NCBI RefSeq assembly: GCF_900115505.1
Contig: NZ_FOWQ01000005.1
Coordinates: 124,001 to 188,000 of the forward strand
Direction: 5' to 3'
DNA length: 64,000 bases
Origin: Geodermatophilus dictyosporus
GTDB taxonomy: Bacteria; Actinomycetota; Actinomycetes; Mycobacteriales; Geodermatophilaceae
Position 1 is the first letter of the stretch; the number at the start of each line of letters is the position of its first letter. The notes under the pieces were generated by a model. The model saw only the letters and a list, made by a program, of their open reading frames with translations, did no database searches and had not been told where the DNA came from. Position numbers and translations under genes: made by a program. Below are positions 1-64,000 of this stretch, piece after piece.

Positions 1-89
1 AGGCCATCGGCCTCGACGACGTGGAGGAGGCCTTCGACGACCTGCGCCGGGGCGAGGTGCTGCGCTCGGTCGTGGTGCTCGACAAGTGA
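1..89 (+). CDS. C-terminal end of a zinc alcohol dehydrogenase, probably S-(hydroxymethyl)mycothiol dehydrogenase (partial)
   Basis: Only the last 28 residues are in the window, reading in frame from base 3 to a TGA at 87-89 and ending EVLRSVVVLDK. This tail, with a preceding DVEEAF helix, is typical of class III zinc alcohol dehydrogenases of actinobacteria that oxidise the formaldehyde-mycothiol adduct. The next gene overlaps its stop codon and is related to the metallo-beta-lactamase-fold hydrolase that commonly follows this dehydrogenase. Together with the demethylase genes downstream, a formaldehyde-detoxifying role is likely. Another zinc ADH subfamily cannot be excluded from so short a piece. 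Confidence 0.6.
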   Translation, partial: AIGLDDVEEAFDDLRRGEVLRSVVVLDK

Positions 90-535
90 GCGCCCGCATC
101 GAGAAGGCCGTCGTCAGCGGGGTGTCCAGCCTCGACGGGCAGGACTTCGACGTCGACGACGACGTCTGGCTCGTCGGCGACGACGAGGAGGTGCTCGTGA
201 TCGACGCCCCGCACCGGGTCGGGCCGATCGTCGAGGCCGTCGGCGGCCGGCGGGTGACCGCGATCGCGCTCACCCACGGGCACGACGACCACGTCACCGC
301 CGCCGTCGACCTGCGCGAGGCCACCGGCGCGCCGATCTGGTCCCACCCCGCCGACCAGATGCTGTGGGACGTGGTCCACGGCGGGCCCGGCGCCACCGGC
401 CGCAGCTCCGGCGACCACCCGACGATCGTGCGATCCATCCGGGACACGCTGCCGCCCCTCCCCGGGGACACGGTCGTCAGGACCGGCCACGGTGACGACA
501 CGACGATCGCCGCGGAGGCGGGCCGTGCCGGTTGA
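86..535 (+). pseudogene. Metallo-beta-lactamase-fold hydrolase with internal deletion (likely nonfunctional)
   Basis: The GTG start overlaps the stop of the dehydrogenase upstream, so the two were translationally coupled. The 149-residue product begins like the MBL-fold protein that accompanies mycothiol-dependent formaldehyde dehydrogenase. It keeps the first metal motif, THGHDDH (about residues 64-70), and the late GGPGATGRS and TGHGDDTTI segments. In the family about 50 residues separate LWD-x-H from GGPGATG, including the HTPGH and SGDTLF motifs with metal ligands. Here VVHGGPGATG joins them directly. The C-terminal helix is also lost after AAEAGRAG. Family length is near 205-210 residues. 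The frame is open, so a short product may be made, but without half the metal site catalysis is unlikely. Confidence 0.7.
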
Positions 536-1454
536 GGTGCGAGGCGGGTCCCGCGCACCGAGCAGGACCCACCCGCCTACTCCGGTCCACCGCGGACCGC
601 GGCGGCGGTCCTCGGCCGCGCTGGAGCAGGCGCTGCGGGAGGCGAGCTACGAGGTCCTACCGCTGCGCGGGACCGAGGAGTCGGTCGTCGAGCACGTCCC
701 CCCGAGCGTGCCCCTCACCGTGACGGTGACCGAGGCCAAGGGCCTGACGCCCACGCTCGACCTGGCGGAACGCCTGTCCGGTCACGGGTTCACGGTGACC
801 CCTCACCTGGCCGCCCGACTCGTCCGCGACGCCGCCCACCTGTCCGACGTCGTCGCACGCCTCCACGCCGCGGACGTCGACAGCGTGTTCGTCGTCGGGG
901 GCGACGCCCCCGATCCTGCCGGAGAGTCCCCCGACGCCCTCGGTCTGCTCGAGGCGCTGGAGACCGCCGGACACTCCTTCCGGCACGTGGGGATCGGCGG
1001 CCATCCCGAGGGACACGGTCACATCAGCACGGCACTGATCGAGCGCGCCCTCGAACGGAAGACCCCGCACGCCACCCACGTCATCACGCAGCTGTGCTTC
1101 TCCGCCCCGACGACGACGACCTGGGCACGGAACGTCGCGCTGCGGGGCGTCGACCTGCCGGTCCGGATCGGTCTCCCCGGCGCGGTGACGCGGCAGAAGC
1201 TGGTGCGCATCTCGGCCGGCCTCGGGCTCGGGCAGTCGGCCCGCTTCCTGTCGAGGCAGCACAGCCTGTTCTGGCGCTTCTTCCTGCCGCACGGCTACCG
1301 GCCGGATCGGCTCGTCGACGGTCTCGCGCACACCCTCGGGGATCCCGAGCACCACCTGCGGGGCTTCCACTTCTCCACCTTCAACGAGGTGGCGCGGACG
1401 GAGGCGTGGCGGCAGGACCGGCTGGCTCGCCTGTCCGACGCAGGCACGGGGTAG
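525..1454 (+). CDS. Methylenetetrahydrofolate reductase-like protein
   Basis: Beta/alpha-barrel protein of the MetF-like family (flavin-dependent interconversion of methylene- and methyl-tetrahydrofolate). Recognisable segments are EHVPPSVPLTVTVTEAKG, LAERLSGHGFTVTPHL, VFVVGGDAPDPAGE and the C-terminal GFHFSTFNEV. Conserved sequence starts only near base 615 (ALEQALREASYEV). The preceding arginine- and proline-rich stretch looks noncoding, and no ATG is available. GTG codons at 492, 525 and 537 are in frame; 492 lies inside the remnant hydrolase gene. The start is therefore uncertain and may have been damaged by the same rearrangement. Beside a Rieske demethylase and formaldehyde dehydrogenase, a role in one-carbon recycling is inferred. 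Confidence 0.6.
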   Translation: MPVEVRGGSRAPSRTHPPTPVHRGPRRRSSAALEQALREASYEVLPLRGTEESVVEHVPPSVPLTVTVTEAKGLTPTLDLAERLSGHGFTVTPHLAARLVRDAAHLSDVVARLHAADVDSVFVVGGDAPDPAGESPDALGLLEALETAGHSFRHVGIGGHPEGHGHISTALIERALERKTPHATHVITQLCFSAPTTTTWARNVALRGVDLPVRIGLPGAVTRQKLVRISAGLGLGQSARFLSRQHSLFWRFFLPHGYRPDRLVDGLAHTLGDPEHHLRGFHFSTFNEVARTEAWRQDRLARLSDAGTG

Positions 1455-1474
1455 CGGAGGCTCCGCTCAGCGCA

Positions 1475-1513
1475 CCGAGGGGCCGGGAGGACGTCGTCCT
1501 CCCGGCCCCTCGG
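1475..1513. terminator. Bidirectional terminator-like hairpin
   Basis: A perfect 19-bp inverted repeat with a 1-nt centre (1475-1493 and 1495-1513; a few central pairs must open as the loop) lies between the convergent MTHFR-like gene and the Rieske oxygenase gene. No T-run follows, which is normal for high-GC actinobacterial hairpins. Confidence 0.75.
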
Positions 1514-1527
1514 GAGCGGGTCCGGCC

Positions 1528-2649
1528 TCAGCCCGACAGGCGCTGGGTCAACCACTCGTGGAAGGCGCCGATGTGGTGCTCGGAGGGGACGAGCACGCCG
1601 CCGTTGGCGTAGGCCCGCGAGGACATGGCCGGCTGGGTGCGCTCGCAGGCCTCGAAGTCCTGCTCGTTGACCCGGTGGAACAGCTCCACCGACCGGGACA
1701 CGTCCTTGCCCGAATCCACCACGTCGCGGGAGTAGAGCCAGTCGCACTCCACGATCGTCCGGTCCTCCGCGACCGGGAACATGCGGTGGAAGATCACGTG
1801 GTCGGGCACCAGGTTGACGAAGACCGTCGGCCGGACGGTGATGGCGTAGTAGCGGCGGTCCTGGTCCTCGGCGACGCCGGGGAGCTTGCCGAAGCCCTCG
1901 GTGCCGTCGACGGTGAAGCCCTGGACCTCCTCACCGAACTCCGCGCCGTGCCCGACGAAGAACTGCGCGGCGTAGCCGTCGGCGAACTCCGGGAGCACCT
2001 CGGTCAGCTCCGGGTGGATGGTCGCGCAGTGGTAGCACTCCATGAAGTTCTCGATGATGAGCTTCCAGTTGGCCTTCACGTCGTAGGTGATGCGACGGCC
2101 CACCGTGAGCGAGTCCAGCTCCCAGCGGTCGATGGACTCCAGGTCGCCGAGCCGCTCGACGATGGCGCCCATGACGTCGTCCTCGAACGACGGGGGCTCC
2201 GTCGCCAGACACACCCACGCGTACCCCAGCCACTCCCGCAGGTGCACCGGCACCAGCCCGTACTCCACACGGTCGATGTCGGGCATCTTCGTCAGGTTCG
2301 GGGCCGCGATCAGCTTGCCCTCGAGGTCGTAGGTCCAGGCGTGGTACGGGCACTGGAAGGCGCGCTTGACCGCACCGGAGTCCTCCGTGCAGATCTGCGC
2401 CCCGCGGTGCCGGCAGATGTTGAGGAACGCGCGCAGGCCGCCGTCCCGGCTGCGGACGACGAGCACGCTCTCCCTGCCCACCTGGACCTTCTTGAAGGAG
2501 CCGGGCGTCGGCAGGTCACTCGAGCGCACGGCGCAGAACCACATGTCCTCGAAGACGTGGGCCTGCTCCAGCGCGAAGACCTGGGGGTCGGTGTAGTAGT
2601 GGCCCGGCAACGTGGAGATGAGGCTCGCGGGCTGCTCGGTGGTGGTCAT
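1528..2649 (-). CDS. Rieske non-haem iron oxygenase alpha subunit, glycine-betaine demethylase (GbcA) type
   Basis: This 373-residue protein has the [2Fe-2S] Rieske motif C79-R-H81 and C100-PY-H103, then the mononuclear iron site ENFMECYHCATIHPEL (about 200-215) with His207 and His212. This layout matches ring-hydroxylating-type oxygenases that N-demethylate glycine betaine, stachydrine or carnitine, releasing formaldehyde. The ATG at 2649 is preceded by GAGGTG. An in-frame extension upstream is not conserved in style. A cognate Rieske ferredoxin and FAD reductase are encoded divergently beyond the IclR gene, and a BCCT transporter lies nearby, so a quaternary amine substrate is likely. Which one is not shown by the sequence. 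Confidence 0.8.
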   Translation of the reverse strand: MTTTEQPASLISTLPGHYYTDPQVFALEQAHVFEDMWFCAVRSSDLPTPGSFKKVQVGRESVLVVRSRDGGLRAFLNICRHRGAQICTEDSGAVKRAFQCPYHAWTYDLEGKLIAAPNLTKMPDIDRVEYGLVPVHLREWLGYAWVCLATEPPSFEDDVMGAIVERLGDLESIDRWELDSLTVGRRITYDVKANWKLIIENFMECYHCATIHPELTEVLPEFADGYAAQFFVGHGAEFGEEVQGFTVDGTEGFGKLPGVAEDQDRRYYAITVRPTVFVNLVPDHVIFHRMFPVAEDRTIVECDWLYSRDVVDSGKDVSRSVELFHRVNEQDFEACERTQPAMSSRAYANGGVLVPSEHHIGAFHEWLTQRLSG

Positions 2650-2761
2650 ACGGCACCTCGGGGTTCCGTCGGGCGAGTGAGGGATGCGCCGGAAGTCGCA
2701 CGACACGGGGTCTGCGACGAACCACGGTCGTCGTCCGCCAGCGAGCTCCAGACGACCGCCG

Positions 2762-2799
2762 TGTTGCACATTACTCAGTCGCTCGCGCACAGCGCAACA
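2762..2799. promoter_or_regulatory. Candidate IclR operator upstream of the Rieske oxygenase gene
   Basis: TGTTGC (2762-2767) and GCAACA (2794-2799) form an inverted repeat with a 26-nt spacer, about 113-150 nt before the oxygenase ATG. The same half-sites with the same 26-nt spacing occur at 3726-3763, and a partial copy lies before the BCCT gene. Confidence 0.5.
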
Positions 2800-2852
2800 A
2801 AGGCCCTGTCACTCCTCGACCGCGAGCCGCCCGGAGCTGCAGCGGTACCGGC

Positions 2853-3653
2853 TCAGCGGGACTGGCTGAAGAAGCCCAGTCTCCTGCTCAACTCGTCCGC
2901 ACCCGTCACCACGCGCCTGGCCAGCTTCGGGAAGTCCTCCGAGGCCATGCGGAAGGACGGCCCGGAGACGCTGAGTGCCGCGACGACGTCGCCGTCCGCG
3001 TCCCGGACGGGGGCAGCGACGGCGCTGAGCCCGACCTCGTACTCCTCGACGGTGCAGGCCCACCCCTGCTCGACGATCCGGTCGAGGTCCTGCCGGAGCA
3101 CCTCGGGATCGGTGATCGTGGCGGGCGTGAAGCGCTGCAGGTCCCGGGACAGCACACCCTTGCGGACGGCGTCGGGAGCGTGCGCCAGCAGCACCTTGCC
3201 GCTCGACGTGGCGTGCAGGGGGGTGCCCTGCCCCACCCAGTTGTGCGTGCTCAGCGCCGCCGGCCCGCGGGCCTGGTTGACGTTCACCGCACGGTCGGTG
3301 TCGAGGATGGCGATGTTGACCGTCTCCTCGAGATCGGCCGCGAGGGCCTCGCAGATCCGCCGCCCCTCCCGGGCGATGTCGAGCTGAGCGGCAGCAGCGC
3401 CGGCGAGGCGCACGACACCGAAGCCGAGTCGGTACTTGCCCCGGTCGGCCAGCTGCTCGACGAAGCCCCGGCTCTCCAGCACCGCGACCAGCCGGAAGGC
3501 GGTGGACTTGTGCACGCCCAGCTCGGCGGCCACCTCCGTGACACCGGCCTCCCCGTGTGCCGCCAGGATCTCGAGGACGCTCAGCGCACGGTCCACGGAC
3601 TGGACCGCGGCGACCGAGTTCCGCTCTCCGTTCGCGCCCCGTGGCCCACTCAT
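2853..3653 (-). CDS. IclR-family transcriptional regulator
   Basis: 266 residues from the ATG at 3653 (MSGPRGANGERN). An N-terminal winged helix covers roughly residues 20-80, with AAELGVHKSTAFRLVAVLE as the recognition helix region and RGKYRLG in the wing. The IclR effector domain follows, with segments THNWVGQGTPLHATSSGKVL, GWACTVEEYEVG and AAPVRDADGDVVAALSVSGP. Proteins of this family sense small carboxylates or amines. The gene lies between the Rieske oxygenase and the divergently transcribed ferredoxin-reductase pair, so it probably controls the demethylation genes and itself. Candidate operators are described at 3725-3764, 2762-2799 and 7684-7724. Confidence 0.9.
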   Translation of the reverse strand: MSGPRGANGERNSVAAVQSVDRALSVLEILAAHGEAGVTEVAAELGVHKSTAFRLVAVLESRGFVEQLADRGKYRLGFGVVRLAGAAAAQLDIAREGRRICEALAADLEETVNIAILDTDRAVNVNQARGPAALSTHNWVGQGTPLHATSSGKVLLAHAPDAVRKGVLSRDLQRFTPATITDPEVLRQDLDRIVEQGWACTVEEYEVGLSAVAAPVRDADGDVVAALSVSGPSFRMASEDFPKLARRVVTGADELSRRLGFFSQSR

Positions 3654-3724
3654 GGCCTCAGCGTAGGTCGCCGACGGCACCGGACCCTGCCCGCTCTTGA
3701 CGGGCCCGGCCGCCCTCCAGCATG

Positions 3725-3764
3725 CTGTTGCGTCATCGGCACAAAGTTGCGTTTGACGCAACAG
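3725..3764. promoter_or_regulatory. Candidate IclR operator between the divergent iclR and ferredoxin genes
   Basis: CTGTTGCGTCA (3725-3735) and its perfect inverted copy TGACGCAACAG (3754-3764) flank an 18-nt spacer. A third half-site, GTTGCGT (3746-3752), sits inside and forms a tighter palindrome with the right arm. The site ends 19 nt before the ferredoxin ATG and about 70 nt upstream of the regulator start. This position fits autoregulation and control of both divergent transcripts. Confidence 0.65.
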
Positions 3765-3783
3765 CGATGAGCCTGGAGCGCAC

Positions 3784-4104
3784 ATGATCCTGGTCTGCCC
3801 CACGACCGCACTGCCGCCCGGCGAGGCGATCCGAGTCGAGGCCGACGAGCCCATCGCGGTCTTCAACGTCGACGGCGAGTTCTACGCGATCGACGACACC
3901 TGCACCCACCAGGACGCCTCGCTGGCCGACGGCTGGCTGGACGGCTGCGCGGTGGAGTGCCCGCTGCACGCCTCCTGCTTCGACCTGCGCACTGGGAAGG
4001 TGTCCGGCCCGCCGGCCAAGACCCCCGTCCGCACGCACCGGGTCGTCGTGGCGGACGGCATGGTCTACGTCCGGCCCGGGGTGGCCGCGGAGGGTGCTGC
4101 ATGA
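3784..4104 (+). CDS. Rieske-type ferredoxin (electron carrier for the oxygenase)
   Basis: A 106-residue soluble Rieske ferredoxin with CTHQDA (C-x-H) and CPLHASCFD (C-x2-H) motifs about 19 residues apart. It resembles the ferredoxin component of three-component dioxygenases. It would carry electrons from the FAD reductase encoded next (ATGA overlap) to the Rieske oxygenase at 1528-2649. A GGAG lies about 8 nt before the ATG. It is directly downstream of the candidate IclR operator. Confidence 0.88.
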   Translation: MILVCPTTALPPGEAIRVEADEPIAVFNVDGEFYAIDDTCTHQDASLADGWLDGCAVECPLHASCFDLRTGKVSGPPAKTPVRTHRVVVADGMVYVRPGVAAEGAA

Positions 4105-5273
4105 GCCCGACCATCGCCGTCGTCGGGGCCTCGCTGGCCGGCCTCTCCGCTGCCCGGGCACTGCGCGACCAGTCCTACGACGGCCGCATCGTGGTCATCG
4201 GCGACGAGGTGCACGCCCCCTACGACCGCCCACCCCTGTCCAAGGACTTCCTCGCCGGCAGGGCCTCGTCCGACGACATCGCCCTGGGCGCGCCCGACGA
4301 CGAGGACCTCCACCTCGAGTGGCGGCTCGGCACCACGGCGGTCGGCCTGGACCACCTCAGCCGCTCCGTGCTGCTCGAGGACGGCAGCGAGGTCCGGGCC
4401 GACGGCGTCGTCCTCGCCACGGGCGCCCGCGCCCGGCGCCTACCGGGGAGCGACGGCCTCGACGGCGTGCACGTGCTGCGCTCCCTGGACGACGCGATCG
4501 TCCTGCGGGAGGACCTGGCCCTCGCCGAGCGTCTCGTCGTGATCGGTGCCGGGTTCATCGGCGCCGAGGTCGCCTCCACGGCCCGCACGCTCGGACTGGA
4601 CGTGACCGTCGTCGAGACGCAGCCCGTCCCGCTCGCCGGCCCGCTGGGCACCGACATGGGTGCCGTCTGCGCCGGACTCCACGCCGACCACGGCACCCGT
4701 CTGCTGGTCGGCACCGGGGTCGCCGGCCTGGTCGGCACCGGCAGGGTCGAGGCCGTCGAGCTGACCGACGGCACGCGCCTGCCCGCCGACGTGGTGGTCG
4801 TGGGCATCGGCGCCACACCCAACGTCGAGTGGCTCGCCCACTCCGGCGTGGCCCTCGGCAACGGCGTCCTCACCGACGTGCGCGGCGCCACCAACGTCCC
4901 CGGCGTGGTCGCGGTCGGCGACTGTGCCGCGACGTGGTCGGTCGCCGCGGAGCGGCACGTCCGCACCGAGCACTGGACCAGCGCGCTCGAGCAGCCGGCC
5001 ACCGCGGCCGCCACCCTGCTGGGCACCGGGGGGCCGGTGCCCACGCCCGTGCCCTACTTCTGGTCCGACCAGTACGGCGCCCGCATCCAGTTCGCCGGTT
5101 CGCGGCGCGAGGGGGACGTCGCCCGCGTCGTGGAGGGCAGCTGCGCCGACCGCAGCTTCCTGGTGGTCTACGAGCGCGACGGGCACCCGGTGGCCGTCCT
5201 CGGGATGGACCAGCCCCGCCTGTTCACCCGGTGGCGCAGGCAGCTGCGCTCAGTGGTGCCGACGCCGTCCTGA
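4101..5273 (+). CDS. FAD-dependent ferredoxin reductase
   Basis: A 390-residue NAD(P)H:ferredoxin reductase of the oxygenase-coupled class. FAD-binding GASLAGLSAA is at residues 8-17, PYDRPPLSK at about 37-45, the NAD-binding GAGFIGAEVAST at about 149-160, and VAVGDCA and EHWTSALEQ in the C-terminal FAD region. The ATG at 4101 overlaps the ferredoxin stop as ATGA, so the two are translationally coupled. It is the likely first electron-transfer partner for the Rieske oxygenase. Confidence 0.9.
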   Translation: MSPTIAVVGASLAGLSAARALRDQSYDGRIVVIGDEVHAPYDRPPLSKDFLAGRASSDDIALGAPDDEDLHLEWRLGTTAVGLDHLSRSVLLEDGSEVRADGVVLATGARARRLPGSDGLDGVHVLRSLDDAIVLREDLALAERLVVIGAGFIGAEVASTARTLGLDVTVVETQPVPLAGPLGTDMGAVCAGLHADHGTRLLVGTGVAGLVGTGRVEAVELTDGTRLPADVVVVGIGATPNVEWLAHSGVALGNGVLTDVRGATNVPGVVAVGDCAATWSVAAERHVRTEHWTSALEQPATAAATLLGTGGPVPTPVPYFWSDQYGARIQFAGSRREGDVARVVEGSCADRSFLVVYERDGHPVAVLGMDQPRLFTRWRRQLRSVVPTPS

Positions 5274-5626
5274 CCACCCGGCCCTGGCGCCCGGCGGCGA
5301 CCACGGGGGGTCGGGAGCGCGGCACGTGACGCCAGGCCCCGGGCAGGAGCAGGCCACCGAGGCCCAGGAGGCCGCGGCCGGACAGCGCGAGGCCCCTGCA
5401 GCGACCCCAGCCGTCCGGCCCGGGCACCCGTGCACCGGCGACCCGGGCGCCGGCTGGAGATCCGGGACGAGGTCTCGACGAGCGGAACCGACCCGGGCGA
5501 CCGGCTGCTGTCGGTCCTCTGTCGGTCCTCGCCGCGCTCCCGGCCCCGGGCCGGGCTGCCGGCGTGGCGGACCGCACCGGGCTCGCCGCGCCCTGCCGGC
5601 TCCTCCGCCGAACCGACGCGGCGGAG

Positions 5627-5671
5627 CCTCCCGGCACCGGAGCGGCACGCCGCAGCTCCGGTGCCGGGAGG
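5627..5671. terminator. Bidirectional terminator hairpin; rest of 5274-5692 shows no gene
   Basis: A perfect 17-bp stem (5627-5643 with 5655-5671) and an 11-nt loop lie in the 419-nt space between the reductase gene and the convergent BCCT transporter gene. The remainder of this space is GC-rich and contains no coding sequence I can recognise. Confidence 0.75.
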
Positions 5672-5692
5672 CCCTCCGGGCCGGCCGGCGCG

Positions 5693-7669
5693 CTAGATGC
5701 GCGGACCGGACGGTCGGCCCATCGCCTCCGCCCTGGGCGAGGTCTGCGCGGGGACGGACGGCTCCCCTCCGGCCGGTGCCACGAAGTTGCCGCTCGGGCG
5801 GATGGGCAGCCGGCCGTTCGCCTCCGGGCTCACCGGGGGCGGCCCTCCCGCCCCCGCCGGGGTGTCCGACGACGGATCCGGCGTCTTCTCCACGACCAGG
5901 ACGAAGTCGTCGCCGTGGCGGCTGATGCCGTCGACGACGGCCTGCTCGATGGCCAGGGAGGCGTAGTTGCCGCGCAGGACGATCGGGTCGTGGCGGAGGT
6001 CCTTGACCAGGCTCACCGCCATCGCCGCCATGACCAGCGCGAACGGCAGGGCCGCGATGATCGTCAGGTTCTGCAGCCCCGTCAGTGCGGCTCCGTCCTC
6101 TCCGAGCAGCAGCATGATCGCTGCGACGGAGCCCATCACCACGCCCCAGAAGACGACGACCCAGCGGCTCGGCTCCAGGGTGCCGCGCTGCGAGAGCGAG
6201 CCCATGACGATCGAGGCCGCGTCCGCACCGGACACGAAGAAGATCGCCACGAGGACCATCACGAGCACGGTCGCGGCGGTGGCCAGGGGGTACTGCTCGA
6301 GGACGGCGAACAACTGCCCCTCGGTGGTGCCCTGACCGGCGATGTCGACGCCGTTGCGCTGGGCGGCGATCCCGGCCCCGCCGAACACCGCGAACCACAG
6401 CAGGCTGACCAGACTGGGCACCAGGAGGACGCCCGTGACGAACTGACGGATGGTGCGGCCGCGGCTGATGCGGGCGATGAACAGCCCGACGAAGGGCGTC
6501 CAGCTGATCCACCACGCCCAGTAGAAGACCGTCCAGCCGCGCAGCCAGGTGGCCATCGCATCGCCACCGGTGGCCTCGGTGCGCGCGGCCATCTCACCGA
6601 GGTCGGAGAAGTAGCTGCCGACCGCATCGGGGATCAGGTTCAGGATGAGGATCGTCGGGCCGAGGACGAAGACGAACACCGCGAGCAGCAGGGCCAGGAC
6701 CATGTTGGTGTTGGACAGCCACTGGATCCCACGATCGATGCCGGAGACGGCCGAGGCGACGAAGGCCGCGGTCAGGATCGCGATGATCGCGACCAGGACG
6801 CCGTTGCCGACGTCCCCGGCCCAGCCGAGGATCTCCACCCCGCTGCCGATCTGCAGGGCACCCAGGCCCAGGGATGCGGCCGACCCGAACAGCGTCGCGA
6901 AGATGGCCAGGACGTCGATGACGCGGCCGGCCGGTCCCTCGGCCCGCCGGCGGCCGAGCAGCGGGATGAAGGCGGAGCTGATCAACTGCCGGCGGCCCTT
7001 GCGGAAGGTGCCGTAGGCGATGGCCAGCCCGACGACGGCGTACATCGCCCACGGGTGCAGCGTCCAGTGGAACAGCGTGGTCGCCATCGCCGTCTGGATC
7101 GCCTCCGACGACTCGGCCTGGGTGGTCAGCGGGGGCGGCGCGACGAAGTGCGACAGCGGCTCGGCGACCCCGAAGAACATGAGGCCGATGCCCATGCCCG
7201 CACTGAACATCATCGCGATCCACGAGATGGTGCGGAACTCCGGCCGCTCGTTGTCGCGCCCGAGCGGGATCCGCCCGTATTTGCCGGCCGCCAGCCAGAT
7301 GACGTAGACGACGAACGCCGAGGCCAGCAGCACGAACATCCACCCGAGGTTGCCGGTGATCCAGCCGAGGGCCGAGCCACTGGCGGTGCCGAGACCCGTC
7401 GGGCTCACGAAGCCCCAGGCGACGAAGCCCAGCGCCATGACCGCGGCGATGGCGAACAGGACCCTGTCCACGGCCCAGTGTCGGTCGGCGACGCAGGGCG
7501 GCGGCTCGGCGATCGCCGGGTGGGTGCCGGCCACGGTCACGTCCGTCGCATGGACGGCGGGGCGGTCCGCCGCGGTCGCAGCGCCGTTGTCGGACGGGGG
7601 ATCGGACCCCACGGCTCCTGATCTGCTCCCCCGGGATGAGGACGAGGTGGGCTTCCGTGGGTTCTCCAT
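5693..7669 (-). CDS. BCCT-family betaine/choline/carnitine transporter
   Basis: A membrane protein of about 658 residues with the twelve-helix BCCT core. The glycine-rich helix reads GMGIGLMFFGVAEP, as in sodium-coupled betaine carriers, and the family tryptophan-rich stretch is WTVFYWAWWISWTPFVGLF. A hydrophilic N-terminal tail of about 65 residues and a proline-rich C-terminal tail flank the core. The ATG at 7669 is preferred because GGGGAA precedes it; an ATG at 7681 is also in frame. It probably imports the quaternary amine used by the Rieske demethylase, and a partial copy of the IclR-type operator lies 15 nt upstream. Confidence 0.88.
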   Translation of the reverse strand: MENPRKPTSSSSRGSRSGAVGSDPPSDNGAATAADRPAVHATDVTVAGTHPAIAEPPPCVADRHWAVDRVLFAIAAVMALGFVAWGFVSPTGLGTASGSALGWITGNLGWMFVLLASAFVVYVIWLAAGKYGRIPLGRDNERPEFRTISWIAMMFSAGMGIGLMFFGVAEPLSHFVAPPPLTTQAESSEAIQTAMATTLFHWTLHPWAMYAVVGLAIAYGTFRKGRRQLISSAFIPLLGRRRAEGPAGRVIDVLAIFATLFGSAASLGLGALQIGSGVEILGWAGDVGNGVLVAIIAILTAAFVASAVSGIDRGIQWLSNTNMVLALLLAVFVFVLGPTILILNLIPDAVGSYFSDLGEMAARTEATGGDAMATWLRGWTVFYWAWWISWTPFVGLFIARISRGRTIRQFVTGVLLVPSLVSLLWFAVFGGAGIAAQRNGVDIAGQGTTEGQLFAVLEQYPLATAATVLVMVLVAIFFVSGADAASIVMGSLSQRGTLEPSRWVVVFWGVVMGSVAAIMLLLGEDGAALTGLQNLTIIAALPFALVMAAMAVSLVKDLRHDPIVLRGNYASLAIEQAVVDGISRHGDDFVLVVEKTPDPSSDTPAGAGGPPPVSPEANGRLPIRPSGNFVAPAGGEPSVPAQTSPRAEAMGRPSGPRI

Positions 7670-7683
7670 GACGTTCCCCATCT

Positions 7684-7724
7684 CTGTTGCGTCATTCGAG
7701 ACCGACTTCGCATGAGGGAACCAG
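7684..7724. promoter_or_regulatory. Candidate IclR-type operator upstream of the BCCT gene
   Basis: CTGTTGCGTCA (7684-7694) is identical to the left arm of the site at 3725. At the same offset (7713) TGAGGGAACCA matches the right arm at 7 of 11 positions. It sits 15-55 nt upstream of the preferred BCCT start. Apart from this, 7670-7927 shows no gene. Confidence 0.5.
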
Positions 7725-7927
7725 AATGTCGACGGGCGAACAAGAGTCGAACGTGACCATTTACCCGATCACAACCCGAGCGGACCGGGCGTGACGTCGT
7801 CGTGACGCCAAGGACACAGGAGTCGACGGGCAGAGGCAAGCACCGATGGCCGGCGGGGCGCCCACGGATCCGCGCGAGGGCCGCCCTGGCACCTCCCCCA
7901 GGAGGCCCCGGCCGGACTCGGCGTGGC

Positions 7928-9061
7928 CTACGGGAGTTGCTCGGCGGCCAGCCGGTCCAGTCCCGCCAGGGACATCTCCAGCAGTCCGGCCACGACCTCG
8001 TCGATGATCCTCGCCATCTCCGCGTACGGGGGGTGGAAGCTGGCCGCCACGCCCTCGGGGCGCTCACGGCCGAACTCGATGGTGTAGGGGTAGACGACCG
8101 GGCGCGCCGGGTCGAGGACGTGCCGGGCGAACGCCCAGTCGTCGGACGTGCCGGAGGTGCCGTACAGCTGTGCGCCCTGTTGGACGGTGTAGCGGCGGCC
8201 GTTGACCGAGGCGACGGCGTCGCGCACCCGCTCGCCGATCTCGACCAGGTGTCGGCGGTGGGTGGGGTCGAGGTACTCGCCGTAGCGGCGGGCATCGGGG
8301 TGGCCGTTCTGGGCGAGCAGGCCGCGCCGGCGGTCGAAGGCGGGGTTGCGGAAGTTCTGCGCGGGCTCGGTGGACTGGTTGTCGTCGTCACCCCACGGAT
8401 GGAGGATCAGCTCGGAGAAGCTGTGCACGTCGGCGAGGAAGCGGGCGGTGGGGTGGCGGTCCAGCAGCCACGCGACGTTGCGGGTCTCCGGCTCGGAGAA
8501 CGGACCCGGCCCGTGGTAGGTGTCCTGGCCCCGCACGTCGGACACCGACACCTCGCCGCGCGCGAGCGCCCGCGGGTCGAAGTGGCGGCGGAAGTCCCAC
8601 AGCCAGTCGTAGTTGCGGTTGACGTCCACACCGCCGACCGGGAGCGGACGGCGGTTGGTGCGCCACAGCTCGTCGCCGTCCGGGTGCATCGAGTGGGCCC
8701 GCCCGTCCGGGTTGGCCTGGGGGAACACCACGACGTCCAGGCCGGTGGTGATCCGCTCGACGTCCGCCGCGGACACCGTGTAGCCGGGCAGGGAGATCCC
8801 CGTACCGGCCGCAGCGGCGGCGGTGAGGCGCTCCAGGAACGACACGAGGATGTCCGGCCCGCCCCACTCCCGGGCGTGCACGCCCGAGAAGAGGACGACG
8901 GTGGGCCGCGCCGTCGCCAGGTCGCTGGCCACCCGCACCGCACGGCAGACCCGGTTCTCCCACGTCCGGTGCGGCAGCGTCACCAGCTCCGTGAACTCCG
9001 GGTGCGTGCCCGCGACGACCTGCAGCGCCGACTCGACCTCCACCACGTTGAGGTAGGGCAC
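7928..9061 (-). CDS. M14-family zinc carboxypeptidase
   Basis: 377 residues with the M14 signature. The zinc ligands are His and Glu of GVHAREWGG (about residue 60) and the His of FLADVHSFSELI (about 216). VDVNRNYDW corresponds to the substrate-binding NRN region, and the catalytic Glu is in YTIEFG near residue 336. No signal peptide or membrane segment is visible at the GTG start. The start follows one base after the stop of the 90-residue gene upstream, so the two are coupled. Fusion to a prodomain is usual for this family; here that part may be encoded separately. The substrate is unknown. Confidence 0.88.
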   Translation of the reverse strand: MPYLNVVEVESALQVVAGTHPEFTELVTLPHRTWENRVCRAVRVASDLATARPTVVLFSGVHAREWGGPDILVSFLERLTAAAAAGTGISLPGYTVSAADVERITTGLDVVVFPQANPDGRAHSMHPDGDELWRTNRRPLPVGGVDVNRNYDWLWDFRRHFDPRALARGEVSVSDVRGQDTYHGPGPFSEPETRNVAWLLDRHPTARFLADVHSFSELILHPWGDDDNQSTEPAQNFRNPAFDRRRGLLAQNGHPDARRYGEYLDPTHRRHLVEIGERVRDAVASVNGRRYTVQQGAQLYGTSGTSDDWAFARHVLDPARPVVYPYTIEFGRERPEGVAASFHPPYAEMARIIDEVVAGLLEMSLAGLDRLAAEQLP

Positions 9062-9062
9062 C

Positions 9063-9335
9063 TCAGCGTCCGGCCAGCCGGCGCAGCGCCTCGGCGTACC
9101 GGTCGCCCTCGCCGACGTCGGCGAGCCGCTCCGCGCGCCCCTCGGCCAGGTCGCGGTGCCGGTGCACGGTCGCCCCGGCGGCGGTGAGGGCGTCGATCTG
9201 CTCGTCCGTGGCGAGCGCCGTGACCCCGTCCGCCACGCGCATCTTGCGGATCACCTCCGCGCCGACGTCGGCGGCGACCTCCGCGGCCGTCCGCGACGGA
9301 TCCCCTGACACGACTGTCACCTGGTAGCGCGCCAT
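9063..9335 (-). CDS. Small propeptide-like protein coupled to the M14 carboxypeptidase
   Basis: A 90-residue protein starting MARYQVTVVSG, with no signal peptide, cysteine or membrane helix. The segment VTALATDEQIDALTAAGATV resembles the short alpha/beta module found at the N-terminus of many bacterial M14 peptidases. It ends one base before the carboxypeptidase start. An inhibitor, propeptide or chaperone role is inferred from position and this weak resemblance; I do not recognise a named family. Confidence 0.5.
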   Translation of the reverse strand: MARYQVTVVSGDPSRTAAEVAADVGAEVIRKMRVADGVTALATDEQIDALTAAGATVHRHRDLAEGRAERLADVGEGDRYAEALRRLAGR

Positions 9336-9362
9336 CCCACGATGCTCCTCACCCGCCGACCG

Positions 9363-9402
9363 CGGCACAACGGGCCCGGCACAACGGGCTCGGCAACGGG
9401 CT
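9363..9402. repeat. Short tandem repeat, 14-nt unit, about three copies
   Basis: CGGCACAACGGGCC (9363-9376), CGGCACAACGGGCT (9377-9390) and CGGCAACGGGCT (9391-9402, two bases shorter) lie head to tail in the 226-nt space upstream of the propeptide-like gene. No gene is seen in 9336-9561. Confidence 0.8.
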
Positions 9403-9561
9403 CGGGCAGAGCCGGGGAGCCGGCCGGCCCGCGTCCGCGTGCAGGCCGACCGGCGGCGCCTCGGGCGCGCGGGACGCCGCGGAGCACGGCGTCGAGCCCG
9501 ACGACTCGCGCGAGGACCGCGTCACGACGTCCGCGCGTGACCCCGCGGTGGGCTCTCGGCG

Positions 9562-9876
9562 CTACCTCACCAGGCGGATCTCGACCCGGGTCCACGTGAC
9601 CTCGACCAGGCCGGTGATCGGCTGCTGCTGCGCGTCCCGGCCTGCGACCTGCCAGGCCGTGCGCCCGACCACCTGCAGCACCCGGGCGGCCGCGACCGCG
9701 GTCAGCGCGACCGCCGACGCGGCCAGCACCGGCCCGGCGGTGGCCAGACGTCCCAGCGTCGGGACCAGCTGCTCGGGAAGACGGCTCGACGCACCCTCCC
9801 TCGCACCCCGGCGGGCGAGTGCGGCGCCGTCCGCGCCGATGACCGCGTCGGGCTCCACTGGCTGCTCATCCGTCAT
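9562..9876 (-). CDS. Small protein with one transmembrane helix, function unknown
   Basis: 104 residues from the ATG at 9876, preceded by GGAGG at good spacing. The N-terminal half is polar. A single hydrophobic segment VLAASAVALTAVAAARVL spans about residues 49-66, and the C-terminal part is basic. The family is not recognised and neighbouring genes give no clue. Confidence 0.55.
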   Translation of the reverse strand: MTDEQPVEPDAVIGADGAALARRGAREGASSRLPEQLVPTLGRLATAGPVLAASAVALTAVAAARVLQVVGRTAWQVAGRDAQQQPITGLVEVTWTRVEIRLVR

Positions 9877-9985
9877 CGCGTCCTCCGTCCGCGCGGCCCG
9901 CCGCACCGGCAGGCTCCTCCCGCCTACGGAGCATGCCCCTGCGGTCGGCGCAGGCACAGTGCGGGCCGCCCGGCGCGACCGGCCC

Positions 9986-11512
9986 TCACAAACCCCGGGC
10001 GAGGCGGTGGTAGGCCGCGCTCCAGCGCAGCTCCTTGGCCAGCGACCGGCGCGTCGTCCCGTCGTCGATGAGCACCAGCTCGGTGCCGAAGACCTCGGCG
10101 AGGTCGGTGAGCTCGTCGGCGCCCAGCGCCGTGGACAGCACCGTGTGGTGCGGTCCCCCGGCGGTCAGCCAGCCCTCGGTCGCCGTCTCGAAGTCCGGGC
10201 GCGGCTGCCAGACGGCGTGGGCCACCGGCAGGTGCGGCAGCGCCTCGGCGGGCTCGACGACGTCGATCTCGTTGGCGACCCAGCGGAAGCGGTCACCCAG
10301 GTCGCACCACCCGACGACGACGCCCTCGCCGGGTGCGGCGGTGAACACCAGCCGGGCGGGGTCCTCGCGGCCGCCGATGGACAGCGGGTGCACCTCGACC
10401 CGCGGTCGGCCGCCGGCGATGGTCGGGCACACCTCGAGCATGTGCGCGCCGAGTACCCGCGGCGTCCCGGTCAGGTCGTAGGTGTAGTCCTCCATGAACG
10501 ACGTCCCGCCGGGCAGCCCGGCGGCGGCGACCTTCAGGGTCCGGAGCAGGACGGCGGTCTTCCAGTCACCCTCCCCGCCGAAGCCGTACCCGTCGGCCAT
10601 CAGCCGCTGGACGGCGAGGCCGGGGAGCTGGCGCAGGCCGCCGAGGTCCTCGAAGTTCGTGGTGAAGGCGCCGAAACCGCCGTCGTCGAGGAAGGTCCGC
10701 AGCGCCGCCTCGACGCGGGCCTGGTAGCGCACCGCCTCGTGCCGCTCGCCGCCCGGACGGCAGTCGTCAGCCCAGTCGTAAAGGTCGCCGTACTGCTCCA
10801 CGAGGGCGTCGACCGCCTCGTCCTCCACCGCCTCGACGACGGCGACGAGGTCGTTGACCCCCCAGGTGTTCACCGAGACGCCGAAGCGGATCTCGGCCTC
10901 GACCTTGTCGCCCTCGGTGACGGCGACGTCGCGCATGTTGTCGCCGAAGCGGGCCAGCCGCAGCGACCGGACGGCGGTGGCGGCGGCGGCCGCCCGGGCC
11001 CACGAGCCGACCCGCGCGCGCACCCGCGGGTCGCTGACGTGGCCGGCGACCGTCGTCCGCGGCATGCGCAGCCGGGTGAGGACGAACCCGTACTCCCGGT
11101 CGCCGTGGGCGGCCTGGTTGAGGTTCATGAAGTCCATGTCGATCGTCGCCCACGGCAGCGCGGCGTCGGCCTGCGTGTGCAGGTGCAGCAGCGGCTTGCG
11201 CAGCGCGTCGAGGCCGGAGATCCACATCTTCGCCGGGGAGAAGGTGTGCATCCAGGTGATGACGCCGACGCAGGACGGGTCCTCGTTCGCCTCGCCCATC
11301 GTGCGGCGGATCGCGCCGGCGTCGGTGAGCACCGGCTTCCAGACCACCCGGACCGGGACCTCGGCGGCCTCGTCGAGCGCCTTGGCCACCTGTTGCGACT
11401 GCTCGGCGACCTGCAGCAGCGTGTCCTCGCCGTACAGCCCCTGGCTGCCGGTCAGGAACCACACCTCGTGCGCGGCGAAGGGCTCTGGGGCCACGGGGGG
11501 CACCTTCCTCAC
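9986..11512 (-). CDS. araA: L-arabinose isomerase
   Basis: A 508-residue protein with the family start [13 protein letters not shown] and later [46 protein letters not shown] and [11 protein letters not shown], the last including metal-site residues. It converts L-arabinose to L-ribulose. The GTG start overlaps the araD stop (GTGA), and length is as expected. It is the last gene of the araB-araD-araA operon. Confidence 0.96.
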
Positions 11513-12183
11513 TGTCCGTAGACGTTCTGGTAGCGGGCGTACAGCGCGTCGACGTCCGACTGCGCGATGGGCAGGGGGTCCCCCAGCAGGCGGGACAGGT
11601 GCACCGTCCGCGCCACGTCCTCGGTCATCACGGCCGCCTTGACCGCGGCCCGGGCCGAGGGGCCGACGGTGAAGACGCCGTGGTTGCGCATGAGCACCGC
11701 CGGCGAGCGGGACCCGCGCAGCGTGGTGACGACCCCCCGGCCGATCGAGTCGTCCCCGATGAGCGCGAAGGGCCCGACCGGGATGGGACCGCCGAACTCG
11801 TCGGCCATCGCCGTCAGCACGCAGGGGATCTCCTCCCCGCGGGCGGCCCAGGCCGTGGCGTAGGGGCTGTGCGTGTGCACCTGACCGCGCACCTCCGGCA
11901 TCTCGCGGTAGACGTGGGCGTGCGCGTCGGTGTCGCTGGAGGGCTTGCGGACGCCGTCGACGACGCCGCCGTCGAGGTCGCAGACGGTGATGCCCTCCCA
12001 GGACAGGTCGTCGTAGGAGACACCGCTGCCCTTGATGACGAACAGGTCCTCACCCGGCACCCGTTCCGAGACGTTGCCGGAGGTCCAGGTGACCAGGCCG
12101 TACCGGGTCAGCTCGGCGTGCAGCGCGGCGACGTGCGCCCGCTGCACCCGGTGGGTGCCCCGCTCGGTCAGGGTGGCGGTCAT
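11509..12183 (-). CDS. araD: L-ribulose-5-phosphate 4-epimerase
   Basis: A 224-residue class II aldolase-fold enzyme. It has [11 protein letters not shown] for phosphate binding, [11 protein letters not shown], the zinc ligands in [12 protein letters not shown], and the third His in [10 protein letters not shown]. It converts L-ribulose-5-phosphate to D-xylulose-5-phosphate. The start overlaps the kinase stop by 4 nt and the stop overlaps the araA start. Confidence 0.95.
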
Positions 12184-13802
12184 CGGAGTTCTCCTCGCTG
12201 GGCGGGGCTGACGTGGTCGACGGCGGCGCGCTCGACCGGGAGCGCGGCGACGTAGCGCTGCATGAACGCGTCGAACCCGGCGACGTCGACCGGGTCCGGC
12301 TCGGCCGTCCGTACGTCCGCGCCGGGAAAGACCGTGGTCTCCAGGTAGTCCGCCAGGCTCCGTTCCGGAGAGCGACTGCCGGCGAAGGCAGCCAGGACGG
12401 CGATGCCCCAGGCGCCTCCCTCGCCGGCGACGTCCCCGACGGAGACCGGGGTGTCGATGGCGGCGGCCAGGAAGCGTTGGGCGACGCCCTCGGTCTTGAA
12501 CAGGCCGCCGTGAGCGAACATCCGGTCGAGCCGCACGCCCTCGGCCCGTTGCAGGACGTCCATGCCGATCCGGAGCGTGGCCAGGGACGAGTACAGGTGG
12601 GTCCGTACGAAGGTGCCGAGGTCGAGCCGGCTGTCCGGGGACCGCAGGAAGAGTGGCCGGCCCTCCTCGAGCCCGGTGATCGGCTCCCCGGAGAGGTAGT
12701 TGTAGGCCAGCATCCCGCCGCCGTCACTGGCACCACCGAGAGCCCCGGTGAACAGGATCTCGAAGACCGCCGACGGGTCCGCCGGGGATCCCAGAGCCCG
12801 GGCGAACTCGGTGAACAGCCCGACCCAGGCCTCCAGCTCGCTGGCCCCGTTGTTGCAGTGCACCATGGCCACCGGGTCGCCGGCCGGCGTGGTGACCAGG
12901 TCCAGTTCGCGGTGCACCCCGGCGAGCTCGTGCTCCAGCACGACCATGGCGAAGATGCTGGTACCGGCGGAGACGTTGCCGGTGCGCGGAGCGACCGAGT
13001 TGGTGGCGACCATCCCGGTGCCCGCGTCACCCTCCGGCGGGCAGAGCGGGACGCCGGGGCGCAACCGCCCGGTCGGGTCGAGCAGCTTCGCGCCGGCCTC
13101 GGTGAGCTCGCCGCCCTGACGGCCGGCGGACTCGATCGTGGGGAGCAGGTCGGCGAGGGTCAGGTCCACCCCCGCCTCGGCGGCCAGCTGGTCGAACCGG
13201 GCCAGCATCCCGGCGTCGTAACCGCGGGTGCCGTCGTCGATGGGGAACATCCCGCTGGCATCACCGATGCCGAGGACCTTCTCGCCGGTGAGCTGCCAGT
13301 GCACGTAACCGGCCAGGGTCGTCAGGTGGTCCAGACGACCGACGTGCTCCTCGCCGTCCAGGATCGCCTGGTAGAGGTGCGCGACGCTCCACCGGTGCGG
13401 GATGTTGACGCCGAACTCTGCGCTGAGCCGCTCGGCCGACCGTCCGGTGTTCGTGTTGCGCCACGTGCGGAACGGCGTGAGCAACTCACCGGAGGCGTCG
13501 AACGCGAGGTAACCGTGCATCATCGCCGACACGCCCAGGACCCCGACCGTGGACAGGTCGACCCCGTGACGCCGCTGCACGTCCTCGGCCAGAGCCGCGA
13601 AGCTCTGCTGCACCCCGGTCCAGACGTCGCCCAGCGCATACGTCCACAGCCGGTCCACGAGCTGGTTCTCCCAGTCGTGGCTGCCGACCCCGAGCGGAGC
13701 GTGGTCCGGCCCGATCAACACCGCCTTGATCCGTGTCGACCCGAGTTCGATCCCCAGGGCCGTGCGACCGCCGGTGATCACTGCGCCGGCGTTCTCCGAC
13801 AT
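12180..13802 (-). CDS. araB: FGGY-family carbohydrate kinase, probable L-ribulokinase
   Basis: 540 residues. The first FGGY domain begins with the ATP/sugar motif LGIELGSTRIKAVLIG (about residues 16-31). WRNTNTGRSAERL, GDASGMFPIDD and GNVSAGTSIFAM follow, with the second-domain signature around FAHGGLFKTEGVAQRFLAAA. It resembles xylulokinase/ribulokinase relatives rather than E. coli AraB in detail, so the substrate is assigned from its overlap with araD and araA. The 132-nt gap after the LacI gene may hold an internal promoter. Confidence 0.8.
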   Translation of the reverse strand: MSENAGAVITGGRTALGIELGSTRIKAVLIGPDHAPLGVGSHDWENQLVDRLWTYALGDVWTGVQQSFAALAEDVQRRHGVDLSTVGVLGVSAMMHGYLAFDASGELLTPFRTWRNTNTGRSAERLSAEFGVNIPHRWSVAHLYQAILDGEEHVGRLDHLTTLAGYVHWQLTGEKVLGIGDASGMFPIDDGTRGYDAGMLARFDQLAAEAGVDLTLADLLPTIESAGRQGGELTEAGAKLLDPTGRLRPGVPLCPPEGDAGTGMVATNSVAPRTGNVSAGTSIFAMVVLEHELAGVHRELDLVTTPAGDPVAMVHCNNGASELEAWVGLFTEFARALGSPADPSAVFEILFTGALGGASDGGGMLAYNYLSGEPITGLEEGRPLFLRSPDSRLDLGTFVRTHLYSSLATLRIGMDVLQRAEGVRLDRMFAHGGLFKTEGVAQRFLAAAIDTPVSVGDVAGEGGAWGIAVLAAFAGSRSPERSLADYLETTVFPGADVRTAEPDPVDVAGFDAFMQRYVAALPVERAAVDHVSPAQRGELR

Positions 13803-13934
13803 CGGTCCTCCTGCTCTGACGCGGCCGGGCGGGCCGCCGTCGGGGTCACGGGTGTGCTGGGGACCCGCCGCGGACGCGACGGGAGAGACGTCCCGCGGTC
13901 TGCAGGACGGAGGGGTAGGTGCCGGGCGGCGCCG

Positions 13935-15059
13935 TCAGGCGCCCGACGGCGGTGCGGTGGACGCGCGGACCACGAGCGCGGCGGGGACGACGACGGCGTC
14001 GTCGGACGAGGACCGGTCCGGGTCCTCGACCTGCTGCAGCAGCAGGTCCACGCAGCGCCGGCCCACCTCGGCGAAGTCCTGCCGGACGGTGGTCAGTGGC
14101 GGGCGCAGGTACTCCGCCTCGGCGATGTCGTCGAAGCCCACCACGCTGACGTCCTCGGGGATCCGGACGCCGCCCTCGGCCAGCGCCCGGATCATCCCGA
14201 GCGCCATGTGGTCGTTGGCGACGAAGACCCCGGTGACCGGGACGCCCGCCGCGAGCAGGGCCACCCCCGCCTCGTAACCCGACCGCGCGCTCCAGTCACC
14301 CGGCAGGACGGTGTCGGCGGGCAGGCCGGCGGCCGCCATCGTCTGCTGCCAGCCGTGCAGTCGGGCGGCGGCCTCGATCCAGTCCTCCCGGCCGGTGACG
14401 TGACCGATGCGGCGGTGTCCGAGGTCGACCAGGTGCCGGGTCGCCTGCACCGCTCCCCCGGCCTGGTCGATGACCACGGAGGTGATGCCGGGTGCGGCCC
14501 CGCCCTCGACGGCGACCGCCGGCAGGTCCGCCGGGAGGCCGGCCATCACGCGCACCGCCGCGCGCTGCGGTGCCAGGACGACGACGCCGGACACCGAGTG
14601 CTCGCGCAGCCGCTCGACGGCCGCGGTGAACCCCTCCTCCGACAGGTCGGGCACGGTGGCCACGTGCACGTGGTAGCCGCGCTCGCGGGCCGCCTGCTCG
14701 AGGCTGAACAGCGTGCTCGCCGGTCCGTAGAGGCCGGTGTCGAAGGCGACGACGCCGATGGTGTCGGTGCGGCGGGTGACCAGGGCACGCGCCGTGAGGT
14801 TGCGGCGGTAGCCCAGCTTGTCCATCGCCTCGAGCACCCGGGTGCGGGTCTCCTCGGCCACGTACGGGTGGTCGTTGAGGACGCGGGAGACGGTCTGGGC
14901 GGAGACCCCGGCGAGCCGGGCGACGTCGGCCATGACCGCGGGACGGCTGCCGGCCGACTGGCTCCTCCCCCGCCCGCCCACGACCGCCGATCCTCGCAGG
15001 CCGCGGTGCGCCCCGCGGCCCGTGGCGCCGTCCCGGGCCGGGGTGCCCAGCGTGGTCAC
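13935..15059 (-). CDS. LacI-family transcriptional regulator of the arabinose locus
   Basis: The helix-turn-helix reads VMADVARLAGVSAQTVSRVL, followed by the hinge region NLTARALVTRRT and a periplasmic-binding-like effector domain with GVFVANDHMALGMIRAL and SVVGFDDI. The GTG at 15059 overlaps the permease stop as GTGA and gives 374 residues; a GTG nearer the domain or the ATG at 14933 (332 residues) are alternatives, since the first 40 residues look unconserved. Being inside the operon it would be autoregulated. Candidate operators lie at 20098 and 20197. Confidence 0.88.
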   Translation of the reverse strand: MTTLGTPARDGATGRGAHRGLRGSAVVGGRGRSQSAGSRPAVMADVARLAGVSAQTVSRVLNDHPYVAEETRTRVLEAMDKLGYRRNLTARALVTRRTDTIGVVAFDTGLYGPASTLFSLEQAARERGYHVHVATVPDLSEEGFTAAVERLREHSVSGVVVLAPQRAAVRVMAGLPADLPAVAVEGGAAPGITSVVIDQAGGAVQATRHLVDLGHRRIGHVTGREDWIEAAARLHGWQQTMAAAGLPADTVLPGDWSARSGYEAGVALLAAGVPVTGVFVANDHMALGMIRALAEGGVRIPEDVSVVGFDDIAEAEYLRPPLTTVRQDFAEVGRRCVDLLLQQVEDPDRSSSDDAVVVPAALVVRASTAPPSGA

Positions 15060-16126
15060 GACGCCGTCCCGGCGCGCCGGCTGGTGAGCCGCTGCAGGAC
15101 GACGAAGACCAGCAGGAGCACGCCGATCGTGATCTTCGTCCACCAGGAGTTGAGCCCGCCGTCGAAGTCGATGAGCGCCTTGATCGTGCCGAGCACGAGG
15201 ACCCCCAGGAGCGACCCGACGACCAGGCCGCGCCCGCCGACCAGCAGCGTGCCGCCGATGACCACCGCCGCGATCGCGTCGAGCTCCAGGCCGATGCCGT
15301 GCAGGCTCCAGCCGGACAGGATGTAGACGCTGAACAGCAGCCCGCCGAGTGCGGAGCAGAAGCCGCTGATCACGTAGACGCCGACCTTCGTCCGGCCGAC
15401 GGCGAGCCCCATCAGCGCGGCCGACGACTCGCTCCCGCCGATGGCGTAGACCGTCCGCCCGAAGCGCGTCCGGTGCAGGACGTAGGCGGCGAGGGCCACC
15501 ACGACCAGCGCGAGGACCGCGCCGTAGGACAGGAACGTCCCGCCGGGCAGCTCGACGACGTTGATCGCCACGGCGGTGAACAGGTCGTCCTGGATGGGGA
15601 TCGAGGGCCCGCTGATGGCGAAGCAGATCCCGCGGGCCAGGAACATGCCGGCCAGGGTCACGATGAACGGCTGCAGCTGCAGCCCGTGGATGGCCAGCCC
15701 CATCAGCCACCCGAGCAGCGACCCCGTGGCCAGGACGGCGGCGATCACCAGCGGCGCGGGCCACCCGGCCTGCAGCAGGCTCGCGGCCATCACCGTGCCG
15801 AGCGCGACCACCGCGCCCGACGAGAGGTCGATGCCCCCGGTCAGGATCACGAACGTCATCCCGACCGCGAGGACGATCAGGTAGGCGTTGTCCACCAGCA
15901 GGTTCAGCGCCACCTGCGGGTAGCCGAAGTTCTCGTAGCGCACCGACCCGGCGCCGAAGAGCACCACGAGCAGGACGCCGGTCATGAGCACCGAGACGGT
16001 GCTCGAGCCGGTGCTGGTGCTGCGCAGCCAGCGGCGCACCGCGCCCTGCCACCCCGGGCGCGACGCCGCGGCCGGCGTCGCCGGGCGGTCGGGGGCCTCG
16101 GGGGGACGGGTGTCGGAGACGGTCAT
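15056..16126 (-). CDS. Sugar ABC transporter permease (YjfF-like, BPD_transp_2)
   Basis: A 356-residue membrane protein with about ten hydrophobic segments and the family stretches GMTFVILTGGIDLSSGAVVALG and ELDAIAAVVIGGTLLVGGRG. The start overlaps the preceding permease stop (ATGA) and its stop overlaps the LacI start. Two different permeases next to a YtfQ-like binding protein match the YtfQ-YtfR-YtfT-YjfF arrangement known for furanose sugars. With araBDA alongside, arabinose is the likely substrate. Confidence 0.88.
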   Translation of the reverse strand: MTVSDTRPPEAPDRPATPAAASRPGWQGAVRRWLRSTSTGSSTVSVLMTGVLLVVLFGAGSVRYENFGYPQVALNLLVDNAYLIVLAVGMTFVILTGGIDLSSGAVVALGTVMAASLLQAGWPAPLVIAAVLATGSLLGWLMGLAIHGLQLQPFIVTLAGMFLARGICFAISGPSIPIQDDLFTAVAINVVELPGGTFLSYGAVLALVVVALAAYVLHRTRFGRTVYAIGGSESSAALMGLAVGRTKVGVYVISGFCSALGGLLFSVYILSGWSLHGIGLELDAIAAVVIGGTLLVGGRGLVVGSLLGVLVLGTIKALIDFDGGLNSWWTKITIGVLLLVFVVLQRLTSRRAGTAS

Positions 16127-17301
16127 CGGAGGACCCCCTGCTCGGCCGAGCGGCCGGGAACGGTGCCGGGCACCGGGACGGGCGGCCGGACGGGCTCCGG
16201 CGGGACGGGGCCGGGGGTCGCGGGGCTCCCCGCGGTCCCGGCGGGAGCGGCGGCACCGGGACGCCGGCGGCGGCGCAGCGCGGCGCGCACCCGCGGCGCC
16301 TGGAGCAGGAAGACCATGATGATCACGACGGCCTTGAAGAGGCGGATGTACTCGTCGGGCAGGCCCATCGTGAGCACCGTCGTGGTCAGCGTCTGCAGGA
16401 TGAGCGCGCCGACCACCGTGCCGGTCAGCGAGTACCGGCCGCCGGCCAGCGAGGTGCCGCCGATGACGACGGCGAGGATCGCGTCGAGCTCGATGAACAG
16501 CCCGGCCCGGTTGGCGTCGGCGGCGCTGACGTTGGCGGTGACCATGAGCCCGGCCACGGCCGCGACCAGGGCGACGAAGACGTAGACGGTGAAGGTGATG
16601 CTGCGCGCCCGCACGCCGGCGAGGCGCGCCGCGGCCGGGTTGACCCCGACGGCCTCGATGAGCACGCCGAGGGCGGTGCGGCGGGTGAAGACCCCGACGG
16701 CCAGCAGGACCAGCGCCGTGATCACCACCTGCACGGGCAGCCCGAGGAGGAAGCCGCCGCCGAGCCAGTCGAACACGGGGTTCTCGGCGGTGACGATGTT
16801 GCCGTCGGTGACCAGCATCGCGATGCCGCGGCCGGCGGTCATGAGCACCAGCGTCGCGATGATCGGCTGGATCCCGACCACGGAGACGAGGAACCCGTTC
16901 CACGCTCCGAGCACGAGCCCCGCGGCGACGGCGACCCCGATGGCCAGTGCCGCGGTCGCCCCCGAGGAGGGGTCGGCCGCGCCCTCGACGATGGTGAAGG
17001 CGACCGAGCCGGAGATGGCGAGGACCGCCCCCACCGACAGGTCGATGCCCCGGGTGGCGATCACCAGCGTCATGCCGACGGCGATGAGCAGCACCGGCGC
17101 GACGTTCTTCACGACGTTCACCAGGTTGCCGAACAGGTGGCCGTCCTGGATCCGCAGGCTGAAGAACCCCGGGTTGGCCACCGCGTTGAACAGCAGCAGG
17201 ACGCCCAGCGCGGCCACCGCCCAGAGGACCGGGGAGCGGCGGGCGCGGTCGAGCAGGCCGGTGGCCGGGCGGGGCCGGGCGGCGGCGGGCGTGTCAGTCA
17301 C
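16123..17301 (-). CDS. Sugar ABC transporter permease (YtfT-like, BPD_transp_2)
   Basis: A 392-residue integral membrane protein. It contains GMTLVIATRGIDLSVGAVLA, GIQPIIATLVLMTAGRGIAM and ELDAILAVVIGGTSLAGGRYS. The C-terminal 50 residues are basic and then proline-rich, an unusual cytoplasmic tail. The gene start overlaps the ATPase gene by 8 nt. It probably forms a heterodimeric channel with the next permease. Confidence 0.88.
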   Translation of the reverse strand: MTDTPAAARPRPATGLLDRARRSPVLWAVAALGVLLLFNAVANPGFFSLRIQDGHLFGNLVNVVKNVAPVLLIAVGMTLVIATRGIDLSVGAVLAISGSVAFTIVEGAADPSSGATAALAIGVAVAAGLVLGAWNGFLVSVVGIQPIIATLVLMTAGRGIAMLVTDGNIVTAENPVFDWLGGGFLLGLPVQVVITALVLLAVGVFTRRTALGVLIEAVGVNPAAARLAGVRARSITFTVYVFVALVAAVAGLMVTANVSAADANRAGLFIELDAILAVVIGGTSLAGGRYSLTGTVVGALILQTLTTTVLTMGLPDEYIRLFKAVVIIMVFLLQAPRVRAALRRRRRPGAAAPAGTAGSPATPGPVPPEPVRPPVPVPGTVPGRSAEQGVLR

Positions 17302-18862
17302 GGGTGTCCCCCCGGGCGATCAGGTCGACGACGCCGTCGAGCGAGGTGTCGGAGGCGTCGAGGTCGGCGACCACGTGGCGGTCGCGGAGCACCACGACCG
17401 AGTCGCAGATCCGCAGCACCTCCTCGAGCTCCGCGGACACGAAGACCACGGACATCCCCTCGGAGGCGAGCCGGGCGACCAGCTCCTGGATCTGGGCCTT
17501 GGCGCCGATGTCGATGCCCCGGGTGGGCTCGTCGAGCAGCAGCAGCCGGGGCTCGGTGAGCAGCCAGCGGGCGAGCAGCACCTTCTGCTGGTTGCCGCCG
17601 GAGAGGTTGCGCAGCAGTGCCCCGGGATCGGCCGGCCGGACGTCGAGTGCGCGGATGTACCGGGCGACCATCTCGTCGCCGGCCTTGCGCGGGATGGGAC
17701 GCAGCCAGCCGCGCCGGGCCTGCAGCGCCAGCAGGACGTTGTCGCGGACGGTGAGGTCGCCGACGACGCCCTCGCCCTTGCGGTCCTCGGAGAGGAAGGC
17801 GATGCCCTGGGCGATCGCGCTGCGGGGTGACCGCAGGCGCACCGGCCGGCCGTCGACCTCCACCCGCCCGGCCGTGGCCCGGTCGGCGCCGAACAGCAGC
17901 CGGGTGAGCTCGGTGCGCCCGCTCCCGAGCAGGCCGGCCAGCCCGACGACCCGCCCGGCGTGCACGGCGACGTCGGCCGGCTCGACGGCACCCCGGCGCC
18001 CGAGGCCCGAGGCCGACAGACGCGGCACGGCGCCGTCCTCGACGGGCCGCGGCGCGGCGCGCTCGAGGTCCTCCAGCGTGGCCAGCTCGCGGCCGATCAT
18101 CGCCCGGACCAGCTCGGTGCGCGGGAGGTCGGCGGTGCGGTGCTCCCCCACGAGCCGGCCGTTGCGCAGGACGGTCATGCGGTCGCTGATCTCGTAGACC
18201 TGCTCGAGGAAGTGGGAGACGAACAGGATCGCCACGCCCCGCTCCCGCAGGGACCGCACGACGCGGAAGAGCTCGGCCACCTCCCCGGCGTCCAGGCTGG
18301 AGGTGGGCTCGTCGAGGACGAGCACCCGGGCGTCGGTGTCGACGGCGCGGGCGATGGCCACCAGTTGCTGGACGGCGATCGGGTGGGACCCGAGGACCGA
18401 CCGCGGGTCGATGTCGAGGTGCAGCTCGGCCAGCACCCGCCGGGCCCGCTCCCGGGAGGCCCGCTTGTCGATCGAGCCGCGACGACGGGGCTCACGGCCG
18501 AGGACGATGTTCTCGGTCACCGTGAGGTTCGGGCAGAGGTTGACCTCCTGGTACACGGTGCTGATCCCGGCCGCCTGTGCGTCGGCGGGGCTCGTGAACC
18601 GCTGCTCGACGCCGGCGAGCGTCACCGTGCCGGCGTCGTAGGGGTAGACGCCGGTCAGCGCCTTGATGAGCGTCGACTTGCCGGCGCCGTTCTCGCCCAT
18701 CAGCGCGTGGACCTCGCCGGGGAACAGCCGCAGCGAGACGTCGTCGAGGGCCTTGACGCCCGGGAACTGGATCGTGATGCCGGTCATCGCGACGACCGGC
18801 TCGGAGGCAGGCGACGCGGCCGGTGGGCCGGCCGGCACCTCGGTGGCGGGGGCTGGGGACAC
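17294..18862 (-). CDS. Sugar ABC transporter ATPase, two nucleotide-binding domains (YtfR-like)
   Basis: 522 residues with duplicated ABC domains. The first has Walker A GENGAGKST, a degenerate signature (HPIAVQQLVAIARA) and Walker B VLVLDEPTSSLD. The second has a degenerate Walker A region (GLLGSGRTE), signature LSGGNQQK and Walker B LLLLDEPTRGID. This asymmetry is typical of RbsA/XylG/YtfR-class importers. The GTG start has AGGA upstream. It energises the importer whose binding protein is encoded upstream. Confidence 0.92.
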   Translation of the reverse strand: MSPAPATEVPAGPPAASPASEPVVAMTGITIQFPGVKALDDVSLRLFPGEVHALMGENGAGKSTLIKALTGVYPYDAGTVTLAGVEQRFTSPADAQAAGISTVYQEVNLCPNLTVTENIVLGREPRRRGSIDKRASRERARRVLAELHLDIDPRSVLGSHPIAVQQLVAIARAVDTDARVLVLDEPTSSLDAGEVAELFRVVRSLRERGVAILFVSHFLEQVYEISDRMTVLRNGRLVGEHRTADLPRTELVRAMIGRELATLEDLERAAPRPVEDGAVPRLSASGLGRRGAVEPADVAVHAGRVVGLAGLLGSGRTELTRLLFGADRATAGRVEVDGRPVRLRSPRSAIAQGIAFLSEDRKGEGVVGDLTVRDNVLLALQARRGWLRPIPRKAGDEMVARYIRALDVRPADPGALLRNLSGGNQQKVLLARWLLTEPRLLLLDEPTRGIDIGAKAQIQELVARLASEGMSVVFVSAELEEVLRICDSVVVLRDRHVVADLDASDTSLDGVVDLIARGDTRD

Positions 18863-18891
18863 GGGGAGTCCTCTCGGGAGGTGGTGCCCGC

Positions 18892-18926
18892 CGCCCGCCC
18901 GGGGGTGGTGGACGCCCGGGCGGGCG
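18892..18926. terminator. GC-rich hairpin between binding-protein and ATPase genes
   Basis: A perfect 12-bp stem (18892-18903 with 18915-18926) with an 11-nt loop sits in the 100-nt space after the binding-protein stop. In ABC importer operons such hairpins usually protect the upstream message or cause partial termination, giving more binding protein than membrane components. Confidence 0.6.
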
Positions 18927-18962
18927 GGGGCGCGGGGGCCGGGACCGGCTCCCCGGACGGGA

Positions 18963-19949
18963 TCAGTACTTCCGGTCCGGGAGGACCTCCGCGGCCTGCT
19001 CCTGGGTGAACGTGGTCTCCTCGGTGACGACCCGCTCGGGGACCTCCTCGCCGTCGAGCACCTGCTGGGCGAGGTCCATCAGCTGCTCACCGAGCAGCGG
19101 GTTGCACTCGACGATGAAGTTGATCTTGCCGTCGGCGAGCGCCTGCATGCCGTCGCGGACCGCGTCGACCGAGATGATCTGGACGTCCTGGCCCGGCACC
19201 TTGCCGGCCGCCTCGATGGCCTCGATCGCGCCCAGGGCCATGTCGTCGTTGTGCGCGTACACGGCGTTGATCTCCGGGTTGGAGTTGAGCATCGCCTCCA
19301 TGACCTCGCGGCCACCGGTGCGGGTGAAGTCACCCGACTGCGAGGCCACGATGGACAGGTTCGGGCTGTCGGCGATGGCCTCGGCGAAGCCCTCCTGGCG
19401 GTCGATGGCCGGCGCGGCGCCGGTCGTGCCCTGCAGCTCGGCGATGTTCCACTGCGCCCCGGTCGAGGCCCAGTTCTCCACCGCCCACTCGCCGGCCTTG
19501 CGGCCCTCCTCGATGAAGTCCGACCCGAGGAAGGTGACGAAGAGGTCCTCCTGCTCCGTCTCGACGGAGCGGTCGGTGAGGATCACCGGGATGTCCGCGC
19601 GCTTGGCCTCGAGGAGGACCGCGTCCCAGCCGGTCTCCACCACCGGGCTGAAGGCGATGACGTCGACCCGCTGCTGGATGAAGGAGCGGATCGCGGAGAT
19701 CTGGTTCTCCTGCTCGCCCTGGGCGTCGGAGAACTGCAGTTCGATGCCGGCGGCCTCGGCCGACTCCTGGATGGACTGGGTGTTGGCGGTGCGCCAGCCG
19801 CTCTCGGCCCCGACCTGCGCGAAGCCCATCGTGATGGTGTCGTCCCCGCCACCACCGCCGCCGCTGCCGCTGGCCGAGCCGCCGCAGGCCGCGAGGCCGA
19901 GGGCCGCGACCGACGCCGTGACGGCGGCGAGGAGCTTGTTCCTGATCAA
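18963..19949 (-). CDS. Sugar-binding lipoprotein of the YtfQ type
   Basis: A 328-residue periplasmic-binding protein. A lipoprotein signal ends in the lipobox LAAC (Cys near residue 20), followed by a Ser/Gly linker. The mature start TITMGFAQVGAESGWRTANT and the stretch GEQENQISAIRSFIQQ closely resemble the galactofuranose/arabinose-binding YtfQ class. GWDAVLLEAK and AVYAHNDDMALGAIEAIE support this. The start is a TTG at 19949 with AGGAGG six bases upstream; no ATG or GTG fits as well. It is the first gene of the arabinose import and catabolism operon. Confidence 0.88.
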   Translation of the reverse strand: MIRNKLLAAVTASVAALGLAACGGSASGSGGGGGGDDTITMGFAQVGAESGWRTANTQSIQESAEAAGIELQFSDAQGEQENQISAIRSFIQQRVDVIAFSPVVETGWDAVLLEAKRADIPVILTDRSVETEQEDLFVTFLGSDFIEEGRKAGEWAVENWASTGAQWNIAELQGTTGAAPAIDRQEGFAEAIADSPNLSIVASQSGDFTRTGGREVMEAMLNSNPEINAVYAHNDDMALGAIEAIEAAGKVPGQDVQIISVDAVRDGMQALADGKINFIVECNPLLGEQLMDLAQQVLDGEEVPERVVTEETTFTQEQAAEVLPDRKY

Positions 19950-20097
19950 CGTCTGCCTCCTGTGGGTTCCTGCCGGCCCGTCCGGTCCGGTCTCGTGGTG
20001 CTCCCCGTCGCGACCACCGCTGACTGACCCCCGGGACGCGCACCCAGGCGGCTCGTCCTCCGGGCCCGGCGACGCTGCTGGGCGTGATGCGGCACAC

Positions 20098-20111
20098 TGT
20101 GAACGCAAACA
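20098..20111. promoter_or_regulatory. Candidate LacI-family operator 1
   Basis: TGTGAACGCAAACA lies about 150 nt upstream of the YtfQ-like gene. It agrees with the reverse complement of the site at 20197-20210 (TGCGAACGTTAACA) at 11 of 14 positions, including the central AACG typical of LacI-family operators. The intervening 20112-20196 holds no gene. Confidence 0.5.
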
Positions 20112-20176
20112 TGTCCCGGGGTCAAGGGGTCCGCGGCGACTGTTTCTCGGCGTTATGCACGCGAGACACGAACGCA

Positions 20177-20210
20177 TTGGGGCGTGGGTCACAGTCTGTT
20201 AACGTTCGCA
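20177..20210 (+). promoter_or_regulatory. galM promoter with overlapping LacI-type operator 2
   Basis: TTGGGG (20177-20182), a 17-nt spacer and TAACGT (20200-20205) resemble an actinobacterial promoter. Transcription would start within a few bases of the galM ATG at 20214. The operator TGTTAACGTTCGCA (20197-20210) covers the -10 element, so a bound LacI protein would block it. Confidence 0.45.
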
Positions 20211-20213
20211 GAC

Positions 20214-21155
20214 ATGACTTCCCGCGTCCCGCCCACCGGGGAACAGGTCGAGCTGCGCGCCGGCGACGTCACCGCCGTGGTGACCGAGGTGGGCGGTGGC
20301 CTCCGCCGGCTGCGCCTGCGCGACCGCGACCTCGTCGCCGGCTTCGGCGCGGACGCCGCACGGCCGGTCTTCCGGGGGTCGGTGCTGGCACCGTGGCCCA
20401 ACCGGGTGGGCGACGGCCGCTACCGCTGGGCCGGACGGGAGGAGCAGCTCCCACTCACCGAACCGGACCGCCGGACGGCGCTGCACGGCCTGCTGTGCTG
20501 GACCCGGTGGGAGGTGCGGGACCGCTCCTCCGACGGCGTGGCACTCGGCGCCCGCGTGGTGCCGCAGCCGGGCTATCCGCACCAGCTCGACGTCGTCGTG
20601 ACCTACCGGGTCCACGGGGACGGGCTGTCGTGGCGGCTGGCGGCCGAGAACACCGGGACCACCGCGGCGCCCTACGGCTGCTCGGTCCACCCGTACCTGG
20701 TCGCCGGCCCCGGGCGGGTCGACGACTGGACCCTCTCGCTCAGCGCCGGGGAGTACCTCGAGGTCGACGACGGACGCCTCCTGCCGGTCGGCCGCCGGCC
20801 GGTCGACGGGACCGCCCTCGACTTCCGCGCCGGCCGCACACCGCTGCGCGGGGTCACGGTCGACCACGCCGTGACCGGTGTCGCGCCGGACCCCGACGGC
20901 ACCGCCCGGGCCGAGGTCCGCTGCGCCGACGGCAGCGGTGTCGCCCTGGAGTGGGACCCGGAGCGGCTGCCGTGGGTGCAGCTGCACACGGCCGACCGCC
21001 CGGAGCCGGAGCTGCACCGGGCCGGCCTCGCCGTCGAACCGATGACCTGTCCCCCCGACGCCTTCCGGAGCGGCGAGGACGTGGTGGTCCTCCGGCCGGG
21101 CGACCGGCACACCGCCGAGTGGCGCATCCGCGCCCTCACCGGCGACGGGGTGTGA
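20214..21155 (+). CDS. galM: Aldose 1-epimerase (mutarotase)
   Basis: A 313-residue protein of the galactose mutarotase fold. Recognisable elements are APWPNRVGDGRY (about residues 60-71), the catalytic-site His in LHGLLCWTRW, the second His in YGCSVHPYLVAG, and the catalytic Glu in LAVEPMTCPPDAF near the C-terminus. It interconverts sugar anomers. No Shine-Dalgarno sequence precedes the ATG at 20214, which fits a leaderless transcript; a GTG at 20184 is an alternative. It is divergent from the arabinose operon, so arabinose is a probable substrate. Confidence 0.88.
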   Translation: MTSRVPPTGEQVELRAGDVTAVVTEVGGGLRRLRLRDRDLVAGFGADAARPVFRGSVLAPWPNRVGDGRYRWAGREEQLPLTEPDRRTALHGLLCWTRWEVRDRSSDGVALGARVVPQPGYPHQLDVVVTYRVHGDGLSWRLAAENTGTTAAPYGCSVHPYLVAGPGRVDDWTLSLSAGEYLEVDDGRLLPVGRRPVDGTALDFRAGRTPLRGVTVDHAVTGVAPDPDGTARAEVRCADGSGVALEWDPERLPWVQLHTADRPEPELHRAGLAVEPMTCPPDAFRSGEDVVVLRPGDRHTAEWRIRALTGDGV

Positions 21156-21316
21156 TCCCCCCTCGGGGGTGGTGAGCACCGGCGGACACGGCTCCCGTCA
21201 CTCGGCCGCGGAGTCGTAACGGTCCACTCCCGTTCCTTGACGCCGCGTCGGGCCGGGACGGACGATGCGCCCTCCGTGCGACCTGCACCCGGACGACGAC
21301 GTCGAAAGGTCCACCC

Positions 21317-22591
21317 GTGCGCTCCTCCTCGAAGGTCCTGGTCACCTCGGCGGTCTGCCTGCTCGCGACGGCGTGCACGGGACAGTCGGCGTCGCCCGGT
21401 GACGACGGCGGTGGGGGTGGCGGCGACAGCCTGGTGTACCTGGTCGAGCAGCTGGAGGACGCCGACTCGCTCAACCGGCTCGAGGACCACCTGGCCGACT
21501 TCACGGAGTCCTCGGGCATCGAGGTCGAGGTGCAGCAGCTCGACGTCGACACCATGCGCACCGTGCTGCAGACCCGGCTGCGCGCCGAGGACGGGCCGGA
21601 CGTCATCAGCTGGGGCTCGGGCCCCTCCTTCGCCGGGGCACTGGCCGAGGCCGGCCTGCTCTACGACCTCACCGAGGCCTACGAGGAGAACGGCTGGGAG
21701 GTCTACGACTTCGCCAAGGAGCGGGTCACCTACGACGGCAGGATCCACGGCATCCCCGGTGAGATGGAGACCGTCGGGCTCTTCTACAACACCCAGGTCC
21801 TGAGCGACCTGGGCATCGAGCCGCCGCGGACGCTCGACGACCTGCGCGCCGCGTGCCAGGCCGTCAGCGAGGCCGGCCTCATCCCCATGGCCTTCGGCGA
21901 CCAGGACGCCTGGCCGGGCAGCCACCTGCTGAGCATGGCGCTGTCGAGCGCCGTGGGCCCCGACGGCATGGAGGCGCTGTTCTCCGGCGAGCGCTCCTGG
22001 GACTCACCCGAGGTCGTCGACGCGCTGACCTTCTGGCAGGAGGCCAACCAGAACGGCTGGCTGGGCGAGTCGCCGGTGTCGATCGACTACGACACGATGA
22101 CCTCGCTGTACCTCTCCGGCGAGGCGGCGATGATCCCCACCGGCAGCTGGTTCATCAACGACCTGGCCGTCGGTGCCGACTTCGAGTCCGGTTACGTGCC
22201 CTTCCCGGCGCCGGACGGCGAGGGTGTCTTCGCCGCCGGTCTGGGCTCGGGCCCGCTGATCAGCGCCAACACCGACAACCCCGAGGGCGCCATCGAGTTG
22301 CTGGACTTCTTCGCCTCCGAGGAGCACGGCCAGTGGTCGGTGGAGAACCTGCAGACCATCCCGCCGCGGCCCGTCGACACCGAGGGGCTGGACGTCGAGC
22401 CGCTGCTCGCCCAGGTGCTCGAGGACGTCTCCTCGCTCTCCGAGGGCGGCGGCGAGCTCGGCTACAACATCGACGTCCTCATGTCCGAGGCCTTCAACGA
22501 GGCGATGTTCGACGGCATCCAGGCGCTGCTCACCGGCCAGTCGACGCCGGCCGAGGTGGCGGCGGCGTTGCAGGCCGCGTCGCAGCAGTGA
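21317..22591 (+). CDS. Extracellular solute-binding lipoprotein, family 1
   Basis: 424 residues. The lipobox LATAC (Cys near residue 20) is followed by a glycine-rich linker. The mature part has family 1 sugar-binding features such as GPDVISWGSGPSFAG, GIPGEMETVGLFYNTQVL, GEAAMIPTGSWFINDLAVG and GPLISANTDNPEGAIELLDFF. The GTG start has AAAGGT nearby. It is first in an operon with two MalF/MalG-type permeases and lies 161 nt after galM. It likely binds an oligosaccharide; which one is unknown. Confidence 0.88.
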   Translation: MRSSSKVLVTSAVCLLATACTGQSASPGDDGGGGGGDSLVYLVEQLEDADSLNRLEDHLADFTESSGIEVEVQQLDVDTMRTVLQTRLRAEDGPDVISWGSGPSFAGALAEAGLLYDLTEAYEENGWEVYDFAKERVTYDGRIHGIPGEMETVGLFYNTQVLSDLGIEPPRTLDDLRAACQAVSEAGLIPMAFGDQDAWPGSHLLSMALSSAVGPDGMEALFSGERSWDSPEVVDALTFWQEANQNGWLGESPVSIDYDTMTSLYLSGEAAMIPTGSWFINDLAVGADFESGYVPFPAPDGEGVFAAGLGSGPLISANTDNPEGAIELLDFFASEEHGQWSVENLQTIPPRPVDTEGLDVEPLLAQVLEDVSSLSEGGGELGYNIDVLMSEAFNEAMFDGIQALLTGQSTPAEVAAALQAASQQ

Positions 22592-22622
22592 GCCGGGGCA
22601 CCTCCGGCGGCCGGGGGCCGGC

Positions 22623-23609
22623 GTGACCGCGGCGCCGGCGCCAGCCGCCGCACCGCCGCTCCCCGAGACGGGGCGGTCGCGCCGCCGGGGACGCCGGACG
22701 CAGTCCGGGGTCTCCGAGGCCACCCGCCGGCAGCAGGCGCGCCTCGGCGTGCTGCTCGTCGCGCCGGCGGTCGTGCTGATGGCGGTCTTCCTCGTCTTCC
22801 CGGTGCTCAACGCCGTCTACTACGTCTTCGTCGACTTCGACGGCCTGGACACCACCCCGCCCTGGGTCGGGCTGGCCAACTTCACCGAGCTGGCGCAGGA
22901 CCGGCAGATGTGGGCGGCCGCCTGGAACAACCTCATCTGGATCGTCCTGGGCACCGCCGGGCCGCTCGTCCTGGGCACGGGGCTCGCCCTGCTGCTGTGG
23001 GGGGTGCGGCGCGGCTCGACCTTCTACCGGGTCGTCTTCTTCCTCCCGTACGTGCTGCCCCAGGTGGCGGTCGGGGTCGTGTGGGGCTGGATCTACGCGC
23101 CCACCCGCGGCTGGCTCAACCGCGGCCTCGAGGCGGTCGGGCTCGGCGAGGTGACCCGCGGCTGGCTGGGCGACCCGGACACCGCGCTCTACGCCGTGCT
23201 CGGCACCGCGATCTGGACGGCCACCGGCTTCGTCTTCGTGATCGTCCTGTCGGCGCTGCGCAACGTCGCCACGGAGCTGGTCGACGCCGCGATGCTCGAC
23301 GGCGCAAACTACCGGCAGCGGCTGCGGTCCGTGGTGCTGCCGCAGATCATGCCGGTGTTCCTCATGGTCACCGCGCTCACGCTGATCGGCGGCTTCGCCG
23401 TCTTCGACATCGTCTTCGTCATGACCGGGGGCGGTCCGGCGAACGCCACGGAGGTGCTGGGCACCTACGCCTACAGCAACGCCTTCCAGCTCAGCCGCAT
23501 CAGCTACGGCACCACCCTCGCCCTCGTGGTGACCGCGCTCGCCGTGCCGGTGGCGGTGTGGCTCAACCGGCTCCAGCGGCGGGCCTCCAGCGAGGGGCTG
23601 GGCGCGTGA
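22623..23609 (+). CDS. Sugar ABC transporter permease, MalF type
   Basis: A 328-residue membrane protein with six predicted helices after a basic N-terminal tail. The EAA loop reads ELVDAAMLDGANYRQRLRSV, and FVMTGGGPANATEVLGTYAY is typical of this permease group. It partners the next permease, whose GTG start overlaps its stop (GTGA). Confidence 0.9.
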   Translation: MTAAPAPAAAPPLPETGRSRRRGRRTQSGVSEATRRQQARLGVLLVAPAVVLMAVFLVFPVLNAVYYVFVDFDGLDTTPPWVGLANFTELAQDRQMWAAAWNNLIWIVLGTAGPLVLGTGLALLLWGVRRGSTFYRVVFFLPYVLPQVAVGVVWGWIYAPTRGWLNRGLEAVGLGEVTRGWLGDPDTALYAVLGTAIWTATGFVFVIVLSALRNVATELVDAAMLDGANYRQRLRSVVLPQIMPVFLMVTALTLIGGFAVFDIVFVMTGGGPANATEVLGTYAYSNAFQLSRISYGTTLALVVTALAVPVAVWLNRLQRRASSEGLGA

Positions 23610-24451
23610 GGGGACGGGGACGGGCCTACGCGCCCGGCCGGCCGGGGATGGGCCGCAACCTGACGCTCGGGCTGCTGGCCCTGCTCACCCTGTTCCCGGT
23701 GATCCTGGTCGTCTCCACCACCCTGAAGAGCGCCCAGGACGTGCGGGTCAACCCGTTCGGCCTGTTCAGCTCCTTCTCGCTGGAGAACCTCGACACCGCC
23801 TGGACCGTCGGCGACTTCGACAGCTACCTGCTCAACAGCGTCCTGCTCAGCGTCCCGAGCACGGTGATCGTCGTCGTCCTGTCGACGATGGCCGGCTACG
23901 CCTTCGCGCGGCTGCCGTTCCCCGGCCGCACCCTCGCGTTCTACCTGGTGGTCTTCGGGCTGCTGGTGCCCTTCTTCGCCTACATGGTCCCGCTGTACTT
24001 CCAGATGCGGTCGATGGGCCTGCTCGACAGCCTGGTCGGGGTCAACCTCGTGCTGGCCAGCACGCAGCTGTCGTTCGGCACCTGGTTCATGCGGGCCTTC
24101 TTCTCCGACCTGCCGACGGAACTGGAGCAGGCAGGCCGGATGGACGGCGCCAGCGAGTGGCAGCTGTTCCGGCAGGTCATGGTGCCGCTGGTGACCTCCG
24201 GGATGGGCGCGCTGGCGGTGTTCACCTTCCTGCAGCAGTGGAACAACTTCCTGGTGCCGCTGCTGTACATGCCCAGCGGGGACTACCGCCCGCTGACCCT
24301 GGGCCTGTACCTGTTCATCGGCGGGCGGTCGGTCGACGCCGGCCCGCTCGCCGCCGGCACGCTGATCACCATCCTCCCGGTGGTCGTGCTGTACGTCCTG
24401 CTGCAGCGCCAGGTCACCCAGGGCTTCCTGTCCGGGGCCGTCAAGGGCTGA
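23606..24451 (+). CDS. Sugar ABC transporter permease, MalG type
   Basis: 281 residues from the GTG at 23606, which overlaps the previous stop. It contains FARLPFPGR, the EAA loop ELEQAGRMDGASEWQLFRQV and LPVVVLYVLLQRQVTQGF at the end. No ATPase gene follows, so the importer probably shares a MsiK-type ATPase encoded elsewhere, as is common in actinobacteria. Confidence 0.9.
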   Translation: MRGRGRAYAPGRPGMGRNLTLGLLALLTLFPVILVVSTTLKSAQDVRVNPFGLFSSFSLENLDTAWTVGDFDSYLLNSVLLSVPSTVIVVVLSTMAGYAFARLPFPGRTLAFYLVVFGLLVPFFAYMVPLYFQMRSMGLLDSLVGVNLVLASTQLSFGTWFMRAFFSDLPTELEQAGRMDGASEWQLFRQVMVPLVTSGMGALAVFTFLQQWNNFLVPLLYMPSGDYRPLTLGLYLFIGGRSVDAGPLAAGTLITILPVVVLYVLLQRQVTQGFLSGAVKG

Positions 24452-24539
24452 GCCGCCCGGTCGGCTCCCGTGCGCAGCGGCCGGGTGCCGACCAGGGCGT
24501 CGGTCCGCGAAGACGGCCGTCAGCGCGGCGGCCACGTCG

Positions 24540-25250
24540 GAGTGCGTGTGCACCGGGCGGCAGTGCCCGCGGCCGGCGCGCGGCGGCCGACCGGGGGTCG
24601 GGTCCCGCGTCGTGCACGGCGTCGGAGAGCAGGACGACGCGTGCGTCGTGCGCCCGGACCCCGGCCTCTGGCGGCCGGCCACCTCCAGCGCGAAGGAGAC
24701 GTTCGTCAGGCCGTGCGTGGGGACCCGCAGCAGCAGGTGCAGGACGGCGACCAGCGCCACCTGCTCACCGAGGCGCACGAGCACCGCCGCGTCGGACCAG
24801 GAGGCCACCACGGCCATCCGGCCGCGGCCGAGCTCACCGGCGAGCGCGCCCACCGTGGCCGCCGTCGTCCGGGCCCGCTCGCCCGGCACCGACCCGGACA
24901 CGTCGACGACCGAGCGGCGGCGCCGCCACCGCTCGCGCACGACGACGTCCTCGTCGTCGAGCACCGGCTCGCCGACCACCACGTCGAGGGTCCGCTCCAG
25001 GGTCGAGGTCGTCCGAGCCGCCGCGCCACGGGACGCTGGCCGGCTCCCCGGCTCCCCGGCTCCCCGGTGGGCGCGGTGGTCGCGCGGCGGGTGCGGGACG
25101 GACAGCCGGCGGGCGATCCCCCGGGCGCGCTGCCGGGTGACCAGGTCGACGGGGCTGCCGTCGGCGAGGTCGGCGGGCGCGATCAGCTCGGCCGGCTCGT
25201 CCGTCGTCCCCGACGAGGGGCCAGCCCCCCCACCCGCGGAGGGCTGGCAC
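24540..25250 (-). pseudogene. VWA-domain protein, frameshifted remnant
   Basis: Coding signal is spread over several frames. One frame carries LVTRQRARGIARRLSVP, another the metal-ion adhesion motif VVDVSGSVPGERARTTAATV with WSDAAVLVRLGEQ, and a third RVVLLSDAVHDAGPDP. These follow the order seen in VWA proteins encoded with MoxR ATPases, but frame changes and deletions interrupt them. No single start or stop spans the gene, so coordinates are approximate. It lies downstream of the broken MoxR gene, as expected for an old pair. Confidence 0.65.
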
Positions 25251-25329
25251 AGCGCCGGCGGCTCGGTGAGCTGCTCGGGCCGGCGGCGCAGCGGGCGCGT
25301 GCCGCGGTGCCGGGAGGCCGCCGGCCGGC

Positions 25330-25823
25330 CCCGCCTCGACGGTGCCCACCCGGGGCACCGCGATGCGCCGCTGGTCCGTGGCGGTGAGCAGGGTGTCGAT
25401 CGTGTCCTCCGGCGTCCGGTCGAGCTCCTCCCCGTGGAGGAAGCCGCCGGTCCGCATCGCCTCGACGAGCGGGCCGGGCACGAAGCGCTCCGGCGTTCAG
25501 TGCTCGCGGAGCACCCGGGCGGGGTCGTGGTGGCCCACCGGGCGGGCCGGCGTGAGGTCGGCGTTGCCCTCCACGAAGACCAGCGGGATGCCCCACTCCC
25601 CGGTGACGGCGTGCAGCAGCGTGGACTTCGACGTCCCCGGCGGGCCCTCGAGCAGCACGTCGCTGCCGGCGGCGACGGCTGCCGGCAGGAGGTCCAGCTC
25701 GTGGTCGCGGCCGACGAGCCTGACCCCGATGCGGCCGCGCAGCTCCCGGACGGTGTGCGCGCCGTCGCCGGTGGGCCGGCCGTCGGCGGTCCCTGGGCCG
25801 GGGCGTGGGCCCCGGTCGCTCAC
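25330..25823 (-). pseudogene. MoxR-type AAA ATPase, frameshifted and truncated
   Basis: The N-terminal part (25497-25823) is open for 108 residues, with Walker A GPPGTSKST and VEGNADLTPARPVGHHDPAR, and then stops. Conserved sequence resumes in another frame with PGPLVEAMRTGGFLHGEEL and RRIAVPRVGTVEA (about 25330-25490), and ends before the sensor and C-terminal domains. This frameshift plus truncation should abolish the ATPase. The mycofactocin-type SDR gene ends within 4 nt of its start. Confidence 0.75.
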
Positions 25824-26653
25824 CGGATGGTGTAGCCGGCGTCGACGGGCAGCGTCACGCCGGTGACGTAGCGCGCCTCGTCGGAGACGAGGAACAGGAC
25901 CGCGTTGGAGATGTCGACCGGGTCGACGTAGGGCACCGGCAGCGGGTGCAGCGTCTCGAACAGCTCGGTGAACTTCTCCCTCGTCGGGTTCGGGTCGTCG
26001 GGCGTGAACAGCCCCCAGGTCTTCTCGTTCTGGATCATCACGGTGTCCACCCCGGTCGGGTGCACGGTGTTGACCCGGATCGACTGCTTGCCGAACTCGT
26101 TGGCCAGCGTGCGCATGATGCCGATGACGCCGTGCTTGGCGGCCGTGTAGTGGATGGTGTTCGCCGTCCCCTTGAGCCCGGCGGTCGAGCTGGTGATGAC
26201 GATCGACCCGCCACCGGACCCGATGAGGTGCGGCAGCGCCACCTTGCAGGTGTTCCAGACACCGGTCAGGTTGATGTCGATCATCTCCTGCCAGGCGCCG
26301 TCGGAGAGCTCGAGCGACGGGGACAGCTCGAAGACACCGGCGTTGGCGAGCACGATGTCGAGCCGGCCCAGCTGCGCGACGCCGTCGTCCACCGCCGCCC
26401 TCAGCGCGGCCGGGTCGCGCACGTCGGCCTTCGTCGCCACGATCCGCCGGTCGAGGGCCTCGACCTGGCGCACGGTCTCGGCCAGGTCCTCCTCGGTGGC
26501 CGGCGGGTACATCCGGATCGACCCGATCGGTGCGCAGACGTCGACGGCGATGACGTCGGCGCCCTCCTGGGCCAGCCGCAGCGCGTGACTGCGTCCCTGG
26601 CTGCGGGCCGCCCCGGTGATGAAGGCGACCTTGCCCTCGACGCGTCCTGCCAC
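25820..26653 (-). CDS. Mycofactocin-coupled SDR family oxidoreductase
   Basis: A 277-residue Rossmann-fold dehydrogenase. It shows the pattern of the mycofactocin-dependent subfamily: KVAFITGAARSQGRSHALRL at the N-terminus, TEEDLAETVRQVEALDRRIV, NAGVFELSPSLEL and an enlarged region NEKTWGLFTPDDPNPTREKF. Catalytic Ser is in ITSSTAG and Tyr/Lys in YTAAKHG. Members keep NAD bound and pass electrons to mycofactocin while oxidising alcohols. One Ser replaces the usual Gly in the glycine motif (GAARSQGR). It is followed by the broken MoxR gene and preceded by a second SDR 25 nt upstream. Confidence 0.85.
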   Translation of the reverse strand: MAGRVEGKVAFITGAARSQGRSHALRLAQEGADVIAVDVCAPIGSIRMYPPATEEDLAETVRQVEALDRRIVATKADVRDPAALRAAVDDGVAQLGRLDIVLANAGVFELSPSLELSDGAWQEMIDINLTGVWNTCKVALPHLIGSGGGSIVITSSTAGLKGTANTIHYTAAKHGVIGIMRTLANEFGKQSIRVNTVHPTGVDTVMIQNEKTWGLFTPDDPNPTREKFTELFETLHPLPVPYVDPVDISNAVLFLVSDEARYVTGVTLPVDAGYTIR

Positions 26654-26678
26654 GCTGTCCTCCTCGTGCTCGATCGGC

Positions 26679-27515
26679 CTACTTGGTGATCCAGCCGGCG
26701 TCGATCCGGTGGGTCGTCCCGGTGATCCACCGGCCGGAGTCGTCGGCGGCCAGGTACAGGACCGCCTCGCTGACGTCCTCGGGCTGCACCCACGGCGTGG
26801 GCAGCAGGTTGAGGTCCTGGAAGACGCCGCTGACGTCCTCGCGGGTCGGGTGCTCGAGGTCGGGCCGGAACAGCCGGTAGACGTTCTCGTTCTGGATGAG
26901 CGGCGTGTCGACGTTGGTCGGGTGGATCGAGTTGACCCGGATCCGCTCCGGCGCCAGCTCCAGGGCCAGCGTCCGCATCAGCCCGACGACGCCGTGCTTG
27001 GCCGCGACGTAGCTGGCGACGTTCGGCATGCCGCGCAGCCCGAGCGCGGAGCTGACCAGCACCAGGGACCCGCCCTCGCCGTGGGCACGGATGTGCGGGA
27101 CGGCGGCCTTCGCGGTCAGGAAGACGCCGGTCAGGTTGGTCTCGAGCATGTCCCGCCACTCCTGGGCCGGGGTGGCGGCCACCTCGTGCGGGGGGACGCC
27201 GATGCCGGCGTTGGCGACCGCGCAGTCGAGCCGGCCGAGCTGGGCCACACCGTCGGCCAGCCCCGCGGTGAGCGCGTCCTCGTCGGCGACGTCGGCCTGG
27301 AAGGTCACCATCCGCCGGTCGAGTGCCTCGACCGCCCGAACCGTGTCCGCCAGGTCGTCGGGCGTGGTGACCGGGCCGGTGGCGCTGGCGACGGGCCCGC
27401 AGACGTCCATGCCGATGACGTCGGCGCCCTCCCGGGCGAGCCGGATGGCGTGGCTGCGGCCCATGCCGCGCCCGGCACCGGTGATGAACACGACCTTGCC
27501 GTCGAGCCTGCCCAT
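26679..27515 (-). CDS. Mycofactocin-coupled SDR family oxidoreductase
   Basis: 278 residues from the ATG at 27515, which has GGAGGG upstream. The cofactor motif is TGAGRGMGRSHA, with DDLADTVRAVEALDRRMV and NENVYRLFRPDLEHPTRED as subfamily insertions. Catalytic residues are in VSSALG and YVAAKHG. It is probably an alcohol-to-ketone dehydrogenase using mycofactocin. It is divergent from an MFS transporter gene and has a well-formed promoter with a CRP-like site. Confidence 0.85.
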   Translation of the reverse strand: MGRLDGKVVFITGAGRGMGRSHAIRLAREGADVIGMDVCGPVASATGPVTTPDDLADTVRAVEALDRRMVTFQADVADEDALTAGLADGVAQLGRLDCAVANAGIGVPPHEVAATPAQEWRDMLETNLTGVFLTAKAAVPHIRAHGEGGSLVLVSSALGLRGMPNVASYVAAKHGVVGLMRTLALELAPERIRVNSIHPTNVDTPLIQNENVYRLFRPDLEHPTREDVSGVFQDLNLLPTPWVQPEDVSEAVLYLAADDSGRWITGTTHRIDAGWITK

Positions 27516-27532
27516 CGTGTCCCTCCGGTTCG

Positions 27533-27577
27533 GGTGACCTGGACGACAAACTATGCGAATCGTATGGAGGGTGACAA
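27533..27577 (-). promoter_or_regulatory. Promoter of the SDR operon with TGTCG-N6-TCACC site
   Basis: Reading on the minus strand, TTGTCA (27577-27572), an 18-nt spacer and TAGTTT (27553-27548) form a good promoter. TGTCG-N6-TCACC (27548-27533) overlaps the last -10 base. The same -10 plus site layout occurs before the second BVMO gene (63407-63427) and, less exactly, the esterase gene. Confidence 0.55.
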
Positions 27578-27616
27578 CGTCGCCCCTCGACCGGCCCGGC
27601 GCACTTCCGCCGGGGC

Positions 27617-27636
27617 GCAAAACAGGATAAGGATTA
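27617..27636 (+). promoter_or_regulatory. Candidate operator/promoter element upstream of the MFS gene
   Basis: GCAAAACAGGATAAGGATTA ends 6 nt before the ATG. It matches the element at 30359-30379 upstream of the first P450 gene except for one inserted base and one substitution, so the same regulator or sigma factor may read both. Confidence 0.5.
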
Positions 27637-27642
27637 ATACCG

Positions 27643-28869
27643 ATGAGTGGGAGCCGCGGGGCACCGTCCCGGCCGGCCGTCCTCGCGGTCAGCACGCTGG
27701 CGATGGGGCTCGGCGCCGCACCGATGCCGATCGTGGGCTACCTCGGCGCGGCGCTGCGGGCCGACCTGGGCCTGACCGGCGCCCAGCTGGGGCTGGTCGT
27801 CGGGGTCTTCTACGGGGCCACCGGCGTCACGTCGCTGCTCGGGTCGCGGCTGGTCGACCGGCTCGGTGCCCGCTGGTGGGTGGCCGGCGACCAGGCGCTC
27901 ACCGCCGCCGGGCTGGCCGGGGCCGCCGCGGTCGGCTCGTTCCCCGCGCTGCTGGTCGCCAGCGTGGTGACCGGCTGCGGCTACGCCTTCGTGAACGCCG
28001 GCACCAGCGTCGCGGTGACCAGCGTGTCCCGGCGCGACCAGGCGGCCGCCGCGGTCGCCGTCAAGACGGCCGGCATCCCCGGCCTGCTCACCGTGGTGGC
28101 CCTGGCCGGGCCCCCCGCGGCCGAGGCGGTCGGCTGGCGCGGTGTCGTGCTCGTGCTGGCCGCCCTGGCCGCGGTCAACACCGCGCTGGCGATGGTGTGG
28201 GTGCCCAGCCACCGGGCCGCGCCCGGCCCGGCCGGCCGGCGCGGCGCGGCGCCGCTGCCGCGGGGTTTCGCGTGGGTGCTGCTGGCGGCGACCTGCTTCG
28301 TCATCGGCACCAACCCGCTGTCGGCGTTCCTCGTGGTGAGCCTGGTCGACGGCGGGGTCTCGCCCGTGACGGCCGGCCTGGTGTCGGCGGCCGGCACCGG
28401 GGCGGGCACGGTGGCGATGGTGGTCGTCGCCCGCCGCAGCGACCGTCGGGGACCCCTGCCCCGGGCCGCGACGGCGGCGCGGGTGTGCCTGGTCGGCCTC
28501 GCCGGGACGCTGCTGCTCTGGGCGGGGACCCACCTGGGTCTCGCGGTGGTGGCCGTCGGCGCGGTGGCCGGCCTGCTCTGCGCGATGGTCGGCGCCGGGT
28601 TCGCGCACGCCGTCACCGTCGACCGCGCCCCGCACGCGGTGGGGCGGGCGACGGCGGTGATGTCGTGCGGCTACTACCTCGGCGCACTGGTCTCACCCCT
28701 GGCGTTCGGCGCGCTGGCCGACCTGACCGGCGGCTACGACCTGCCCTGGGCGGTCACCGCGGCGGCGATGGCCGTCGCGGTGGCCTCCTACGCCGTCGTG
28801 CAGCGCCGGGTGCCGCCGGCGGCGGTCCCGCGGGCGGCGCCGGTCGCCGCGGCGACCCCCCGGGCGTGA
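27643..28869 (+). CDS. MFS-family transporter
   Basis: A 408-residue hydrophobic protein with about twelve membrane segments. The loop motif SRLVDRLGARWWV after helix 2 matches the MFS A-motif region. A basic loop (GPAGRRGAAPLPRGF) separates the two halves near residue 195. It probably exports or imports a pathway compound. No Shine-Dalgarno is evident. It is divergent from the SDR pair and convergent with the ferredoxin reductase gene. Confidence 0.8.
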   Translation: MSGSRGAPSRPAVLAVSTLAMGLGAAPMPIVGYLGAALRADLGLTGAQLGLVVGVFYGATGVTSLLGSRLVDRLGARWWVAGDQALTAAGLAGAAAVGSFPALLVASVVTGCGYAFVNAGTSVAVTSVSRRDQAAAAVAVKTAGIPGLLTVVALAGPPAAEAVGWRGVVLVLAALAAVNTALAMVWVPSHRAAPGPAGRRGAAPLPRGFAWVLLAATCFVIGTNPLSAFLVVSLVDGGVSPVTAGLVSAAGTGAGTVAMVVVARRSDRRGPLPRAATAARVCLVGLAGTLLLWAGTHLGLAVVAVGAVAGLLCAMVGAGFAHAVTVDRAPHAVGRATAVMSCGYYLGALVSPLAFGALADLTGGYDLPWAVTAAAMAVAVASYAVVQRRVPPAAVPRAAPVAAATPRA

Positions 28870-28880
28870 GGGGTGGCGGT

Positions 28881-28898
28881 CCCGCGCCGGCACGCGGG
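28881..28898. terminator. Weak hairpin between convergent genes
   Basis: A 6-bp stem, CCCGCG with CGCGGG, and a 6-nt loop lie in the 39-nt space between the MFS and ferredoxin reductase genes. It is small, so a terminator role is only likely from position. Confidence 0.3.
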
Positions 28899-28908
28899 GC
28901 GCGCCGTC

Positions 28909-30096
28909 CTATGCGGCAGCCAGCGCCTCGTCCCAGCCGGCACCGGCGACGAGCAGCTTGCGGAAGGGCAGCAGCGCCTTGAGCGCGCCGAAGCCGACCG
29001 CCGCGCGCAGCCGCCCCTCGCTGCCGGTGATGGCGACGAAGCTGCCGTCGAGGTCGCCCACGACGACCCGCAGCTCGTCGCCGGGCCGCACGCGGCCGAA
29101 CACCTGCAGCCGGGCACCGAGCTGGTCGCTCCACACGTAGGGCACCGCGTCGTGCGCCGTCGGCGTCCCGGTCAGGTTGGCCGCGACGACGCCGGCGGTC
29201 TCCACCGCGTTCGTCCAGTGCTCCACGCGCACGTCCTCGCCGACGCGCGGGTGCCGCCACCGGGCGACGTCGCCCACCGCCCACACGTCCTCGGCGCCCA
29301 CGGCGGCCAGCCGCTCGTCGCAGACGACGCCGTCACGCAGGTCCAGGCCGGCACCGGCGAGCCAGCCGGTCTCGGGCACCGTGCCCAGGCCGAGGACGAC
29401 GAGGTCGGCCGGCATCAGCGTCCCGTCGGTCAGCCGCACCCCGGTCACCCGGTCGCGGCCCTCGAGGGCGGCCACCCCCGCCCCCGTGTGGAGGTCGATG
29501 CCGGCCGCGGCGTGCCGGCGGGTGAGGGCCGCGCCCAGCTCGGGTCCCAGCCCGCGCACCAGGAGCGCCGGCAGCGGTTCGACGAGCGCGACCGTCCGCC
29601 CGTGCCCGTGCAGGGTCCAGGCCACCTCGGCACCGATGAACCCGCCGCCGACGACGACCACCCGGGCGCCCTCGGTGGCCGCGGCGCGGATCGCCGCGGC
29701 GTCGGCGGCCGTGCGCAGCGTCCAGACCCCGGCCCGCGGCTCCAGGCCCGGGACCGTGCGCGGTGTGGACCCGGTGGCGACGACGAGCCGGTCGTAGGCG
29801 ACCGACTCACCCCCGTGCAGCGCCACCTGGCGGCGGTCCCGGTCGAGGTCGACCGCGCGGCCGCACACCAGCTCGACGCCGAGCGCCCCGAGGCGCTGCC
29901 GGTCGGTCAGCGGCCGGGCCTCCACCGCGGGGTCGGCGAGGAACCCCTTCGACAGGGGCGGCCGATCGGCGGCCACCCCGTCGGGGGAGCCGGGCTCGGC
30001 GCCCACGAGCACGACGTCGGCGTCGCTGCCGCGGCGGCGCAGGGCCTCGACGGTCCGGACGCCGGCCAGCGAGGCCCCGACGACGACGATGCGCAC
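28909..30096 (-). CDS. FAD-dependent ferredoxin reductase (P450 redox partner)
   Basis: 395 residues from a GTG at 30096. FAD motif VVVGASLAGVRTVEAL is at the start, ADRPPLSKGFL at about 44-54, the NAD-binding GGGFIGAEVAWTLHGHG near residue 155, and VWAVGDVARW and EHWTNAVETA in the last third. It belongs with rhodocoxin/putidaredoxin reductase-like enzymes. It lies 13 nt after the small ferredoxin gene and is divergent from a P450 gene, so the three probably form one class I P450 system. Confidence 0.88.
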   Translation of the reverse strand: MRIVVVGASLAGVRTVEALRRRGSDADVVLVGAEPGSPDGVAADRPPLSKGFLADPAVEARPLTDRQRLGALGVELVCGRAVDLDRDRRQVALHGGESVAYDRLVVATGSTPRTVPGLEPRAGVWTLRTAADAAAIRAAATEGARVVVVGGGFIGAEVAWTLHGHGRTVALVEPLPALLVRGLGPELGAALTRRHAAAGIDLHTGAGVAALEGRDRVTGVRLTDGTLMPADLVVLGLGTVPETGWLAGAGLDLRDGVVCDERLAAVGAEDVWAVGDVARWRHPRVGEDVRVEHWTNAVETAGVVAANLTGTPTAHDAVPYVWSDQLGARLQVFGRVRPGDELRVVVGDLDGSFVAITGSEGRLRAAVGFGALKALLPFRKLLVAGAGWDEALAAA

Positions 30097-30109
30097 CGTG
30101 CCGCGCCCG

Positions 30110-30301
30110 TCAGGCGACCGTGATGGCCCGCTCGGGACAGCTGTCGGCCCCCAGCTGCGCGTCGGCCTCCAGCTCCGCGGGCACCGGGTCCTGCACGACG
30201 ATCGCGTGGCCGTCGGTCTCGTCGAGCTCGAACACGTCCGGGGCACTCATGTGGCAGACGCCGTGACCCTGGCAGGCTCCCAGGTCGACCGTGACGCGCA
30301 T
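30110..30301 (-). CDS. Small ferredoxin, P450-associated [3Fe-4S] type
   Basis: 63 residues from the ATG at 30301, which has a strong GGAGGTG seven bases upstream. The cluster motif is CQGHGVC followed by a distant SCPERAI; a His stands where a fourth cluster Cys would be. This is typical of ferredoxins that feed actinobacterial P450s. It is encoded between the reductase and the divergent P450 gene. Confidence 0.88.
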   Translation of the reverse strand: MRVTVDLGACQGHGVCHMSAPDVFELDETDGHAIVVQDPVPAELEADAQLGADSCPERAITVA

Positions 30302-30350
30302 CGCAGACACCTCCGGGGGACGGCGGCGTCCTGCGGGGACGCCGACCCTG

Positions 30351-30401
30351 TTGACACAGCAAAACCAGGATAAGCATTATCACACTGTGACGTTGATCAG
30401 A
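30351..30401 (+). promoter_or_regulatory. Promoter of the first P450 gene with operator-like elements
   Basis: TTGACA (30351-30356), 18 nt, CATTAT (30375-30380). The element GCAAAACCAGGATAAGCATTA (30359-30379, one base longer than the copy at 27617) fills the spacer and -10, and contains the palindrome GATAA-GCA-TTATC (30369-30381). TGTGA-N6-TCAGA (30386-30401) follows at the expected transcription start. Confidence 0.55.
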
Positions 30402-30413
30402 GACGAGGACCAC

Positions 30414-31691
30414 ATGAGCACCTCTGGCCGGTGTCCCGTCGTCCACTTCGACCACCACTCGCAGGAGCACGCCGACGACACCGTCGGCGCCTACCGGCGA
30501 CTGCGCGAGACCCATCCTGTCGCGTGGAGCGAGCTCTACGGCGGTTTCTGGGTGCTCAGCGACTACGAGTCGGTGTTCGAGGCGGCGCGCGACGACGACG
30601 TCTTCTCCTCCCAGCGCCTCGACCAGTACGGCGGGCCGGGCCTGTCGGTGGTCATCCCGAAGACCCCGATGCACAAGCACATCCCGATCGAGCTCGACCC
30701 GCCGGAGTTCCGGTCCTACCGCAAGGTGGTCAACCCGATCGCCTCGCCGGCCGCCGTCGCCAAGGTCGAGGACATGATCGTCAAGTGGACGACGTGGTTC
30801 GTCGACGAGCTCATCGAGTCCGGCGAGGCCGACCTCGCGCAGGTCATCGGCGTCCCGGCCATCTGCACGATCGACTGGCTGGGCCTGCCGGTCGAGGACT
30901 GGCAGGTCTACGCGCGCTCGCACCAGGCCACCCTCGCCGAGCCCACCGACAGCCCGGTGTACCGGCGCGCGGTCGAGGTCGACCTGCCCTACTGCTCCGA
31001 GCAGATGCGGCAGACGATCGCCGCCCGCGCGGCCGAGCCGCGCGACGACGTCATCAGCTACCTGGTGCAGCAGCAGGTCGACGACCGGCCGATCACCCAG
31101 GAGGAGGTCTTCTCGATCGTCGAGCTGCTGGTGAGCGGCGGCGTCGGGACGACGGCCTCGCTGGTCAGCCAGGCGCTGGTGTGGCTCCACGAGCACCCCG
31201 ACGTCCGCCGGGAGCTCATCGACGACCCGTCGCTGCTCGACCGCGCGATCGAGGAGTTCCTCCGCTACTTCTCCCCCACCCAGGCACTGGCCCGCACGGT
31301 GCTGCAGGAGACCGAGTTCCACGGCTGCCCCATGCACGTGGGCGACCGGGCCCTGCTCGCGTGGTCGTCGGCCAACCGGGACCCTGCGCAGTTCACCGAC
31401 CCCGACGAGGTCGACATCCACCGCTGGCCCAACCGGCACCTGGCCTTCGGCGTCGGCGTGCACCGCTGCGCCGGCTCGCACTTCGGCAAGCGCATGGCCA
31501 AGGAGATGCTGGCCCAGGTGCTGGAGCGGATGCCCGACTACGCGGTCGACCTGTCCGGCCTCAAGCGCTACCCGCGGCAGGGCGTCAACAAGGGCTGGCA
31601 GCGGATCCCGGCCACCTTCACGCCGGGCGAGCGCCGGCTGCCGCCGGGCGCGGTGCCCCCGGGCGTCTCCGCGGCCAACGCGCGCAGCTGA
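30414..31691 (+). CDS. Cytochrome P450 (first)
   Basis: 425 residues from the ATG at 30414. The haem loop is FGVGVHRCAG (345-354) with Cys352 as the iron ligand, and the K-helix ExxR is EEFLR. The I-helix motif reads SGGVGTTAS (241-249). The acidic residue that usually precedes Thr-Thr in proton delivery is Gly245. It probably hydroxylates the pathway substrate with electrons from the divergent ferredoxin and reductase. An SDR gene follows in the same direction and would oxidise the alcohol formed. Confidence 0.92.
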   Translation: MSTSGRCPVVHFDHHSQEHADDTVGAYRRLRETHPVAWSELYGGFWVLSDYESVFEAARDDDVFSSQRLDQYGGPGLSVVIPKTPMHKHIPIELDPPEFRSYRKVVNPIASPAAVAKVEDMIVKWTTWFVDELIESGEADLAQVIGVPAICTIDWLGLPVEDWQVYARSHQATLAEPTDSPVYRRAVEVDLPYCSEQMRQTIAARAAEPRDDVISYLVQQQVDDRPITQEEVFSIVELLVSGGVGTTASLVSQALVWLHEHPDVRRELIDDPSLLDRAIEEFLRYFSPTQALARTVLQETEFHGCPMHVGDRALLAWSSANRDPAQFTDPDEVDIHRWPNRHLAFGVGVHRCAGSHFGKRMAKEMLAQVLERMPDYAVDLSGLKRYPRQGVNKGWQRIPATFTPGERRLPPGAVPPGVSAANARS

Positions 31692-31757
31692 CGCCGGCGC
31701 GCACCCCCACGCGCCCACCGCGACGGCGCGGTGGGACCCGAGCAGAGGAGCCCGGTC

Positions 31758-32597
31758 ATGGCAGGTCGCATGGAAGGCAAGGTCGCGTTCATCACCGGCG
31801 CGGCGCGCGGGCAGGGGCGGGCGCACGCGCTCCGCCTGGCCCAGGAGGGCGCGGACGTCGTCGCGGTCGACATCTGCGCCGACATCGACACGGTGACGCC
31901 CTACTACCCGCTGGCGACCGAGGAGGAACTCGCCGAGACGGTGCGCCAGGTCGAGGCCCTCGACCGGCGGATCGTCGCGCGCAGGGCCGACGTCCGCGAC
32001 CTCGACGGACTGCAGGCGGCGTTCGACGAGGGCCTGGCCGAGTTCGGCCACGTCGACACCGTCGTCGCCAACGCCGGGATCGCCACCTACGGCAAGGCGT
32101 GGGAGCTGACCGGCGAGCAGTGGAAGGACATGGTCGACGTCAACCTCACCGGCGTCTTCCACACCGCCAAGGTCGCCATCCCGTCGATGATCGAGGCGGG
32201 CCGGGGCGGCAGCATCCTGTTCACCAGCTCGATCGGCGGGCTCAAGGGCATCCAGAACGTCGCCCACTACGTGGCCTGCAAGCACGGCATCGTGGGCCTG
32301 ATGCGGACGCTGGCCAACGAGCTGGGGCCGCACTCGATCCGGGTGAACACCATCCACCCGACCAACGTCGACACGATCATGATCCAGAACCCCGGCACCT
32401 GGGCGATGTTCTCCCCGGGCGACCCCGAGCCCAGCCGGGAGAAGGCGATGCCGGGGTTCCTGTCGCTCAACACGCTGCCGGTGCCGTGGATCGAGCCGGT
32501 GGACATCAGCAACGCGGTGCTGTTCCTCGCCAGCGACGAGGCCCGCTACGTCACCGGGGTGACGTTCCCCGTGGACGCCGGCGCCTTCGTGAAGTAG
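31758..32597 (+). CDS. Mycofactocin-coupled SDR family oxidoreductase
   Basis: 279 residues. It starts MAGRMEGKVAFITGAARGQG, has TEEELAETVRQVEALDRRIV, a catalytic Ser in FTSSIGG and Tyr/Lys in YVACKHG, and the subfamily region NPGTWAMFSPGDPEPSRE. It closely resembles the SDR at 25820-26653. Placed between two P450 genes, it likely converts P450-made alcohols to ketones with mycofactocin as external electron acceptor. Confidence 0.87.
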   Translation: MAGRMEGKVAFITGAARGQGRAHALRLAQEGADVVAVDICADIDTVTPYYPLATEEELAETVRQVEALDRRIVARRADVRDLDGLQAAFDEGLAEFGHVDTVVANAGIATYGKAWELTGEQWKDMVDVNLTGVFHTAKVAIPSMIEAGRGGSILFTSSIGGLKGIQNVAHYVACKHGIVGLMRTLANELGPHSIRVNTIHPTNVDTIMIQNPGTWAMFSPGDPEPSREKAMPGFLSLNTLPVPWIEPVDISNAVLFLASDEARYVTGVTFPVDAGAFVK

Positions 32598-32608
32598 CGG
32601 CCGGACCT

Positions 32609-32662
32609 TGTGGTCGGCGTCACACCCTGCGCACCATGTGCAGATATCCGACGCCGACCACA
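32609..32662. promoter_or_regulatory. Inverted repeat and TGTGG-N6-TCACA site before the second P450 gene
   Basis: TGTGG-N6-TCACA (32609-32624) has 19 bases (32608-32626, TTGTGGT-N4-GTCACACC at the ends) in common layout with 63411-63429. In addition TGTGGTCGGCGTC (32609-32621) is perfectly inverted at 32650-32662 across a 28-nt loop, ending 11 nt before the P450 ATG. Regulator binding or an RNA hairpin near the ribosome site are both possible. Confidence 0.5.
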
Positions 32663-32673
32663 GGGAGCCCGCC

Positions 32674-33936
32674 ATGACCTCGACCGTGACCCCGCCGGCG
32701 CCGGACATCCTGTCCCCGGAGTACCTCGCCGACCCCTACCCCTTCCACCGGGTGCTGCGCGACTCCCACCCGGTGACCTTCCACGAGGCCACGCAGAGCT
32801 GGCTGCTCAGCCGGTACGCCGACGTCGCCGGCGCCTTCCGCAGCCCGGCCTTCTCCAGCCGCAACTACGAGTGGCAGCTCGAGCCGATCCACGGCCGCAC
32901 CATCCTGCAGATGGAGGGCAAGGAGCACGCCACGCACCGGGCACTGCTCAACCCCTTCTTCCGCGGGAAGGGCCTCGAGGCGTTCCTCCCCGTCGTCACC
33001 CGCAACGCGGCGGAGCTGGTCGACGGGGTGGTGCAGCGGGCGGCGGGCGACCTGGTCGACGGGTTCGCCGGGCGCGGCCGGGCCGACCTGGTCGCGGAGT
33101 TCACGACCTGGTTCCCGATCAACGTGATGGTCGACATGCTCGGCCTGCCCAAGAGCGACCACCAGCGCTTCCACGGCTGGTACCACTCGATCATGGCGCA
33201 CCTGAACAACCTGGCCGGCGACCCCGCGGTCACCGCCCGCGCCGACCAGACCCGCGAGGAGCTGCGCGACTACGTGCTCCCGATCGTCCGGGAGCGGCGC
33301 GAGGGGAACGGGGACGACCTGCTGTCCCGGCTGTGCCGCGCCGAGGTCGACGGCGAGCGGATGAGCGACGAGGAGATCAAGGCCTTCGTCAGCCTGCTGC
33401 TGGTCGCCGGCGGCGAGACGACGGACAAGGCGATCGCCAGCATGGTCCGCAACCTGCTCGACCACCCCGAGCAGATGGCGGCGGTGCGCGCCGATCGATC
33501 CCTGGCCGACGCCGTGATCGCCGAGACGCTGCGCCACTCCGGGCCGGTGCACATGATCATGCGCCAGACCGAGGAGGCGGTGGAGCTCTCCGGGACGACG
33601 ATCCCCGCGGGCGCCACCTGCATCCTCATGCTGGCCGCGGCCAACCGGGACGAGCGCCACTTCGAGCGCCCCGACGAGTTCGACGTGCGGCGCCCCGACC
33701 TCGACGTCGCCAAGGCCTTCTCCGGGGCGGCCAACCACGTGCAGTTCATCCTGGGCCGGCACTTCTGCGTGGGCTCGCTGCTGGCCCGCAGCGAGATGAC
33801 CGTCGCACTCGACCTCGTGCTCGACCGGCTGCCCGGCCTGCGCTACCAAGAGGGCTTCACCCCGCGCGAGGCCGGCCTCTACACCCGCAGCGTGGAGAGC
33901 CTGCTCGTCGAGTTCGACCCGCCGGCCGCCGCCTGA
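32674..33936 (+). CDS. Cytochrome P450 (second)
   Basis: 420 residues. The I-helix is VAGGETTDK (AGGETT at 245-250, with the normal acidic residue), the K-helix is ETLRH and the haem loop is FILGRHFCVG (358-367) with Cys365. It has standard bacterial P450 length. Electrons may come from the ferredoxin at 30110-30301, the only P450 ferredoxin seen. It is 76 nt after the SDR gene but has its own candidate regulatory site. Confidence 0.92.
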   Translation: MTSTVTPPAPDILSPEYLADPYPFHRVLRDSHPVTFHEATQSWLLSRYADVAGAFRSPAFSSRNYEWQLEPIHGRTILQMEGKEHATHRALLNPFFRGKGLEAFLPVVTRNAAELVDGVVQRAAGDLVDGFAGRGRADLVAEFTTWFPINVMVDMLGLPKSDHQRFHGWYHSIMAHLNNLAGDPAVTARADQTREELRDYVLPIVRERREGNGDDLLSRLCRAEVDGERMSDEEIKAFVSLLLVAGGETTDKAIASMVRNLLDHPEQMAAVRADRSLADAVIAETLRHSGPVHMIMRQTEEAVELSGTTIPAGATCILMLAAANRDERHFERPDEFDVRRPDLDVAKAFSGAANHVQFILGRHFCVGSLLARSEMTVALDLVLDRLPGLRYQEGFTPREAGLYTRSVESLLVEFDPPAAA

Positions 33937-33974
33937 TCCCGCGCCCCGGCCGGCCGCGGACGACGAGCGGCGAA

Positions 33975-34023
33975 GGGTCTGGTCAACCAGGCGAACCATG
34001 CATAGGGTAACCGCGGTCACATC
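33975..34023 (+). promoter_or_regulatory. Promoter region of the SnoaL/CoA-ligase operon
   Basis: GGGTCTGGTCA (33975-33985) contains TGGTCA (33980-33985) as a possible -35, then 17 nt and TAGGGT (34003-34008). GGTAACCGCGGTCACATC (34006-34023) is repeated exactly at 57119-57136 upstream of the branched-chain-type binding-protein gene; GGTAA-N6-TCACA within it resembles the other TGTGG-N6-TCACA sites. GGGTCTGGWCA also recurs before the genes starting at 52347 and 57073. Confidence 0.5.
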
Positions 34024-34064
34024 CACGCCGACGAGGACCGTCGGCCACACCGAGGAGACCCGCC

Positions 34065-34475
34065 ATGTCCGCTCGCGGCGCCATCGAGAACGTGCTCAAC
34101 CGGTACTCCATCGCCTACGACGACAACGACATGGCGGAGATGGCCGACACCTTCGCCGAGGACGCCGTCCTGACCATGCGCATCGCCGGCGGCGACCTCA
34201 TCGGCCCGTTCGAGGGCAAGCCCGCGGTGATGAAGCTGATGACCGACAGCCTGGCCAGCCAGACCGACCAGCGCCGGCACGTGACCACCAACGTCGCCAT
34301 CCGCAAGGAGACCGAGGACGCCGCCACCGTGACCTCCTACCTGACGCTGATCTCGGTGCAGGACGGGAAGGCCACCCTCCTGTCGACCGCCAAGTACGAG
34401 GACGAGCTGGTGCGCGAGGGTGACGGCGCCTGGCGGTTCACCAAGCGGCACATCGAGCTGGACCTGCCCTACTGA
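34065..34475 (+). CDS. SnoaL/NTF2-fold protein 1
   Basis: 136 residues, starting MSARGAIENVLNRYSIAYDD. The alternation DTFAEDAVLTMRI, GKPAVMKLM and WRFTKRHIEL is typical of the cone-shaped SnoaL-like fold shared by polyketide cyclases, limonene-epoxide hydrolase and dehydratase-like proteins. Specific catalytic residues cannot be assigned. It is first in the operon with a CoA ligase 27 nt downstream. GAGGAG precedes the start. Confidence 0.75.
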   Translation: MSARGAIENVLNRYSIAYDDNDMAEMADTFAEDAVLTMRIAGGDLIGPFEGKPAVMKLMTDSLASQTDQRRHVTTNVAIRKETEDAATVTSYLTLISVQDGKATLLSTAKYEDELVREGDGAWRFTKRHIELDLPY

Positions 34476-34502
34476 GCCCGGCGCCGGACGAGGAGCACCG
34501 CC

Positions 34503-36056
34503 GTGAACCAGGGCCTGGTCCCCGCCAAGTGGGCCGCGCTGACCCCGCGCGCCGAGGCGATCGTCGACGTGCCGAACAGCCGCCGGATGACCTACGCGGA
34601 GTTCGACTCCCTCGTCCGGCGCGCGGCCAACGGGCTGCGCGGCCTGGGCCTGCAGAAGGGTGACCGCTTCGCCGTCCTCTCCCGCAACTGCGCCGAGTAC
34701 ATGGCGCTGTACTACGCCGCCGGCCGCGCCGGGCTGGTGCTGCAGCCGCTGAACTGGCGGCTGGCCGGCGAGGAGCTGGCGACCATCGTCCGCGACGCCG
34801 CGCCGCGGGCGGTCGTCAGCGCCGACGAGTGGTCCGAGACGGTCGAGCAGCTGCAGCGCGACGTCGACGTCCCGCACTGGCTGCAGTTCGGCGACAAGAG
34901 CGACGGCTCGTTCGTGCGCCTGGTCGAGGGGGCCGGCGACGAGGAGCCGGTCTGGACGGCGCAGGCCCTCGACGACGACCCGTTCTTCATCCTCTACACC
35001 GGCGGCACCACCGGGAAGAGCAAGGGCGCCCTGCACACGCACCGCAGCACCGGGGCGATGATGCTGGCCCAGACCGTGGCCGAGCGGATCGTGCCCAGCG
35101 ACGTCTACATGCTGACCGGGCAGATGTACCACATCCCCACGGTGCTGGCGATGAACTACAACCGGCACGGCTGCCCGCTCGTGCTGGTCAACTTCGAGGC
35201 CAAGCAGGCGCTGGAGGTCATCCAGGAGGAGCGGGTCTCGGCCTTCCTCGGCATCACCACGATGATCAACTGGATGATGGCCGTGCCGGACTTCGCGAGC
35301 TACGACCTCTCCAGCCTGCGCAACTTCCAGTACGGCGGCGGCCCGATGCCCTCCTCGGTGGTGCGCGCGGCGATGGACGCCTTCCCCTGCACGATGATCC
35401 AGGGCTACGGGCAGACCGAGGGCGCCGGCATGACCTTCCTGTCGCAGGAGGACCACGTCCGGGCGGTCCACGGCGACCACCCCGAGCGGCTGCGGTCGTG
35501 CGGGCGGGAGGGCTTCACCGCGCAGATCCGGGTGGTCGACGAGCACGGCCGCGACGTGCCGCAGGACGGCCGCACCGCCGGGCAGATCGTCGCCCGCGGC
35601 GAGCAGAACATGATCGGCTACCTCAACCAGCCCGAGCTGACCGCCCAGACCATCCGCGACGGCTGGATGTGGACCGGCGACATGGCCACCTGGGACGAGG
35701 AGCGCTACGTCTTCATCGTCGACCGGGCCAAGGACATGATCATCTCCGGCGGCGAGAACATCTACAGCGTCCAGGTCGAGGAGGCCATCAACCAGCACCC
35801 CGCCGTCCTGGAGTGCGCCGTCTTCGGCGTCCCGGACGAGGAGTGGGGCGAGTCGGTGAAGGCGGTCGTCGTGCTCAAGCCCGGCACGGAGGCGACCGAG
35901 ACCGAGATCATCGACGAGGCGCGCAAGCACCTGGCCGGCTACCAGAAGCCGCGCTCGGTGGACTTCGTCCCCCAGCTGCCCAAGGCCCCCACCGGCAAGA
36001 TCCTCAAGCGCGAGCTGCGGCAGCCCTACTGGGCCGACCACGAGCGGGGGGTCTGA
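34503..36056 (+). CDS. Acyl-CoA synthetase / AMP-dependent ligase 1
   Basis: A 517-residue class I adenylate-forming enzyme. ATP-binding loop YTGGTTGKSKGA (about residues 163-174), GYGQTEGAG, WTGDMATWD and the hinge RAKDMIISGGENIYS are all present, as is the catalytic Lys region PKAPTGKILKREL at the C-terminus. It activates a carboxylic acid to its CoA thioester. It has a GTG start with GAGGAG upstream. A FAS1/MaoC-like hydratase gene starts immediately after its stop. Confidence 0.92.
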   Translation: MNQGLVPAKWAALTPRAEAIVDVPNSRRMTYAEFDSLVRRAANGLRGLGLQKGDRFAVLSRNCAEYMALYYAAGRAGLVLQPLNWRLAGEELATIVRDAAPRAVVSADEWSETVEQLQRDVDVPHWLQFGDKSDGSFVRLVEGAGDEEPVWTAQALDDDPFFILYTGGTTGKSKGALHTHRSTGAMMLAQTVAERIVPSDVYMLTGQMYHIPTVLAMNYNRHGCPLVLVNFEAKQALEVIQEERVSAFLGITTMINWMMAVPDFASYDLSSLRNFQYGGGPMPSSVVRAAMDAFPCTMIQGYGQTEGAGMTFLSQEDHVRAVHGDHPERLRSCGREGFTAQIRVVDEHGRDVPQDGRTAGQIVARGEQNMIGYLNQPELTAQTIRDGWMWTGDMATWDEERYVFIVDRAKDMIISGGENIYSVQVEEAINQHPAVLECAVFGVPDEEWGESVKAVVVLKPGTEATETEIIDEARKHLAGYQKPRSVDFVPQLPKAPTGKILKRELRQPYWADHERGV

Positions 36057-36533
36057 GTGGCCTTCGCGGAGGCCGACCTGCAGACCCTGGTCGGGCGCCG
36101 CTTCCCCGGCGGCAGCTACACCGTCGAGCCGTGGCGCGCCTGGCTGCTCGCCGACTGCGTGCTCGCCGACCCGCCGTCGCTGACCGACGGCGGCGAGCAG
36201 ACCGCGCACCCGCTGTTCGCCTGGATGGCCGCGACCGGCGCCATGGGGGTCACCTGGGACGAGCTGTTCGGCTGGTTCGGGGCGAGCGCCGCCGACGGCC
36301 CGGTGTTCGGTGAGCACGAGACGACGCTGCACCGGCCGCTGCGGGTGGGGGCCACCTACCGGGTGAGCGGGGGCGTCGAGTCCGCCGAGCGCAAGGTCGG
36401 CCGGCGCACCGGCGTCTTCGACGTCGTCGGCTACGCCATGGACCTGCGCGACCCGGGCCTGCCCCCCGACGACCCGGGAGCGCACGTGGCCCGCTGCTGG
36501 AACTCCATCGTCTTCCCCCGGAGGGACGCATGA
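36057..36533 (+). CDS. MaoC/FAS1-like hotdog dehydratase subunit
   Basis: 158 residues, GTG start abutting the ligase stop. It shows the FAS1-type dehydratase N-domain pattern (VGRRFPGGSYTVEPWR, HPLFAWMAATG, LHRPLRVGATYRV) but no clear hydratase catalytic D-x4-H dyad. Such subunits commonly pair with a second MaoC subunit that carries the catalytic residues. That partner is probably the next gene, overlapping by 4 nt. Confidence 0.75.
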   Translation: MAFAEADLQTLVGRRFPGGSYTVEPWRAWLLADCVLADPPSLTDGGEQTAHPLFAWMAATGAMGVTWDELFGWFGASAADGPVFGEHETTLHRPLRVGATYRVSGGVESAERKVGRRTGVFDVVGYAMDLRDPGLPPDDPGAHVARCWNSIVFPRRDA

Positions 36534-36961
36534 CGACCGCCGCCCCGGTCGAGGTGGGCACCGAGCTACCGCCCTGGGAGGTCGCCTCGGTCAGCGCCGA
36601 GAAGATGAAGACGATGGCGGCGCTGCTCTCCGACCCCACCCCGATCCACTGGGACGTGGCCACGCTGCAGGCGCTCGGCATGGGCGACCGGCCGGTCAAC
36701 CAGGGGCCGCTGAACATGGGCTACGTGATGAACGCCGTCACCGCGTGGGCCGGCGGGGCGGGGTCACTACGCCGGCTGCGGGTGCGCTTCCTCGGCACCG
36801 TGCTCGCCGGCCAGCACCTGAGGGTGCGCGGCACGGTGCGCGCGGTGCGCGAGGAGGACGGCGTGCGGCTGGCCGACTGCGACGTCGTCCTGGAGGTCGT
36901 GGACGGCGACCCCGGTGGGGACGCGGTCGTCTCCGGCAGCGCGACGGTGGTGCTGCCGTGA
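36530..36961 (+). CDS. MaoC-like enoyl-CoA hydratase subunit
   Basis: A 143-residue single-hotdog protein with the hydratase motif SDPTPIHWD (catalytic Asp/His) and NQGPLNMGYVMNAV. It overlaps the preceding hotdog gene (ATGA) and the following thioesterase gene (GTGA). The two hotdog proteins probably form a heteromeric hydratase like ChsH1-ChsH2-type complexes, acting on a bulky enoyl-CoA. This pairing is an inference. Confidence 0.8.
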   Translation: MTTAAPVEVGTELPPWEVASVSAEKMKTMAALLSDPTPIHWDVATLQALGMGDRPVNQGPLNMGYVMNAVTAWAGGAGSLRRLRVRFLGTVLAGQHLRVRGTVRAVREEDGVRLADCDVVLEVVDGDPGGDAVVSGSATVVLP

Positions 36962-37380
36962 CGTACGAACCGCTGCGGTTCCGGCTGGCCTACGGCGACT
37001 GCGACGTCGTCGGGATCGCCTACTTCGCCGTCTACTACCCCTGGATGGAACGCGCGCAGACGCTGTGGCTGTACGCGCACGGCCTGCGCAGCGGCGAGCT
37101 GGTCGAGGACCTGGGCGTGCTCACCGTCGGGGTGCACTCGGAGTGCACCTACCGGCAGATGGTGCGGGTGTTCGACGAGCTGACGATCGAGATCACCCTC
37201 GACCGGGTCGGCACGACGTCCTACACGCTCGGCTTCGACTTCGTCCGCGACGGCTCGGTGGTCACCCACGGCGCGATGACCTTCGTGTGCCGGACGCCGG
37301 AGGGCGGCAAGGCCGCGATCCCCCAGCGGCTGCTCGACGTGCTGCACACCCTGCCTGCCCCCGCGGAGGTGCCGGCGTGA
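36958..37380 (+). CDS. Acyl-CoA thioesterase, 4HBT hotdog family
   Basis: A 140-residue thioesterase with YGDCDVVGIAYFAVYYPWMERA, where the Asp of the 4-hydroxybenzoyl-CoA thioesterase/YbgC signature is present. It would hydrolyse an acyl-CoA to recycle CoA. The GTG start overlaps the previous stop and its stop overlaps the next start, so it belongs to a tightly coupled cassette. Confidence 0.82.
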   Translation: MTYEPLRFRLAYGDCDVVGIAYFAVYYPWMERAQTLWLYAHGLRSGELVEDLGVLTVGVHSECTYRQMVRVFDELTIEITLDRVGTTSYTLGFDFVRDGSVVTHGAMTFVCRTPEGGKAAIPQRLLDVLHTLPAPAEVPA

Positions 37381-37970
37381 GACTCGACCTGCCGGCGGTG
37401 ACCGCGGAGCTCACCACGGCCGCACCGGCCGACAGCGGCCTCACCGCCCTCGCCGCCGCGGTCCGGGCGCAGGCCGACCGGCAGGCGATCGCCGACCTCG
37501 GCGTCCTGTACGCGCGGGCCGTCGACGACCACGACGTCGACAGCGTGGTGGCCATGTACACCGACGACGGCGTGTTCGAGCGGCGCGGCGCGGCCGCCAC
37601 CGGGCGGGAGGCGATCCGCGCGGCCTACGTGGCCAGCTTCGACACCTACCGCACGATGCTGCACACCCCCCACCCCGGCGTCGTCCGGCTGCAGGGCGAC
37701 GGGACGGCGTCGGGCTGGTCGCACGGCCACGCCGAGCTGGCCACGTCGAGCACGCTGGTGCTCGCGTCCTTCCGCTACGAGGACGACTACCGCTGCGAGG
37801 GCGGCCGCTGGCGCTTCGCCCGCCGCTCGATCACGTTCATGTACGCGGTGCCGGCCGACCAGCTGGCCACGAGCTTCGGCTCGGTGGAGCGGGTGCGCTG
37901 GCCGCGCACCGCGCCGGAGGCCGCGGACTACCCGGAGACCTCCCCCACCTGGGAGTCCTACCGGGGCTGA
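37377..37970 (+). CDS. SnoaL/NTF2-fold protein 2
   Basis: 197 residues from a GTG overlapping the thioesterase stop. Core SnoaL segments are ADLGVLYARAVDDHDVDSVV, MYTDDGVFERRG, GREAIRAAYV and GGRWRFARRSITFMY. The C-terminal tail WPRTAPEAADYPETSPTWES is an extension. The function is unknown; relatives act as cyclases, dehydratases or epoxide hydrolases. Confidence 0.72.
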   Translation: MRLDLPAVTAELTTAAPADSGLTALAAAVRAQADRQAIADLGVLYARAVDDHDVDSVVAMYTDDGVFERRGAAATGREAIRAAYVASFDTYRTMLHTPHPGVVRLQGDGTASGWSHGHAELATSSTLVLASFRYEDDYRCEGGRWRFARRSITFMYAVPADQLATSFGSVERVRWPRTAPEAADYPETSPTWESYRG

Positions 37971-38013
37971 GACCGCCGGGGCACCCGCGCCCCGGGGAGG
38001 GAACGGAGGACCC

Positions 38014-38322
38014 GTGTACCGGATCGTCGTGAACTACCACCACCCCGAGGACCCGCAGGCCTTCCTCGAGTACTACCGCACCACGCACGCCCCGCTGGCG
38101 AAGAACCTCTCGGGCCTGTCGAACTACACCTGGGGCGTGGCCGAGAGCCTGGACGGGTCGCAGCCCCCGTACTTCGTCAGCGCCGTCCTCGACTGGCCGT
38201 CCAAGGAGGCCGCGCTCGCCGACCTCGGGTCCGCGGAGGGGCAGGCCGCCTCGGCGGACATGGCCAACTTCGCGCAGGCCGGGGCCTCGATGTACGCCCT
38301 GGACCTCGAGACCGTCGTCTGA
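38014..38322 (+). CDS. EthD-family protein
   Basis: 102 residues, beginning MYRIVVNYHHPEDPQAFLEY, with THAPLAKNL and FAQAGASMYALDLETV. This matches the dimeric alpha/beta-barrel EthD fold, first known from an ether-degrading P450 cluster. It has a GTG start with GGAGGA upstream. A 7-bp hairpin (37976-37995) precedes it. The precise role is unknown; association with oxygenases is frequent. Confidence 0.75.
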   Translation: MYRIVVNYHHPEDPQAFLEYYRTTHAPLAKNLSGLSNYTWGVAESLDGSQPPYFVSAVLDWPSKEAALADLGSAEGQAASADMANFAQAGASMYALDLETVV

Positions 38323-38328
38323 GCCGGT

Positions 38329-38368
38329 CGCCGGCGCGGCCGGGCGACACCGCCCGGCCGCGCCGGCG
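38329..38368. terminator. Strong hairpin between EthD and SnoaL genes
   Basis: A perfect 18-bp stem (38329-38346 with 38351-38368) and loop ACAC start 6 nt after the EthD stop. It would end or attenuate the long transcript from 34 kb, making the next gene weakly expressed or separately transcribed. Confidence 0.7.
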
Positions 38369-38401
38369 CCGCACCGCACGGCACGGGAGGCCGGCACGTC
38401 C

Positions 38402-38935
38402 ATGACCGCAGCTCCGAGCACCCCCGACCTCGCCGCCCGGCTGGCCCGGGTCGAGGACCGGCTGGCGGTGCACGACCTCGCCGCCCGGTACGCCCTGGCC
38501 GTCGACGACCGCGACTGGGCGACCCTCCGCACGCTGTTCACCGCCGACGCCGTCTTCGCCGGGGTCACCGACCGGGTGCGGGGGCGCGAGGCGGTCCTCG
38601 CCTACCTCGAGCGTCGGCTGGCCGTCTCGGGAGCGAGCGCCCACTCACCGCACGCGCACGTCGTCGACTGGGGCCGCCCCGGCGAGGCGACGGGCACGGT
38701 GTCGATGCACGCCGAGCAGGCGATCGACGGGACGGCGATGGTGCTCGCCTTCCGCTACGCGGACGCCTACCGCCGGGAGGACGACGGGCGGTGGCGGATC
38801 GCGTCCCGCGAGCTCCGCTTCCTCTACGCCGTGCCCGCCGCGGAGTACCCCGTCGCCGTCACCACCCCCCGGCCGCTGCGCTTCCCGGGCGCCGGCCCCG
38901 CCCCGGCACAGCTGGGACCCCGGGCCGGGACCTGA
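38402..38935 (+). CDS. SnoaL/NTF2-fold protein 3
   Basis: A 177-residue protein with LAARYALAVDDRDWATLRTL, FTADAVFAG, GREAVLAYL and RWRIASRELRFLYAVPA. It resembles the protein at 37377-37970 (shared DDGRWR/FLYAVPA region) and may be a divergent duplicate. GGGAGG lies about 12 nt before the ATG. It is convergent with the SDR gene 33 nt on. Confidence 0.7.
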   Translation: MTAAPSTPDLAARLARVEDRLAVHDLAARYALAVDDRDWATLRTLFTADAVFAGVTDRVRGREAVLAYLERRLAVSGASAHSPHAHVVDWGRPGEATGTVSMHAEQAIDGTAMVLAFRYADAYRREDDGRWRIASRELRFLYAVPAAEYPVAVTTPRPLRFPGAGPAPAQLGPRAGT

Positions 38936-38968
38936 CCCGTCCCGGGATCCGACCCCGCCGCCCTCCGG

Positions 38969-39853
38969 TCAGGGCCGGTCGGGCACGGGCTGCACCGGCG
39001 CGGGGTTGAAGCCCGGCAGGGCCAGGTGGCCCGCGTCGACCGGGATCGCCTGGCCGGTCACCGCCCAGGCGCCGTCCGAGGCCAGCCACACCGCGGCGTC
39101 GGCCACCGTCTCCGGCGGCAGCCCGCCCTGGCCGCCCAGGACGCCGTAGTGCAGGGCCGAGGCGTCGAAGTCCTCGCGGGTGCCACCGGGCCGGCCGGCC
39201 ATCTGGTCGTACATGCCGGGCCAGTTGACCATCGGGGTGTCGACCAGGCCGGGACAGATCGCGTTGACCCGCACGCGGTGCGGCCCCAGCTCCAGCGCGG
39301 CACTGCGCATCAGCCCCAGCACCCCGTGCTTGCTGGCGGCGTAGTGCGCCGCGCCGGCGTTGCCCCGGACGCCGTTGACCGAGGAGATCAGCACCATCGA
39401 CCCGCTGCGGCGCTCGATCATGTGCGGCGCGACCGCCTTCATCGACCGCCAGACGCCGAGCAGGTTGATCTCCAGGACGTCGCGGAACTGCTGCTCGCCC
39501 ATCTCCCAGAACGGCGCCTGGGAGAAGACGCCCGCGTTGGCCACCAGCGCGTCGATCCGGCCGAGGGTCTCCAGCCCCTCGGCGACGGCGGCCTCCAGCG
39601 CCGCCGCGTCGCGCACGTCGGCGGTGCGCGCCACGATGCGCCGGTCCAGCGCCTCCACCTGCGCCGCGGTCTCGGCCAGGTCGGCGGCCCGCGCCGTCGG
39701 GTAGGGCACCGAGTCCACGCCCCCGTCCGTGTCGCTGTCGATGTCGACGGCGACGACGTCGGCCCCCTCGCGGGCGAAGGCCACCGCGTGCGCCCGCCCC
39801 TGTCCCCGGGCGGCCCCGGTGACCAGCACGACCTTCCCCTGCAGCCGGCTCAC
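38969..39853 (-). CDS. Mycofactocin-coupled SDR family oxidoreductase
   Basis: 294 residues. Cofactor motif VTGAARGQGRAHAVAF, ADLAETAAQVEALDRRIV, Ser in ISSVNG, Tyr/Lys in YAASKHG, and an extended loop with MYDQMAGRPGGTREDFD. These insertions place it in the mycofactocin-linked group. The GTG start overlaps a small upstream gene (GTGA). It is the last gene of a minus-strand operon with a CoA ligase and an enoyl-CoA hydratase. Confidence 0.83.
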   Translation of the reverse strand: MSRLQGKVVLVTGAARGQGRAHAVAFAREGADVVAVDIDSDTDGGVDSVPYPTARAADLAETAAQVEALDRRIVARTADVRDAAALEAAVAEGLETLGRIDALVANAGVFSQAPFWEMGEQQFRDVLEINLLGVWRSMKAVAPHMIERRSGSMVLISSVNGVRGNAGAAHYAASKHGVLGLMRSAALELGPHRVRVNAICPGLVDTPMVNWPGMYDQMAGRPGGTREDFDASALHYGVLGGQGGLPPETVADAAVWLASDGAWAVTGQAIPVDAGHLALPGFNPAPVQPVPDRP

Positions 39854-40074
39854 GGCGTCCCCACCTCGCCGCCGAGGGCGGTGACCACGAGGCCCTCGGG
39901 GTGGACCCTCATCGCCTCACTGCGGCCCCGCGGCACCGTCGGGGAGCCCGGCGGCGCGTAGGGCGGCACCGGTTCCACGTCGGAGGCGTCGGTGGCCTCG
40001 ATGGCCGGCAGGTCCAGCCGGCCGACGGCGTCGAGGTGGGCCACGGCGACGTCGCGGCCGTCGGGTCCGGTCAC
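39850..40074 (-). CDS. Small 74-residue protein of unknown function
   Basis: Its GTG start overlaps the enoyl-CoA hydratase stop and its TGA overlaps the SDR start, so translation looks coupled on both sides. The product (MTGPDGRDVAVAHLDAVGRL...) is polar, without cysteines or membrane helix, and has a proline-rich centre PPYAPPGSP. No family is recognised. The tight packing argues that it is a true gene. Confidence 0.5.
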   Translation of the reverse strand: MTGPDGRDVAVAHLDAVGRLDLPAIEATDASDVEPVPPYAPPGSPTVPRGRSEAMRVHPEGLVVTALGGEVGTP

Positions 40075-40844
40075 GTCTCCTCCTGTGGGGGTCTGCGGCC
40101 GCGGGCGGCCCGGAAGGCGGCGACGGCGTCCCGGTGCTCCGGGGTGCCGAAGAGCAGCGCGATCGCCTCGACGGACTCGCTGAGGCCGCCGACGGCGTCG
40201 CGGTTGACGAAGGCCTTGCCGACCCGCACGGCCAGCGTGGAGTGCGCGGCCACCTCCGCGGCCAGCGCGACGGCGGCGGGCAGCAGCTCGCCGTCGGGGT
40301 GCACCTCCTGGACCAGGCCGGCCCGCTCGGCGCGCGCGGCGTCGACGACCCGGCCGGTGAGCGCCAGGTAGCGGGTCCAGTGCCGGCCCAGCACGTCGGG
40401 CCCCCGGACGATGCCGTAACCGGGCATCAGCCCGACGGTGGCCTCCTTGAAGGAGAACCGCGCCGACTCCGCGGCCAGCACCACGTCGCAGGCCAGCGCC
40501 AGCTCGCTGCCGCCGCCGAACGCGAGCCCGTTGACCGCGGCGACCACCGGCACCGCGCACCGCTCGACGGCGGAGAAGGCGTCGTAGACGAGCTTGAGGT
40601 GCGGCCGCACCCTCGTCACGTCGCCGGCCAGCTCCGCGAACACGTCGATGTCCCCGCCCGCGGAGAAGGCCCGGCCCTCGCCGGTGAGCACGACGGCGCG
40701 CACGCCGTCGTCGACGCCGATCGTGCCCATGACCTCGGCGAGCTCGCGGAACCAGGTCTGGTCCATCGCGTTGAGCTTCTCCGGCCGGCTCATGGTCAGG
40801 ACGGCGACGCCGGGCGCGGGGTCGGTGCGGGTGAAGCGCTCCAT
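40071..40844 (-). CDS. Enoyl-CoA hydratase/isomerase (crotonase family)
   Basis: 257 residues. The crotonase oxyanion-hole segments are AFSAGGDIDVF (about residues 60-70) and VNGLAFGGGSELAL (about 104-117). FSFKEATVGLMPGYG carries one acidic catalytic position. The start overlaps the ligase stop by one base (TGATG). It is likely a hydratase or isomerase acting on the CoA ester made by the ligase upstream. Confidence 0.85.
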   Translation of the reverse strand: MERFTRTDPAPGVAVLTMSRPEKLNAMDQTWFRELAEVMGTIGVDDGVRAVVLTGEGRAFSAGGDIDVFAELAGDVTRVRPHLKLVYDAFSAVERCAVPVVAAVNGLAFGGGSELALACDVVLAAESARFSFKEATVGLMPGYGIVRGPDVLGRHWTRYLALTGRVVDAARAERAGLVQEVHPDGELLPAAVALAAEVAAHSTLAVRVGKAFVNRDAVGGLSESVEAIALLFGTPEHRDAVAAFRAARGRRPPQEET

Positions 40845-42382
40845 CAGCGGGCCTCCTGGTCCCAGGTGCCGGGCGGGATGCCGTCGGCGCGCAGCTTGTA
40901 CTTCTCCACCCGCTGGCTCGGCGTCATCGGCAGCGCGTCGAGGACCCGCACGTAGCGCGGGACGGCGAAGGAGGTGAGCCCGCGCCGGCAGTGCTCGACG
41001 AGCTCGGCGGGGTCGACGGCGGCGCCCTCGGCCGGGACGACGGCGACCGCGACGTCCTCCTCCGACAGCTCCGAGGGGAGGCCGTACGCGGCCACCTGCG
41101 CCACCGAGGGGTGCTCGGCGACGACCCGCTCCACCTCCCAGGAGGAGACGTTCTCCCCGCGGCGGCGGACGGTGTCCTTCAGCCGGTCGAGGAAGGTGAG
41201 GAAGCCGTCGGCGTCGAGCACGCCCCGGTCGCCGGTGTGGAACCACAGGCCCCGCCAGCTGGCCGCCGTCGCCGCGGGGTCGCCGGCGTAGCCGTCGAAC
41301 ATCCAGCCGGTGCGCTTGGGCCGCACCACGATCTCCCCCGGCGTGCCCGCCGGCACCGGCTCGTCGTCCTCGTCGACGACCGCGACCGAGTAGTTCACCG
41401 ACTCGCGGCCGGCGGTGCCGATGCGGCGGGCCGACGGCGGCATGTCGCAGACGACGGAGACCTCGGTGCTGCCGTAGATCTCGGTGAGGAGCAGGCCGAA
41501 GCGCCGCTCGAAGGACGCGAACACCTCGGGCGGGCACGGGGCGCCGAAGGCCGCCCGCACCGGGTTGTCGGCGTCGTCGTCCCGGGGCGGCTGCTTGTGC
41601 AGGATCGACACCATGGCGCCCTGGTAGTTGAACGCCGTGATGCCGTGGGCGCGGCAGGTGTCCCAGAACCGGCCGGCGGAGAACGTGCGGTCGAGCACCA
41701 GGTCGGCGCCGGCCTCGGCGGCGGTCATCACGCTGCAGTAGCGGGCGTTGGAGTGGAACAGCGGGAAGACGCTGTAGAGCCGGTCGTCGGCGGTGTAGCC
41801 CATGAGCGCGACGGTGTGCCGGGTCAGGTTGACGTTGGCCCGGTGGGAGAGGACGGCGCCCTTGGGCGGCCCGGTGGTCCCCGACGTGTAGAGGACGACG
41901 GCGGGGCCGGCCGGGTCGACCGGCGGCAGGGACTCGGGCGTGGTGGCGAGCAGGTCGGCGAGGTCGACGTCCCCGGAGCCGTCGCCGCCTCCGGCCACCA
42001 CCACGGTGCGGACCGTGTCGGGGGCGACCGCGCCGACGGCGTCGCGGAACTCGGCGTCGCAGACGACGACCGGTGCGCCGGAGTGCCCGAGCAGGTGGCG
42101 CAGCAGGGTCGGGCCGCTCGCCGGGTTGAGCGGCACCTCGACCAGGCCGGCGCGGGCCAGGCCGAACCAGACCGCGAGGGTGGCGGTGCTGCTGCGCATG
42201 AGCACGCAGACGCGGTCACCCGGGCGCAGCCCGAGCGCGCGGAACCCGGCGGCGGAGCGGTCGGCGCGGACGTCGAGGTCGCGCCAGGTCACCGTCTCCC
42301 CGGCCACCAGCGCGCCGGCGGAGGGGGCGGCCCGGCCCGCGGCGGCGGCCAGCCAGTCCCCGATGGACGGCGCGACGGTCAT
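40844..42382 (-). CDS. Acyl-CoA synthetase / AMP-dependent ligase 2
   Basis: 512 residues from the ATG at 42382. YTSGTTGPPKGAVLSHRA is the ATP loop, followed by YGSTEVSVV, FHTGDRGVLDADGF, DRLKDTVRRRGENVSSWEVE and the C-terminal MTPSQRVEKYKLR, where the catalytic Lys lies in VEKYKL. It resembles caiC/crotonobetaine-CoA-ligase-like members. It heads the operon with enoyl-CoA hydratase, small protein and SDR. The gene is divergent from a flavin-binding protein gene only about 50 nt away. Confidence 0.9.
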   Translation of the reverse strand: MTVAPSIGDWLAAAAGRAAPSAGALVAGETVTWRDLDVRADRSAAGFRALGLRPGDRVCVLMRSSTATLAVWFGLARAGLVEVPLNPASGPTLLRHLLGHSGAPVVVCDAEFRDAVGAVAPDTVRTVVVAGGGDGSGDVDLADLLATTPESLPPVDPAGPAVVLYTSGTTGPPKGAVLSHRANVNLTRHTVALMGYTADDRLYSVFPLFHSNARYCSVMTAAEAGADLVLDRTFSAGRFWDTCRAHGITAFNYQGAMVSILHKQPPRDDDADNPVRAAFGAPCPPEVFASFERRFGLLLTEIYGSTEVSVVCDMPPSARRIGTAGRESVNYSVAVVDEDDEPVPAGTPGEIVVRPKRTGWMFDGYAGDPAATAASWRGLWFHTGDRGVLDADGFLTFLDRLKDTVRRRGENVSSWEVERVVAEHPSVAQVAAYGLPSELSEEDVAVAVVPAEGAAVDPAELVEHCRRGLTSFAVPRYVRVLDALPMTPSQRVEKYKLRADGIPPGTWDQEAR

Positions 42383-42433
42383 GTCCCTCCCCGGCAGGAG
42401 CCTGTGCCACCATCCAGCCAGAACATGCGAACG

Positions 42434-42970
42434 ATGACAAGGGTTGCGGGGTGTTCGGTGGTGGCGGATCGGGTGCAGGTCGGTGTCCGGGACATCGAGG
42501 ACCTGCGGGGCACGCACCTGGCGCGCGCCGACCAGGACGACCTGCTCGAGGCGCAGACCGAGTGCACCGTCGCCTACACCTCCCGGGAGGGGTGGCCGGC
42601 GGGGGTGGTGATGAGCTTCCTGCGGCGCGACGGCCGGTTCTGGCTGACCGCGGTGGCCGGCCGCGACCACCTCGAGTCGTTGCGGCTCGACGGCCGCCTC
42701 ACCCTCGTCGTGGACAACCGCGGCACCGGCCTGCCCGGGCGCCGGATGCTGGCCGTGCAGGGCACCGCCGTCGTGCACGACGACCGGGCGACGAAGGACT
42801 GGTTCTACCCGGCGTTCGCCGAGCGGATGGCCGCCGCCGACCCCGGGGCGTTCGTCCGGCTGCTCGACAGCCCGAACCGCGCGGTGCTCGAGGTGACGCC
42901 GACGGGCCGGCAGAAGAGCCACGACAGCCGCCGGATCGCCGGTGACGGCCGCGGCGGCACCCGGCAGTGA
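42434..42970 (+). CDS. Pyridoxamine-phosphate-oxidase-like FMN/F420-binding protein
   Basis: A split-barrel protein of about 178 residues. It has LRGTHLARADQDDLLEAQTECTVAY-type N-terminal helices, then REGWPAGVVMSF, GRFWLTAVAGRDHLESL and RLTLVVDNRGTGLPGRRML, the flavin-binding barrel strands. ATG codons at 42425 and 42434 and GTGs at 42458 and 42461 are in frame, so the start is uncertain. No Shine-Dalgarno is visible. It may be an F420- or FMN-dependent reductase; the substrate is unknown. Confidence 0.65.
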   Translation: MTRVAGCSVVADRVQVGVRDIEDLRGTHLARADQDDLLEAQTECTVAYTSREGWPAGVVMSFLRRDGRFWLTAVAGRDHLESLRLDGRLTLVVDNRGTGLPGRRMLAVQGTAVVHDDRATKDWFYPAFAERMAAADPGAFVRLLDSPNRAVLEVTPTGRQKSHDSRRIAGDGRGGTRQ

Positions 42971-42982
42971 GGGGGTCCTCCC

Positions 42983-43753
42983 TCAGGCGTCGGGGGCGGG
43001 GAACCGCGGCCGGCGCTTCTCCAGGAACGCGGTCGCGCCCTCGGCCATGTCCGGGCTGCCGATGGCCTGCACCAGCATCCCGAGGCCGTTGGTGAAGGAG
43101 TCCCGCGCGGCGTTCCACCAGACGTTGGAGCTCACCTTCGCGATCTCCAGGTAGCGCGGGCTGAGCACCGACAGCTCGTCGACCAGCGCGTCGACCGCGG
43201 CCACCAGCTCGTCGTCGGGGACGACGGCGTTGACCAGCCCGAGCTCCAGCGCCTGCGCGGCGGTGTAGCGCCGGCACAGGAACGCCATCTCCTTGGCCCG
43301 CTTCTCCCCGATCTGCACGCCCAGCACGTTGGTGGCGCCGGTGACCGGGGCGCTGCCGACCCGCGGGCCGGTCTGCCCGAAGGTGGCCGACTCGGCCGCG
43401 ATCGCCAGGTCGCAGGCGACGACGAGCTCGTTGCCCCCGCCGGCGGCCGGGCCGTTCACCGCCGCGACGACCGGCCGGGGGTGGTTGCGGATCGCGTCGA
43501 ACAGCCGCAGGGACGACCGGTAGAGCCCGCGCATGCTCGTCACGTCGGGTGCGGACAGGTTGGTCAGCGCCCCGCCGGCGCAGAACGACCCGGGCACCCC
43601 CGTGACGACGACGGCGCGGCTGCGGGTGCTGCCGTCGAGCGCCTCGACGACGGCCTCGGCCATCTCCGGGTCGTAGGCGTTGCGCCGGTCGGGCCGGTTG
43701 AGGGTGATCCAGGTGGCGTCGCCGCGCTGGTCGACCAGGACGCTGTCAGCCAC
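42983..43753 (-). CDS. Crotonase-family enzyme, BadI/MenB-like
   Basis: 256 residues. Oxyanion segments SFCAGGALTNL and VNGPAAGGGNELVVACDLAI are followed by FGQTGPRVGSAPVTGATNV and GEKRAKEMAFLCRRYTAAQA. These segments are those shared by dihydroxynaphthoyl-CoA synthase and by BadI, the 2-ketocyclohexanecarboxyl-CoA ring-opening hydrolase. A ring-cleaving role for an alicyclic beta-keto acyl-CoA is therefore plausible. The GTG start overlaps the amidohydrolase stop by 8 nt. Confidence 0.78.
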   Translation of the reverse strand: MADSVLVDQRGDATWITLNRPDRRNAYDPEMAEAVVEALDGSTRSRAVVVTGVPGSFCAGGALTNLSAPDVTSMRGLYRSSLRLFDAIRNHPRPVVAAVNGPAAGGGNELVVACDLAIAAESATFGQTGPRVGSAPVTGATNVLGVQIGEKRAKEMAFLCRRYTAAQALELGLVNAVVPDDELVAAVDALVDELSVLSPRYLEIAKVSSNVWWNAARDSFTNGLGMLVQAIGSPDMAEGATAFLEKRRPRFPAPDA

Positions 43754-44582
43754 GGGCGGTCTCCTCCGGGACGGACGGCCCGGGCAGCGGCTCGCCGTCG
43801 GACAGGCCCATGAGCCGGGCGAAGTTGCCGCCGAGGATGCCGGCGGTGGTCTCCTCGTCGTAGCCCAGCGCCCGGATCGCGGCGATCTCGCGCGCCGGGT
43901 CGGCCATCGGCCAGTCCGAGCCGAACACGATCCGGTCGGCGCCGTGCCGGTCGATGATCGACCGCACCCGCTCCGGGGCGAGCTCGGCCATGGTCGGCGG
44001 CCACGACGTCTCCAGGAACACCGGGAGCCCCAGCAGCTCCTCCTCGGCCTCCTCGAGGCGGTGGTAGCCGCCGAAGTGGCAGGCGATCAGCCGCAGGTCG
44101 GGGAAGCGCCGGACGATGTCGCGGACCATGCCCGGCGTCGCGCGCTCGTTGCTCTCCGCGTCACCGCCCCTGCCGACGTGCGCGATGACCGCGATCTCCG
44201 AGCCGAAGGCCTCGAGCAGGTCCCACACGCGCGGGTCGGAGTAGGCGAAGCCCTGGAACAGGGAGTGCAGCTTGACCCCGGGGATGCCGTTGCGGCGCAG
44301 CGAGGCGAGGTTCTCCTCGACCGGCAGGTCCGGGTGCACGGTGCCGAAGCCGAGCAGCGACCCGCCGCGGCTGCTCGCGACGAACCGGTTGGTGCCGTCG
44401 ACGTACCTCGCGCTGTCGGCGATCCCGAGCAGCACCCCCCGGTCGACGCCGGAGCGCTCGAGCACGCCGGGCAGGGTGGAGATCTTGCCGTCGCCGACCC
44501 GGGGCAGCTGCGGCACCCGCGGCCCGAGCGCCCGCTCGGCGATCCGGTCGGGCCAGGCGTGGCAGTGGACGTCGATGATCAC
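43746..44582 (-). CDS. Amidohydrolase-family metal enzyme (ACMSD-like)
   Basis: 278 residues starting with a GTG and VIIDVHCHAWPDR, whose HxH begins the metal site. IAHVGRG, CHFGGYHRLEE and GSDWPMADP provide the further His and Asp ligands expected for the TIM-barrel amidohydrolase_2 family (decarboxylases and hydrolases). The start overlaps the upstream SDR stop (GTGA). Its reaction in this pathway is not clear; C-C hydrolysis or decarboxylation are options. Confidence 0.8.
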   Translation of the reverse strand: MIIDVHCHAWPDRIAERALGPRVPQLPRVGDGKISTLPGVLERSGVDRGVLLGIADSARYVDGTNRFVASSRGGSLLGFGTVHPDLPVEENLASLRRNGIPGVKLHSLFQGFAYSDPRVWDLLEAFGSEIAVIAHVGRGGDAESNERATPGMVRDIVRRFPDLRLIACHFGGYHRLEEAEEELLGLPVFLETSWPPTMAELAPERVRSIIDRHGADRIVFGSDWPMADPAREIAAIRALGYDEETTAGILGGNFARLMGLSDGEPLPGPSVPEETARG

Positions 44583-45331
44583 GGTTGTCCTCCGTCGACG
44601 GTGACGATCGACCCGGTCGTGAACGACGACCAGTCGCCGGCCAGGTACAGGGCGGTCCCCACGACCTCCGACGGCTGCCCGCCCCGGCGCAGGGCGAAAC
44701 CGGCCGCGCGCCGGCCGAAGGCCTCCATGTCCCAGGCGGCGGACACGTCGGTGAGGAAGGTGCCGCACATGATCGCGTTCACCCGGACCGACGGCCCGAA
44801 CGCGTGCGCCAGGCCCACGGTGACCGCGTTGAGCCCGGCCTTGGCCGCGGCGTAGGGCACGATGTCGGCCCGCGGGCGGACCGCGCCGGTGCTGGAGACG
44901 TTGATGATCGAGCCGCCCTCGCCGGCGGCCATGCGCGTGCCGACCAGCGCGGCCAGCCGGAACGGGCCCTTGAGGTTGACCCCGAGCACCTTGTCGAAGA
45001 GCTCCTCGGAGACGTCGGCGACGGTGTCGTAGCGCGGGCTCATCCCGGCGTTGTTCACCAGGACGTCGACCCGGCCGAACTCGCCGTAGACGGTCTCGAC
45101 CAGCGCGTCGAGCGCCTCCCAGCGGCCCACGTGCGCCGCCACCGGCAGCGCCCGCCGCCCGGTGGTCTCCCGCACCTCGGCCGCCGTCTTCTCGCAGCTG
45201 GCCAGGTCCCGGCTGGCGACGACGACGTCGGCGCCGGCCGCGGCCAGCCCGAGCACCATCTCCCGGCCCAGCCCGCGGCTGCCGCCGGTGACGAGCGCGA
45301 CCTTGCCGGAGAGGTCGACGGCGGTGCTCAC
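44579..45331 (-). CDS. Classical SDR family oxidoreductase
   Basis: A 250-residue classical short-chain dehydrogenase with TGGSRGLGREM, NNAGMSPRYD, Ser in NVSSTGA, Tyr/Lys in YAAAKAG and an SIVTVDGGQP ending. It lacks the mycofactocin-subfamily insertions seen in the other four SDRs here, so free NAD(P) is probably its cofactor. It may act on a 3-hydroxyacyl-CoA. Start and stop both overlap neighbouring genes. Confidence 0.87.
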   Translation of the reverse strand: MSTAVDLSGKVALVTGGSRGLGREMVLGLAAAGADVVVASRDLASCEKTAAEVRETTGRRALPVAAHVGRWEALDALVETVYGEFGRVDVLVNNAGMSPRYDTVADVSEELFDKVLGVNLKGPFRLAALVGTRMAAGEGGSIINVSSTGAVRPRADIVPYAAAKAGLNAVTVGLAHAFGPSVRVNAIMCGTFLTDVSAAWDMEAFGRRAAGFALRRGGQPSEVVGTALYLAGDWSSFTTGSIVTVDGGQP

Positions 45332-46554
45332 GCCGCGCGCACCGGGGTCGGGCCGACGACGTCGCTGCTGCCGAGCCGGGCGATCTCGTCGGGCGGGAGA
45401 CCGAGCAGGCCGGTGAGCGCCGACTCGGTGTGCTCGCCGATCGCGGGCACGCCCTCGTACACCGGCCCGGCGTAGCTGCCCATGTGCAGCACCGGACCGG
45501 GCACCAGCACGCGGCCCAGCCGGGTGCCGGCGAGCTCGACCAGGGTCCGCTCGCGGAAGTGCGGGTCCTCGACGATGTCGCGGGCGTCGTTGACCGGCGC
45601 GGCGACCACCTCGTGCGCGTCGAGGTCGGCGAGCACGTCGGCCCGCGGCCGCTGCGCGACCCACTCCGACACGTGCTCCTGCAGCTCCTCGTTGTTCGCC
45701 ATCCGGGCCACGTTGGTGGCGAACTTCGGGTCGTCCTTGAACTCCGGGCGGCCCATCGCGTCGAACAGCCGCAGCGCGATGGTCTGGTTGGACGCCGCGA
45801 TCGACAGCCACTGCCCGTCGGCGGCCTGGTAGATGCCGCGCGGGGACGCCGAGCCCGACCCGTTGCCGACCCGCTCCTGGATGAACCCGGTGGCGGTGTA
45901 GTTCACGATCAGGTCGCCGAGGATGAACATCAGCGGCTCGTAGAGCGCCACGTCGACGACGTCCCCGCGGCCGGTGCGCGAGCGGTTGAACAGCGCCGTC
46001 GTCGTCCCGAACGCGGCCGACAGGCCGGCGATGGAGTCGGCGAAGCCGAACGGCGGCGAGGTGGGCGGCGTCTCCGGCCACCCGTTGACGTAGGCGTAGC
46101 CGCTGGCGGTCTCGGCCACCGTGCCGAACCCCGGCCGCGCCCGGTACGGACCGGTCTGGCCGAAGCCGGAGACGCGGGTCAGCACCAGGCCGGGGTTCTC
46201 GGCGGAGAGGGTGTCGTAGCCCAGTCCCCAGTCCTCCAGCCGGCCGGGCCGGAAGGACTCGACGACGACGTCGACCTTCGCGGCGAGCCGGCGGACCAGG
46301 TCGCGGCCCTCGGGCCGGCGCAGGTCGATGCCGACGGACTCCTTGCCGCTGTTGAGCCGGGCGAAGCCGAGGGAGAGCCCCTCGTGCTGCGGCGTCCACT
46401 GCCGGGCGAAGTCGCCGGTGCGCGGGTCCTCGACCTTGACCACCCGGGCGCCGAAGTCGCGCAGCATCCGGCCGGCCGTCGGGGCGGCGTACATCGTCCC
46501 CAGCTCGAGGACGGTGACCCCCGCCAGCGGCGGCGTGCCCGTGTCGGTCGTCAT
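45328..46554 (-). CDS. CaiB/BaiF-family CoA-transferase (class III)
   Basis: 408 residues from the ATG at 46554 (GGGGGAA upstream). VLELGTMYAAPTAGRMLRD, GARVVKVEDPRTGDFAR, the catalytic Asp region SFGFADSIAGLSAAF-like (PFGFADSIAG) and GDVVDVALYE match formyl-CoA/carnitine-CoA transferases. It would move CoA between carboxylic acids without ATP. It is between an ALDH gene and an SDR gene in a long coupled operon. Confidence 0.88.
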   Translation of the reverse strand: MTTDTGTPPLAGVTVLELGTMYAAPTAGRMLRDFGARVVKVEDPRTGDFARQWTPQHEGLSLGFARLNSGKESVGIDLRRPEGRDLVRRLAAKVDVVVESFRPGRLEDWGLGYDTLSAENPGLVLTRVSGFGQTGPYRARPGFGTVAETASGYAYVNGWPETPPTSPPFGFADSIAGLSAAFGTTTALFNRSRTGRGDVVDVALYEPLMFILGDLIVNYTATGFIQERVGNGSGSASPRGIYQAADGQWLSIAASNQTIALRLFDAMGRPEFKDDPKFATNVARMANNEELQEHVSEWVAQRPRADVLADLDAHEVVAAPVNDARDIVEDPHFRERTLVELAGTRLGRVLVPGPVLHMGSYAGPVYEGVPAIGEHTESALTGLLGLPPDEIARLGSSDVVGPTPVRAA

Positions 46555-46571
46555 GTCGTTCCCCCTGGTCG

Positions 46572-48044
46572 TCACGGCCGCCACTGGACGTGCTGCGGCT
46601 CGAGGTACTCGCGGATGCCCCACTCGCCGACCTCGCGGCCGACGCCGGAGAGGCCGAAGCCGCCGAAGGGCGCGTCGGGCCGCATGTTGCCGCCGCCGTT
46701 GACCCACACCGTCCCCGAGCGCAGCCGCCCGGCCAGCGCCCGGCCGTGCTCGACGTCGGGGGTGTAGACGTTGGCGGCCAGCCCGTAGGCGGTGTCGTTG
46801 GCCAGCGCGACCGCCTCCTCCTCGGTGGCGAAGGGGACGACGACGCCGACCGGGCCGAACACCTCGGTCTGCACGAGGCGGTTGCCGTGCGGGAGCCCGG
46901 TGAACACGACCGGGTTGACGAAGTAGCCGCGGTCGGGGACGGGGGTGTCCAGCGAGAGCACGATCTCGCCGCCGTCGGCCAGCCCGCCGTCGACGAAGGA
47001 CTGCACCCGCTGCCGGTGGTCCTCGCGGATCATCGGGCCGATGTTCACCTCGCGGTCCCACGGGTCGCCGACCTTCAGCGCGGGGAACGCCTCCCGCGAG
47101 GCGGCGAGGAAGTCGTCGACCAGGCTCTCGTGCACCAGCATCCGGGCCAGCGCGGCGCAGCCCTGGCCGCCGTTGCGCGCCCACCGCAGGTGGATGTCGC
47201 GGGCCAGCGCCGCGACGTCGATCCCCGGCAGCAGGATGTTCGGCGACTTGCCGCCGAGCTCGAGGGTCACGCCCTTCAGCCCGCGGGCGGCCTGCTCCAT
47301 GATCCGCGCGCCGACGGCGTCGGAGCCGGTGAACGACACCCGGTCGACGCCGGGGTGGGTGGTCAGGTGCTGCCCGACCGAGGGCCCGTCGCCGACGAGC
47401 ACGTTGATGACGCCGGCGGGGATGCCGGCCTCCTCGAACAGCTCGCCCATCCACAGCGTGGTCAGCGGGGTCCGCGGGGAGGGCAGCAGCACGGTGGTGC
47501 ACCCGGCCGCCAGCGCCGCCCCGAACTTGAAGACGGCGAGGTTGATCGGGTAGTTGTAGCCGGTGATGCAGGCGACCACGCCGGCCGGCCGGTAGGCCAC
47601 CTCGGAGTAGCTGAGCACCGGGTCGTGCCAGGGCCCGAGCTGCACGGTCCGGTCCAGCAGCGCCGCCTCGGCCATCCAGCGCAGGTGGGTGATGCCCAGC
47701 CGCACCTGCATGACCTCGGCGAAGGCCACCGGGGTGCCGACCTCGTTGACGATCGAGGCGGTGAGCCGCTCGACGTTGGCCTCGAACACGTCGGCCAGCC
47801 GGGAGATCGCCGCGCTGCGCTCCCGCGGGCTCGCCTCCGCCCACGCCGGGAAGGCGCGGCGGGCGGCGTCGACCGCGGCGTCCACCTGCGCGGTCGACGC
47901 CGTCGGCACGGTCGCCGTGACCTGCTCGGTGGCGGGGTTGACCGCCTCGACGGCCGGCCCCTCCCCCGCGACGAGCCGGCCGTCGATCAGCAGCTCGCGC
48001 GTGGTGGGGACCCAGGTGCGCAGGTCCGGCTGGGTGGCGGTCAT
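46572..48044 (-). CDS. Aldehyde dehydrogenase 1 with altered cofactor site
   Basis: 490 residues. Catalytic Glu262 is in ELGGKSPN and nucleophile Cys296 in NGGQGCAALAR. NAD-site sequence is unusual: TVLLPSPRTPL (184-194) replaces the customary V-x-K-x-x-E-x-T-P, so the ribose-binding Lys is Leu187 and the following acidic residue is Pro190. The Asn of the oxyanion hole is kept (GYNYP). It probably oxidises an aldehyde acid of the pathway. Its start overlaps the MaoC gene stop (ATGA). Confidence 0.85.
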   Translation of the reverse strand: MTATQPDLRTWVPTTRELLIDGRLVAGEGPAVEAVNPATEQVTATVPTASTAQVDAAVDAARRAFPAWAEASPRERSAAISRLADVFEANVERLTASIVNEVGTPVAFAEVMQVRLGITHLRWMAEAALLDRTVQLGPWHDPVLSYSEVAYRPAGVVACITGYNYPINLAVFKFGAALAAGCTTVLLPSPRTPLTTLWMGELFEEAGIPAGVINVLVGDGPSVGQHLTTHPGVDRVSFTGSDAVGARIMEQAARGLKGVTLELGGKSPNILLPGIDVAALARDIHLRWARNGGQGCAALARMLVHESLVDDFLAASREAFPALKVGDPWDREVNIGPMIREDHRQRVQSFVDGGLADGGEIVLSLDTPVPDRGYFVNPVVFTGLPHGNRLVQTEVFGPVGVVVPFATEEEAVALANDTAYGLAANVYTPDVEHGRALAGRLRSGTVWVNGGGNMRPDAPFGGFGLSGVGREVGEWGIREYLEPQHVQWRP

Positions 48045-48556
48045 GCCCGCTGCTCCTCGGTCACGGGGGTGTCGTCGCCGAGCACCCGCGGGTTGGAGCC
48101 GCCGTGCTCGGGGCTCCTGGCCATCAGGCCGACGCGGGTGCACCGCATGACCAGCGTGTCGTCCTGGTTGTAGCCGCGGTGCTCGAACCAGACGATCCCG
48201 CTGTCGGTGCGGCTGCGGCTCTCGCGCTTGTCGAGGATCGTCGTCTCCCCGCGCAGGGTGTCGCCGTGGAACACGGGGTGGGGGAACTCGACCTTGTCGT
48301 AGCCGAGGTTCCCCAGTGTGGTCCCGAAGGTCAGCTCCAGCACGTGGAAGCCGCCGACCAGGGCGAGGGTGAACAGGCTGTTGAACAGCGGCCGGCCGTG
48401 GATGGTGCCCTTGGCGAACTCGTGGTCGAGGTGCAGCGGCTGCGTGTTCATCGTCAGCGACGTGAAGAGCACGTTGTCGCTCTCGGTGACGGTGCGGGTG
48501 AACGGGTGCCGGTAGACCCGGCCGACCTCGAACTCCTCGAAGTACAGACCTCGCAC
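48041..48556 (-). CDS. MaoC-family hydratase (mesaconyl-CoA-hydratase-like)
   Basis: 171 residues from a GTG at 48556. It has YFEEFEVGRVYRHPFTRTVTE, MNTQPLHLDHEFA with the hydratase Asn/His/Asp, and FPHPVFHGDTLRGET. This form is often found beside a CitE-type lyase, as here (2-nt gap). The pair resembles mesaconyl-CoA hydratase with methylmalyl-CoA lyase. The exact substrate is inferred only from that company. Confidence 0.82.
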   Translation of the reverse strand: MRGLYFEEFEVGRVYRHPFTRTVTESDNVLFTSLTMNTQPLHLDHEFAKGTIHGRPLFNSLFTLALVGGFHVLELTFGTTLGNLGYDKVEFPHPVFHGDTLRGETTILDKRESRSRTDSGIVWFEHRGYNQDDTLVMRCTRVGLMARSPEHGGSNPRVLGDDTPVTEEQRA

Positions 48557-48558
48557 GG

Positions 48559-49485
48559 TCAGCGCCCTCCCTCGGGTGCGTCGATGGTGGCGACGGGGAC
48601 GCTGGTCGCCCCCGGGAGCGAGCGGGCGTGGGCGAGCCAGTCGCGGGCGGTGTCCGCGTGCGCCTTGTCGATGTGCACGCCGCGGTAGCGGACCGCTCCG
48701 GAGCCCTCGGCCGCGGCCGCCTCGTAGGCCGCGACCAGGCCCTCGTGGAAGTCCACCTCGTCGGCGGTGGGCGTGAACGCCTCGTTGACCACCGGCACGT
48801 GGCTCGGGTGGATCGCGATCATGCCGCGGAAGCCGAGCTGGCGGCCCTTCTCGGCGAAGGTCTTGAGGCCCACGACGTCGTCGAGGCGCTCCCACAGCCC
48901 GGTCAGCGGGTGGATCCCCGCCTCGCGGCAGGCCAGCAGCACCCGGCTGCGCAGGTAGAGGGTCTCCTCCCCCTCCGGTGTCCAGCGGTAACCGACGGCA
49001 CGCGCGATGTCGGCGTGCTCGGCGGTCGGGCCGATCATGGCACCCACCCGCGGCGACGCCGCCGCGATCTCCCGGGCGTTCTGGATGGCCGCCACCATCT
49101 CCACCGGGACGATGTACTCCAGCCCCGTGACCCCGTTGCGGGCCTCGAAGTGGTCGAGCAGCGCGTCGTAGCGCAGCACGTCGGTCGCCGTGTCGACCTT
49201 GGGGGCGAACACACCGGTCAGCCCCGGGACGACGACGGCCTCGAGGTCGGCGCCGGTCAGCCGGGTGTCGAGCGGGTTGACTCGGACGAACAGCCCGACC
49301 CCGGGGTCGCGCCCACGGACGGCGCGGATCGAGGCGGCGACGGTCTCCCGGGCGCCGGCCTTGAGGTCGGCGGGCACGGAGTCCTCGAGGTCGAGGACGA
49401 CGCAGTCGGCGCCGGAGGCCAGCGCCTTGTCGATCCACTGCGGCTTGTGGCCGGGGACGAACAGGACCGAGCGGTACGGGACCAT
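48559..49485 (-). CDS. HpcH/HpaI aldolase / CitE-type CoA lyase
   Basis: A 308-residue TIM-barrel lyase with RSVLFVPGHKPQW, CVVLDLEDSVP (magnesium/substrate region), LFVRVNPLDTRLTG, PKVDTATDV and IVPVEMVAAIQNA with a ligand Glu. Such enzymes split malyl-, methylmalyl- or citramalyl-CoA type esters. It follows the acyl-CoA dehydrogenase and precedes the MaoC hydratase in one operon, so the three could oxidise, hydrate and cleave the same branched acyl-CoA. Confidence 0.87.
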   Translation of the reverse strand: MVPYRSVLFVPGHKPQWIDKALASGADCVVLDLEDSVPADLKAGARETVAASIRAVRGRDPGVGLFVRVNPLDTRLTGADLEAVVVPGLTGVFAPKVDTATDVLRYDALLDHFEARNGVTGLEYIVPVEMVAAIQNAREIAAASPRVGAMIGPTAEHADIARAVGYRWTPEGEETLYLRSRVLLACREAGIHPLTGLWERLDDVVGLKTFAEKGRQLGFRGMIAIHPSHVPVVNEAFTPTADEVDFHEGLVAAYEAAAAEGSGAVRYRGVHIDKAHADTARDWLAHARSLPGATSVPVATIDAPEGGR

Positions 49486-49502
49486 CGCCGGCGCGCCTCC
49501 TC

Positions 49503-50669
49503 TCAGTAGCTGCGGGGCAGGCCGAGCACGTGCTCGGCGGTGTAGTTGAGGACCATCTCCTGGCTGATCGGCGCGATCCGCATCAGCCGCGCCTCGCGGA
49601 AGTACCGCTCGACGTGGAACTCCTTGCCGTACCCGAACCCGCCGTGCACCTGCAGCGCGACGTCGGCGGCGAGGAACCCGGCCTCGGCGCAGAGGAACTT
49701 CGCCGCGTTGGCCTCCCGGCCGCAGGGCAGCCCGCGGTCGACGAGCCAGGCCGCCTTCTGCACGACCTGCTCGGCGGCGTCGAGGCGGATCGCGGCGTCG
49801 GCGAGCTGGAAGGAGATGCCCTGGTTCTGCCCGATCGGCCGGCCGAACACCTCCCGCTGCCTGGCGTACTCCACGCCGCGGCGCAGCGCCGCCCGGCCGA
49901 GGCCCAGCGCGGCGTTGGCGCTGATCACCCGCTCGGCGTTGAGTCCGCCGAGGATCGTGCGGAACCCGTGCCCGACCTCGCCGACCACGTCCTCGTCGGC
50001 GACGAACAGGTCGTCGATGAACAACTCGTTGGTGTCGACGGCGTTGCGGCCCATCTTGGGGATCTCGCGGATCTGCACGTGCTCGCGGTCGACCGGCGCG
50101 AAGAACAGCGTCAGGCCCGCCGTCTTCTTCGCCTGCGGGTCGCGTGGGCTGGTGCGGGCCAGCAGCAGCATCCGCTGCGCCTCCTGCGCCTTGGTGATCC
50201 ACACCTTCTTGCCCGAGACCAGCCAGCCGCCGTCGACCTTGCGCGCGGTGGTGGAGATGTTGGTGGTGTCGGTACCGGCGTCGGGCTCGGTGACGGCGAA
50301 CGAGACGTGCAGCTCCCCGCTCGCCGCCTGCGGCAGGAACCGCCGCTTGAGCGACTCCGAGCCGTGCTCGATGACCGGGTGGAAGCCGAAGATGCCGATG
50401 TGCACGGCGCTGCAGCCGCCCATGCCGGCGCCCGACGCCGAGATCTCGTACTCGACCAGCGCCGCCTCGGTGACGCCGAGCCCGCCGCCGCCGTACTCCT
50501 CCGGGATGGTCAGGCCGAGCCAGCCGGCGTCCTTCACCGCGTCGTAGAACCCCCACGGGAACTCGTGCGAGGTGTCGTGCTCCATCCAGTACTCGTCCGG
50601 GAAGGCCTTGCACAGGGCCCGGACGGCCTCGCGGATCTCCCGGTGGGTGGGGTCCTCGGTGAAGTCCAC
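49503..50669 (-). CDS. Acyl-CoA dehydrogenase
   Basis: 388 residues of the FAD-dependent family. FAVTEPDAGTDTTNI and WITKAQEAQRML form the flavin site, GVEYARQREVFGRPIGQNQ the C-terminal helix region, and QVHGGFGYGKEFHVERYFR the dimer/FAD motif. A Glu in ISQEMV aligns with the catalytic-base position of medium-chain enzymes. It introduces the alpha,beta double bond. It is 10 nt downstream of the ligase gene. Confidence 0.92.
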   Translation of the reverse strand: MDFTEDPTHREIREAVRALCKAFPDEYWMEHDTSHEFPWGFYDAVKDAGWLGLTIPEEYGGGGLGVTEAALVEYEISASGAGMGGCSAVHIGIFGFHPVIEHGSESLKRRFLPQAASGELHVSFAVTEPDAGTDTTNISTTARKVDGGWLVSGKKVWITKAQEAQRMLLLARTSPRDPQAKKTAGLTLFFAPVDREHVQIREIPKMGRNAVDTNELFIDDLFVADEDVVGEVGHGFRTILGGLNAERVISANAALGLGRAALRRGVEYARQREVFGRPIGQNQGISFQLADAAIRLDAAEQVVQKAAWLVDRGLPCGREANAAKFLCAEAGFLAADVALQVHGGFGYGKEFHVERYFREARLMRIAPISQEMVLNYTAEHVLGLPRSY

Positions 50670-50679
50670 GGCGGTCTCC

Positions 50680-52347
50680 TCAGCGGACGCCGGCGCTCGC
50701 GGCGACGGCGGTGCGGTCGTGGGTGTCGGGGGTGACGCCGTCGGCGCGGAGCACGGCCTTCTGCACCTTCTCCGACGGGGTCTTGGGCAGCGCGTCGACG
50801 AAGCGGACGTAGCGCGGCACGGCGAAGGCCGGCACCCGGCCGGTGCACCAGTCCCACAGCTCGGTGGCGGTGACGCCCGGGCCGGCCGGGTCGGCGACGA
50901 CGAAGGCCATCACCTCGTCCTCGCCGGCCTCGGAGTCGGCCGCGACGCCGACGACGGCGACCTCGAGCACGCCGGGGTGCGACAGCAGCCCCTGCTCGAC
51001 CTCGTAGGAGCTGATGTTCTCCCCGCGGCGGCGCAGCGCGTCCTTGTAGCGGTCGACGAAGTAGAACCAGCCGTCGGCGTCCCTGCGCAGCGCGTCGCCG
51101 GTGTGGAACCACAGGTTGCGCCAGGCCTCGGCGGTCCTCCCCGGCATGCCGAAGTAGCCCAGCGAGCAGGTCCAGGGGTGCCGCGGGCGGACGACGAGCT
51201 CGCCGACCTCGCCGACGGGCACCTCCCGGTCGGTCTCGGGGTCGACCAGCCGGACGTCGAACCAGTCGGCGGCCTGCAGCCCCGCGGCGCCGGCCGGCCG
51301 GTCCTCGCCGTAGGGCGACAGGATCGGCGCGCTGGTCTCGGTCAGGCCGAAGACCTCGGTGAACGCCTCGATGCCGTAGCGGGCCCGGAACCCCTCGACG
51401 ATCGAGCTGGCGGTGGGCGCGGCGAACACGGTGCGCAGCACGTTGTCGGCGTCGTCCGGGCGCTCGGGCTGCTTCCAGACGAAGTCCATCATCACGCCGA
51501 TGAGGTTGGTGGCGGTGACGCCGGAGTCGCGGAGCTGGTCGACCCAGCGGCTGGCGCTGAACCGGGGCCGGCAGACCAGCCGGGCGCCGGCGATGAGCGC
51601 GGGGTAGGCCGCCATGAACTGGGCGTTGCCGTGGAACAGCGGCGTGCAGGTGAAGTAGGTGTCCTCCGGCGTCAGCCGCTGCAGGCTGACGACCTCCTGG
51701 CCGAAGAAGTACATCTGCGCGTGCGGCATCGCCACGCCCTTGGACGGGCCGGTGGTGCCGGAGGTGAAGAAGATCGAGGCCAGCGCGTGCGGCGGCGGGG
51801 TCGGGAACTGCGCCCCGGGGCGGGCGCCCGCGGCGAGGGCCTCCCACGGGTCGGCGGCCCAGCCGGCCTCGCGGAGCAGCGCCAGCGCCTCGTCCCGGCT
51901 GCCGGTGTCGACCACGAAGAACCGCTCGACCACCCGCGCGGCGTCGCCGACGGCGGGGAACTTGGCGGCGTGCACGTCGTCGATGACGGCGAAGCGGGGC
52001 GCGGAGGTGGCCACCTGGTGCTCGAGGAAGACGCCCTCGTAGGCGGTGTTGATCGGCACCTCGACGGTCCCGCCGATCCCCGTGCCCAGCCACGTGCGCA
52101 GGAACTGCGAGGAGTTGGCCGCCATCACCAGCACCCGGTCGCCGGTGCGCGCACCGGCCTCGGCCAGCCGGTCGGCCACCGACTCGGCGTGCTCGAGCGC
52201 CTGGGCGTAGGTGAGGGTCAGACCCTCCTCGGGCAGGTCGAGGAAGACCGCGTCGGGGCGGCGGGCGGCGTGGTGGCGCAGCACCGTCGCGAGGGTCCAG
52301 TCGCCCTGGTCCGGGAAGGCCGGCACCAGGTCCGTGTAGTAGCGCAT
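50680..52347 (-). CDS. Acyl-CoA synthetase / AMP-dependent ligase 3
   Basis: 555 residues from the ATG at 52347 (GGGGAGAG upstream). ATP loop FTSGTTGPSKGVAMPHA, FGLTETSAP, WFHTGDALRRDADGW, DRYKDALRRRGENISSYEVE and the catalytic Lys end PKTPSEKVQKAVL are present. It heads the long minus-strand operon ligase-ACAD-CitE-MaoC-ALDH-CaiB-SDR-amidohydrolase-crotonase, in which all genes are within about 20 nt of each other. Confidence 0.9.
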   Translation of the reverse strand: MRYYTDLVPAFPDQGDWTLATVLRHHAARRPDAVFLDLPEEGLTLTYAQALEHAESVADRLAEAGARTGDRVLVMAANSSQFLRTWLGTGIGGTVEVPINTAYEGVFLEHQVATSAPRFAVIDDVHAAKFPAVGDAARVVERFFVVDTGSRDEALALLREAGWAADPWEALAAGARPGAQFPTPPPHALASIFFTSGTTGPSKGVAMPHAQMYFFGQEVVSLQRLTPEDTYFTCTPLFHGNAQFMAAYPALIAGARLVCRPRFSASRWVDQLRDSGVTATNLIGVMMDFVWKQPERPDDADNVLRTVFAAPTASSIVEGFRARYGIEAFTEVFGLTETSAPILSPYGEDRPAGAAGLQAADWFDVRLVDPETDREVPVGEVGELVVRPRHPWTCSLGYFGMPGRTAEAWRNLWFHTGDALRRDADGWFYFVDRYKDALRRRGENISSYEVEQGLLSHPGVLEVAVVGVAADSEAGEDEVMAFVVADPAGPGVTATELWDWCTGRVPAFAVPRYVRFVDALPKTPSEKVQKAVLRADGVTPDTHDRTAVAASAGVR

Positions 52348-52395
52348 CTCTCCCCTACCGACGCCGGTCCTGCCCGCTGGCGGCACGAACCCAGC

Positions 52396-52426
52396 TAATC
52401 ATGTGCATGGTTGTTTGACCAGACCC
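52396..52426 (-). promoter_or_regulatory. Promoter region of the ligase 3 operon
   Basis: On the minus strand GGGTCTGGTCA (52426-52416) is followed by AACCATGCACATGATTA (52412-52396). The first element recurs at 33975 and 57151, the second (AACCMTGCACATSATTA) at 57108-57092. TGGTCA, 17 nt and TTAGCT could be the -35 and -10. Confidence 0.45.
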
Positions 52427-52446
52427 GGCCCGCCGGCGGCGGCCGC

Positions 52447-53163
52447 TCACTCCACCAGCGCCGCCTCGCCGAGGAAGGCGCGCAGCACCGAGGCGTGCGA
52501 GCGGGCCTGGGCAGCCGGGCCGCTGAACACCACCTCGCCCCGCGCCATCGCGACGACGTCGTCGGCGACCTCGAGACCCAGCTCGGCGTTCTGCTCCACG
52601 AGCAGGACGGAGAGCCCGTCGTCGGCCATCGCGCGGACGGCCCCCAGCACCGACTCCACCATCGTGGGCGCCAGGCCCATCGACGGCTCGTCGAGCATGA
52701 CCACCCGCGGTGAGCTCATCAGCGCGCGGCCGAAGGCGAGCATCTGCTGCTCGCCGCCGGACAGCAGCCCGGCCGGGCCCGACCGCCGCTCGCGGAGGAT
52801 GGGGAACATCGCGTGGACCCGGTCCAGCACCTCCCGCGAGCGCTCCCGCGAGGCGGTGTAGCCGCCCAGGACGAGGTTCTCCTCCACGGTGAGCGGCGCG
52901 AACACCCGGCGCCCCTCGGGCACCAGCACCACACCCGCCCGCACCAGCCGGTGCGGCGGCAGGCCGGTGACGTCGCGGCCGTCGAGGGCCACCCGCCCGG
53001 CGTGCACCCGGACCAGGCCGGCCGCGGCGCGCAGCGTGCTGGTCTTGCCCGCGCCGTTCGCGCCGAGCACCAGCGTGACCCGGCCGGGCGTGGCCGACAG
53101 GCTCACGCCGCGGACCGCCTCGGCGGTCGCGTACCGGACGTGCAGGTCAGCGATCTCCAGCAC
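52447..53163 (-). CDS. livF: Branched-chain-type ABC transporter ATPase, LivF
   Basis: A 238-residue ABC ATPase with Walker A GANGAGKTS, signature LSGGEQQM, Walker B VVMLDEPSMGL and H-loop region LLVEQNAELGL, typical of LivF. It overlaps livG by 17 nt. It is the last gene of the livK-H-M-G-F operon. Confidence 0.9.
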   Translation of the reverse strand: MLEIADLHVRYATAEAVRGVSLSATPGRVTLVLGANGAGKTSTLRAAAGLVRVHAGRVALDGRDVTGLPPHRLVRAGVVLVPEGRRVFAPLTVEENLVLGGYTASRERSREVLDRVHAMFPILRERRSGPAGLLSGGEQQMLAFGRALMSSPRVVMLDEPSMGLAPTMVESVLGAVRAMADDGLSVLLVEQNAELGLEVADDVVAMARGEVVFSGPAAQARSHASVLRAFLGEAALVE

Positions 53164-53953
53164 GGTGCCCCCTCTTCCCGAGGTACGCCTCCTGGACCGC
53201 GGCGTCCCGGACGACGTCGCGCGGCGGTCCCTCGGCGATCGGCCGGCCCTGGTTCATCGCCAGCAGCCGGTCACAGGTGTCGACCATCATCGAGACGTCG
53301 TGCTCGACGAGCAGCTGCGTGAGCCCCTCGTCGCGCAGCCGGCGCAGCAGGCCGGCGACCTCCAGCCGCTCGGGCTGGTTCATCCCGGCCGTGGGCTCGT
53401 CGAGCATCAGCACCCGCGGCCGGCCGGCCAGCGCCCGGGCGATCTCCACCCGGCGGGCGGTGCCGTAGGAGAGCTCGCCGGGGCGCAGGTCGAGCAGGTC
53501 CCCGACGCCGGTCCGCTCGACGGCCTCCTGCACCGCCTCGGGCACGGTGCGCCGGACCAGCTCGCGCAGCCGGGCACCGCGGCCCAGCCGCAGGTCGGCG
53601 CCGAGCTGGATGTTGCCGAGCACGGTGAGGTCGGGCAGCAGCCGCACGGTCTGGAAGGTGCGCGCGATACCGCGGTGCGCCAACCGGGACGGCGGGGTGC
53701 GGCCGTAGTCCTCGCCGTCGAGGGTCAGCCGGCCGCGGGTGAGCGGGACCAGCCGGGTCAGCGCGGCCAGCAGCGTGCTCTTGCCCGACCCGTTGGGTCC
53801 GAGGACGCCGAGGATCCGGCCGGTCTCCAGGGTGAGGTCGACGCCGTCGACGGCCCTGATGCCGCCGTAGTGGACCGCGACGTCGCTGCCCTGCAGCACC
53901 GCCGCCCCGGTGCCGGGCGCCGGGCCCGCCGGCCGGCCGGACAGCGCGGTCAC
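53147..53953 (-). CDS. livG: Branched-chain-type ABC transporter ATPase, LivG
   Basis: 268 residues from a GTG overlapping the livM stop. Walker A is GPNGSGKST, the LivG-typical GIARTFQTVRLLPDLTV follows, the signature is weak (LSYGTARRVEIARAL), and Walker B is VLMLDEPTAGMN. It forms the ATPase pair with LivF. Confidence 0.9.
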   Translation of the reverse strand: MTALSGRPAGPAPGTGAAVLQGSDVAVHYGGIRAVDGVDLTLETGRILGVLGPNGSGKSTLLAALTRLVPLTRGRLTLDGEDYGRTPPSRLAHRGIARTFQTVRLLPDLTVLGNIQLGADLRLGRGARLRELVRRTVPEAVQEAVERTGVGDLLDLRPGELSYGTARRVEIARALAGRPRVLMLDEPTAGMNQPERLEVAGLLRRLRDEGLTQLLVEHDVSMMVDTCDRLLAMNQGRPIAEGPPRDVVRDAAVQEAYLGKRGHRAGDR

Positions 53954-54903
53954 GGGCGGGCCTCCGCGGCCGGGCCGCCGAGGGCGGCGAGCTGCTGCTC
54001 GGCGTCGGCGGGCACGTCGGCGACCGGTGCGGTGGCGCCCTCGGCCGGGATCCGGCGGCGCCGGACCTGCCACCGGTGCCAGCGGTCCTGGACGAGGCCG
54101 AGCAGGCCGCCCGGCACCCAGACCGCGGCCGCGGCGACGACCACCCCGTAGACGACCAGCTGCCACTCGCCGACGAACTGCAGCACGCTGGGCAGCCAGG
54201 TGAAGACCACTGCGCCGATGGCGGCACCGGCCCAGGACAGCGCCCCGCCGACGATGATCATCGTGAGCGCCGTGACCACGAGGTGGAAGCCGACCGTCTC
54301 GGGCGAGACCGTGGTGCGCAGCAGGCTGTTCATCCCGCCGGCGCAGGCGCCGAGGGCTCCGCTGACGACGAACACGCGACGGCGCACCCGCGTGACGTCG
54401 ATCCCGAGCGAGACCGCCAGGTGCGGGTCCTCGCGGACGGCGTCGACCCGGCGGCCGTAGGCGCCGCGCTCGCTCGCGGCCAGCAGCAGCGCCACCAGCA
54501 CGCTCACCACGACCACGTGCGTGGTGGTCAGCGTGCTGATCGCGCCGTAGAGGCCGGTGGCCCCGCCGGTGAGCTCGCCGCCGTTGGTGGCCAGGACCCC
54601 GAGGAACAGGGCGAAGGAGATGGTGGCCATGCCGAGGTAGAGCCCGGAGAGCCGGGCGACGAGCAGGGCCAGCAGCCAGCCCGCCACGGCCGCGACCAGG
54701 ATGCCGGCGCCGATGGCCAGCACCGGGGCGACCTGGGCCCGGATGGTGAGGATCGCCGCGGCGTAGGCGCCGATCGCGTAGCTGCCGACGCCGGCGAAGG
54801 AGAAGACCCCCGCGCGCAGCGGCACCTGGATCGACAGCGCCAGCAGGAAGCTGATGAAGGTCGACTGGATGAGGACCAGGTGCGAGAAGTACCAGCTGTT
54901 CAC
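53950..54903 (-). CDS. livM: Branched-chain-type ABC transporter permease, LivM
   Basis: A 317-residue membrane protein with SYAIGAYAAAIL, LYLGMATISFALF, REDPHLAVSLGIDVTRVRR and AGGMNSLLRTTVSPETVGF, the LivM pattern. Its GTG start overlaps the livH stop. About 50 C-terminal residues are hydrophilic. Confidence 0.9.
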   Translation of the reverse strand: MNSWYFSHLVLIQSTFISFLLALSIQVPLRAGVFSFAGVGSYAIGAYAAAILTIRAQVAPVLAIGAGILVAAVAGWLLALLVARLSGLYLGMATISFALFLGVLATNGGELTGGATGLYGAISTLTTTHVVVVSVLVALLLAASERGAYGRRVDAVREDPHLAVSLGIDVTRVRRRVFVVSGALGACAGGMNSLLRTTVSPETVGFHLVVTALTMIIVGGALSWAGAAIGAVVFTWLPSVLQFVGEWQLVVYGVVVAAAAVWVPGGLLGLVQDRWHRWQVRRRRIPAEGATAPVADVPADAEQQLAALGGPAAEARP

Positions 54904-55790
54904 GTTCGGCGGACCTCCTGGCGGCCGAGCAGGCCGTTGGGCCGGACGAGGAGCATGACGAAGATGACGCCGAAGGCGATCGCCGGCGCCCAGGTGCCCG
55001 ACGTCGTCACCAGGACCAGGGTCTCGATCCCGGCGAGGACCATCGCGCCGAGCACGACGCCCGCGATGCTGCCGACACCGCCGAGGATGATCGCGGCGAA
55101 CGCCTTGAGCAGGAACGCGTCCCCGGTCTCGGGGGCGATCGAGCCCAGGTAGTAGGTGAGCAGCACGCCGGCCAGCCCGGCGAGCCCGCCGGCGACGGCC
55201 ATGGTGAGCAGGGCCAGGCGACGGCGGTCGACGCCCATCATCGAGGCGACCTCGGCGTCGACGCCGATCGCCCGCAGGGCCAGCCCCGGACGCGCGGCCC
55301 GCAGCCACCAGCCGATCACGCCGGCCAGCCCGAACGCGGCGACCAGCGTCACGAGCTGCACGTTGCTCACCCGGGCGAAGCCCCAGTCCCAGGTGCTCAC
55401 CCGGAAGGAGCTCGCCGAGTAGCCGAACGGGACGCTGCGGGTGGCGTACTGCGCGACCGCCAGCGGGATGATCGCGATGCCGATCCCGCCGACGAGGATC
55501 TGCATCTCGGCCTTGCGGTGGTCGGTGGCCCGGCGCTGGATGGGCTCGAAGGCCAGCACCTGCACCAGCAGGGAGAGCACGGCACCGACCAGCACGCCCA
55601 CGGCCAGCACCGCCGGCAGCGGCAGCGACACCTCCTGCACCAGCAGGTGGGCGGAGAACGCGGCGAACACGAAGATCGAGCCGTGCGCGAAGTTGAGGAT
55701 GCCGATCGTGCCCCAGGCCAGGCTCATCCCGAGCGCGAAGAGCAGGTACAGCGACCCGAGGGTCAGCGCGTTGAGCACGTCCTGTGCCAT
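54900..55790 (-). CDS. livH: Branched-chain-type ABC transporter permease, LivH
   Basis: A 296-residue membrane protein. It has SLYLLFALGMSLAWGTIGIL and NFAHGSIFVFAAF near the N-terminus, the EAA-like RAARPGLALRAIGVDAEVASMMGV loop split as ALRAIGVDAEVASMMGV, and FAAIILGGVGSIAGVVLGA. It partners LivM. Confidence 0.92.
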   Translation of the reverse strand: MAQDVLNALTLGSLYLLFALGMSLAWGTIGILNFAHGSIFVFAAFSAHLLVQEVSLPLPAVLAVGVLVGAVLSLLVQVLAFEPIQRRATDHRKAEMQILVGGIGIAIIPLAVAQYATRSVPFGYSASSFRVSTWDWGFARVSNVQLVTLVAAFGLAGVIGWWLRAARPGLALRAIGVDAEVASMMGVDRRRLALLTMAVAGGLAGLAGVLLTYYLGSIAPETGDAFLLKAFAAIILGGVGSIAGVVLGAMVLAGIETLVLVTTSGTWAPAIAFGVIFVMLLVRPNGLLGRQEVRRT

Positions 55791-55804
55791 GGGGTTCCTC
55801 CCTC

Positions 55805-55842
55805 GCGTCCCGGTGCCGGCGGGGGCGCCGGCACCGGGACGC
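55805..55842. terminator. Strong hairpin between livK and livH
   Basis: A perfect 16-bp stem (55805-55820 with 55827-55842) with a 6-nt loop lies in the 71-nt space after the livK stop. Its position matches the hairpin after the arabinose binding-protein gene, fitting differential expression of binding protein over channel. Confidence 0.65.
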
Positions 55843-55861
55843 GGTGCGGGTCAGCGGTGGG

Positions 55862-57073
55862 TCAGGACTGGCCCTCGACCGGGACCTCGGTGCTGCCGTC
55901 CCACCGGACCAGGACCCCGGGGACCCGGGCGTCGTTGCCCTCGAAGGTGACCTCTCCCTGGGCACCGTCGAAGCCCTCGCCGGCGACGGCGGCCAGGCCC
56001 TCCTGGATCGCGGCGCGGTCGGCGCTGTCGGCCTCGGCGATGCCGCGGGCCAGGAACCACATCGCGTCGTAGGCCTCGGCCGCGTAGTTGTTCGGCGTCT
56101 CGCCGTCGTAGGCCTCGCGGTAGGCCTCGACGAAGGCCTGGGTGCTCTCGACGTCCTGGTCGGGGGTGAAGTTGGTCGGCCACACGAAGCCGGCTGCGCC
56201 GTCGCCGGCCGAGGCGAGGTTGCCCGCGCCGGCCGCGCTCATGCCGATCAGCTCGCCCTGGTAGCCGGCCTGCCGCAGCTGGGTGATCGCCACCGGGTAC
56301 TGCGGCCCCTGGACCATCAGGAAGGCGGCGTCCGGGTCCTCGCCCGCGATGGACGAGGCCGGGGTGGTGAAGTCCTGCTGGGTCGCCTCGACCCCGCCGG
56401 TGCTCACCACCTCGAAGCCGTGCTCCTCGGCCAGCTGGGGGACGACCTCCTCGCCGAGCTGGACCAGCGTCGGGTTGCCGCTGTTGAACAGCACCGAGGC
56501 CGTCGCCACGCCCTGCTCCTCGGCGTACTCGCCGGCCAGGTCGAAGTAGGAGGCCGCGGGCGGGGTGATCCGGAAGGTGAAGTCCCCGGTGACGACGCCC
56601 TCGCTGCCGGCCTGCACGTACACCGTCGGCATGCCCTGCGGGTCGACGATCGGCGAGACGGCCGTCGCCTGCGCGCTCGCCTCGGGGCCGATGACGGCGA
56701 CGTAGGACGGGTCGGCGATCGCCTGACTGGCGAAGCTGGCCGCCTCCTGCGGGCTGGTGGCGCTGTCCCGGGTGTCGACCTCGATGGTCGTCTCGCCGAG
56801 CAGCCCGTCGGCCTCGATCTGCTCGACGGCCAGGTCGATGCCCTTCTGGGCGTTGAGACCGGCGAAGGAGACCGGGCCGGTGAGCGCGCGGATGCTCATG
56901 ACCCGGATGCTGTCGGGCAGGCCCTCGCCCCCGCCGCCACCGCCCCCGCCCGAGGCGCCCTCTCCGGAGGTGCCGGACCCGGGCGAGGTGCACGCGGCGG
57001 CGCCGAGCACGAGCACCAGCGCGCCGGCGCCGTGCAGGGCCCGACGGCACCCCGTCCGTGACAGCGTGACCAT
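55862..57073 (-). CDS. Branched-chain-type ABC transporter substrate-binding lipoprotein, LivK-like
   Basis: 403 residues from the ATG at 57073, with GGGAGG five bases upstream. A lipoprotein signal ends at AAAC (about residue 28), and a long Ser/Gly linker follows. The type I binding fold shows RALTGPVSFAGLNAQKGIDL, VAVIGPEASAQATAVSPIV and EAYDAMWFLARGI. In this family substrates range from amino acids to aromatic and alicyclic acids. Beside catabolic genes, uptake of the pathway substrate is inferred. Confidence 0.88.
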   Translation of the reverse strand: MVTLSRTGCRRALHGAGALVLVLGAAACTSPGSGTSGEGASGGGGGGGGEGLPDSIRVMSIRALTGPVSFAGLNAQKGIDLAVEQIEADGLLGETTIEVDTRDSATSPQEAASFASQAIADPSYVAVIGPEASAQATAVSPIVDPQGMPTVYVQAGSEGVVTGDFTFRITPPAASYFDLAGEYAEEQGVATASVLFNSGNPTLVQLGEEVVPQLAEEHGFEVVSTGGVEATQQDFTTPASSIAGEDPDAAFLMVQGPQYPVAITQLRQAGYQGELIGMSAAGAGNLASAGDGAAGFVWPTNFTPDQDVESTQAFVEAYREAYDGETPNNYAAEAYDAMWFLARGIAEADSADRAAIQEGLAAVAGEGFDGAQGEVTFEGNDARVPGVLVRWDGSTEVPVEGQS

Positions 57074-57091
57074 GACGCCTCCCAAAGACTT

Positions 57092-57151
57092 GTAATGATG
57101 TGCAGGGTTAGCGCGGACGGTAACCGCGGTCACATCGGCTGTCCAGACCCT
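57092..57151 (-). promoter_or_regulatory. livK promoter region with shared elements
   Basis: On the minus strand: AGGGTCTGGACA (57151-57140), then TGTGA-N6-TTACC (57134-57119) inside an 18-bp exact copy (57119-57136) of the element at 34006-34023, then AACCCTGCACATCATTA (57108-57092). These repeat elements found before two other operons of this block. Confidence 0.5.
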
Positions 57152-57213
57152 GCGCACGGTTCTGTCGGGCCGGTGCCGTCGCCGGTCGGGGCCGGCGGCC
57201 CCGGACGCGACAC

Positions 57214-57241
57214 GGCTCCGGTCCCCACGGGGACCGGAGCC
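57214..57241. terminator. Terminator-like hairpin after the ALDH 2 gene
   Basis: GGCTCCGGTCCCC and its inverse GGGGACCGGAGCC (13 bp) are separated by 2 nt, so the practical loop is about 4-6 nt. It lies about 80 nt downstream of the ALDH stop at 57319 and before the livK promoter. Confidence 0.65.
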
Positions 57242-57318
57242 GAGCGCCCAGAACCGATGGCCTCCCTGCAGGGGCCCGCCGCGAGCTCGCGAGGGGCGGG
57301 GGGCAGGGAGGTCCTTCC

Positions 57319-58785
57319 TCAGATGCCCTGGATCATCTTCGTCTCGAGGAAGCCGGCGATGCCCTCGGGACCGCCCTCCCGGCCGAGGCCGGACTGCTTG
57401 TAGCCGCCGAAGGGCTGGGTGACGCACATGCCCCAGTCGTTGACGTAGATCTGGCCGGTCCGCACCCGCCGCGCGATCGCCTCGCCGGCCTCCTTGTCGG
57501 CCGTGAAGACCGCGCCGGAGAGGCCGTACTGCGAGTCGTTGGCGATCCGGACCGCGTCGTCGACGGTGTCGTAGGGGATCACCACGATCACCGGGCCGAA
57601 GATCTCCTCCTGCGCGATCCGCATGGCGTTGTCGACGTCGGCGAACAGCGTCGGCTGCACGTAGTAGCCCTTGTCCAGCCCCGGGGGCCGCCCGCCACCG
57701 GTCACCAGGCGGGCGCCCTCCTCGATGCCGGTGCGGATGTAGCCCTCGACCCGTTCGCGCTGGCGCTCGGCGGCCAGCGGGCCGAGCACGGTGCCTTCCT
57801 CGCGGGGGTCCCCCACCGGCACGGACTCCATGATCGCCTTGACCTGCTCGACGACCTCCTCCTGCTTCTCGCGCGGGACCACGAGACGGGTGAGCGCGGC
57901 GCAGACCTGCCCCGAGCTGCCGATGCCGGCAAAGGTGACCGTCTGCGCCACCGAGGAGACGTCGGCGTCGGGCAGCACGATCGCCGCCGACTTGCCGCCG
58001 AGCTCGAGGGTCACGCGGGCGATCCGCTCGGCGCACAGCGCCATGATCCGGCGACCGGCCGCCGTCGAGCCGGTGAAGGACACCTTGTCGACGTCGGGGT
58101 GCTTGACGAGGTGCTCGCCGACCTCGCGGCCGCCGGGCAGCACGCTGACGACGCCGTCGGGGAGGCCGGCGGCCTCGAGCGCCTCGGCCAGGATCATCAC
58201 CGACACCGGGCCCTCGGGAGCCGGCTTGAGGACGACCGTGCAGCCGGCCGCGAGCGCGGGCGCGATCTTCAGCGACGCGGTGGCCACCGGCCCGTTCCAC
58301 GGGATGATCACCGCGGCGACGCCGACCGGCTCCTTGACGATGGTCGCCTCGCCGCCACCGGCGACCTGCCGGCGCTCCTCGAGCTGCAGGGTCCCGGCGA
58401 GCGTGGCGGCGTCGTCCCACATCGCCGTCGCGTTCGCGTGGAAGGCCTTGCTGATCATGGCGGGGGCGCCGATCTCGACGGTGAAGCTGTGCTCCATCTC
58501 CGGGATCCGCTTGCCGACCTCCTCCCCCACCCGGCGCAGCGCCGCGGCCCGCTCGGCCGGCGACATCCGCGGCCACGGACCCTCGTCGAAGGCCTTCCGC
58601 GCGGCGGCGACGGCGGCGTCCATGTCGGCCGGGCCGGCGTGCGGGACGGTGGCGACGACCTCCTCGGTGACCGGGCTGACGACCTCGATCACCTCGTCGG
58701 TGGCCGGCGGCACCCAGTGGCCGCCGATGAAGAGCTTGTCGAACGAGCGCACGCCGGTGCCGGCGCGCTCCTCCACTGCGGTCAC
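57319..58785 (-). CDS. Aldehyde dehydrogenase 2
   Basis: 488 residues. IPWNGPVATASLKIAPALAA and TVVLKPAPEGPV form a normal NAD site with the conserved Lys, VTLELGGKSAAIV contains the general-base Glu and SGQVCAALTR the nucleophilic Cys. GTG start with AGGAGG upstream. It is third in the operon ADH-SnoaL-ALDH, so it likely oxidises the aldehyde made by the ADH to a carboxylic acid. Confidence 0.9.
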   Translation of the reverse strand: MTAVEERAGTGVRSFDKLFIGGHWVPPATDEVIEVVSPVTEEVVATVPHAGPADMDAAVAAARKAFDEGPWPRMSPAERAAALRRVGEEVGKRIPEMEHSFTVEIGAPAMISKAFHANATAMWDDAATLAGTLQLEERRQVAGGGEATIVKEPVGVAAVIIPWNGPVATASLKIAPALAAGCTVVLKPAPEGPVSVMILAEALEAAGLPDGVVSVLPGGREVGEHLVKHPDVDKVSFTGSTAAGRRIMALCAERIARVTLELGGKSAAIVLPDADVSSVAQTVTFAGIGSSGQVCAALTRLVVPREKQEEVVEQVKAIMESVPVGDPREEGTVLGPLAAERQRERVEGYIRTGIEEGARLVTGGGRPPGLDKGYYVQPTLFADVDNAMRIAQEEIFGPVIVVIPYDTVDDAVRIANDSQYGLSGAVFTADKEAGEAIARRVRTGQIYVNDWGMCVTQPFGGYKQSGLGREGGPEGIAGFLETKMIQGI

Positions 58786-58812
58786 GGGAGTCCTCCTGTG
58801 CGGGTGGTCGGG

Positions 58813-59259
58813 TCAGGCATCGAAGCCCTCGAGCTCGGGCGGGGTCAGCGCGGAGATGCGCCGGGTGGAGATCCGCCAGCCCTGCGGCGTGCGGCGGTAG
58901 GTGTCCTCGTTGAGCGCGATCGCCTTGAACGCCGCCCCGCTCCTCGTGTGCCCCTCGGAGAACACGTAGTTGGTGCCGGTCGCGGTGTCCCCGTCGTCGG
59001 ACAGGTCCACGACGTGGTTGGTGATGACGTGGAACTGGTCGGCGATCGCGGCGGCGTCCCGCTCGAAGAAGCCGAGGATCGCCGCGCGCCCCTCGAACCG
59101 CTCCAGGCCGACGGGGGTGGTGTCCCAGACCGCGTCGTCGGTGAAGGCCGAGACGGCCTCCTGCGGGTCGAAGCGGTCCAGGCCGCGCGCGTAGAGGTGC
59201 GTGGCCCGCTGGATGTCGAGCACGTCGGCGACCCGGGTGTCGGGCCGGGTGAGGGTCAT
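58813..59259 (-). CDS. SnoaL/NTF2-fold protein 4
   Basis: A 148-residue SnoaL-like protein with QRATHLYARGLDRFDPQEAV, AFTDDAVWDTT, GRAAILGFFERD and GWRISTRRISAL. It sits between the ADH and ALDH genes with 10- and 27-nt spacings. The role is unknown; a hydrolase or dehydratase step between alcohol and aldehyde stages is possible. Confidence 0.75.
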   Translation of the reverse strand: MTLTRPDTRVADVLDIQRATHLYARGLDRFDPQEAVSAFTDDAVWDTTPVGLERFEGRAAILGFFERDAAAIADQFHVITNHVVDLSDDGDTATGTNYVFSEGHTRSGAAFKAIALNEDTYRRTPQGWRISTRRISALTPPELEGFDA

Positions 59260-59269
59260 CCCCGGTGCC

Positions 59270-60391
59270 TCAGTCGTCGTAGACGATGACGCCGCGGAGG
59301 TTCTTGCCCTCGCGGAGGTCGGCGAAGGCCTCGTTGATCTGCTCGAGCTTGTACGTCCTGGTGATCAGCTCGTCGAGCTTGAACTGACCGCTCTTGTACA
59401 TCTCGGCGATGAGCGGGATGTCGTTCTTGGAGTTGGTCGTCCCGTAGAGCGAGCCCTGCAGCCGCTTGCCCGACATGGCGAAGCTGAACAGGTCGAACTG
59501 CACGTCGCGCTGCAGCACCGGCGCGGCCGCCGTCAGCACGATCACGCCGCCGCGGCGGGTGAGCTGGTTGGCCTGCTCGACGATGTCCCCGCGGGCCACG
59601 TCCACGGTGATGATCACCCGGTCGGCGCCCTGGCCGTTCGTCATGTGCTCGATGACCCGCTGGGCCTCCTCGAAGGAGCCCACCGAGTGGGTGGCACCGA
59701 ACTGCTTGGCCTTCTCCTGCTTGAACGGCACCGGGTCGACCGTGACGATGTTGCGCGCCCCGCGGTGCACCGCGCCCTGGACGGCGTTCATGCCGACGCC
59801 GCCGGTGCCGAAGACGACGACGGTGTCGCCGAGCTGGATCTCGGCCGCGTACACCGCCGAGCCCCAGCCGGTGGGGACGCCGCAGCCGATGAGCGATGCG
59901 GGCATCAGCGGGATCGACGGGTCGATCTTGACCGCCGAGTCGACCGGCACCGTGACGTAGGGGCTGAACGTGCCGAGGTAGCTCATCGCGCCGACGCCCT
60001 GGCCGCGCGCGTGGATGCGGTGGGTGCCGTCGGGGGCGTAGCCGGCCAGCACGCCGGCACCGAGCTCGCACATGTTGGCGCGGCCGGCGACGCACATCCG
60101 GCACTTGCCGCACGAGGGCAGGAACGAGAGCACGACGTGGTCGCCCTCGGCCAGCTCGGTGACCTCGGGGCCGACCTCGGTGACGACGCCGGCGCCCTCG
60201 TGGCCACCCAGGATCGGCGCCCAGCCCAGCGGGATGTCGCCGGTGTCGAGGTGGTCGTCGCTGTGGCAGATGCCCGAGGAGGTCAGCTTGACCATGACCT
60301 CCCGGCGCTTGGGCGGGTCGAGCTCGATCTCCTCGACGCTCCACCCCGAGTGGGTCCCGGGCTCCCACAGCAGTGCTCCGACGGTCTTCAC
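59270..60391 (-). CDS. NDMA-dependent (mycofactocin-type) zinc alcohol dehydrogenase
   Basis: A 373-residue zinc MDR dehydrogenase. MKTVGALLWEPGTHSGWSVE, the catalytic zinc Cys/His in GICHSDDH and GGHEGAG, the structural zinc cluster CGKCRMCVAGRANMC and GTGGVGMNAVQGAV are seen. The LGAGVLAGYAPDGTHR and YLGTFSPYVTV segments match the NDMA-dependent subfamily, whose NAD is not exchangeable and is reoxidised by mycofactocin. GTG start with GAGGGAG upstream. It is divergent from the esterase-BVMO genes. Confidence 0.88.
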   Translation of the reverse strand: MKTVGALLWEPGTHSGWSVEEIELDPPKRREVMVKLTSSGICHSDDHLDTGDIPLGWAPILGGHEGAGVVTEVGPEVTELAEGDHVVLSFLPSCGKCRMCVAGRANMCELGAGVLAGYAPDGTHRIHARGQGVGAMSYLGTFSPYVTVPVDSAVKIDPSIPLMPASLIGCGVPTGWGSAVYAAEIQLGDTVVVFGTGGVGMNAVQGAVHRGARNIVTVDPVPFKQEKAKQFGATHSVGSFEEAQRVIEHMTNGQGADRVIITVDVARGDIVEQANQLTRRGGVIVLTAAAPVLQRDVQFDLFSFAMSGKRLQGSLYGTTNSKNDIPLIAEMYKSGQFKLDELITRTYKLEQINEAFADLREGKNLRGVIVYDD

Positions 60392-60497
60392 GGCGCTCCC
60401 TCGAGTGGACGGTCCCGGGGCGTCCTCGCACCCGGGTGCGTACGGCGGACCCCGGCGGCCGGGGAGGCGGCGGGCGGTCCGGTGGGGTGACCGTAGC

Positions 60498-60514
60498 CAT
60501 CCGCACCGCGGATG
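60498..60514. repeat. Inverted repeat in the ADH/esterase divergent region
   Basis: CATCCGC-ACC-GCGGATG is a perfect 7-bp inverted repeat, about 107 nt upstream of the ADH start. The 266-nt region 60392-60657 also has the direct repeat CCCTGCGCAT (60524-60533 and 60576-60585), the first copy forming CCTGCG-N7-CGCAGG. These are candidate regulator sites; no gene lies here. Confidence 0.4.
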
Positions 60515-60569
60515 CGGAAGAGTCCCTGCGCATCTTTCGCAGGTTCTGGACAAACGCGTCGAGGGCCCC

Positions 60570-60616
60570 TTGCTTCCCTGCGCATGGTCTACCTAGTTTG
60601 TGTGGTCTGAGTCACC
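60570..60616 (+). promoter_or_regulatory. Promoter of the esterase-BVMO operon with TGTGG-N6-TCACC site
   Basis: TTGCTT (60570-60575), 18 nt, TAGTTT (60594-60599). TGTGG-N6-TCACC (60601-60616) begins two bases past the -10, so it covers the probable transcription start. Confidence 0.5.
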
Positions 60617-60657
60617 CGAGGCGGCGGCGAGGCCGCCTGCTCCCCCTGGAGGCGCGC

Positions 60658-61599
60658 ATGGCCCTGGACGAGGCGACGACGGCGCTGCTCACGCAGATGG
60701 CCGAGAGCGGCGCCAAGCCGCTGCACGAGATGACCCCGGAGGAGGCCCGCGGCCTGACCGCGGCCCTCGGTGAGATGTACGGCCCCGGGCCCGAGATGCA
60801 CCGGGCGGAGATGACCAGCGCGCCGGCGGACGACGGGTACGCGATCCCGCTGCACGTCCTCGTGCCGGACGAGGACCCCCGCGGCGTGCTCGTCTACTAC
60901 CACGGCGGCGGCTGGGTGATCGGCGCGCTGCCGGAGTTCGAGACCCTCGGCAGGACCCTCGCCCAGCGCACCGGGTGCGCGGTCGTGCTCGTCGACTACC
61001 GGATGGCGCCGGAGAACCCCTACCCGGCGGCCGTGAACGACTCCTGGGCGGCGCTGAGGTGGATCGACGGGCACCTGACCGAGATCGCCGGGGCCCGCGT
61101 GCCGCTCGTCGTCGCCGGCGACAGCGCGGGCGGCAACCTCGCCGCGATCGTCGCGCACAAGGCCCGGGACGCCGGCGGGCCGGCCATAGCGATGCAGGTC
61201 CTCGTGTACCCGGTGACCGACTGCGACCTGGACAACGAGACCTACCGCGACCCCGAGAACCAGACGCTGCTCACCCGCGAGTCGATGGTGTGGTTCTGGG
61301 ACCTCTACGCCCCGGAGCACGAGATGCGACAGCACCCGGAGGCCTCACCGTCCAAGCTCGAGGACCACTCCGGCCTGCCCCCGGCCGTCGTCCTGCTCGC
61401 CGAGCACGACGTGCTGCGCCAGGAGGGCCAGGAGTACGCCGAGGCCCTCGAGCGGGCCGGCGTCCCCGTGCAGAGCCGCGTCTTCGCGGGCCAGATGCAC
61501 GGCTTCTTCACGATGGTCAACGTGCTGCCCGGCAGCGAGGCCGGCATCGCCTACGTCGTCGAGGCGGTCGACCGCCAGCTCACCGCCCAGCCCGCCTGA
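60658..61599 (+). CDS. Alpha/beta-hydrolase, hormone-sensitive-lipase family (possible lactonase)
   Basis: 313 residues. The oxyanion motif HGGG is at 82-85, the nucleophile Ser156 in GDSAGG, the acid in AEHDVLRQEG and the His in QMHGFF. VDYRMAPENPYPAA is typical of this family. Located directly before a BVMO gene, it probably hydrolyses the ester or lactone made by that enzyme. GGAGG lies six bases before the ATG. Confidence 0.88.
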   Translation: MALDEATTALLTQMAESGAKPLHEMTPEEARGLTAALGEMYGPGPEMHRAEMTSAPADDGYAIPLHVLVPDEDPRGVLVYYHGGGWVIGALPEFETLGRTLAQRTGCAVVLVDYRMAPENPYPAAVNDSWAALRWIDGHLTEIAGARVPLVVAGDSAGGNLAAIVAHKARDAGGPAIAMQVLVYPVTDCDLDNETYRDPENQTLLTRESMVWFWDLYAPEHEMRQHPEASPSKLEDHSGLPPAVVLLAEHDVLRQEGQEYAEALERAGVPVQSRVFAGQMHGFFTMVNVLPGSEAGIAYVVEAVDRQLTAQPA

Positions 61600-61673
61600 C
61601 CCGACACCCGTTCCGCACGACCCGGCCGCCGGCACCGTGCCGGCGGCCGGCCTCCGAGGGGAGAGGAAGACAC

Positions 61674-63338
61674 ATGACCGAGACGGCGACCCGACCGGCT
61701 CCCGACACCAGCGTCGGGGAGGTCGACGTCGTGGTGGTGGGCGCCGGCTTCTCCGGGCTCTACCTGCTGCACCGGCTGCGCGGCCTGGGCTTCCGGGTGC
61801 TGGTGTTCGAGGCCGGCGACGGCGTGGGCGGCACCTGGTACTGGAACCGCTACCCCGGCGCCCGCGTCGACGTGAAGAGCATGGACTACAGCTTCTCGTT
61901 CGACCGCGAGCTCGAGCAGGAGTGGGAGTGGACGGAGAAGTACCCGCCGCAGGAGGAGCTGCTGCGCTACGTGAACCACGTGGCCGACCGCTTCGACCTG
62001 CGGAAGGACATCCGCCTGGAGACCCGGGTGACCGAGGCCGTCTGGGACGACGAGGACGCCCGGTGGATGGTCCGCACCGACCGCGGTGACCAGGTGTCGG
62101 CCCAGCACGTGATCATGGCGACCGGCTGCCTGTCGACGTCGAAGGTGCCCGAGGTGCCGGGCCTGGAGACCTACACCGGCCGCTGGTACCACACCGGGCA
62201 CTGGCCCAAGGAGGGCGTGGACTTCAGCGGCCAGCGGGTCGGCGTCGTCGGCACTGGTTCCTCCGGCGTGCAGTCGATCCCGCTGATCGCCGAGCAGGCC
62301 GCGCACCTGACCGTCTTCCAGCGGACGCCGAACTTCGTCGTCCCGGCGCACAACCACCCGATCGACCCCGAGCACCAGCGCTCGGTGAAGGCCGAGTACG
62401 ACGAGTACCGCCGGGCCAACCGCGAGTCCGGCTTCGGCATCGCGGTCCCGCCGGCGACCAAGGGGGCGCTCGAGGCGAGCGAGGAGGAGCGCCAGGCCCT
62501 CTGGGAGCGGGCCTGGTACGACCGCGACAACAGCCTGGTCACCTTCCTCACCGGCTTCACGGACATGATCACCGACAAGGCGGCCAACGACACCGCCGCC
62601 CAGTACGTGCGCGACCGGATTGCCGAGATCGTGGAGGACCCCGAGGTCGCGCGGCTCCTGCAGCCCACCGACCACCCGTTCGGCACCAAGCGGCCGTGCC
62701 TGGGCACGAACTACTACGAGACCTTCAACCGGCCCAACGTGCGCCTGGTCGACGTGCGCAAGGACCCGATCGTCGAGATCACGGCCAAGGGCCTGCGCAC
62801 CGGCACCGAGGAGTTCGAGCTCGACGCGCTGGTCTTCGCCACCGGCTTCGACGCGATGACCGGCGCGCTCACCGCCGTCGACATCCACGGCCGGGACGGC
62901 CGCTCGCTCCGGGAGTCGTGGGCCGCCGGGCCCCGCACCTACCTGGGCGTCCAGATGGCCGGCTTCCCGAACCTCTGGACGATCACCGGCCCGGGCAGCC
63001 CGTCGGTGCTGTCGAACATGATGGTGTCCATCGAGCAGCACGTGGAGTGGGTCACCGACGCCATCGTGGCGCTGCGCGACGAGGGCCTGGCCACCATGGA
63101 ACCCGACGAGGGCGCCCAGGACGGCTGGACCAGGCACGTCGACGAGGTCGGGCACATGACGCTCTACCCGTCGGCGAACTCCTGGTACATGGGCGACAAC
63201 GTGCCCGGCAAGCCGCGGGTGTTCATGCCCTACATCGGGGGCGTCGGCCCGTACCGGCAGAAGTGCGACGAGGTCGCGGCCAACGGCTACGAGGGCTTCG
63301 TCCGCCGTCCGCAGCGCGTGCCGGCCGGCATGAGCTGA
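61674..63338 (+). CDS. Baeyer-Villiger monooxygenase (cyclohexanone-monooxygenase-like) 1
   Basis: 554 residues. The FAD motif is GAGFSG (23-28), the BVMO fingerprint YTGRWYHTGHWP (167-178; Tyr replaces the usual first Phe), and the NADPH motif GTGSSG (193-198). VGGTWYWNRYPGARVD and FATGFDAMTGAL are typical of the cyclohexanone/steroid BVMO group. It inserts oxygen next to a ketone to give an ester or lactone. It lies 74 nt after the hydrolase gene with GAGAGGA upstream of the ATG. Confidence 0.93.
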   Translation: MTETATRPAPDTSVGEVDVVVVGAGFSGLYLLHRLRGLGFRVLVFEAGDGVGGTWYWNRYPGARVDVKSMDYSFSFDRELEQEWEWTEKYPPQEELLRYVNHVADRFDLRKDIRLETRVTEAVWDDEDARWMVRTDRGDQVSAQHVIMATGCLSTSKVPEVPGLETYTGRWYHTGHWPKEGVDFSGQRVGVVGTGSSGVQSIPLIAEQAAHLTVFQRTPNFVVPAHNHPIDPEHQRSVKAEYDEYRRANRESGFGIAVPPATKGALEASEEERQALWERAWYDRDNSLVTFLTGFTDMITDKAANDTAAQYVRDRIAEIVEDPEVARLLQPTDHPFGTKRPCLGTNYYETFNRPNVRLVDVRKDPIVEITAKGLRTGTEEFELDALVFATGFDAMTGALTAVDIHGRDGRSLRESWAAGPRTYLGVQMAGFPNLWTITGPGSPSVLSNMMVSIEQHVEWVTDAIVALRDEGLATMEPDEGAQDGWTRHVDEVGHMTLYPSANSWYMGDNVPGKPRVFMPYIGGVGPYRQKCDEVAANGYEGFVRRPQRVPAGMS

Positions 63339-63367
63339 GGCGGTCGGCTCCCGCGGTGAGCCTGGCG

Positions 63368-63403
63368 ACGCCCCGCACGGGTCTTGACCCCCGTGCGGGG
63401 CGT
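63368..63403. terminator. Hairpin terminator between the two BVMO genes
   Basis: A 14-bp perfect stem (63368-63381 with 63390-63403) and an 8-nt loop lie about 30 nt after the first BVMO stop. Its loop and right arm overlap the -35 and spacer of the next promoter. Confidence 0.65.
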
Positions 63404-63427
63404 TCCTAACTTGTGGTGCAGGTCACA
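63384..63427 (+). promoter_or_regulatory. Promoter of the second BVMO gene with TGTGG-N6-TCACA site
   Basis: TTGACC (63384-63389), 17 nt, TAACTT (63407-63412), then TGTGG-N6-TCACA (63412-63427) sharing one base with the -10. The layout equals that of the SDR promoter at 27533-27577. Confidence 0.55.
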
Positions 63428-63499
63428 CCGACCGGCCCACCCGCTCCCCGGACCCTCCGGCCGGGTCCGTGGACGCGCTTCCCCGCCGAGGAGCTCGCC

Positions 63500-64000
63500 A
63501 TGACCCAGCCCAGCCCCGTCCCTGCCCCCACCGACGGATCCGCGAGCGGACGGTCCGTCGACGTCGTCGTGATCGGCGCCGGGTTCTCCGGCATGTACCT
63601 CCTGCACCGGCTGCGCGGGCACGGGCTGCGGGTGCAGGTGTTCGAGATGGCCGACGACGTCGGCGGCACCTGGCACTGGAACCGCTACCCCGGTGCCCGC
63701 TGCGACATCCGGAGCATGGAGTACTCCTACTCCTTCGACCCGCAGCTGGAGCAGGAGTGGCAGTGGACGGAGAAGTACCCGACCCAGCCGGAGATCCTGC
63801 GCTACGCCCACCACGTCGCCGACCGCTTCGACCTGCGCCGTGACATCCGCTTCCGCACCCGCGTCGAGTCGACCGTGTGGGACGACGCCGCCGAGCGCTG
63901 GACGGTGCGCACCGACGGCGGCGAGGAGTGGACGGCGCAGTTCGTCGTCCATGCCTCGGGCTGCCTGTCGATCTACAAGAAGCCGGAGATCCCGGGGCTG
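63500..64000 (+). CDS. Baeyer-Villiger monooxygenase 2 (partial, cut by window end)
   Basis: The first 167 residues are present from the ATG at 63500 (GAGGAG upstream). IGAGFSGMYLLHRLRG is the FAD motif and DVGGTWHWNRYPGARCD follows. By eye it is roughly two thirds identical to the first BVMO over this stretch, so the pair looks like a tandem duplication, but it has its own promoter. The fingerprint region lies beyond the window. Confidence 0.9.
   Translation, partial: MTQPSPVPAPTDGSASGRSVDVVVIGAGFSGMYLLHRLRGHGLRVQVFEMADDVGGTWHWNRYPGARCDIRSMEYSYSFDPQLEQEWQWTEKYPTQPEILRYAHHVADRFDLRRDIRFRTRVESTVWDDAAERWTVRTDGGEEWTAQFVVHASGCLSIYKKPEIPGL

Follow-up and report, generated by a model that had tools for sequence, protein, structure and literature searches.

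What compound is consumed by a gene cassette that sets two Baeyer-Villiger monooxygenases (BVMOs) beside a hydrolase, an alcohol dehydrogenase (ADH), an aldehyde dehydrogenase (ALDH) and a small SnoaL protein? The cassette occupies positions 57319-64000 of the window, a stretch of 64,000 nucleotides from Geodermatophilus dictyosporus, and a preliminary description had likened it to cyclohexanone degradation. We read it, with a probability of about one half, as the ketone-cleaving half of a single catabolic pathway that extends over ~46 kb and whose substrate is likely terpenoid-like and alicyclic.

Gene content and layout of the cassette

Three genes lie on the minus strand and three on the plus strand:

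57319-58785, minus: ALDH, 488 aa (PF00171, 533.5 bits; motifs LELGGK and GQVC)
58813-59259, minus: SnoaL_4/NTF2-like protein, 148 aa, candidate lyase or dehydratase (PF13577, 91.8 bits)
59270-60388, minus: NDMA-dependent (mycofactocin) Zn ADH, 372 aa (TIGR03989)
60658-61599, plus: HSL-family alpha/beta hydrolase, 313 aa, presumed lactonase/esterase (PF07859, 239.5 bits)
61674-63338, plus: type I BVMO1, STMO/PAMO type, 554 aa (structure matches, motifs, alignment)
63500-65197, plus: type I BVMO2, 565 aa, complete in the host contig (the window ends at 64000)

These identities, as first proposed, are borne out by the open reading frames, Pfam and TIGRFAM scores and motifs, and the ADH is indeed of the mycofactocin type (527.9 bits against TIGR03989, curated cut-off 440). 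The catalytic and cofactor motifs, whose meanings we take from general knowledge, are intact: HGGG and GDSAG in the hydrolase, CGKCRMC in the ADH, GQVC in the ALDH, and the Rossmann motifs, fingerprint and GTKR/GSKR in the BVMOs. The order ALDH-SnoaL-ADH/HSL-BVMO is found again at seven other Geodermatophilaceae loci and is therefore not due to chance, and ALDH homologues of 70-72% occur in Prauserella and Saccharopolyspora clusters. The divergent operon layout also stands, the arrangement being conserved together with the 269-bp region between the ADH and hydrolase genes. The predicted activities agree with the suggested enzyme logic, in which a ketone would yield an ester or lactone, then alcohol plus acid, and the alcohol an aldehyde and finally an acid. 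A GntR/FCD gene lies near the cassette.

Three candidate control elements were located:

60526-60542, divergent intergenic region, no strand assigned: CTGCG-N7-CGCAG inverted repeat, candidate operator
60570-60599, plus: promoter-like TTGCTT-N18-TAGTTT ahead of the hydrolase and BVMO genes
63384-63412, plus: promoter-like TTGACC-N17-TAACTT ahead of BVMO2, sole match in the window to a post hoc pattern

A 17-mer similar to the inverted repeat, a pattern picked after inspection, is present in all eight Geodermatophilaceae regions (the inverted repeat being perfect in four of them) and in none of 4000 mononucleotide shuffles; the window holds one match at up to three mismatches, for 0.18 expected. 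TTGN3-N18-TA[CG]TTT, likewise picked after inspection, occurs in seven of the eight regions and in one of 4000 shuffles. The idea that the BVMO genes have separate promoters survives in part: BVMO2 is preceded by its promoter-like element, whereas BVMO1 follows the hydrolase gene after 74 bp and a strict consensus promoter scan of positions 57200-66000 found none.

The Baeyer-Villiger monooxygenases

Both BVMOs carry the marks of type I enzymes, namely two GxGxx[GA] Rossmann motifs, the active-site Arg, GTKR or GSKR, and the fingerprint FxGxxxHxxxWP, which we take to be a type I marker; the corresponding segment is YTGRWYHTGHWP in BVMO1, with Tyr in first position, and FRGAWYHTARWP in BVMO2. 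Both also exceed the cut-off of the FMO-like family PF00743. The best structure matches are STMO (4ap3, 647.1 bits), PAMO (1w4x, 645.5) and TmCHMO (540) for BVMO1, and STMO (672.2), PAMO (655.1) and TmCHMO (507.1) for BVMO2, the other CHMOs scoring below TmCHMO in both cases. With STMO and PAMO ranking first in this search, and the top PAMO match exceeding the top CHMO match by 105 bits for BVMO1 and 148 bits for BVMO2, neither enzyme falls in the CHMO subgroup. A residue alignment made for BVMO1 shows segments around PGARxD, GTKR and SPSVLS shared with PAMO of T. fusca and STMO of R. rhodochrous.

The known ketone substrates of PAMO and STMO are acyclic or side-chain compounds, and for STMO such substrates are described in PMC12239570. 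The closeness of both BVMOs to these enzymes would suit a pathway in which a methyl or aryl-alkyl ketone is turned into an ester, the HSL hydrolase releases alcohol and acid, and the mycofactocin ADH and the ALDH oxidize the alcohol, as in acetone and methyl-ketone degradation; the acmA/acmB operon of Gordonia TY-5, with a BVMO and an esterase, forms and cleaves methyl acetate according to PMC6215540. This remains the strongest competitor, yet we regard it as unlikely: the P450s, several mycofactocin short-chain dehydrogenases (SDRs), CoA ligases and MaoC listed below seem too elaborate for a short ketone, and the PAMO-type active-site bulge is also reported for OTEMO, which accepts monocyclic ketones (PMC4966971).

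A simple chn-type route would lead from cyclohexanone or another cycloalkanone to lactone, hydroxy acid and dioic acid, and the BVMO, HSL-type hydrolase, ADH and ALDH it calls for are all present. The chn pathway is defined, however, by a CHMO-type BVMO and an ordinary NAD-dependent ADH, which the cassette BVMOs, given their bit scores, and the ADH, a TIGR03989 member, are not; nor would such a route account for the P450, SDR, ligase and hydratase genes linked to the cassette. Although the order lactonase-ADH-ALDH works in an engineered cyclohexane-to-adipate cascade (PMC7542165), such a route appears improbable here. The proposed resemblance to cyclohexanone degradation thus holds less well, with BVMOs nearest STMO and PAMO, an ADH of TIGR03989 and linkage to P450s, ferredoxin, mycofactocin SDRs, a CoA ligase and a MaoC-type hydratase.

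BVMO1 and BVMO2 are 63% identical and lie in separate clades of the BVMO tree; the pair is not a recent duplication. That the two may take different substrates is consistent with the separate clades, which count as no evidence for it. The tandem arrangement is real here but is a minority trait, found in two of eight Geodermatophilaceae cassettes (this one and seven others), and in the second of these (L051) both frames are interrupted: codon 147 of BVMO1 is an in-frame stop, and BVMO2 has its start in another frame. The BVMOs of Prauserella and Saccharopolyspora belong to yet another clade, so that the genes occupying the BVMO position are not strict orthologues of one another.

The hydrolase and the SnoaL protein

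The hydrolase has the hallmarks of the HSL family (HGGG at 82, GDSAG at 154, Abhydrolase_3), while its scores against 11 matched NCBIfam models all stay below the respective cut-offs (best LipP1, 315.6 against 350). Of 80 named loci, 30 have a homologue on the same strand as the BVMO gene and within 600 bp of it; in one of these 30 the identity is only 31%. The enzyme is presumed to be a lactonase/esterase.

In the cassette SnoaL protein Y23, D28, H77, N81 and H82 are invariant across 13 aligned homologues, and D28 and H77 may correspond to the catalytic Asp-His pair of LinA/BaiE. Its AF2 model (pLDDT 88.8) has the NTF2-like lyase fold of the scytalone dehydratase/LinA/BaiE type and matches 3b8l, LinA, scytalone dehydratase and bile-acid 7-alpha dehydratase, with Z about 20 for LinA, 18.0 for 4leh and 16.5 for 4std, values that isomerases and proteins of unknown function reach alike. 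A Pfam search gave no match to the limonene-epoxide-hydrolase models. The SnoaL proteins are probably lyases or isomerases of the small NTF2 type, with a hydroxylated intermediate as their substrate.

A larger conserved module

The cassette forms one half of a conserved module that spans ~46 kb, from ~25.8 kb to ~72.0 kb in window coordinates, the last 8 kb lying past the window end. The second gene set, at ~25.8-39.9 kb, comprises P450s, ferredoxin, mycofactocin SDRs, ligase, MaoC, thioesterase and SnoaLs:

25820-26653 and 26679-27515, minus: mycofactocin-coupled SDRs (TIGR03971, 409.5 and 360.5 bits)
28909-30096, minus: ferredoxin reductase (Pfam)
30110-30310, minus: ferredoxin (Fer4_15)
30414-31691, plus: P450a (top matches CYP125MRCA and P450cin)
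31758-32597, plus: mycofactocin SDR (TIGR03971, 413.9 bits)
32674-33936, plus: P450b (top match CypX)
34065-34475, plus: SnoaL
34503-36056, plus: CoA ligase
36057-36533, plus: protein without Pfam match
36530-36961, plus: MaoC
36958-37380, plus: 4HBT thioesterase
37398-37970, plus: SnoaL
38014-38322, plus: EthD
38402-38935, plus: SnoaL
38969-39853, minus: mycofactocin-coupled SDR (TIGR03971, 340.8 bits)

Between this set and the cassette lie:

40844-42382, minus: CoA ligase
42983-43753, minus: enoyl-CoA hydratase
43746-44582, minus: amidohydrolase
ending at 44579 (start not fixed), minus: SDR, named by eye
45328-46512, minus: CoA-transferase III
46572-48044, minus: second ALDH
48559-49485, minus: CitE/HpcH-type lyase
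49503-50669, minus: acyl-CoA dehydrogenase
50680-52347, minus: CoA ligase
52447-57073, minus: branched-chain-type ABC importer (open reading frames), with ATPases at 52447-53163 and 53147-53953 and permeases at 53950-54903 and 54900-55790, named by eye, and the binding protein at 55862-57073 (PF13458)

Geodermatophilaceae and Prauserella loci have importer homologues next to the cassette, and L165 and L166 have homologues of the enoyl-CoA hydratase, amidohydrolase and CoA-transferase next to the second half; the genes at 46572-52347 are assigned to the module from their position.

The cassette SnoaL and the second-half CoA ligase occur in the same seven of 26 genus genomes, a pattern with a chance of 1/C(26,7) = 1.5e-6 before allowing for shared descent. 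Both halves form a single same-strand run in four named Prauserella genomes, Saccharopolyspora ipomoeae and L172 (a further genome with the Prauserella genus code), homologues of the 34065-37380 genes continuing from HSL-BVMO-ADH-SnoaL; no P450a or P450b homologues were found in the Prauserella and Saccharopolyspora stretches examined. Within the 20 kb read in ten ligase-bearing genomes of the order outside the family, HSL and BVMO (at least 60%) are present in four, a distant BVMO (31-34%) in two and none in four.

Two adjacent but independent pathways, the BVMO cassette acting alone and the P450/SDR/ligase set serving another substrate, might account for genomes that carry second-half genes without a cassette within 20 kb, and for a ligase-SnoaL distance of 24-30 kb in six genus genomes, with separate contigs in the seventh (G005). 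The identical presence pattern over the 26 genomes and the contiguity of the halves in two other genera (five named genomes) speak against this, and we give it little credence.

A gene for a luciferase-like monooxygenase (LLM) is a conserved neighbour of the cassette in Geodermatophilaceae. A steroid side-chain pathway, in which a 20-ketosteroid would become a 17-acetate cleaved by the HSL hydrolase, would fit the STMO match and has a parallel in the four-gene progesterone cluster pdc of Caenibius, where PMC12239570 describes an LLM together with a type I BVMO. It is nevertheless very improbable, since the genome has no KshA_C (PF19298) match, the KstD-like protein encoded in the Prauserella cluster found no counterpart in a search run without positive control, and the released 17-alcohol is secondary, making a primary-alcohol ADH and ALDH pair unnecessary. 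The same PF19298 result tells against 9,10-seco steroid catabolism, of which KshA is a marker.

Proposed pathway and the role of mycofactocin

From gene content, families, motifs and conserved linkage, which are read directly, we infer every reaction, their order and the substrate, likely a bulky terpenoid-like alicyclic compound. In the pathway of which the cassette would be the ketone-cleaving half, the substrate would be taken up by the ABC importer and hydroxylated by a P450 with ferredoxin and reductase, and the secondary alcohol would become a ketone through a mycofactocin-coupled SDR. Next, a PAMO/STMO-type BVMO might add oxygen adjacent to the carbonyl and the HSL hydrolase open the lactone or ester, whereupon the mycofactocin-type Zn-ADH and the ALDH would turn the primary alcohol thus set free into an acid, to be degraded through CoA ligase(s), the MaoC-type hydratase, acyl-CoA dehydrogenases and thiolase (beta-oxidation). 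Four observations count against it: the PAMO/STMO kinship is equally compatible with acyclic or aryl ketones, second-half genes are also found without a close BVMO, the Prauserella and Saccharopolyspora BVMOs lie outside the clades of BVMO1 and BVMO2, and the stretches from these two genera showed neither P450a nor P450b homologues.

To our knowledge, natural substrates are known for few mycofactocin-dependent enzymes. The genome encodes an MftC-type rSAM protein (TIGR03962, 652.6 bits, cut-off 265), the sole mft gene searched for. Five of its nine TIGR03971 SDRs (cut-off 300 bits; counted at E<=1e-80) lie within 40 kb of this module, and the seven cassette-bearing genomes have 7-12 such SDRs against 0-6 in the other 19, a surplus that is partly the cluster's own. 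We tentatively suggest, at somewhat less than even odds, an undescribed pathway wired to mycofactocin throughout, in which a segregated redox pool would be supplied by five SDRs of TIGR03971 and the single ADH of TIGR03989 in the 40 kb, the PAMO/STMO-type BVMOs would be exchangeable and a set of small NTF2-fold lyases would take part, and in which a terpenoid or other bulky ketone would be food for Geodermatophilus, Prauserella and Saccharopolyspora. A module with more than half of a genome's TIGR03971 SDRs beside BVMOs and a lactonase-type hydrolase makes the question of mycofactocin substrates testable: once an inducing substrate is found, it will show what mycofactocin does there. For biocatalysis, the module is a source of PAMO/STMO-type BVMOs together with a matching hydrolase.

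Comparison with known systems

The chn pathway of Acinetobacter shares the BVMO, lactonase-type hydrolase, ADH and ALDH, but the BVMO type differs, the ADH here is of the mycofactocin type, and the GntR/FCD gene and P450, SDR, ligase and MaoC genes are additional. The acmAB acetone operon likewise joins BVMO and esterase in one operon (PMC6215540), whereas the present module is far larger and its BVMOs are nearest PAMO/STMO among solved structures. The pdc cluster of Caenibius tardaugens is described with a type I BVMO near a luciferase-like monooxygenase gene (PMC12239570); here KshA is absent from the genome, and hydrolase, ADH, ALDH and SnoaL are added. The proposed pathway would most likely resemble carveol/dihydrocarvone (limonene) catabolism in R. 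erythropolis DCL14, where carveol dehydrogenase, a TIGR03971 member (PMC3023750), is followed by a BVMO and the lactone hydrolase MlhB, and where the sister branch of limonene-1,2-diol is described as including CoA activation (PMC7794910; PMC3023750). Mycofactocin-type SDR, BVMO and lactone hydrolase would act in the same succession in both, while the Geodermatophilus module differs in its oxygenase, probably a P450, its STMO/PAMO-type BVMOs, its mycofactocin Zn-ADH and ALDH pair and its several SnoaL_4 proteins.

The cassette and its neighbours

The preliminary description had placed a cassette of six genes at the end of the window, and all of them were found at their place and on their strand through open reading frames, NCBIfam or Pfam families and motifs, the enzyme motifs being intact:

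57319-58785, minus strand: ALDH, PF00171
58813-59259, minus strand: SnoaL, PF13577 (Pfam SnoaL_4 and SnoaL_2)
59270-60388, minus strand: ADH, NCBIfam TIGR03989 (527.9 bits against a cut-off of 440), with ADH domains in Pfam
60658-61599, plus strand: HSL hydrolase, PF07859
61674-63338, plus strand: BVMO1, FMO-like Pfam families above cut-off
63500-65197, plus strand: BVMO2, FMO-like Pfam families above cut-off, ending beyond the window in the host contig

Eleven NCBIfam models matched the HSL hydrolase without any reaching its cut-off, none of the best 25 of 43 matches of the ALDH did so, and no NCBIfam model matched the SnoaL.

The arrangement ALDH-SnoaL-ADH, divergent from HSL-BVMO and followed by SDR, luciferase-like monooxygenase (LLM), acyl-CoA dehydrogenase, thiolase and GntR genes, is kept in seven further Geodermatophilaceae loci (L046-L051 and L070). 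The LLM oxidoreductase (L010:2125-3171; window frame 66125-67171) is conserved next to the cassette; in the pdc cluster for progesterone, the same Baeyer-Villiger step is carried out by an LLM as well as by a type I BVMO (PMC12239570). The GntR/FCD gene (window frame 71186-72028) is likewise conserved with the cassette, and it adjoins the hydrolase in Prauserella. Within the 269-bp divergent region, a 17-mer recurs in similar form in all eight regions compared and forms a perfect inverted repeat in four, according to a pattern set after inspection. A promoter-like pair was present in seven of the eight with a pattern that was also chosen post hoc, the first having fitted only one, and a scan with consensus promoters detected no promoter.

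More widely, a hydrolase homologue lies on the same strand within 600 bp of the BVMO in at least 30 of 80 named loci, and in at least 24 of the 74 outside Geodermatophilaceae. These are the best 80 of 451 relatives, and several loci end at contig edges, so that neighbour counts are lower bounds. One of the 30 hydrolases is just 31% identical, and by the same test on these 80 relatives no Actinomadura or Nocardia locus has a hydrolase beside its BVMO1 relative. Among plasmid records, 127 match BVMO1 (one at 60-80% identity) and 12 match the SnoaL, every one below 60%. In a sparse sample of 396 genomes of the phylum, the SnoaL was found at E<=1e-35 in the host genome alone.

The cassette as probable half of a larger module

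Gene order in relatives indicates that the cassette makes up one half of a larger module; the second half would be the gene set at about 25.8-39.9 kb of the window:

30110-30310: ferredoxin
second half: ferredoxin reductase
second half: P450a, top matches CYP125MRCA, P450cin and CYP142
second half: mycofactocin SDR
second half: P450b, top match CypX
second half, in this order: SnoaL, CoA ligase (34503-36056), MaoC, 4HBT thioesterase, SnoaL, EthD, SnoaL

Both halves stand in one same-strand run in Saccharopolyspora ipomoeae (L117) and in four species of Prauserella (L126, L138, L140, L141). The order is HSL, BVMO, ADH, SnoaL, then SnoaL, CoA ligase, a protein of the type encoded at 36057-36533, MaoC and 4HBT thioesterase, and the ALDH occupies one end of the run; the counterparts in the window lie at 57-65 kb and 34-38 kb. 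The 36057-36533 protein (158 aa) has no Pfam match, and its gene separates that of the ligase from that of MaoC in all 20-kb layouts showing it; to judge by position alone, it is perhaps a hotdog-type partner of MaoC.

Homologues of the ligase occur in 18 of 397 genomes of the order (E<=1e-180), and the surrounding 20 kb were inspected in the 17 other than the host, ten of them outside the family; the SDR near 44579 was not counted in this comparison. Four of the ten extra-family regions hold the full HSL-BVMO-ADH-SnoaL run (L172, an additional genome with the same genus code, and L173, L174 and L176, which are the contigs of L138, L126 and L141). Two (L169, L171) have a distant BVMO together with P450a, ALDH or transporter homologues, one (L170) has ADH and SnoaL with no BVMO within the 20 kb, two (L167, L168) have only SDR, SnoaL, ligase, 36057-type protein, MaoC and 4HBT, and one (L175) lacks the last three of these, with SDR, SnoaL and ligase present. 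The distant BVMO genes (L169:12141, L171:6869) encode proteins only 31-34% identical to BVMO1, as if the oxygenase had been swapped and the core kept.

Within the genus, SnoaL and ligase are present in the identical 7 of 26 genomes; with independent genomes, which these are not, such agreement would arise by chance once in 657,800 cases. The HSL gene is found in those seven and in one further genome (69% identity), and 24.3-29.9 kb separate ligase and SnoaL in the six genomes with both on one contig. The locus is real and conserved, and it belongs to something larger than was initially recognised. Elsewhere in the window, genes judged by eye to serve arabinose utilisation (an isomerase, an epimerase and a kinase) lie at 9986-13802, with ABC sugar-transport-like genes at 16123-20192.

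Putative mycofactocin wiring

TIGR03989 and TIGR03971 are described as mycofactocin-tied families, the latter including the carveol dehydrogenase of R. erythropolis DCL14 (PMC3023750). The host genome encodes an MftC-type rSAM and nine TIGR03971 SDRs (E<=1e-80), five of them at 149826-190095 of the host contig (window 25.8-66.1 kb). Cassette-bearing genomes of the genus have 7, 7, 8, 9, 10, 12 and 12 such SDRs, compared by a rank test with 0 to 6 in the other 19, and the cluster's own SDRs are part of this surplus.

Kinship of the two BVMOs

Against solved structures, BVMO1 scored 647.1 bits with steroid monooxygenase (STMO), 645.5 with phenylacetone monooxygenase (PAMO) and 540 with the cyclohexanone monooxygenase (CHMO) of Thermocrispum; the values for BVMO2 were 672.2, 655.1 and 507.1. 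The PGARxD, GTKR and SPSVLS surroundings of BVMO1 are common to PAMO and STMO in a residue alignment. A two-residue bulge distinguishes PAMO from CHMO (PMC4966971), but it was dropped as proof of substrate type because STMO and OTEMO share similar bulges and yet accept very different ketones.

BVMO1 and BVMO2 are 63% identical. A tree built with a quick method from 99 rows (both window BVMOs and 97 kept from 109 tblastn hits, after removal of L066-L069, L071 and L116 as duplicates of genus loci, of identical rows and of rows below 450 aa) placed BVMO1 in a clade of 33 rows from Geodermatophilaceae, Actinomadura and Nocardia, BVMO2 with two other rows from the genus (SH-aLRT 100 for each), and the Prauserella and Saccharopolyspora enzymes in a separate group. 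On this tree, a recent tandem duplication was rejected as the origin of the pair.

The tandem is present in the window as initially described, but it does not recur intact. Only one of the seven further Geodermatophilaceae loci has a second BVMO (L051:4500-8051, Geodermatophilus sp. LHW52908, G005), and there both genes are interrupted as deposited: codon 147 is an in-frame stop in BVMO1, which the length filter took out of the tree, and in BVMO2 residues 1 to about 62 lie in another frame than the remainder. Whether they reflect decay or sequencing error, the intact tandem is therefore seen only in the host among eight Geodermatophilaceae cassettes, which lowers the weight of the tandem and nothing else.

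The SnoaL protein

Residues Y23, D28, H77, N81 and H82 of the SnoaL are invariant in 13 aligned sequences, and its AlphaFold model (pLDDT 88.8) matched NTF2-like proteins including LinA, scytalone dehydratase and bile-acid 7-alpha dehydratase, as well as ketosteroid isomerases and uncharacterised proteins. A common fold proves no function; as a working guess the protein may be an Asp-His lyase, D28 and H77 being residues that may be equivalent to the catalytic ones of LinA and BaiE. The idea of a limonene-epoxide hydrolase was rejected, as Pfam assigns the protein to SnoaL_4 and SnoaL_2 but to no family of epoxide hydrolases. The window SnoaLs are separate small genes, unlike the paired domains in single frames of L174:11785-12645 (gene L162:3625-4485; 287 aa) and L117:13334-14182 (282 aa).

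Proposed pathway and related systems

On the best reading, in which we infer every reaction, a substrate would be taken up, hydroxylated by a P450 and oxidised by an SDR to the ketone on which the BVMO acts; hydrolysis, oxidation by ADH and ALDH, CoA ligation and beta-oxidation would follow. An acyclic-ketone pathway of the acmAB type, as outlined in PMC6215540, is a possible though less likely alternative. The simple cyclohexanone pathway of the preliminary description is unlikely: its genes are real and conserved, but most of the linked gene set stays unexplained, and both BVMOs score STMO and PAMO above CHMO. A steroid pathway is unlikely, since the host genome yielded neither KshA nor, in a search run without a positive control, a match to the KstD-like protein encoded in Prauserella cluster L141. 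Such KstD-like FAD_binding_2 proteins occur in the Saccharopolyspora and Prauserella versions (L117:18654-20339, L141:19761-21440), and that of L117 is nearest to 4-oxocyclohexanecarboxylate 2-dehydrogenase, under its cut-off.

No description of the module was found in the open-licence literature. BVMO-hydrolase catabolism is of a known kind, and it is the mycofactocin dependence that would be unusual here. The nearest described logic, in PMC7794910, is that of the carveol/dihydrocarvone route of strain DCL14 with its lactone hydrolase MlhB.
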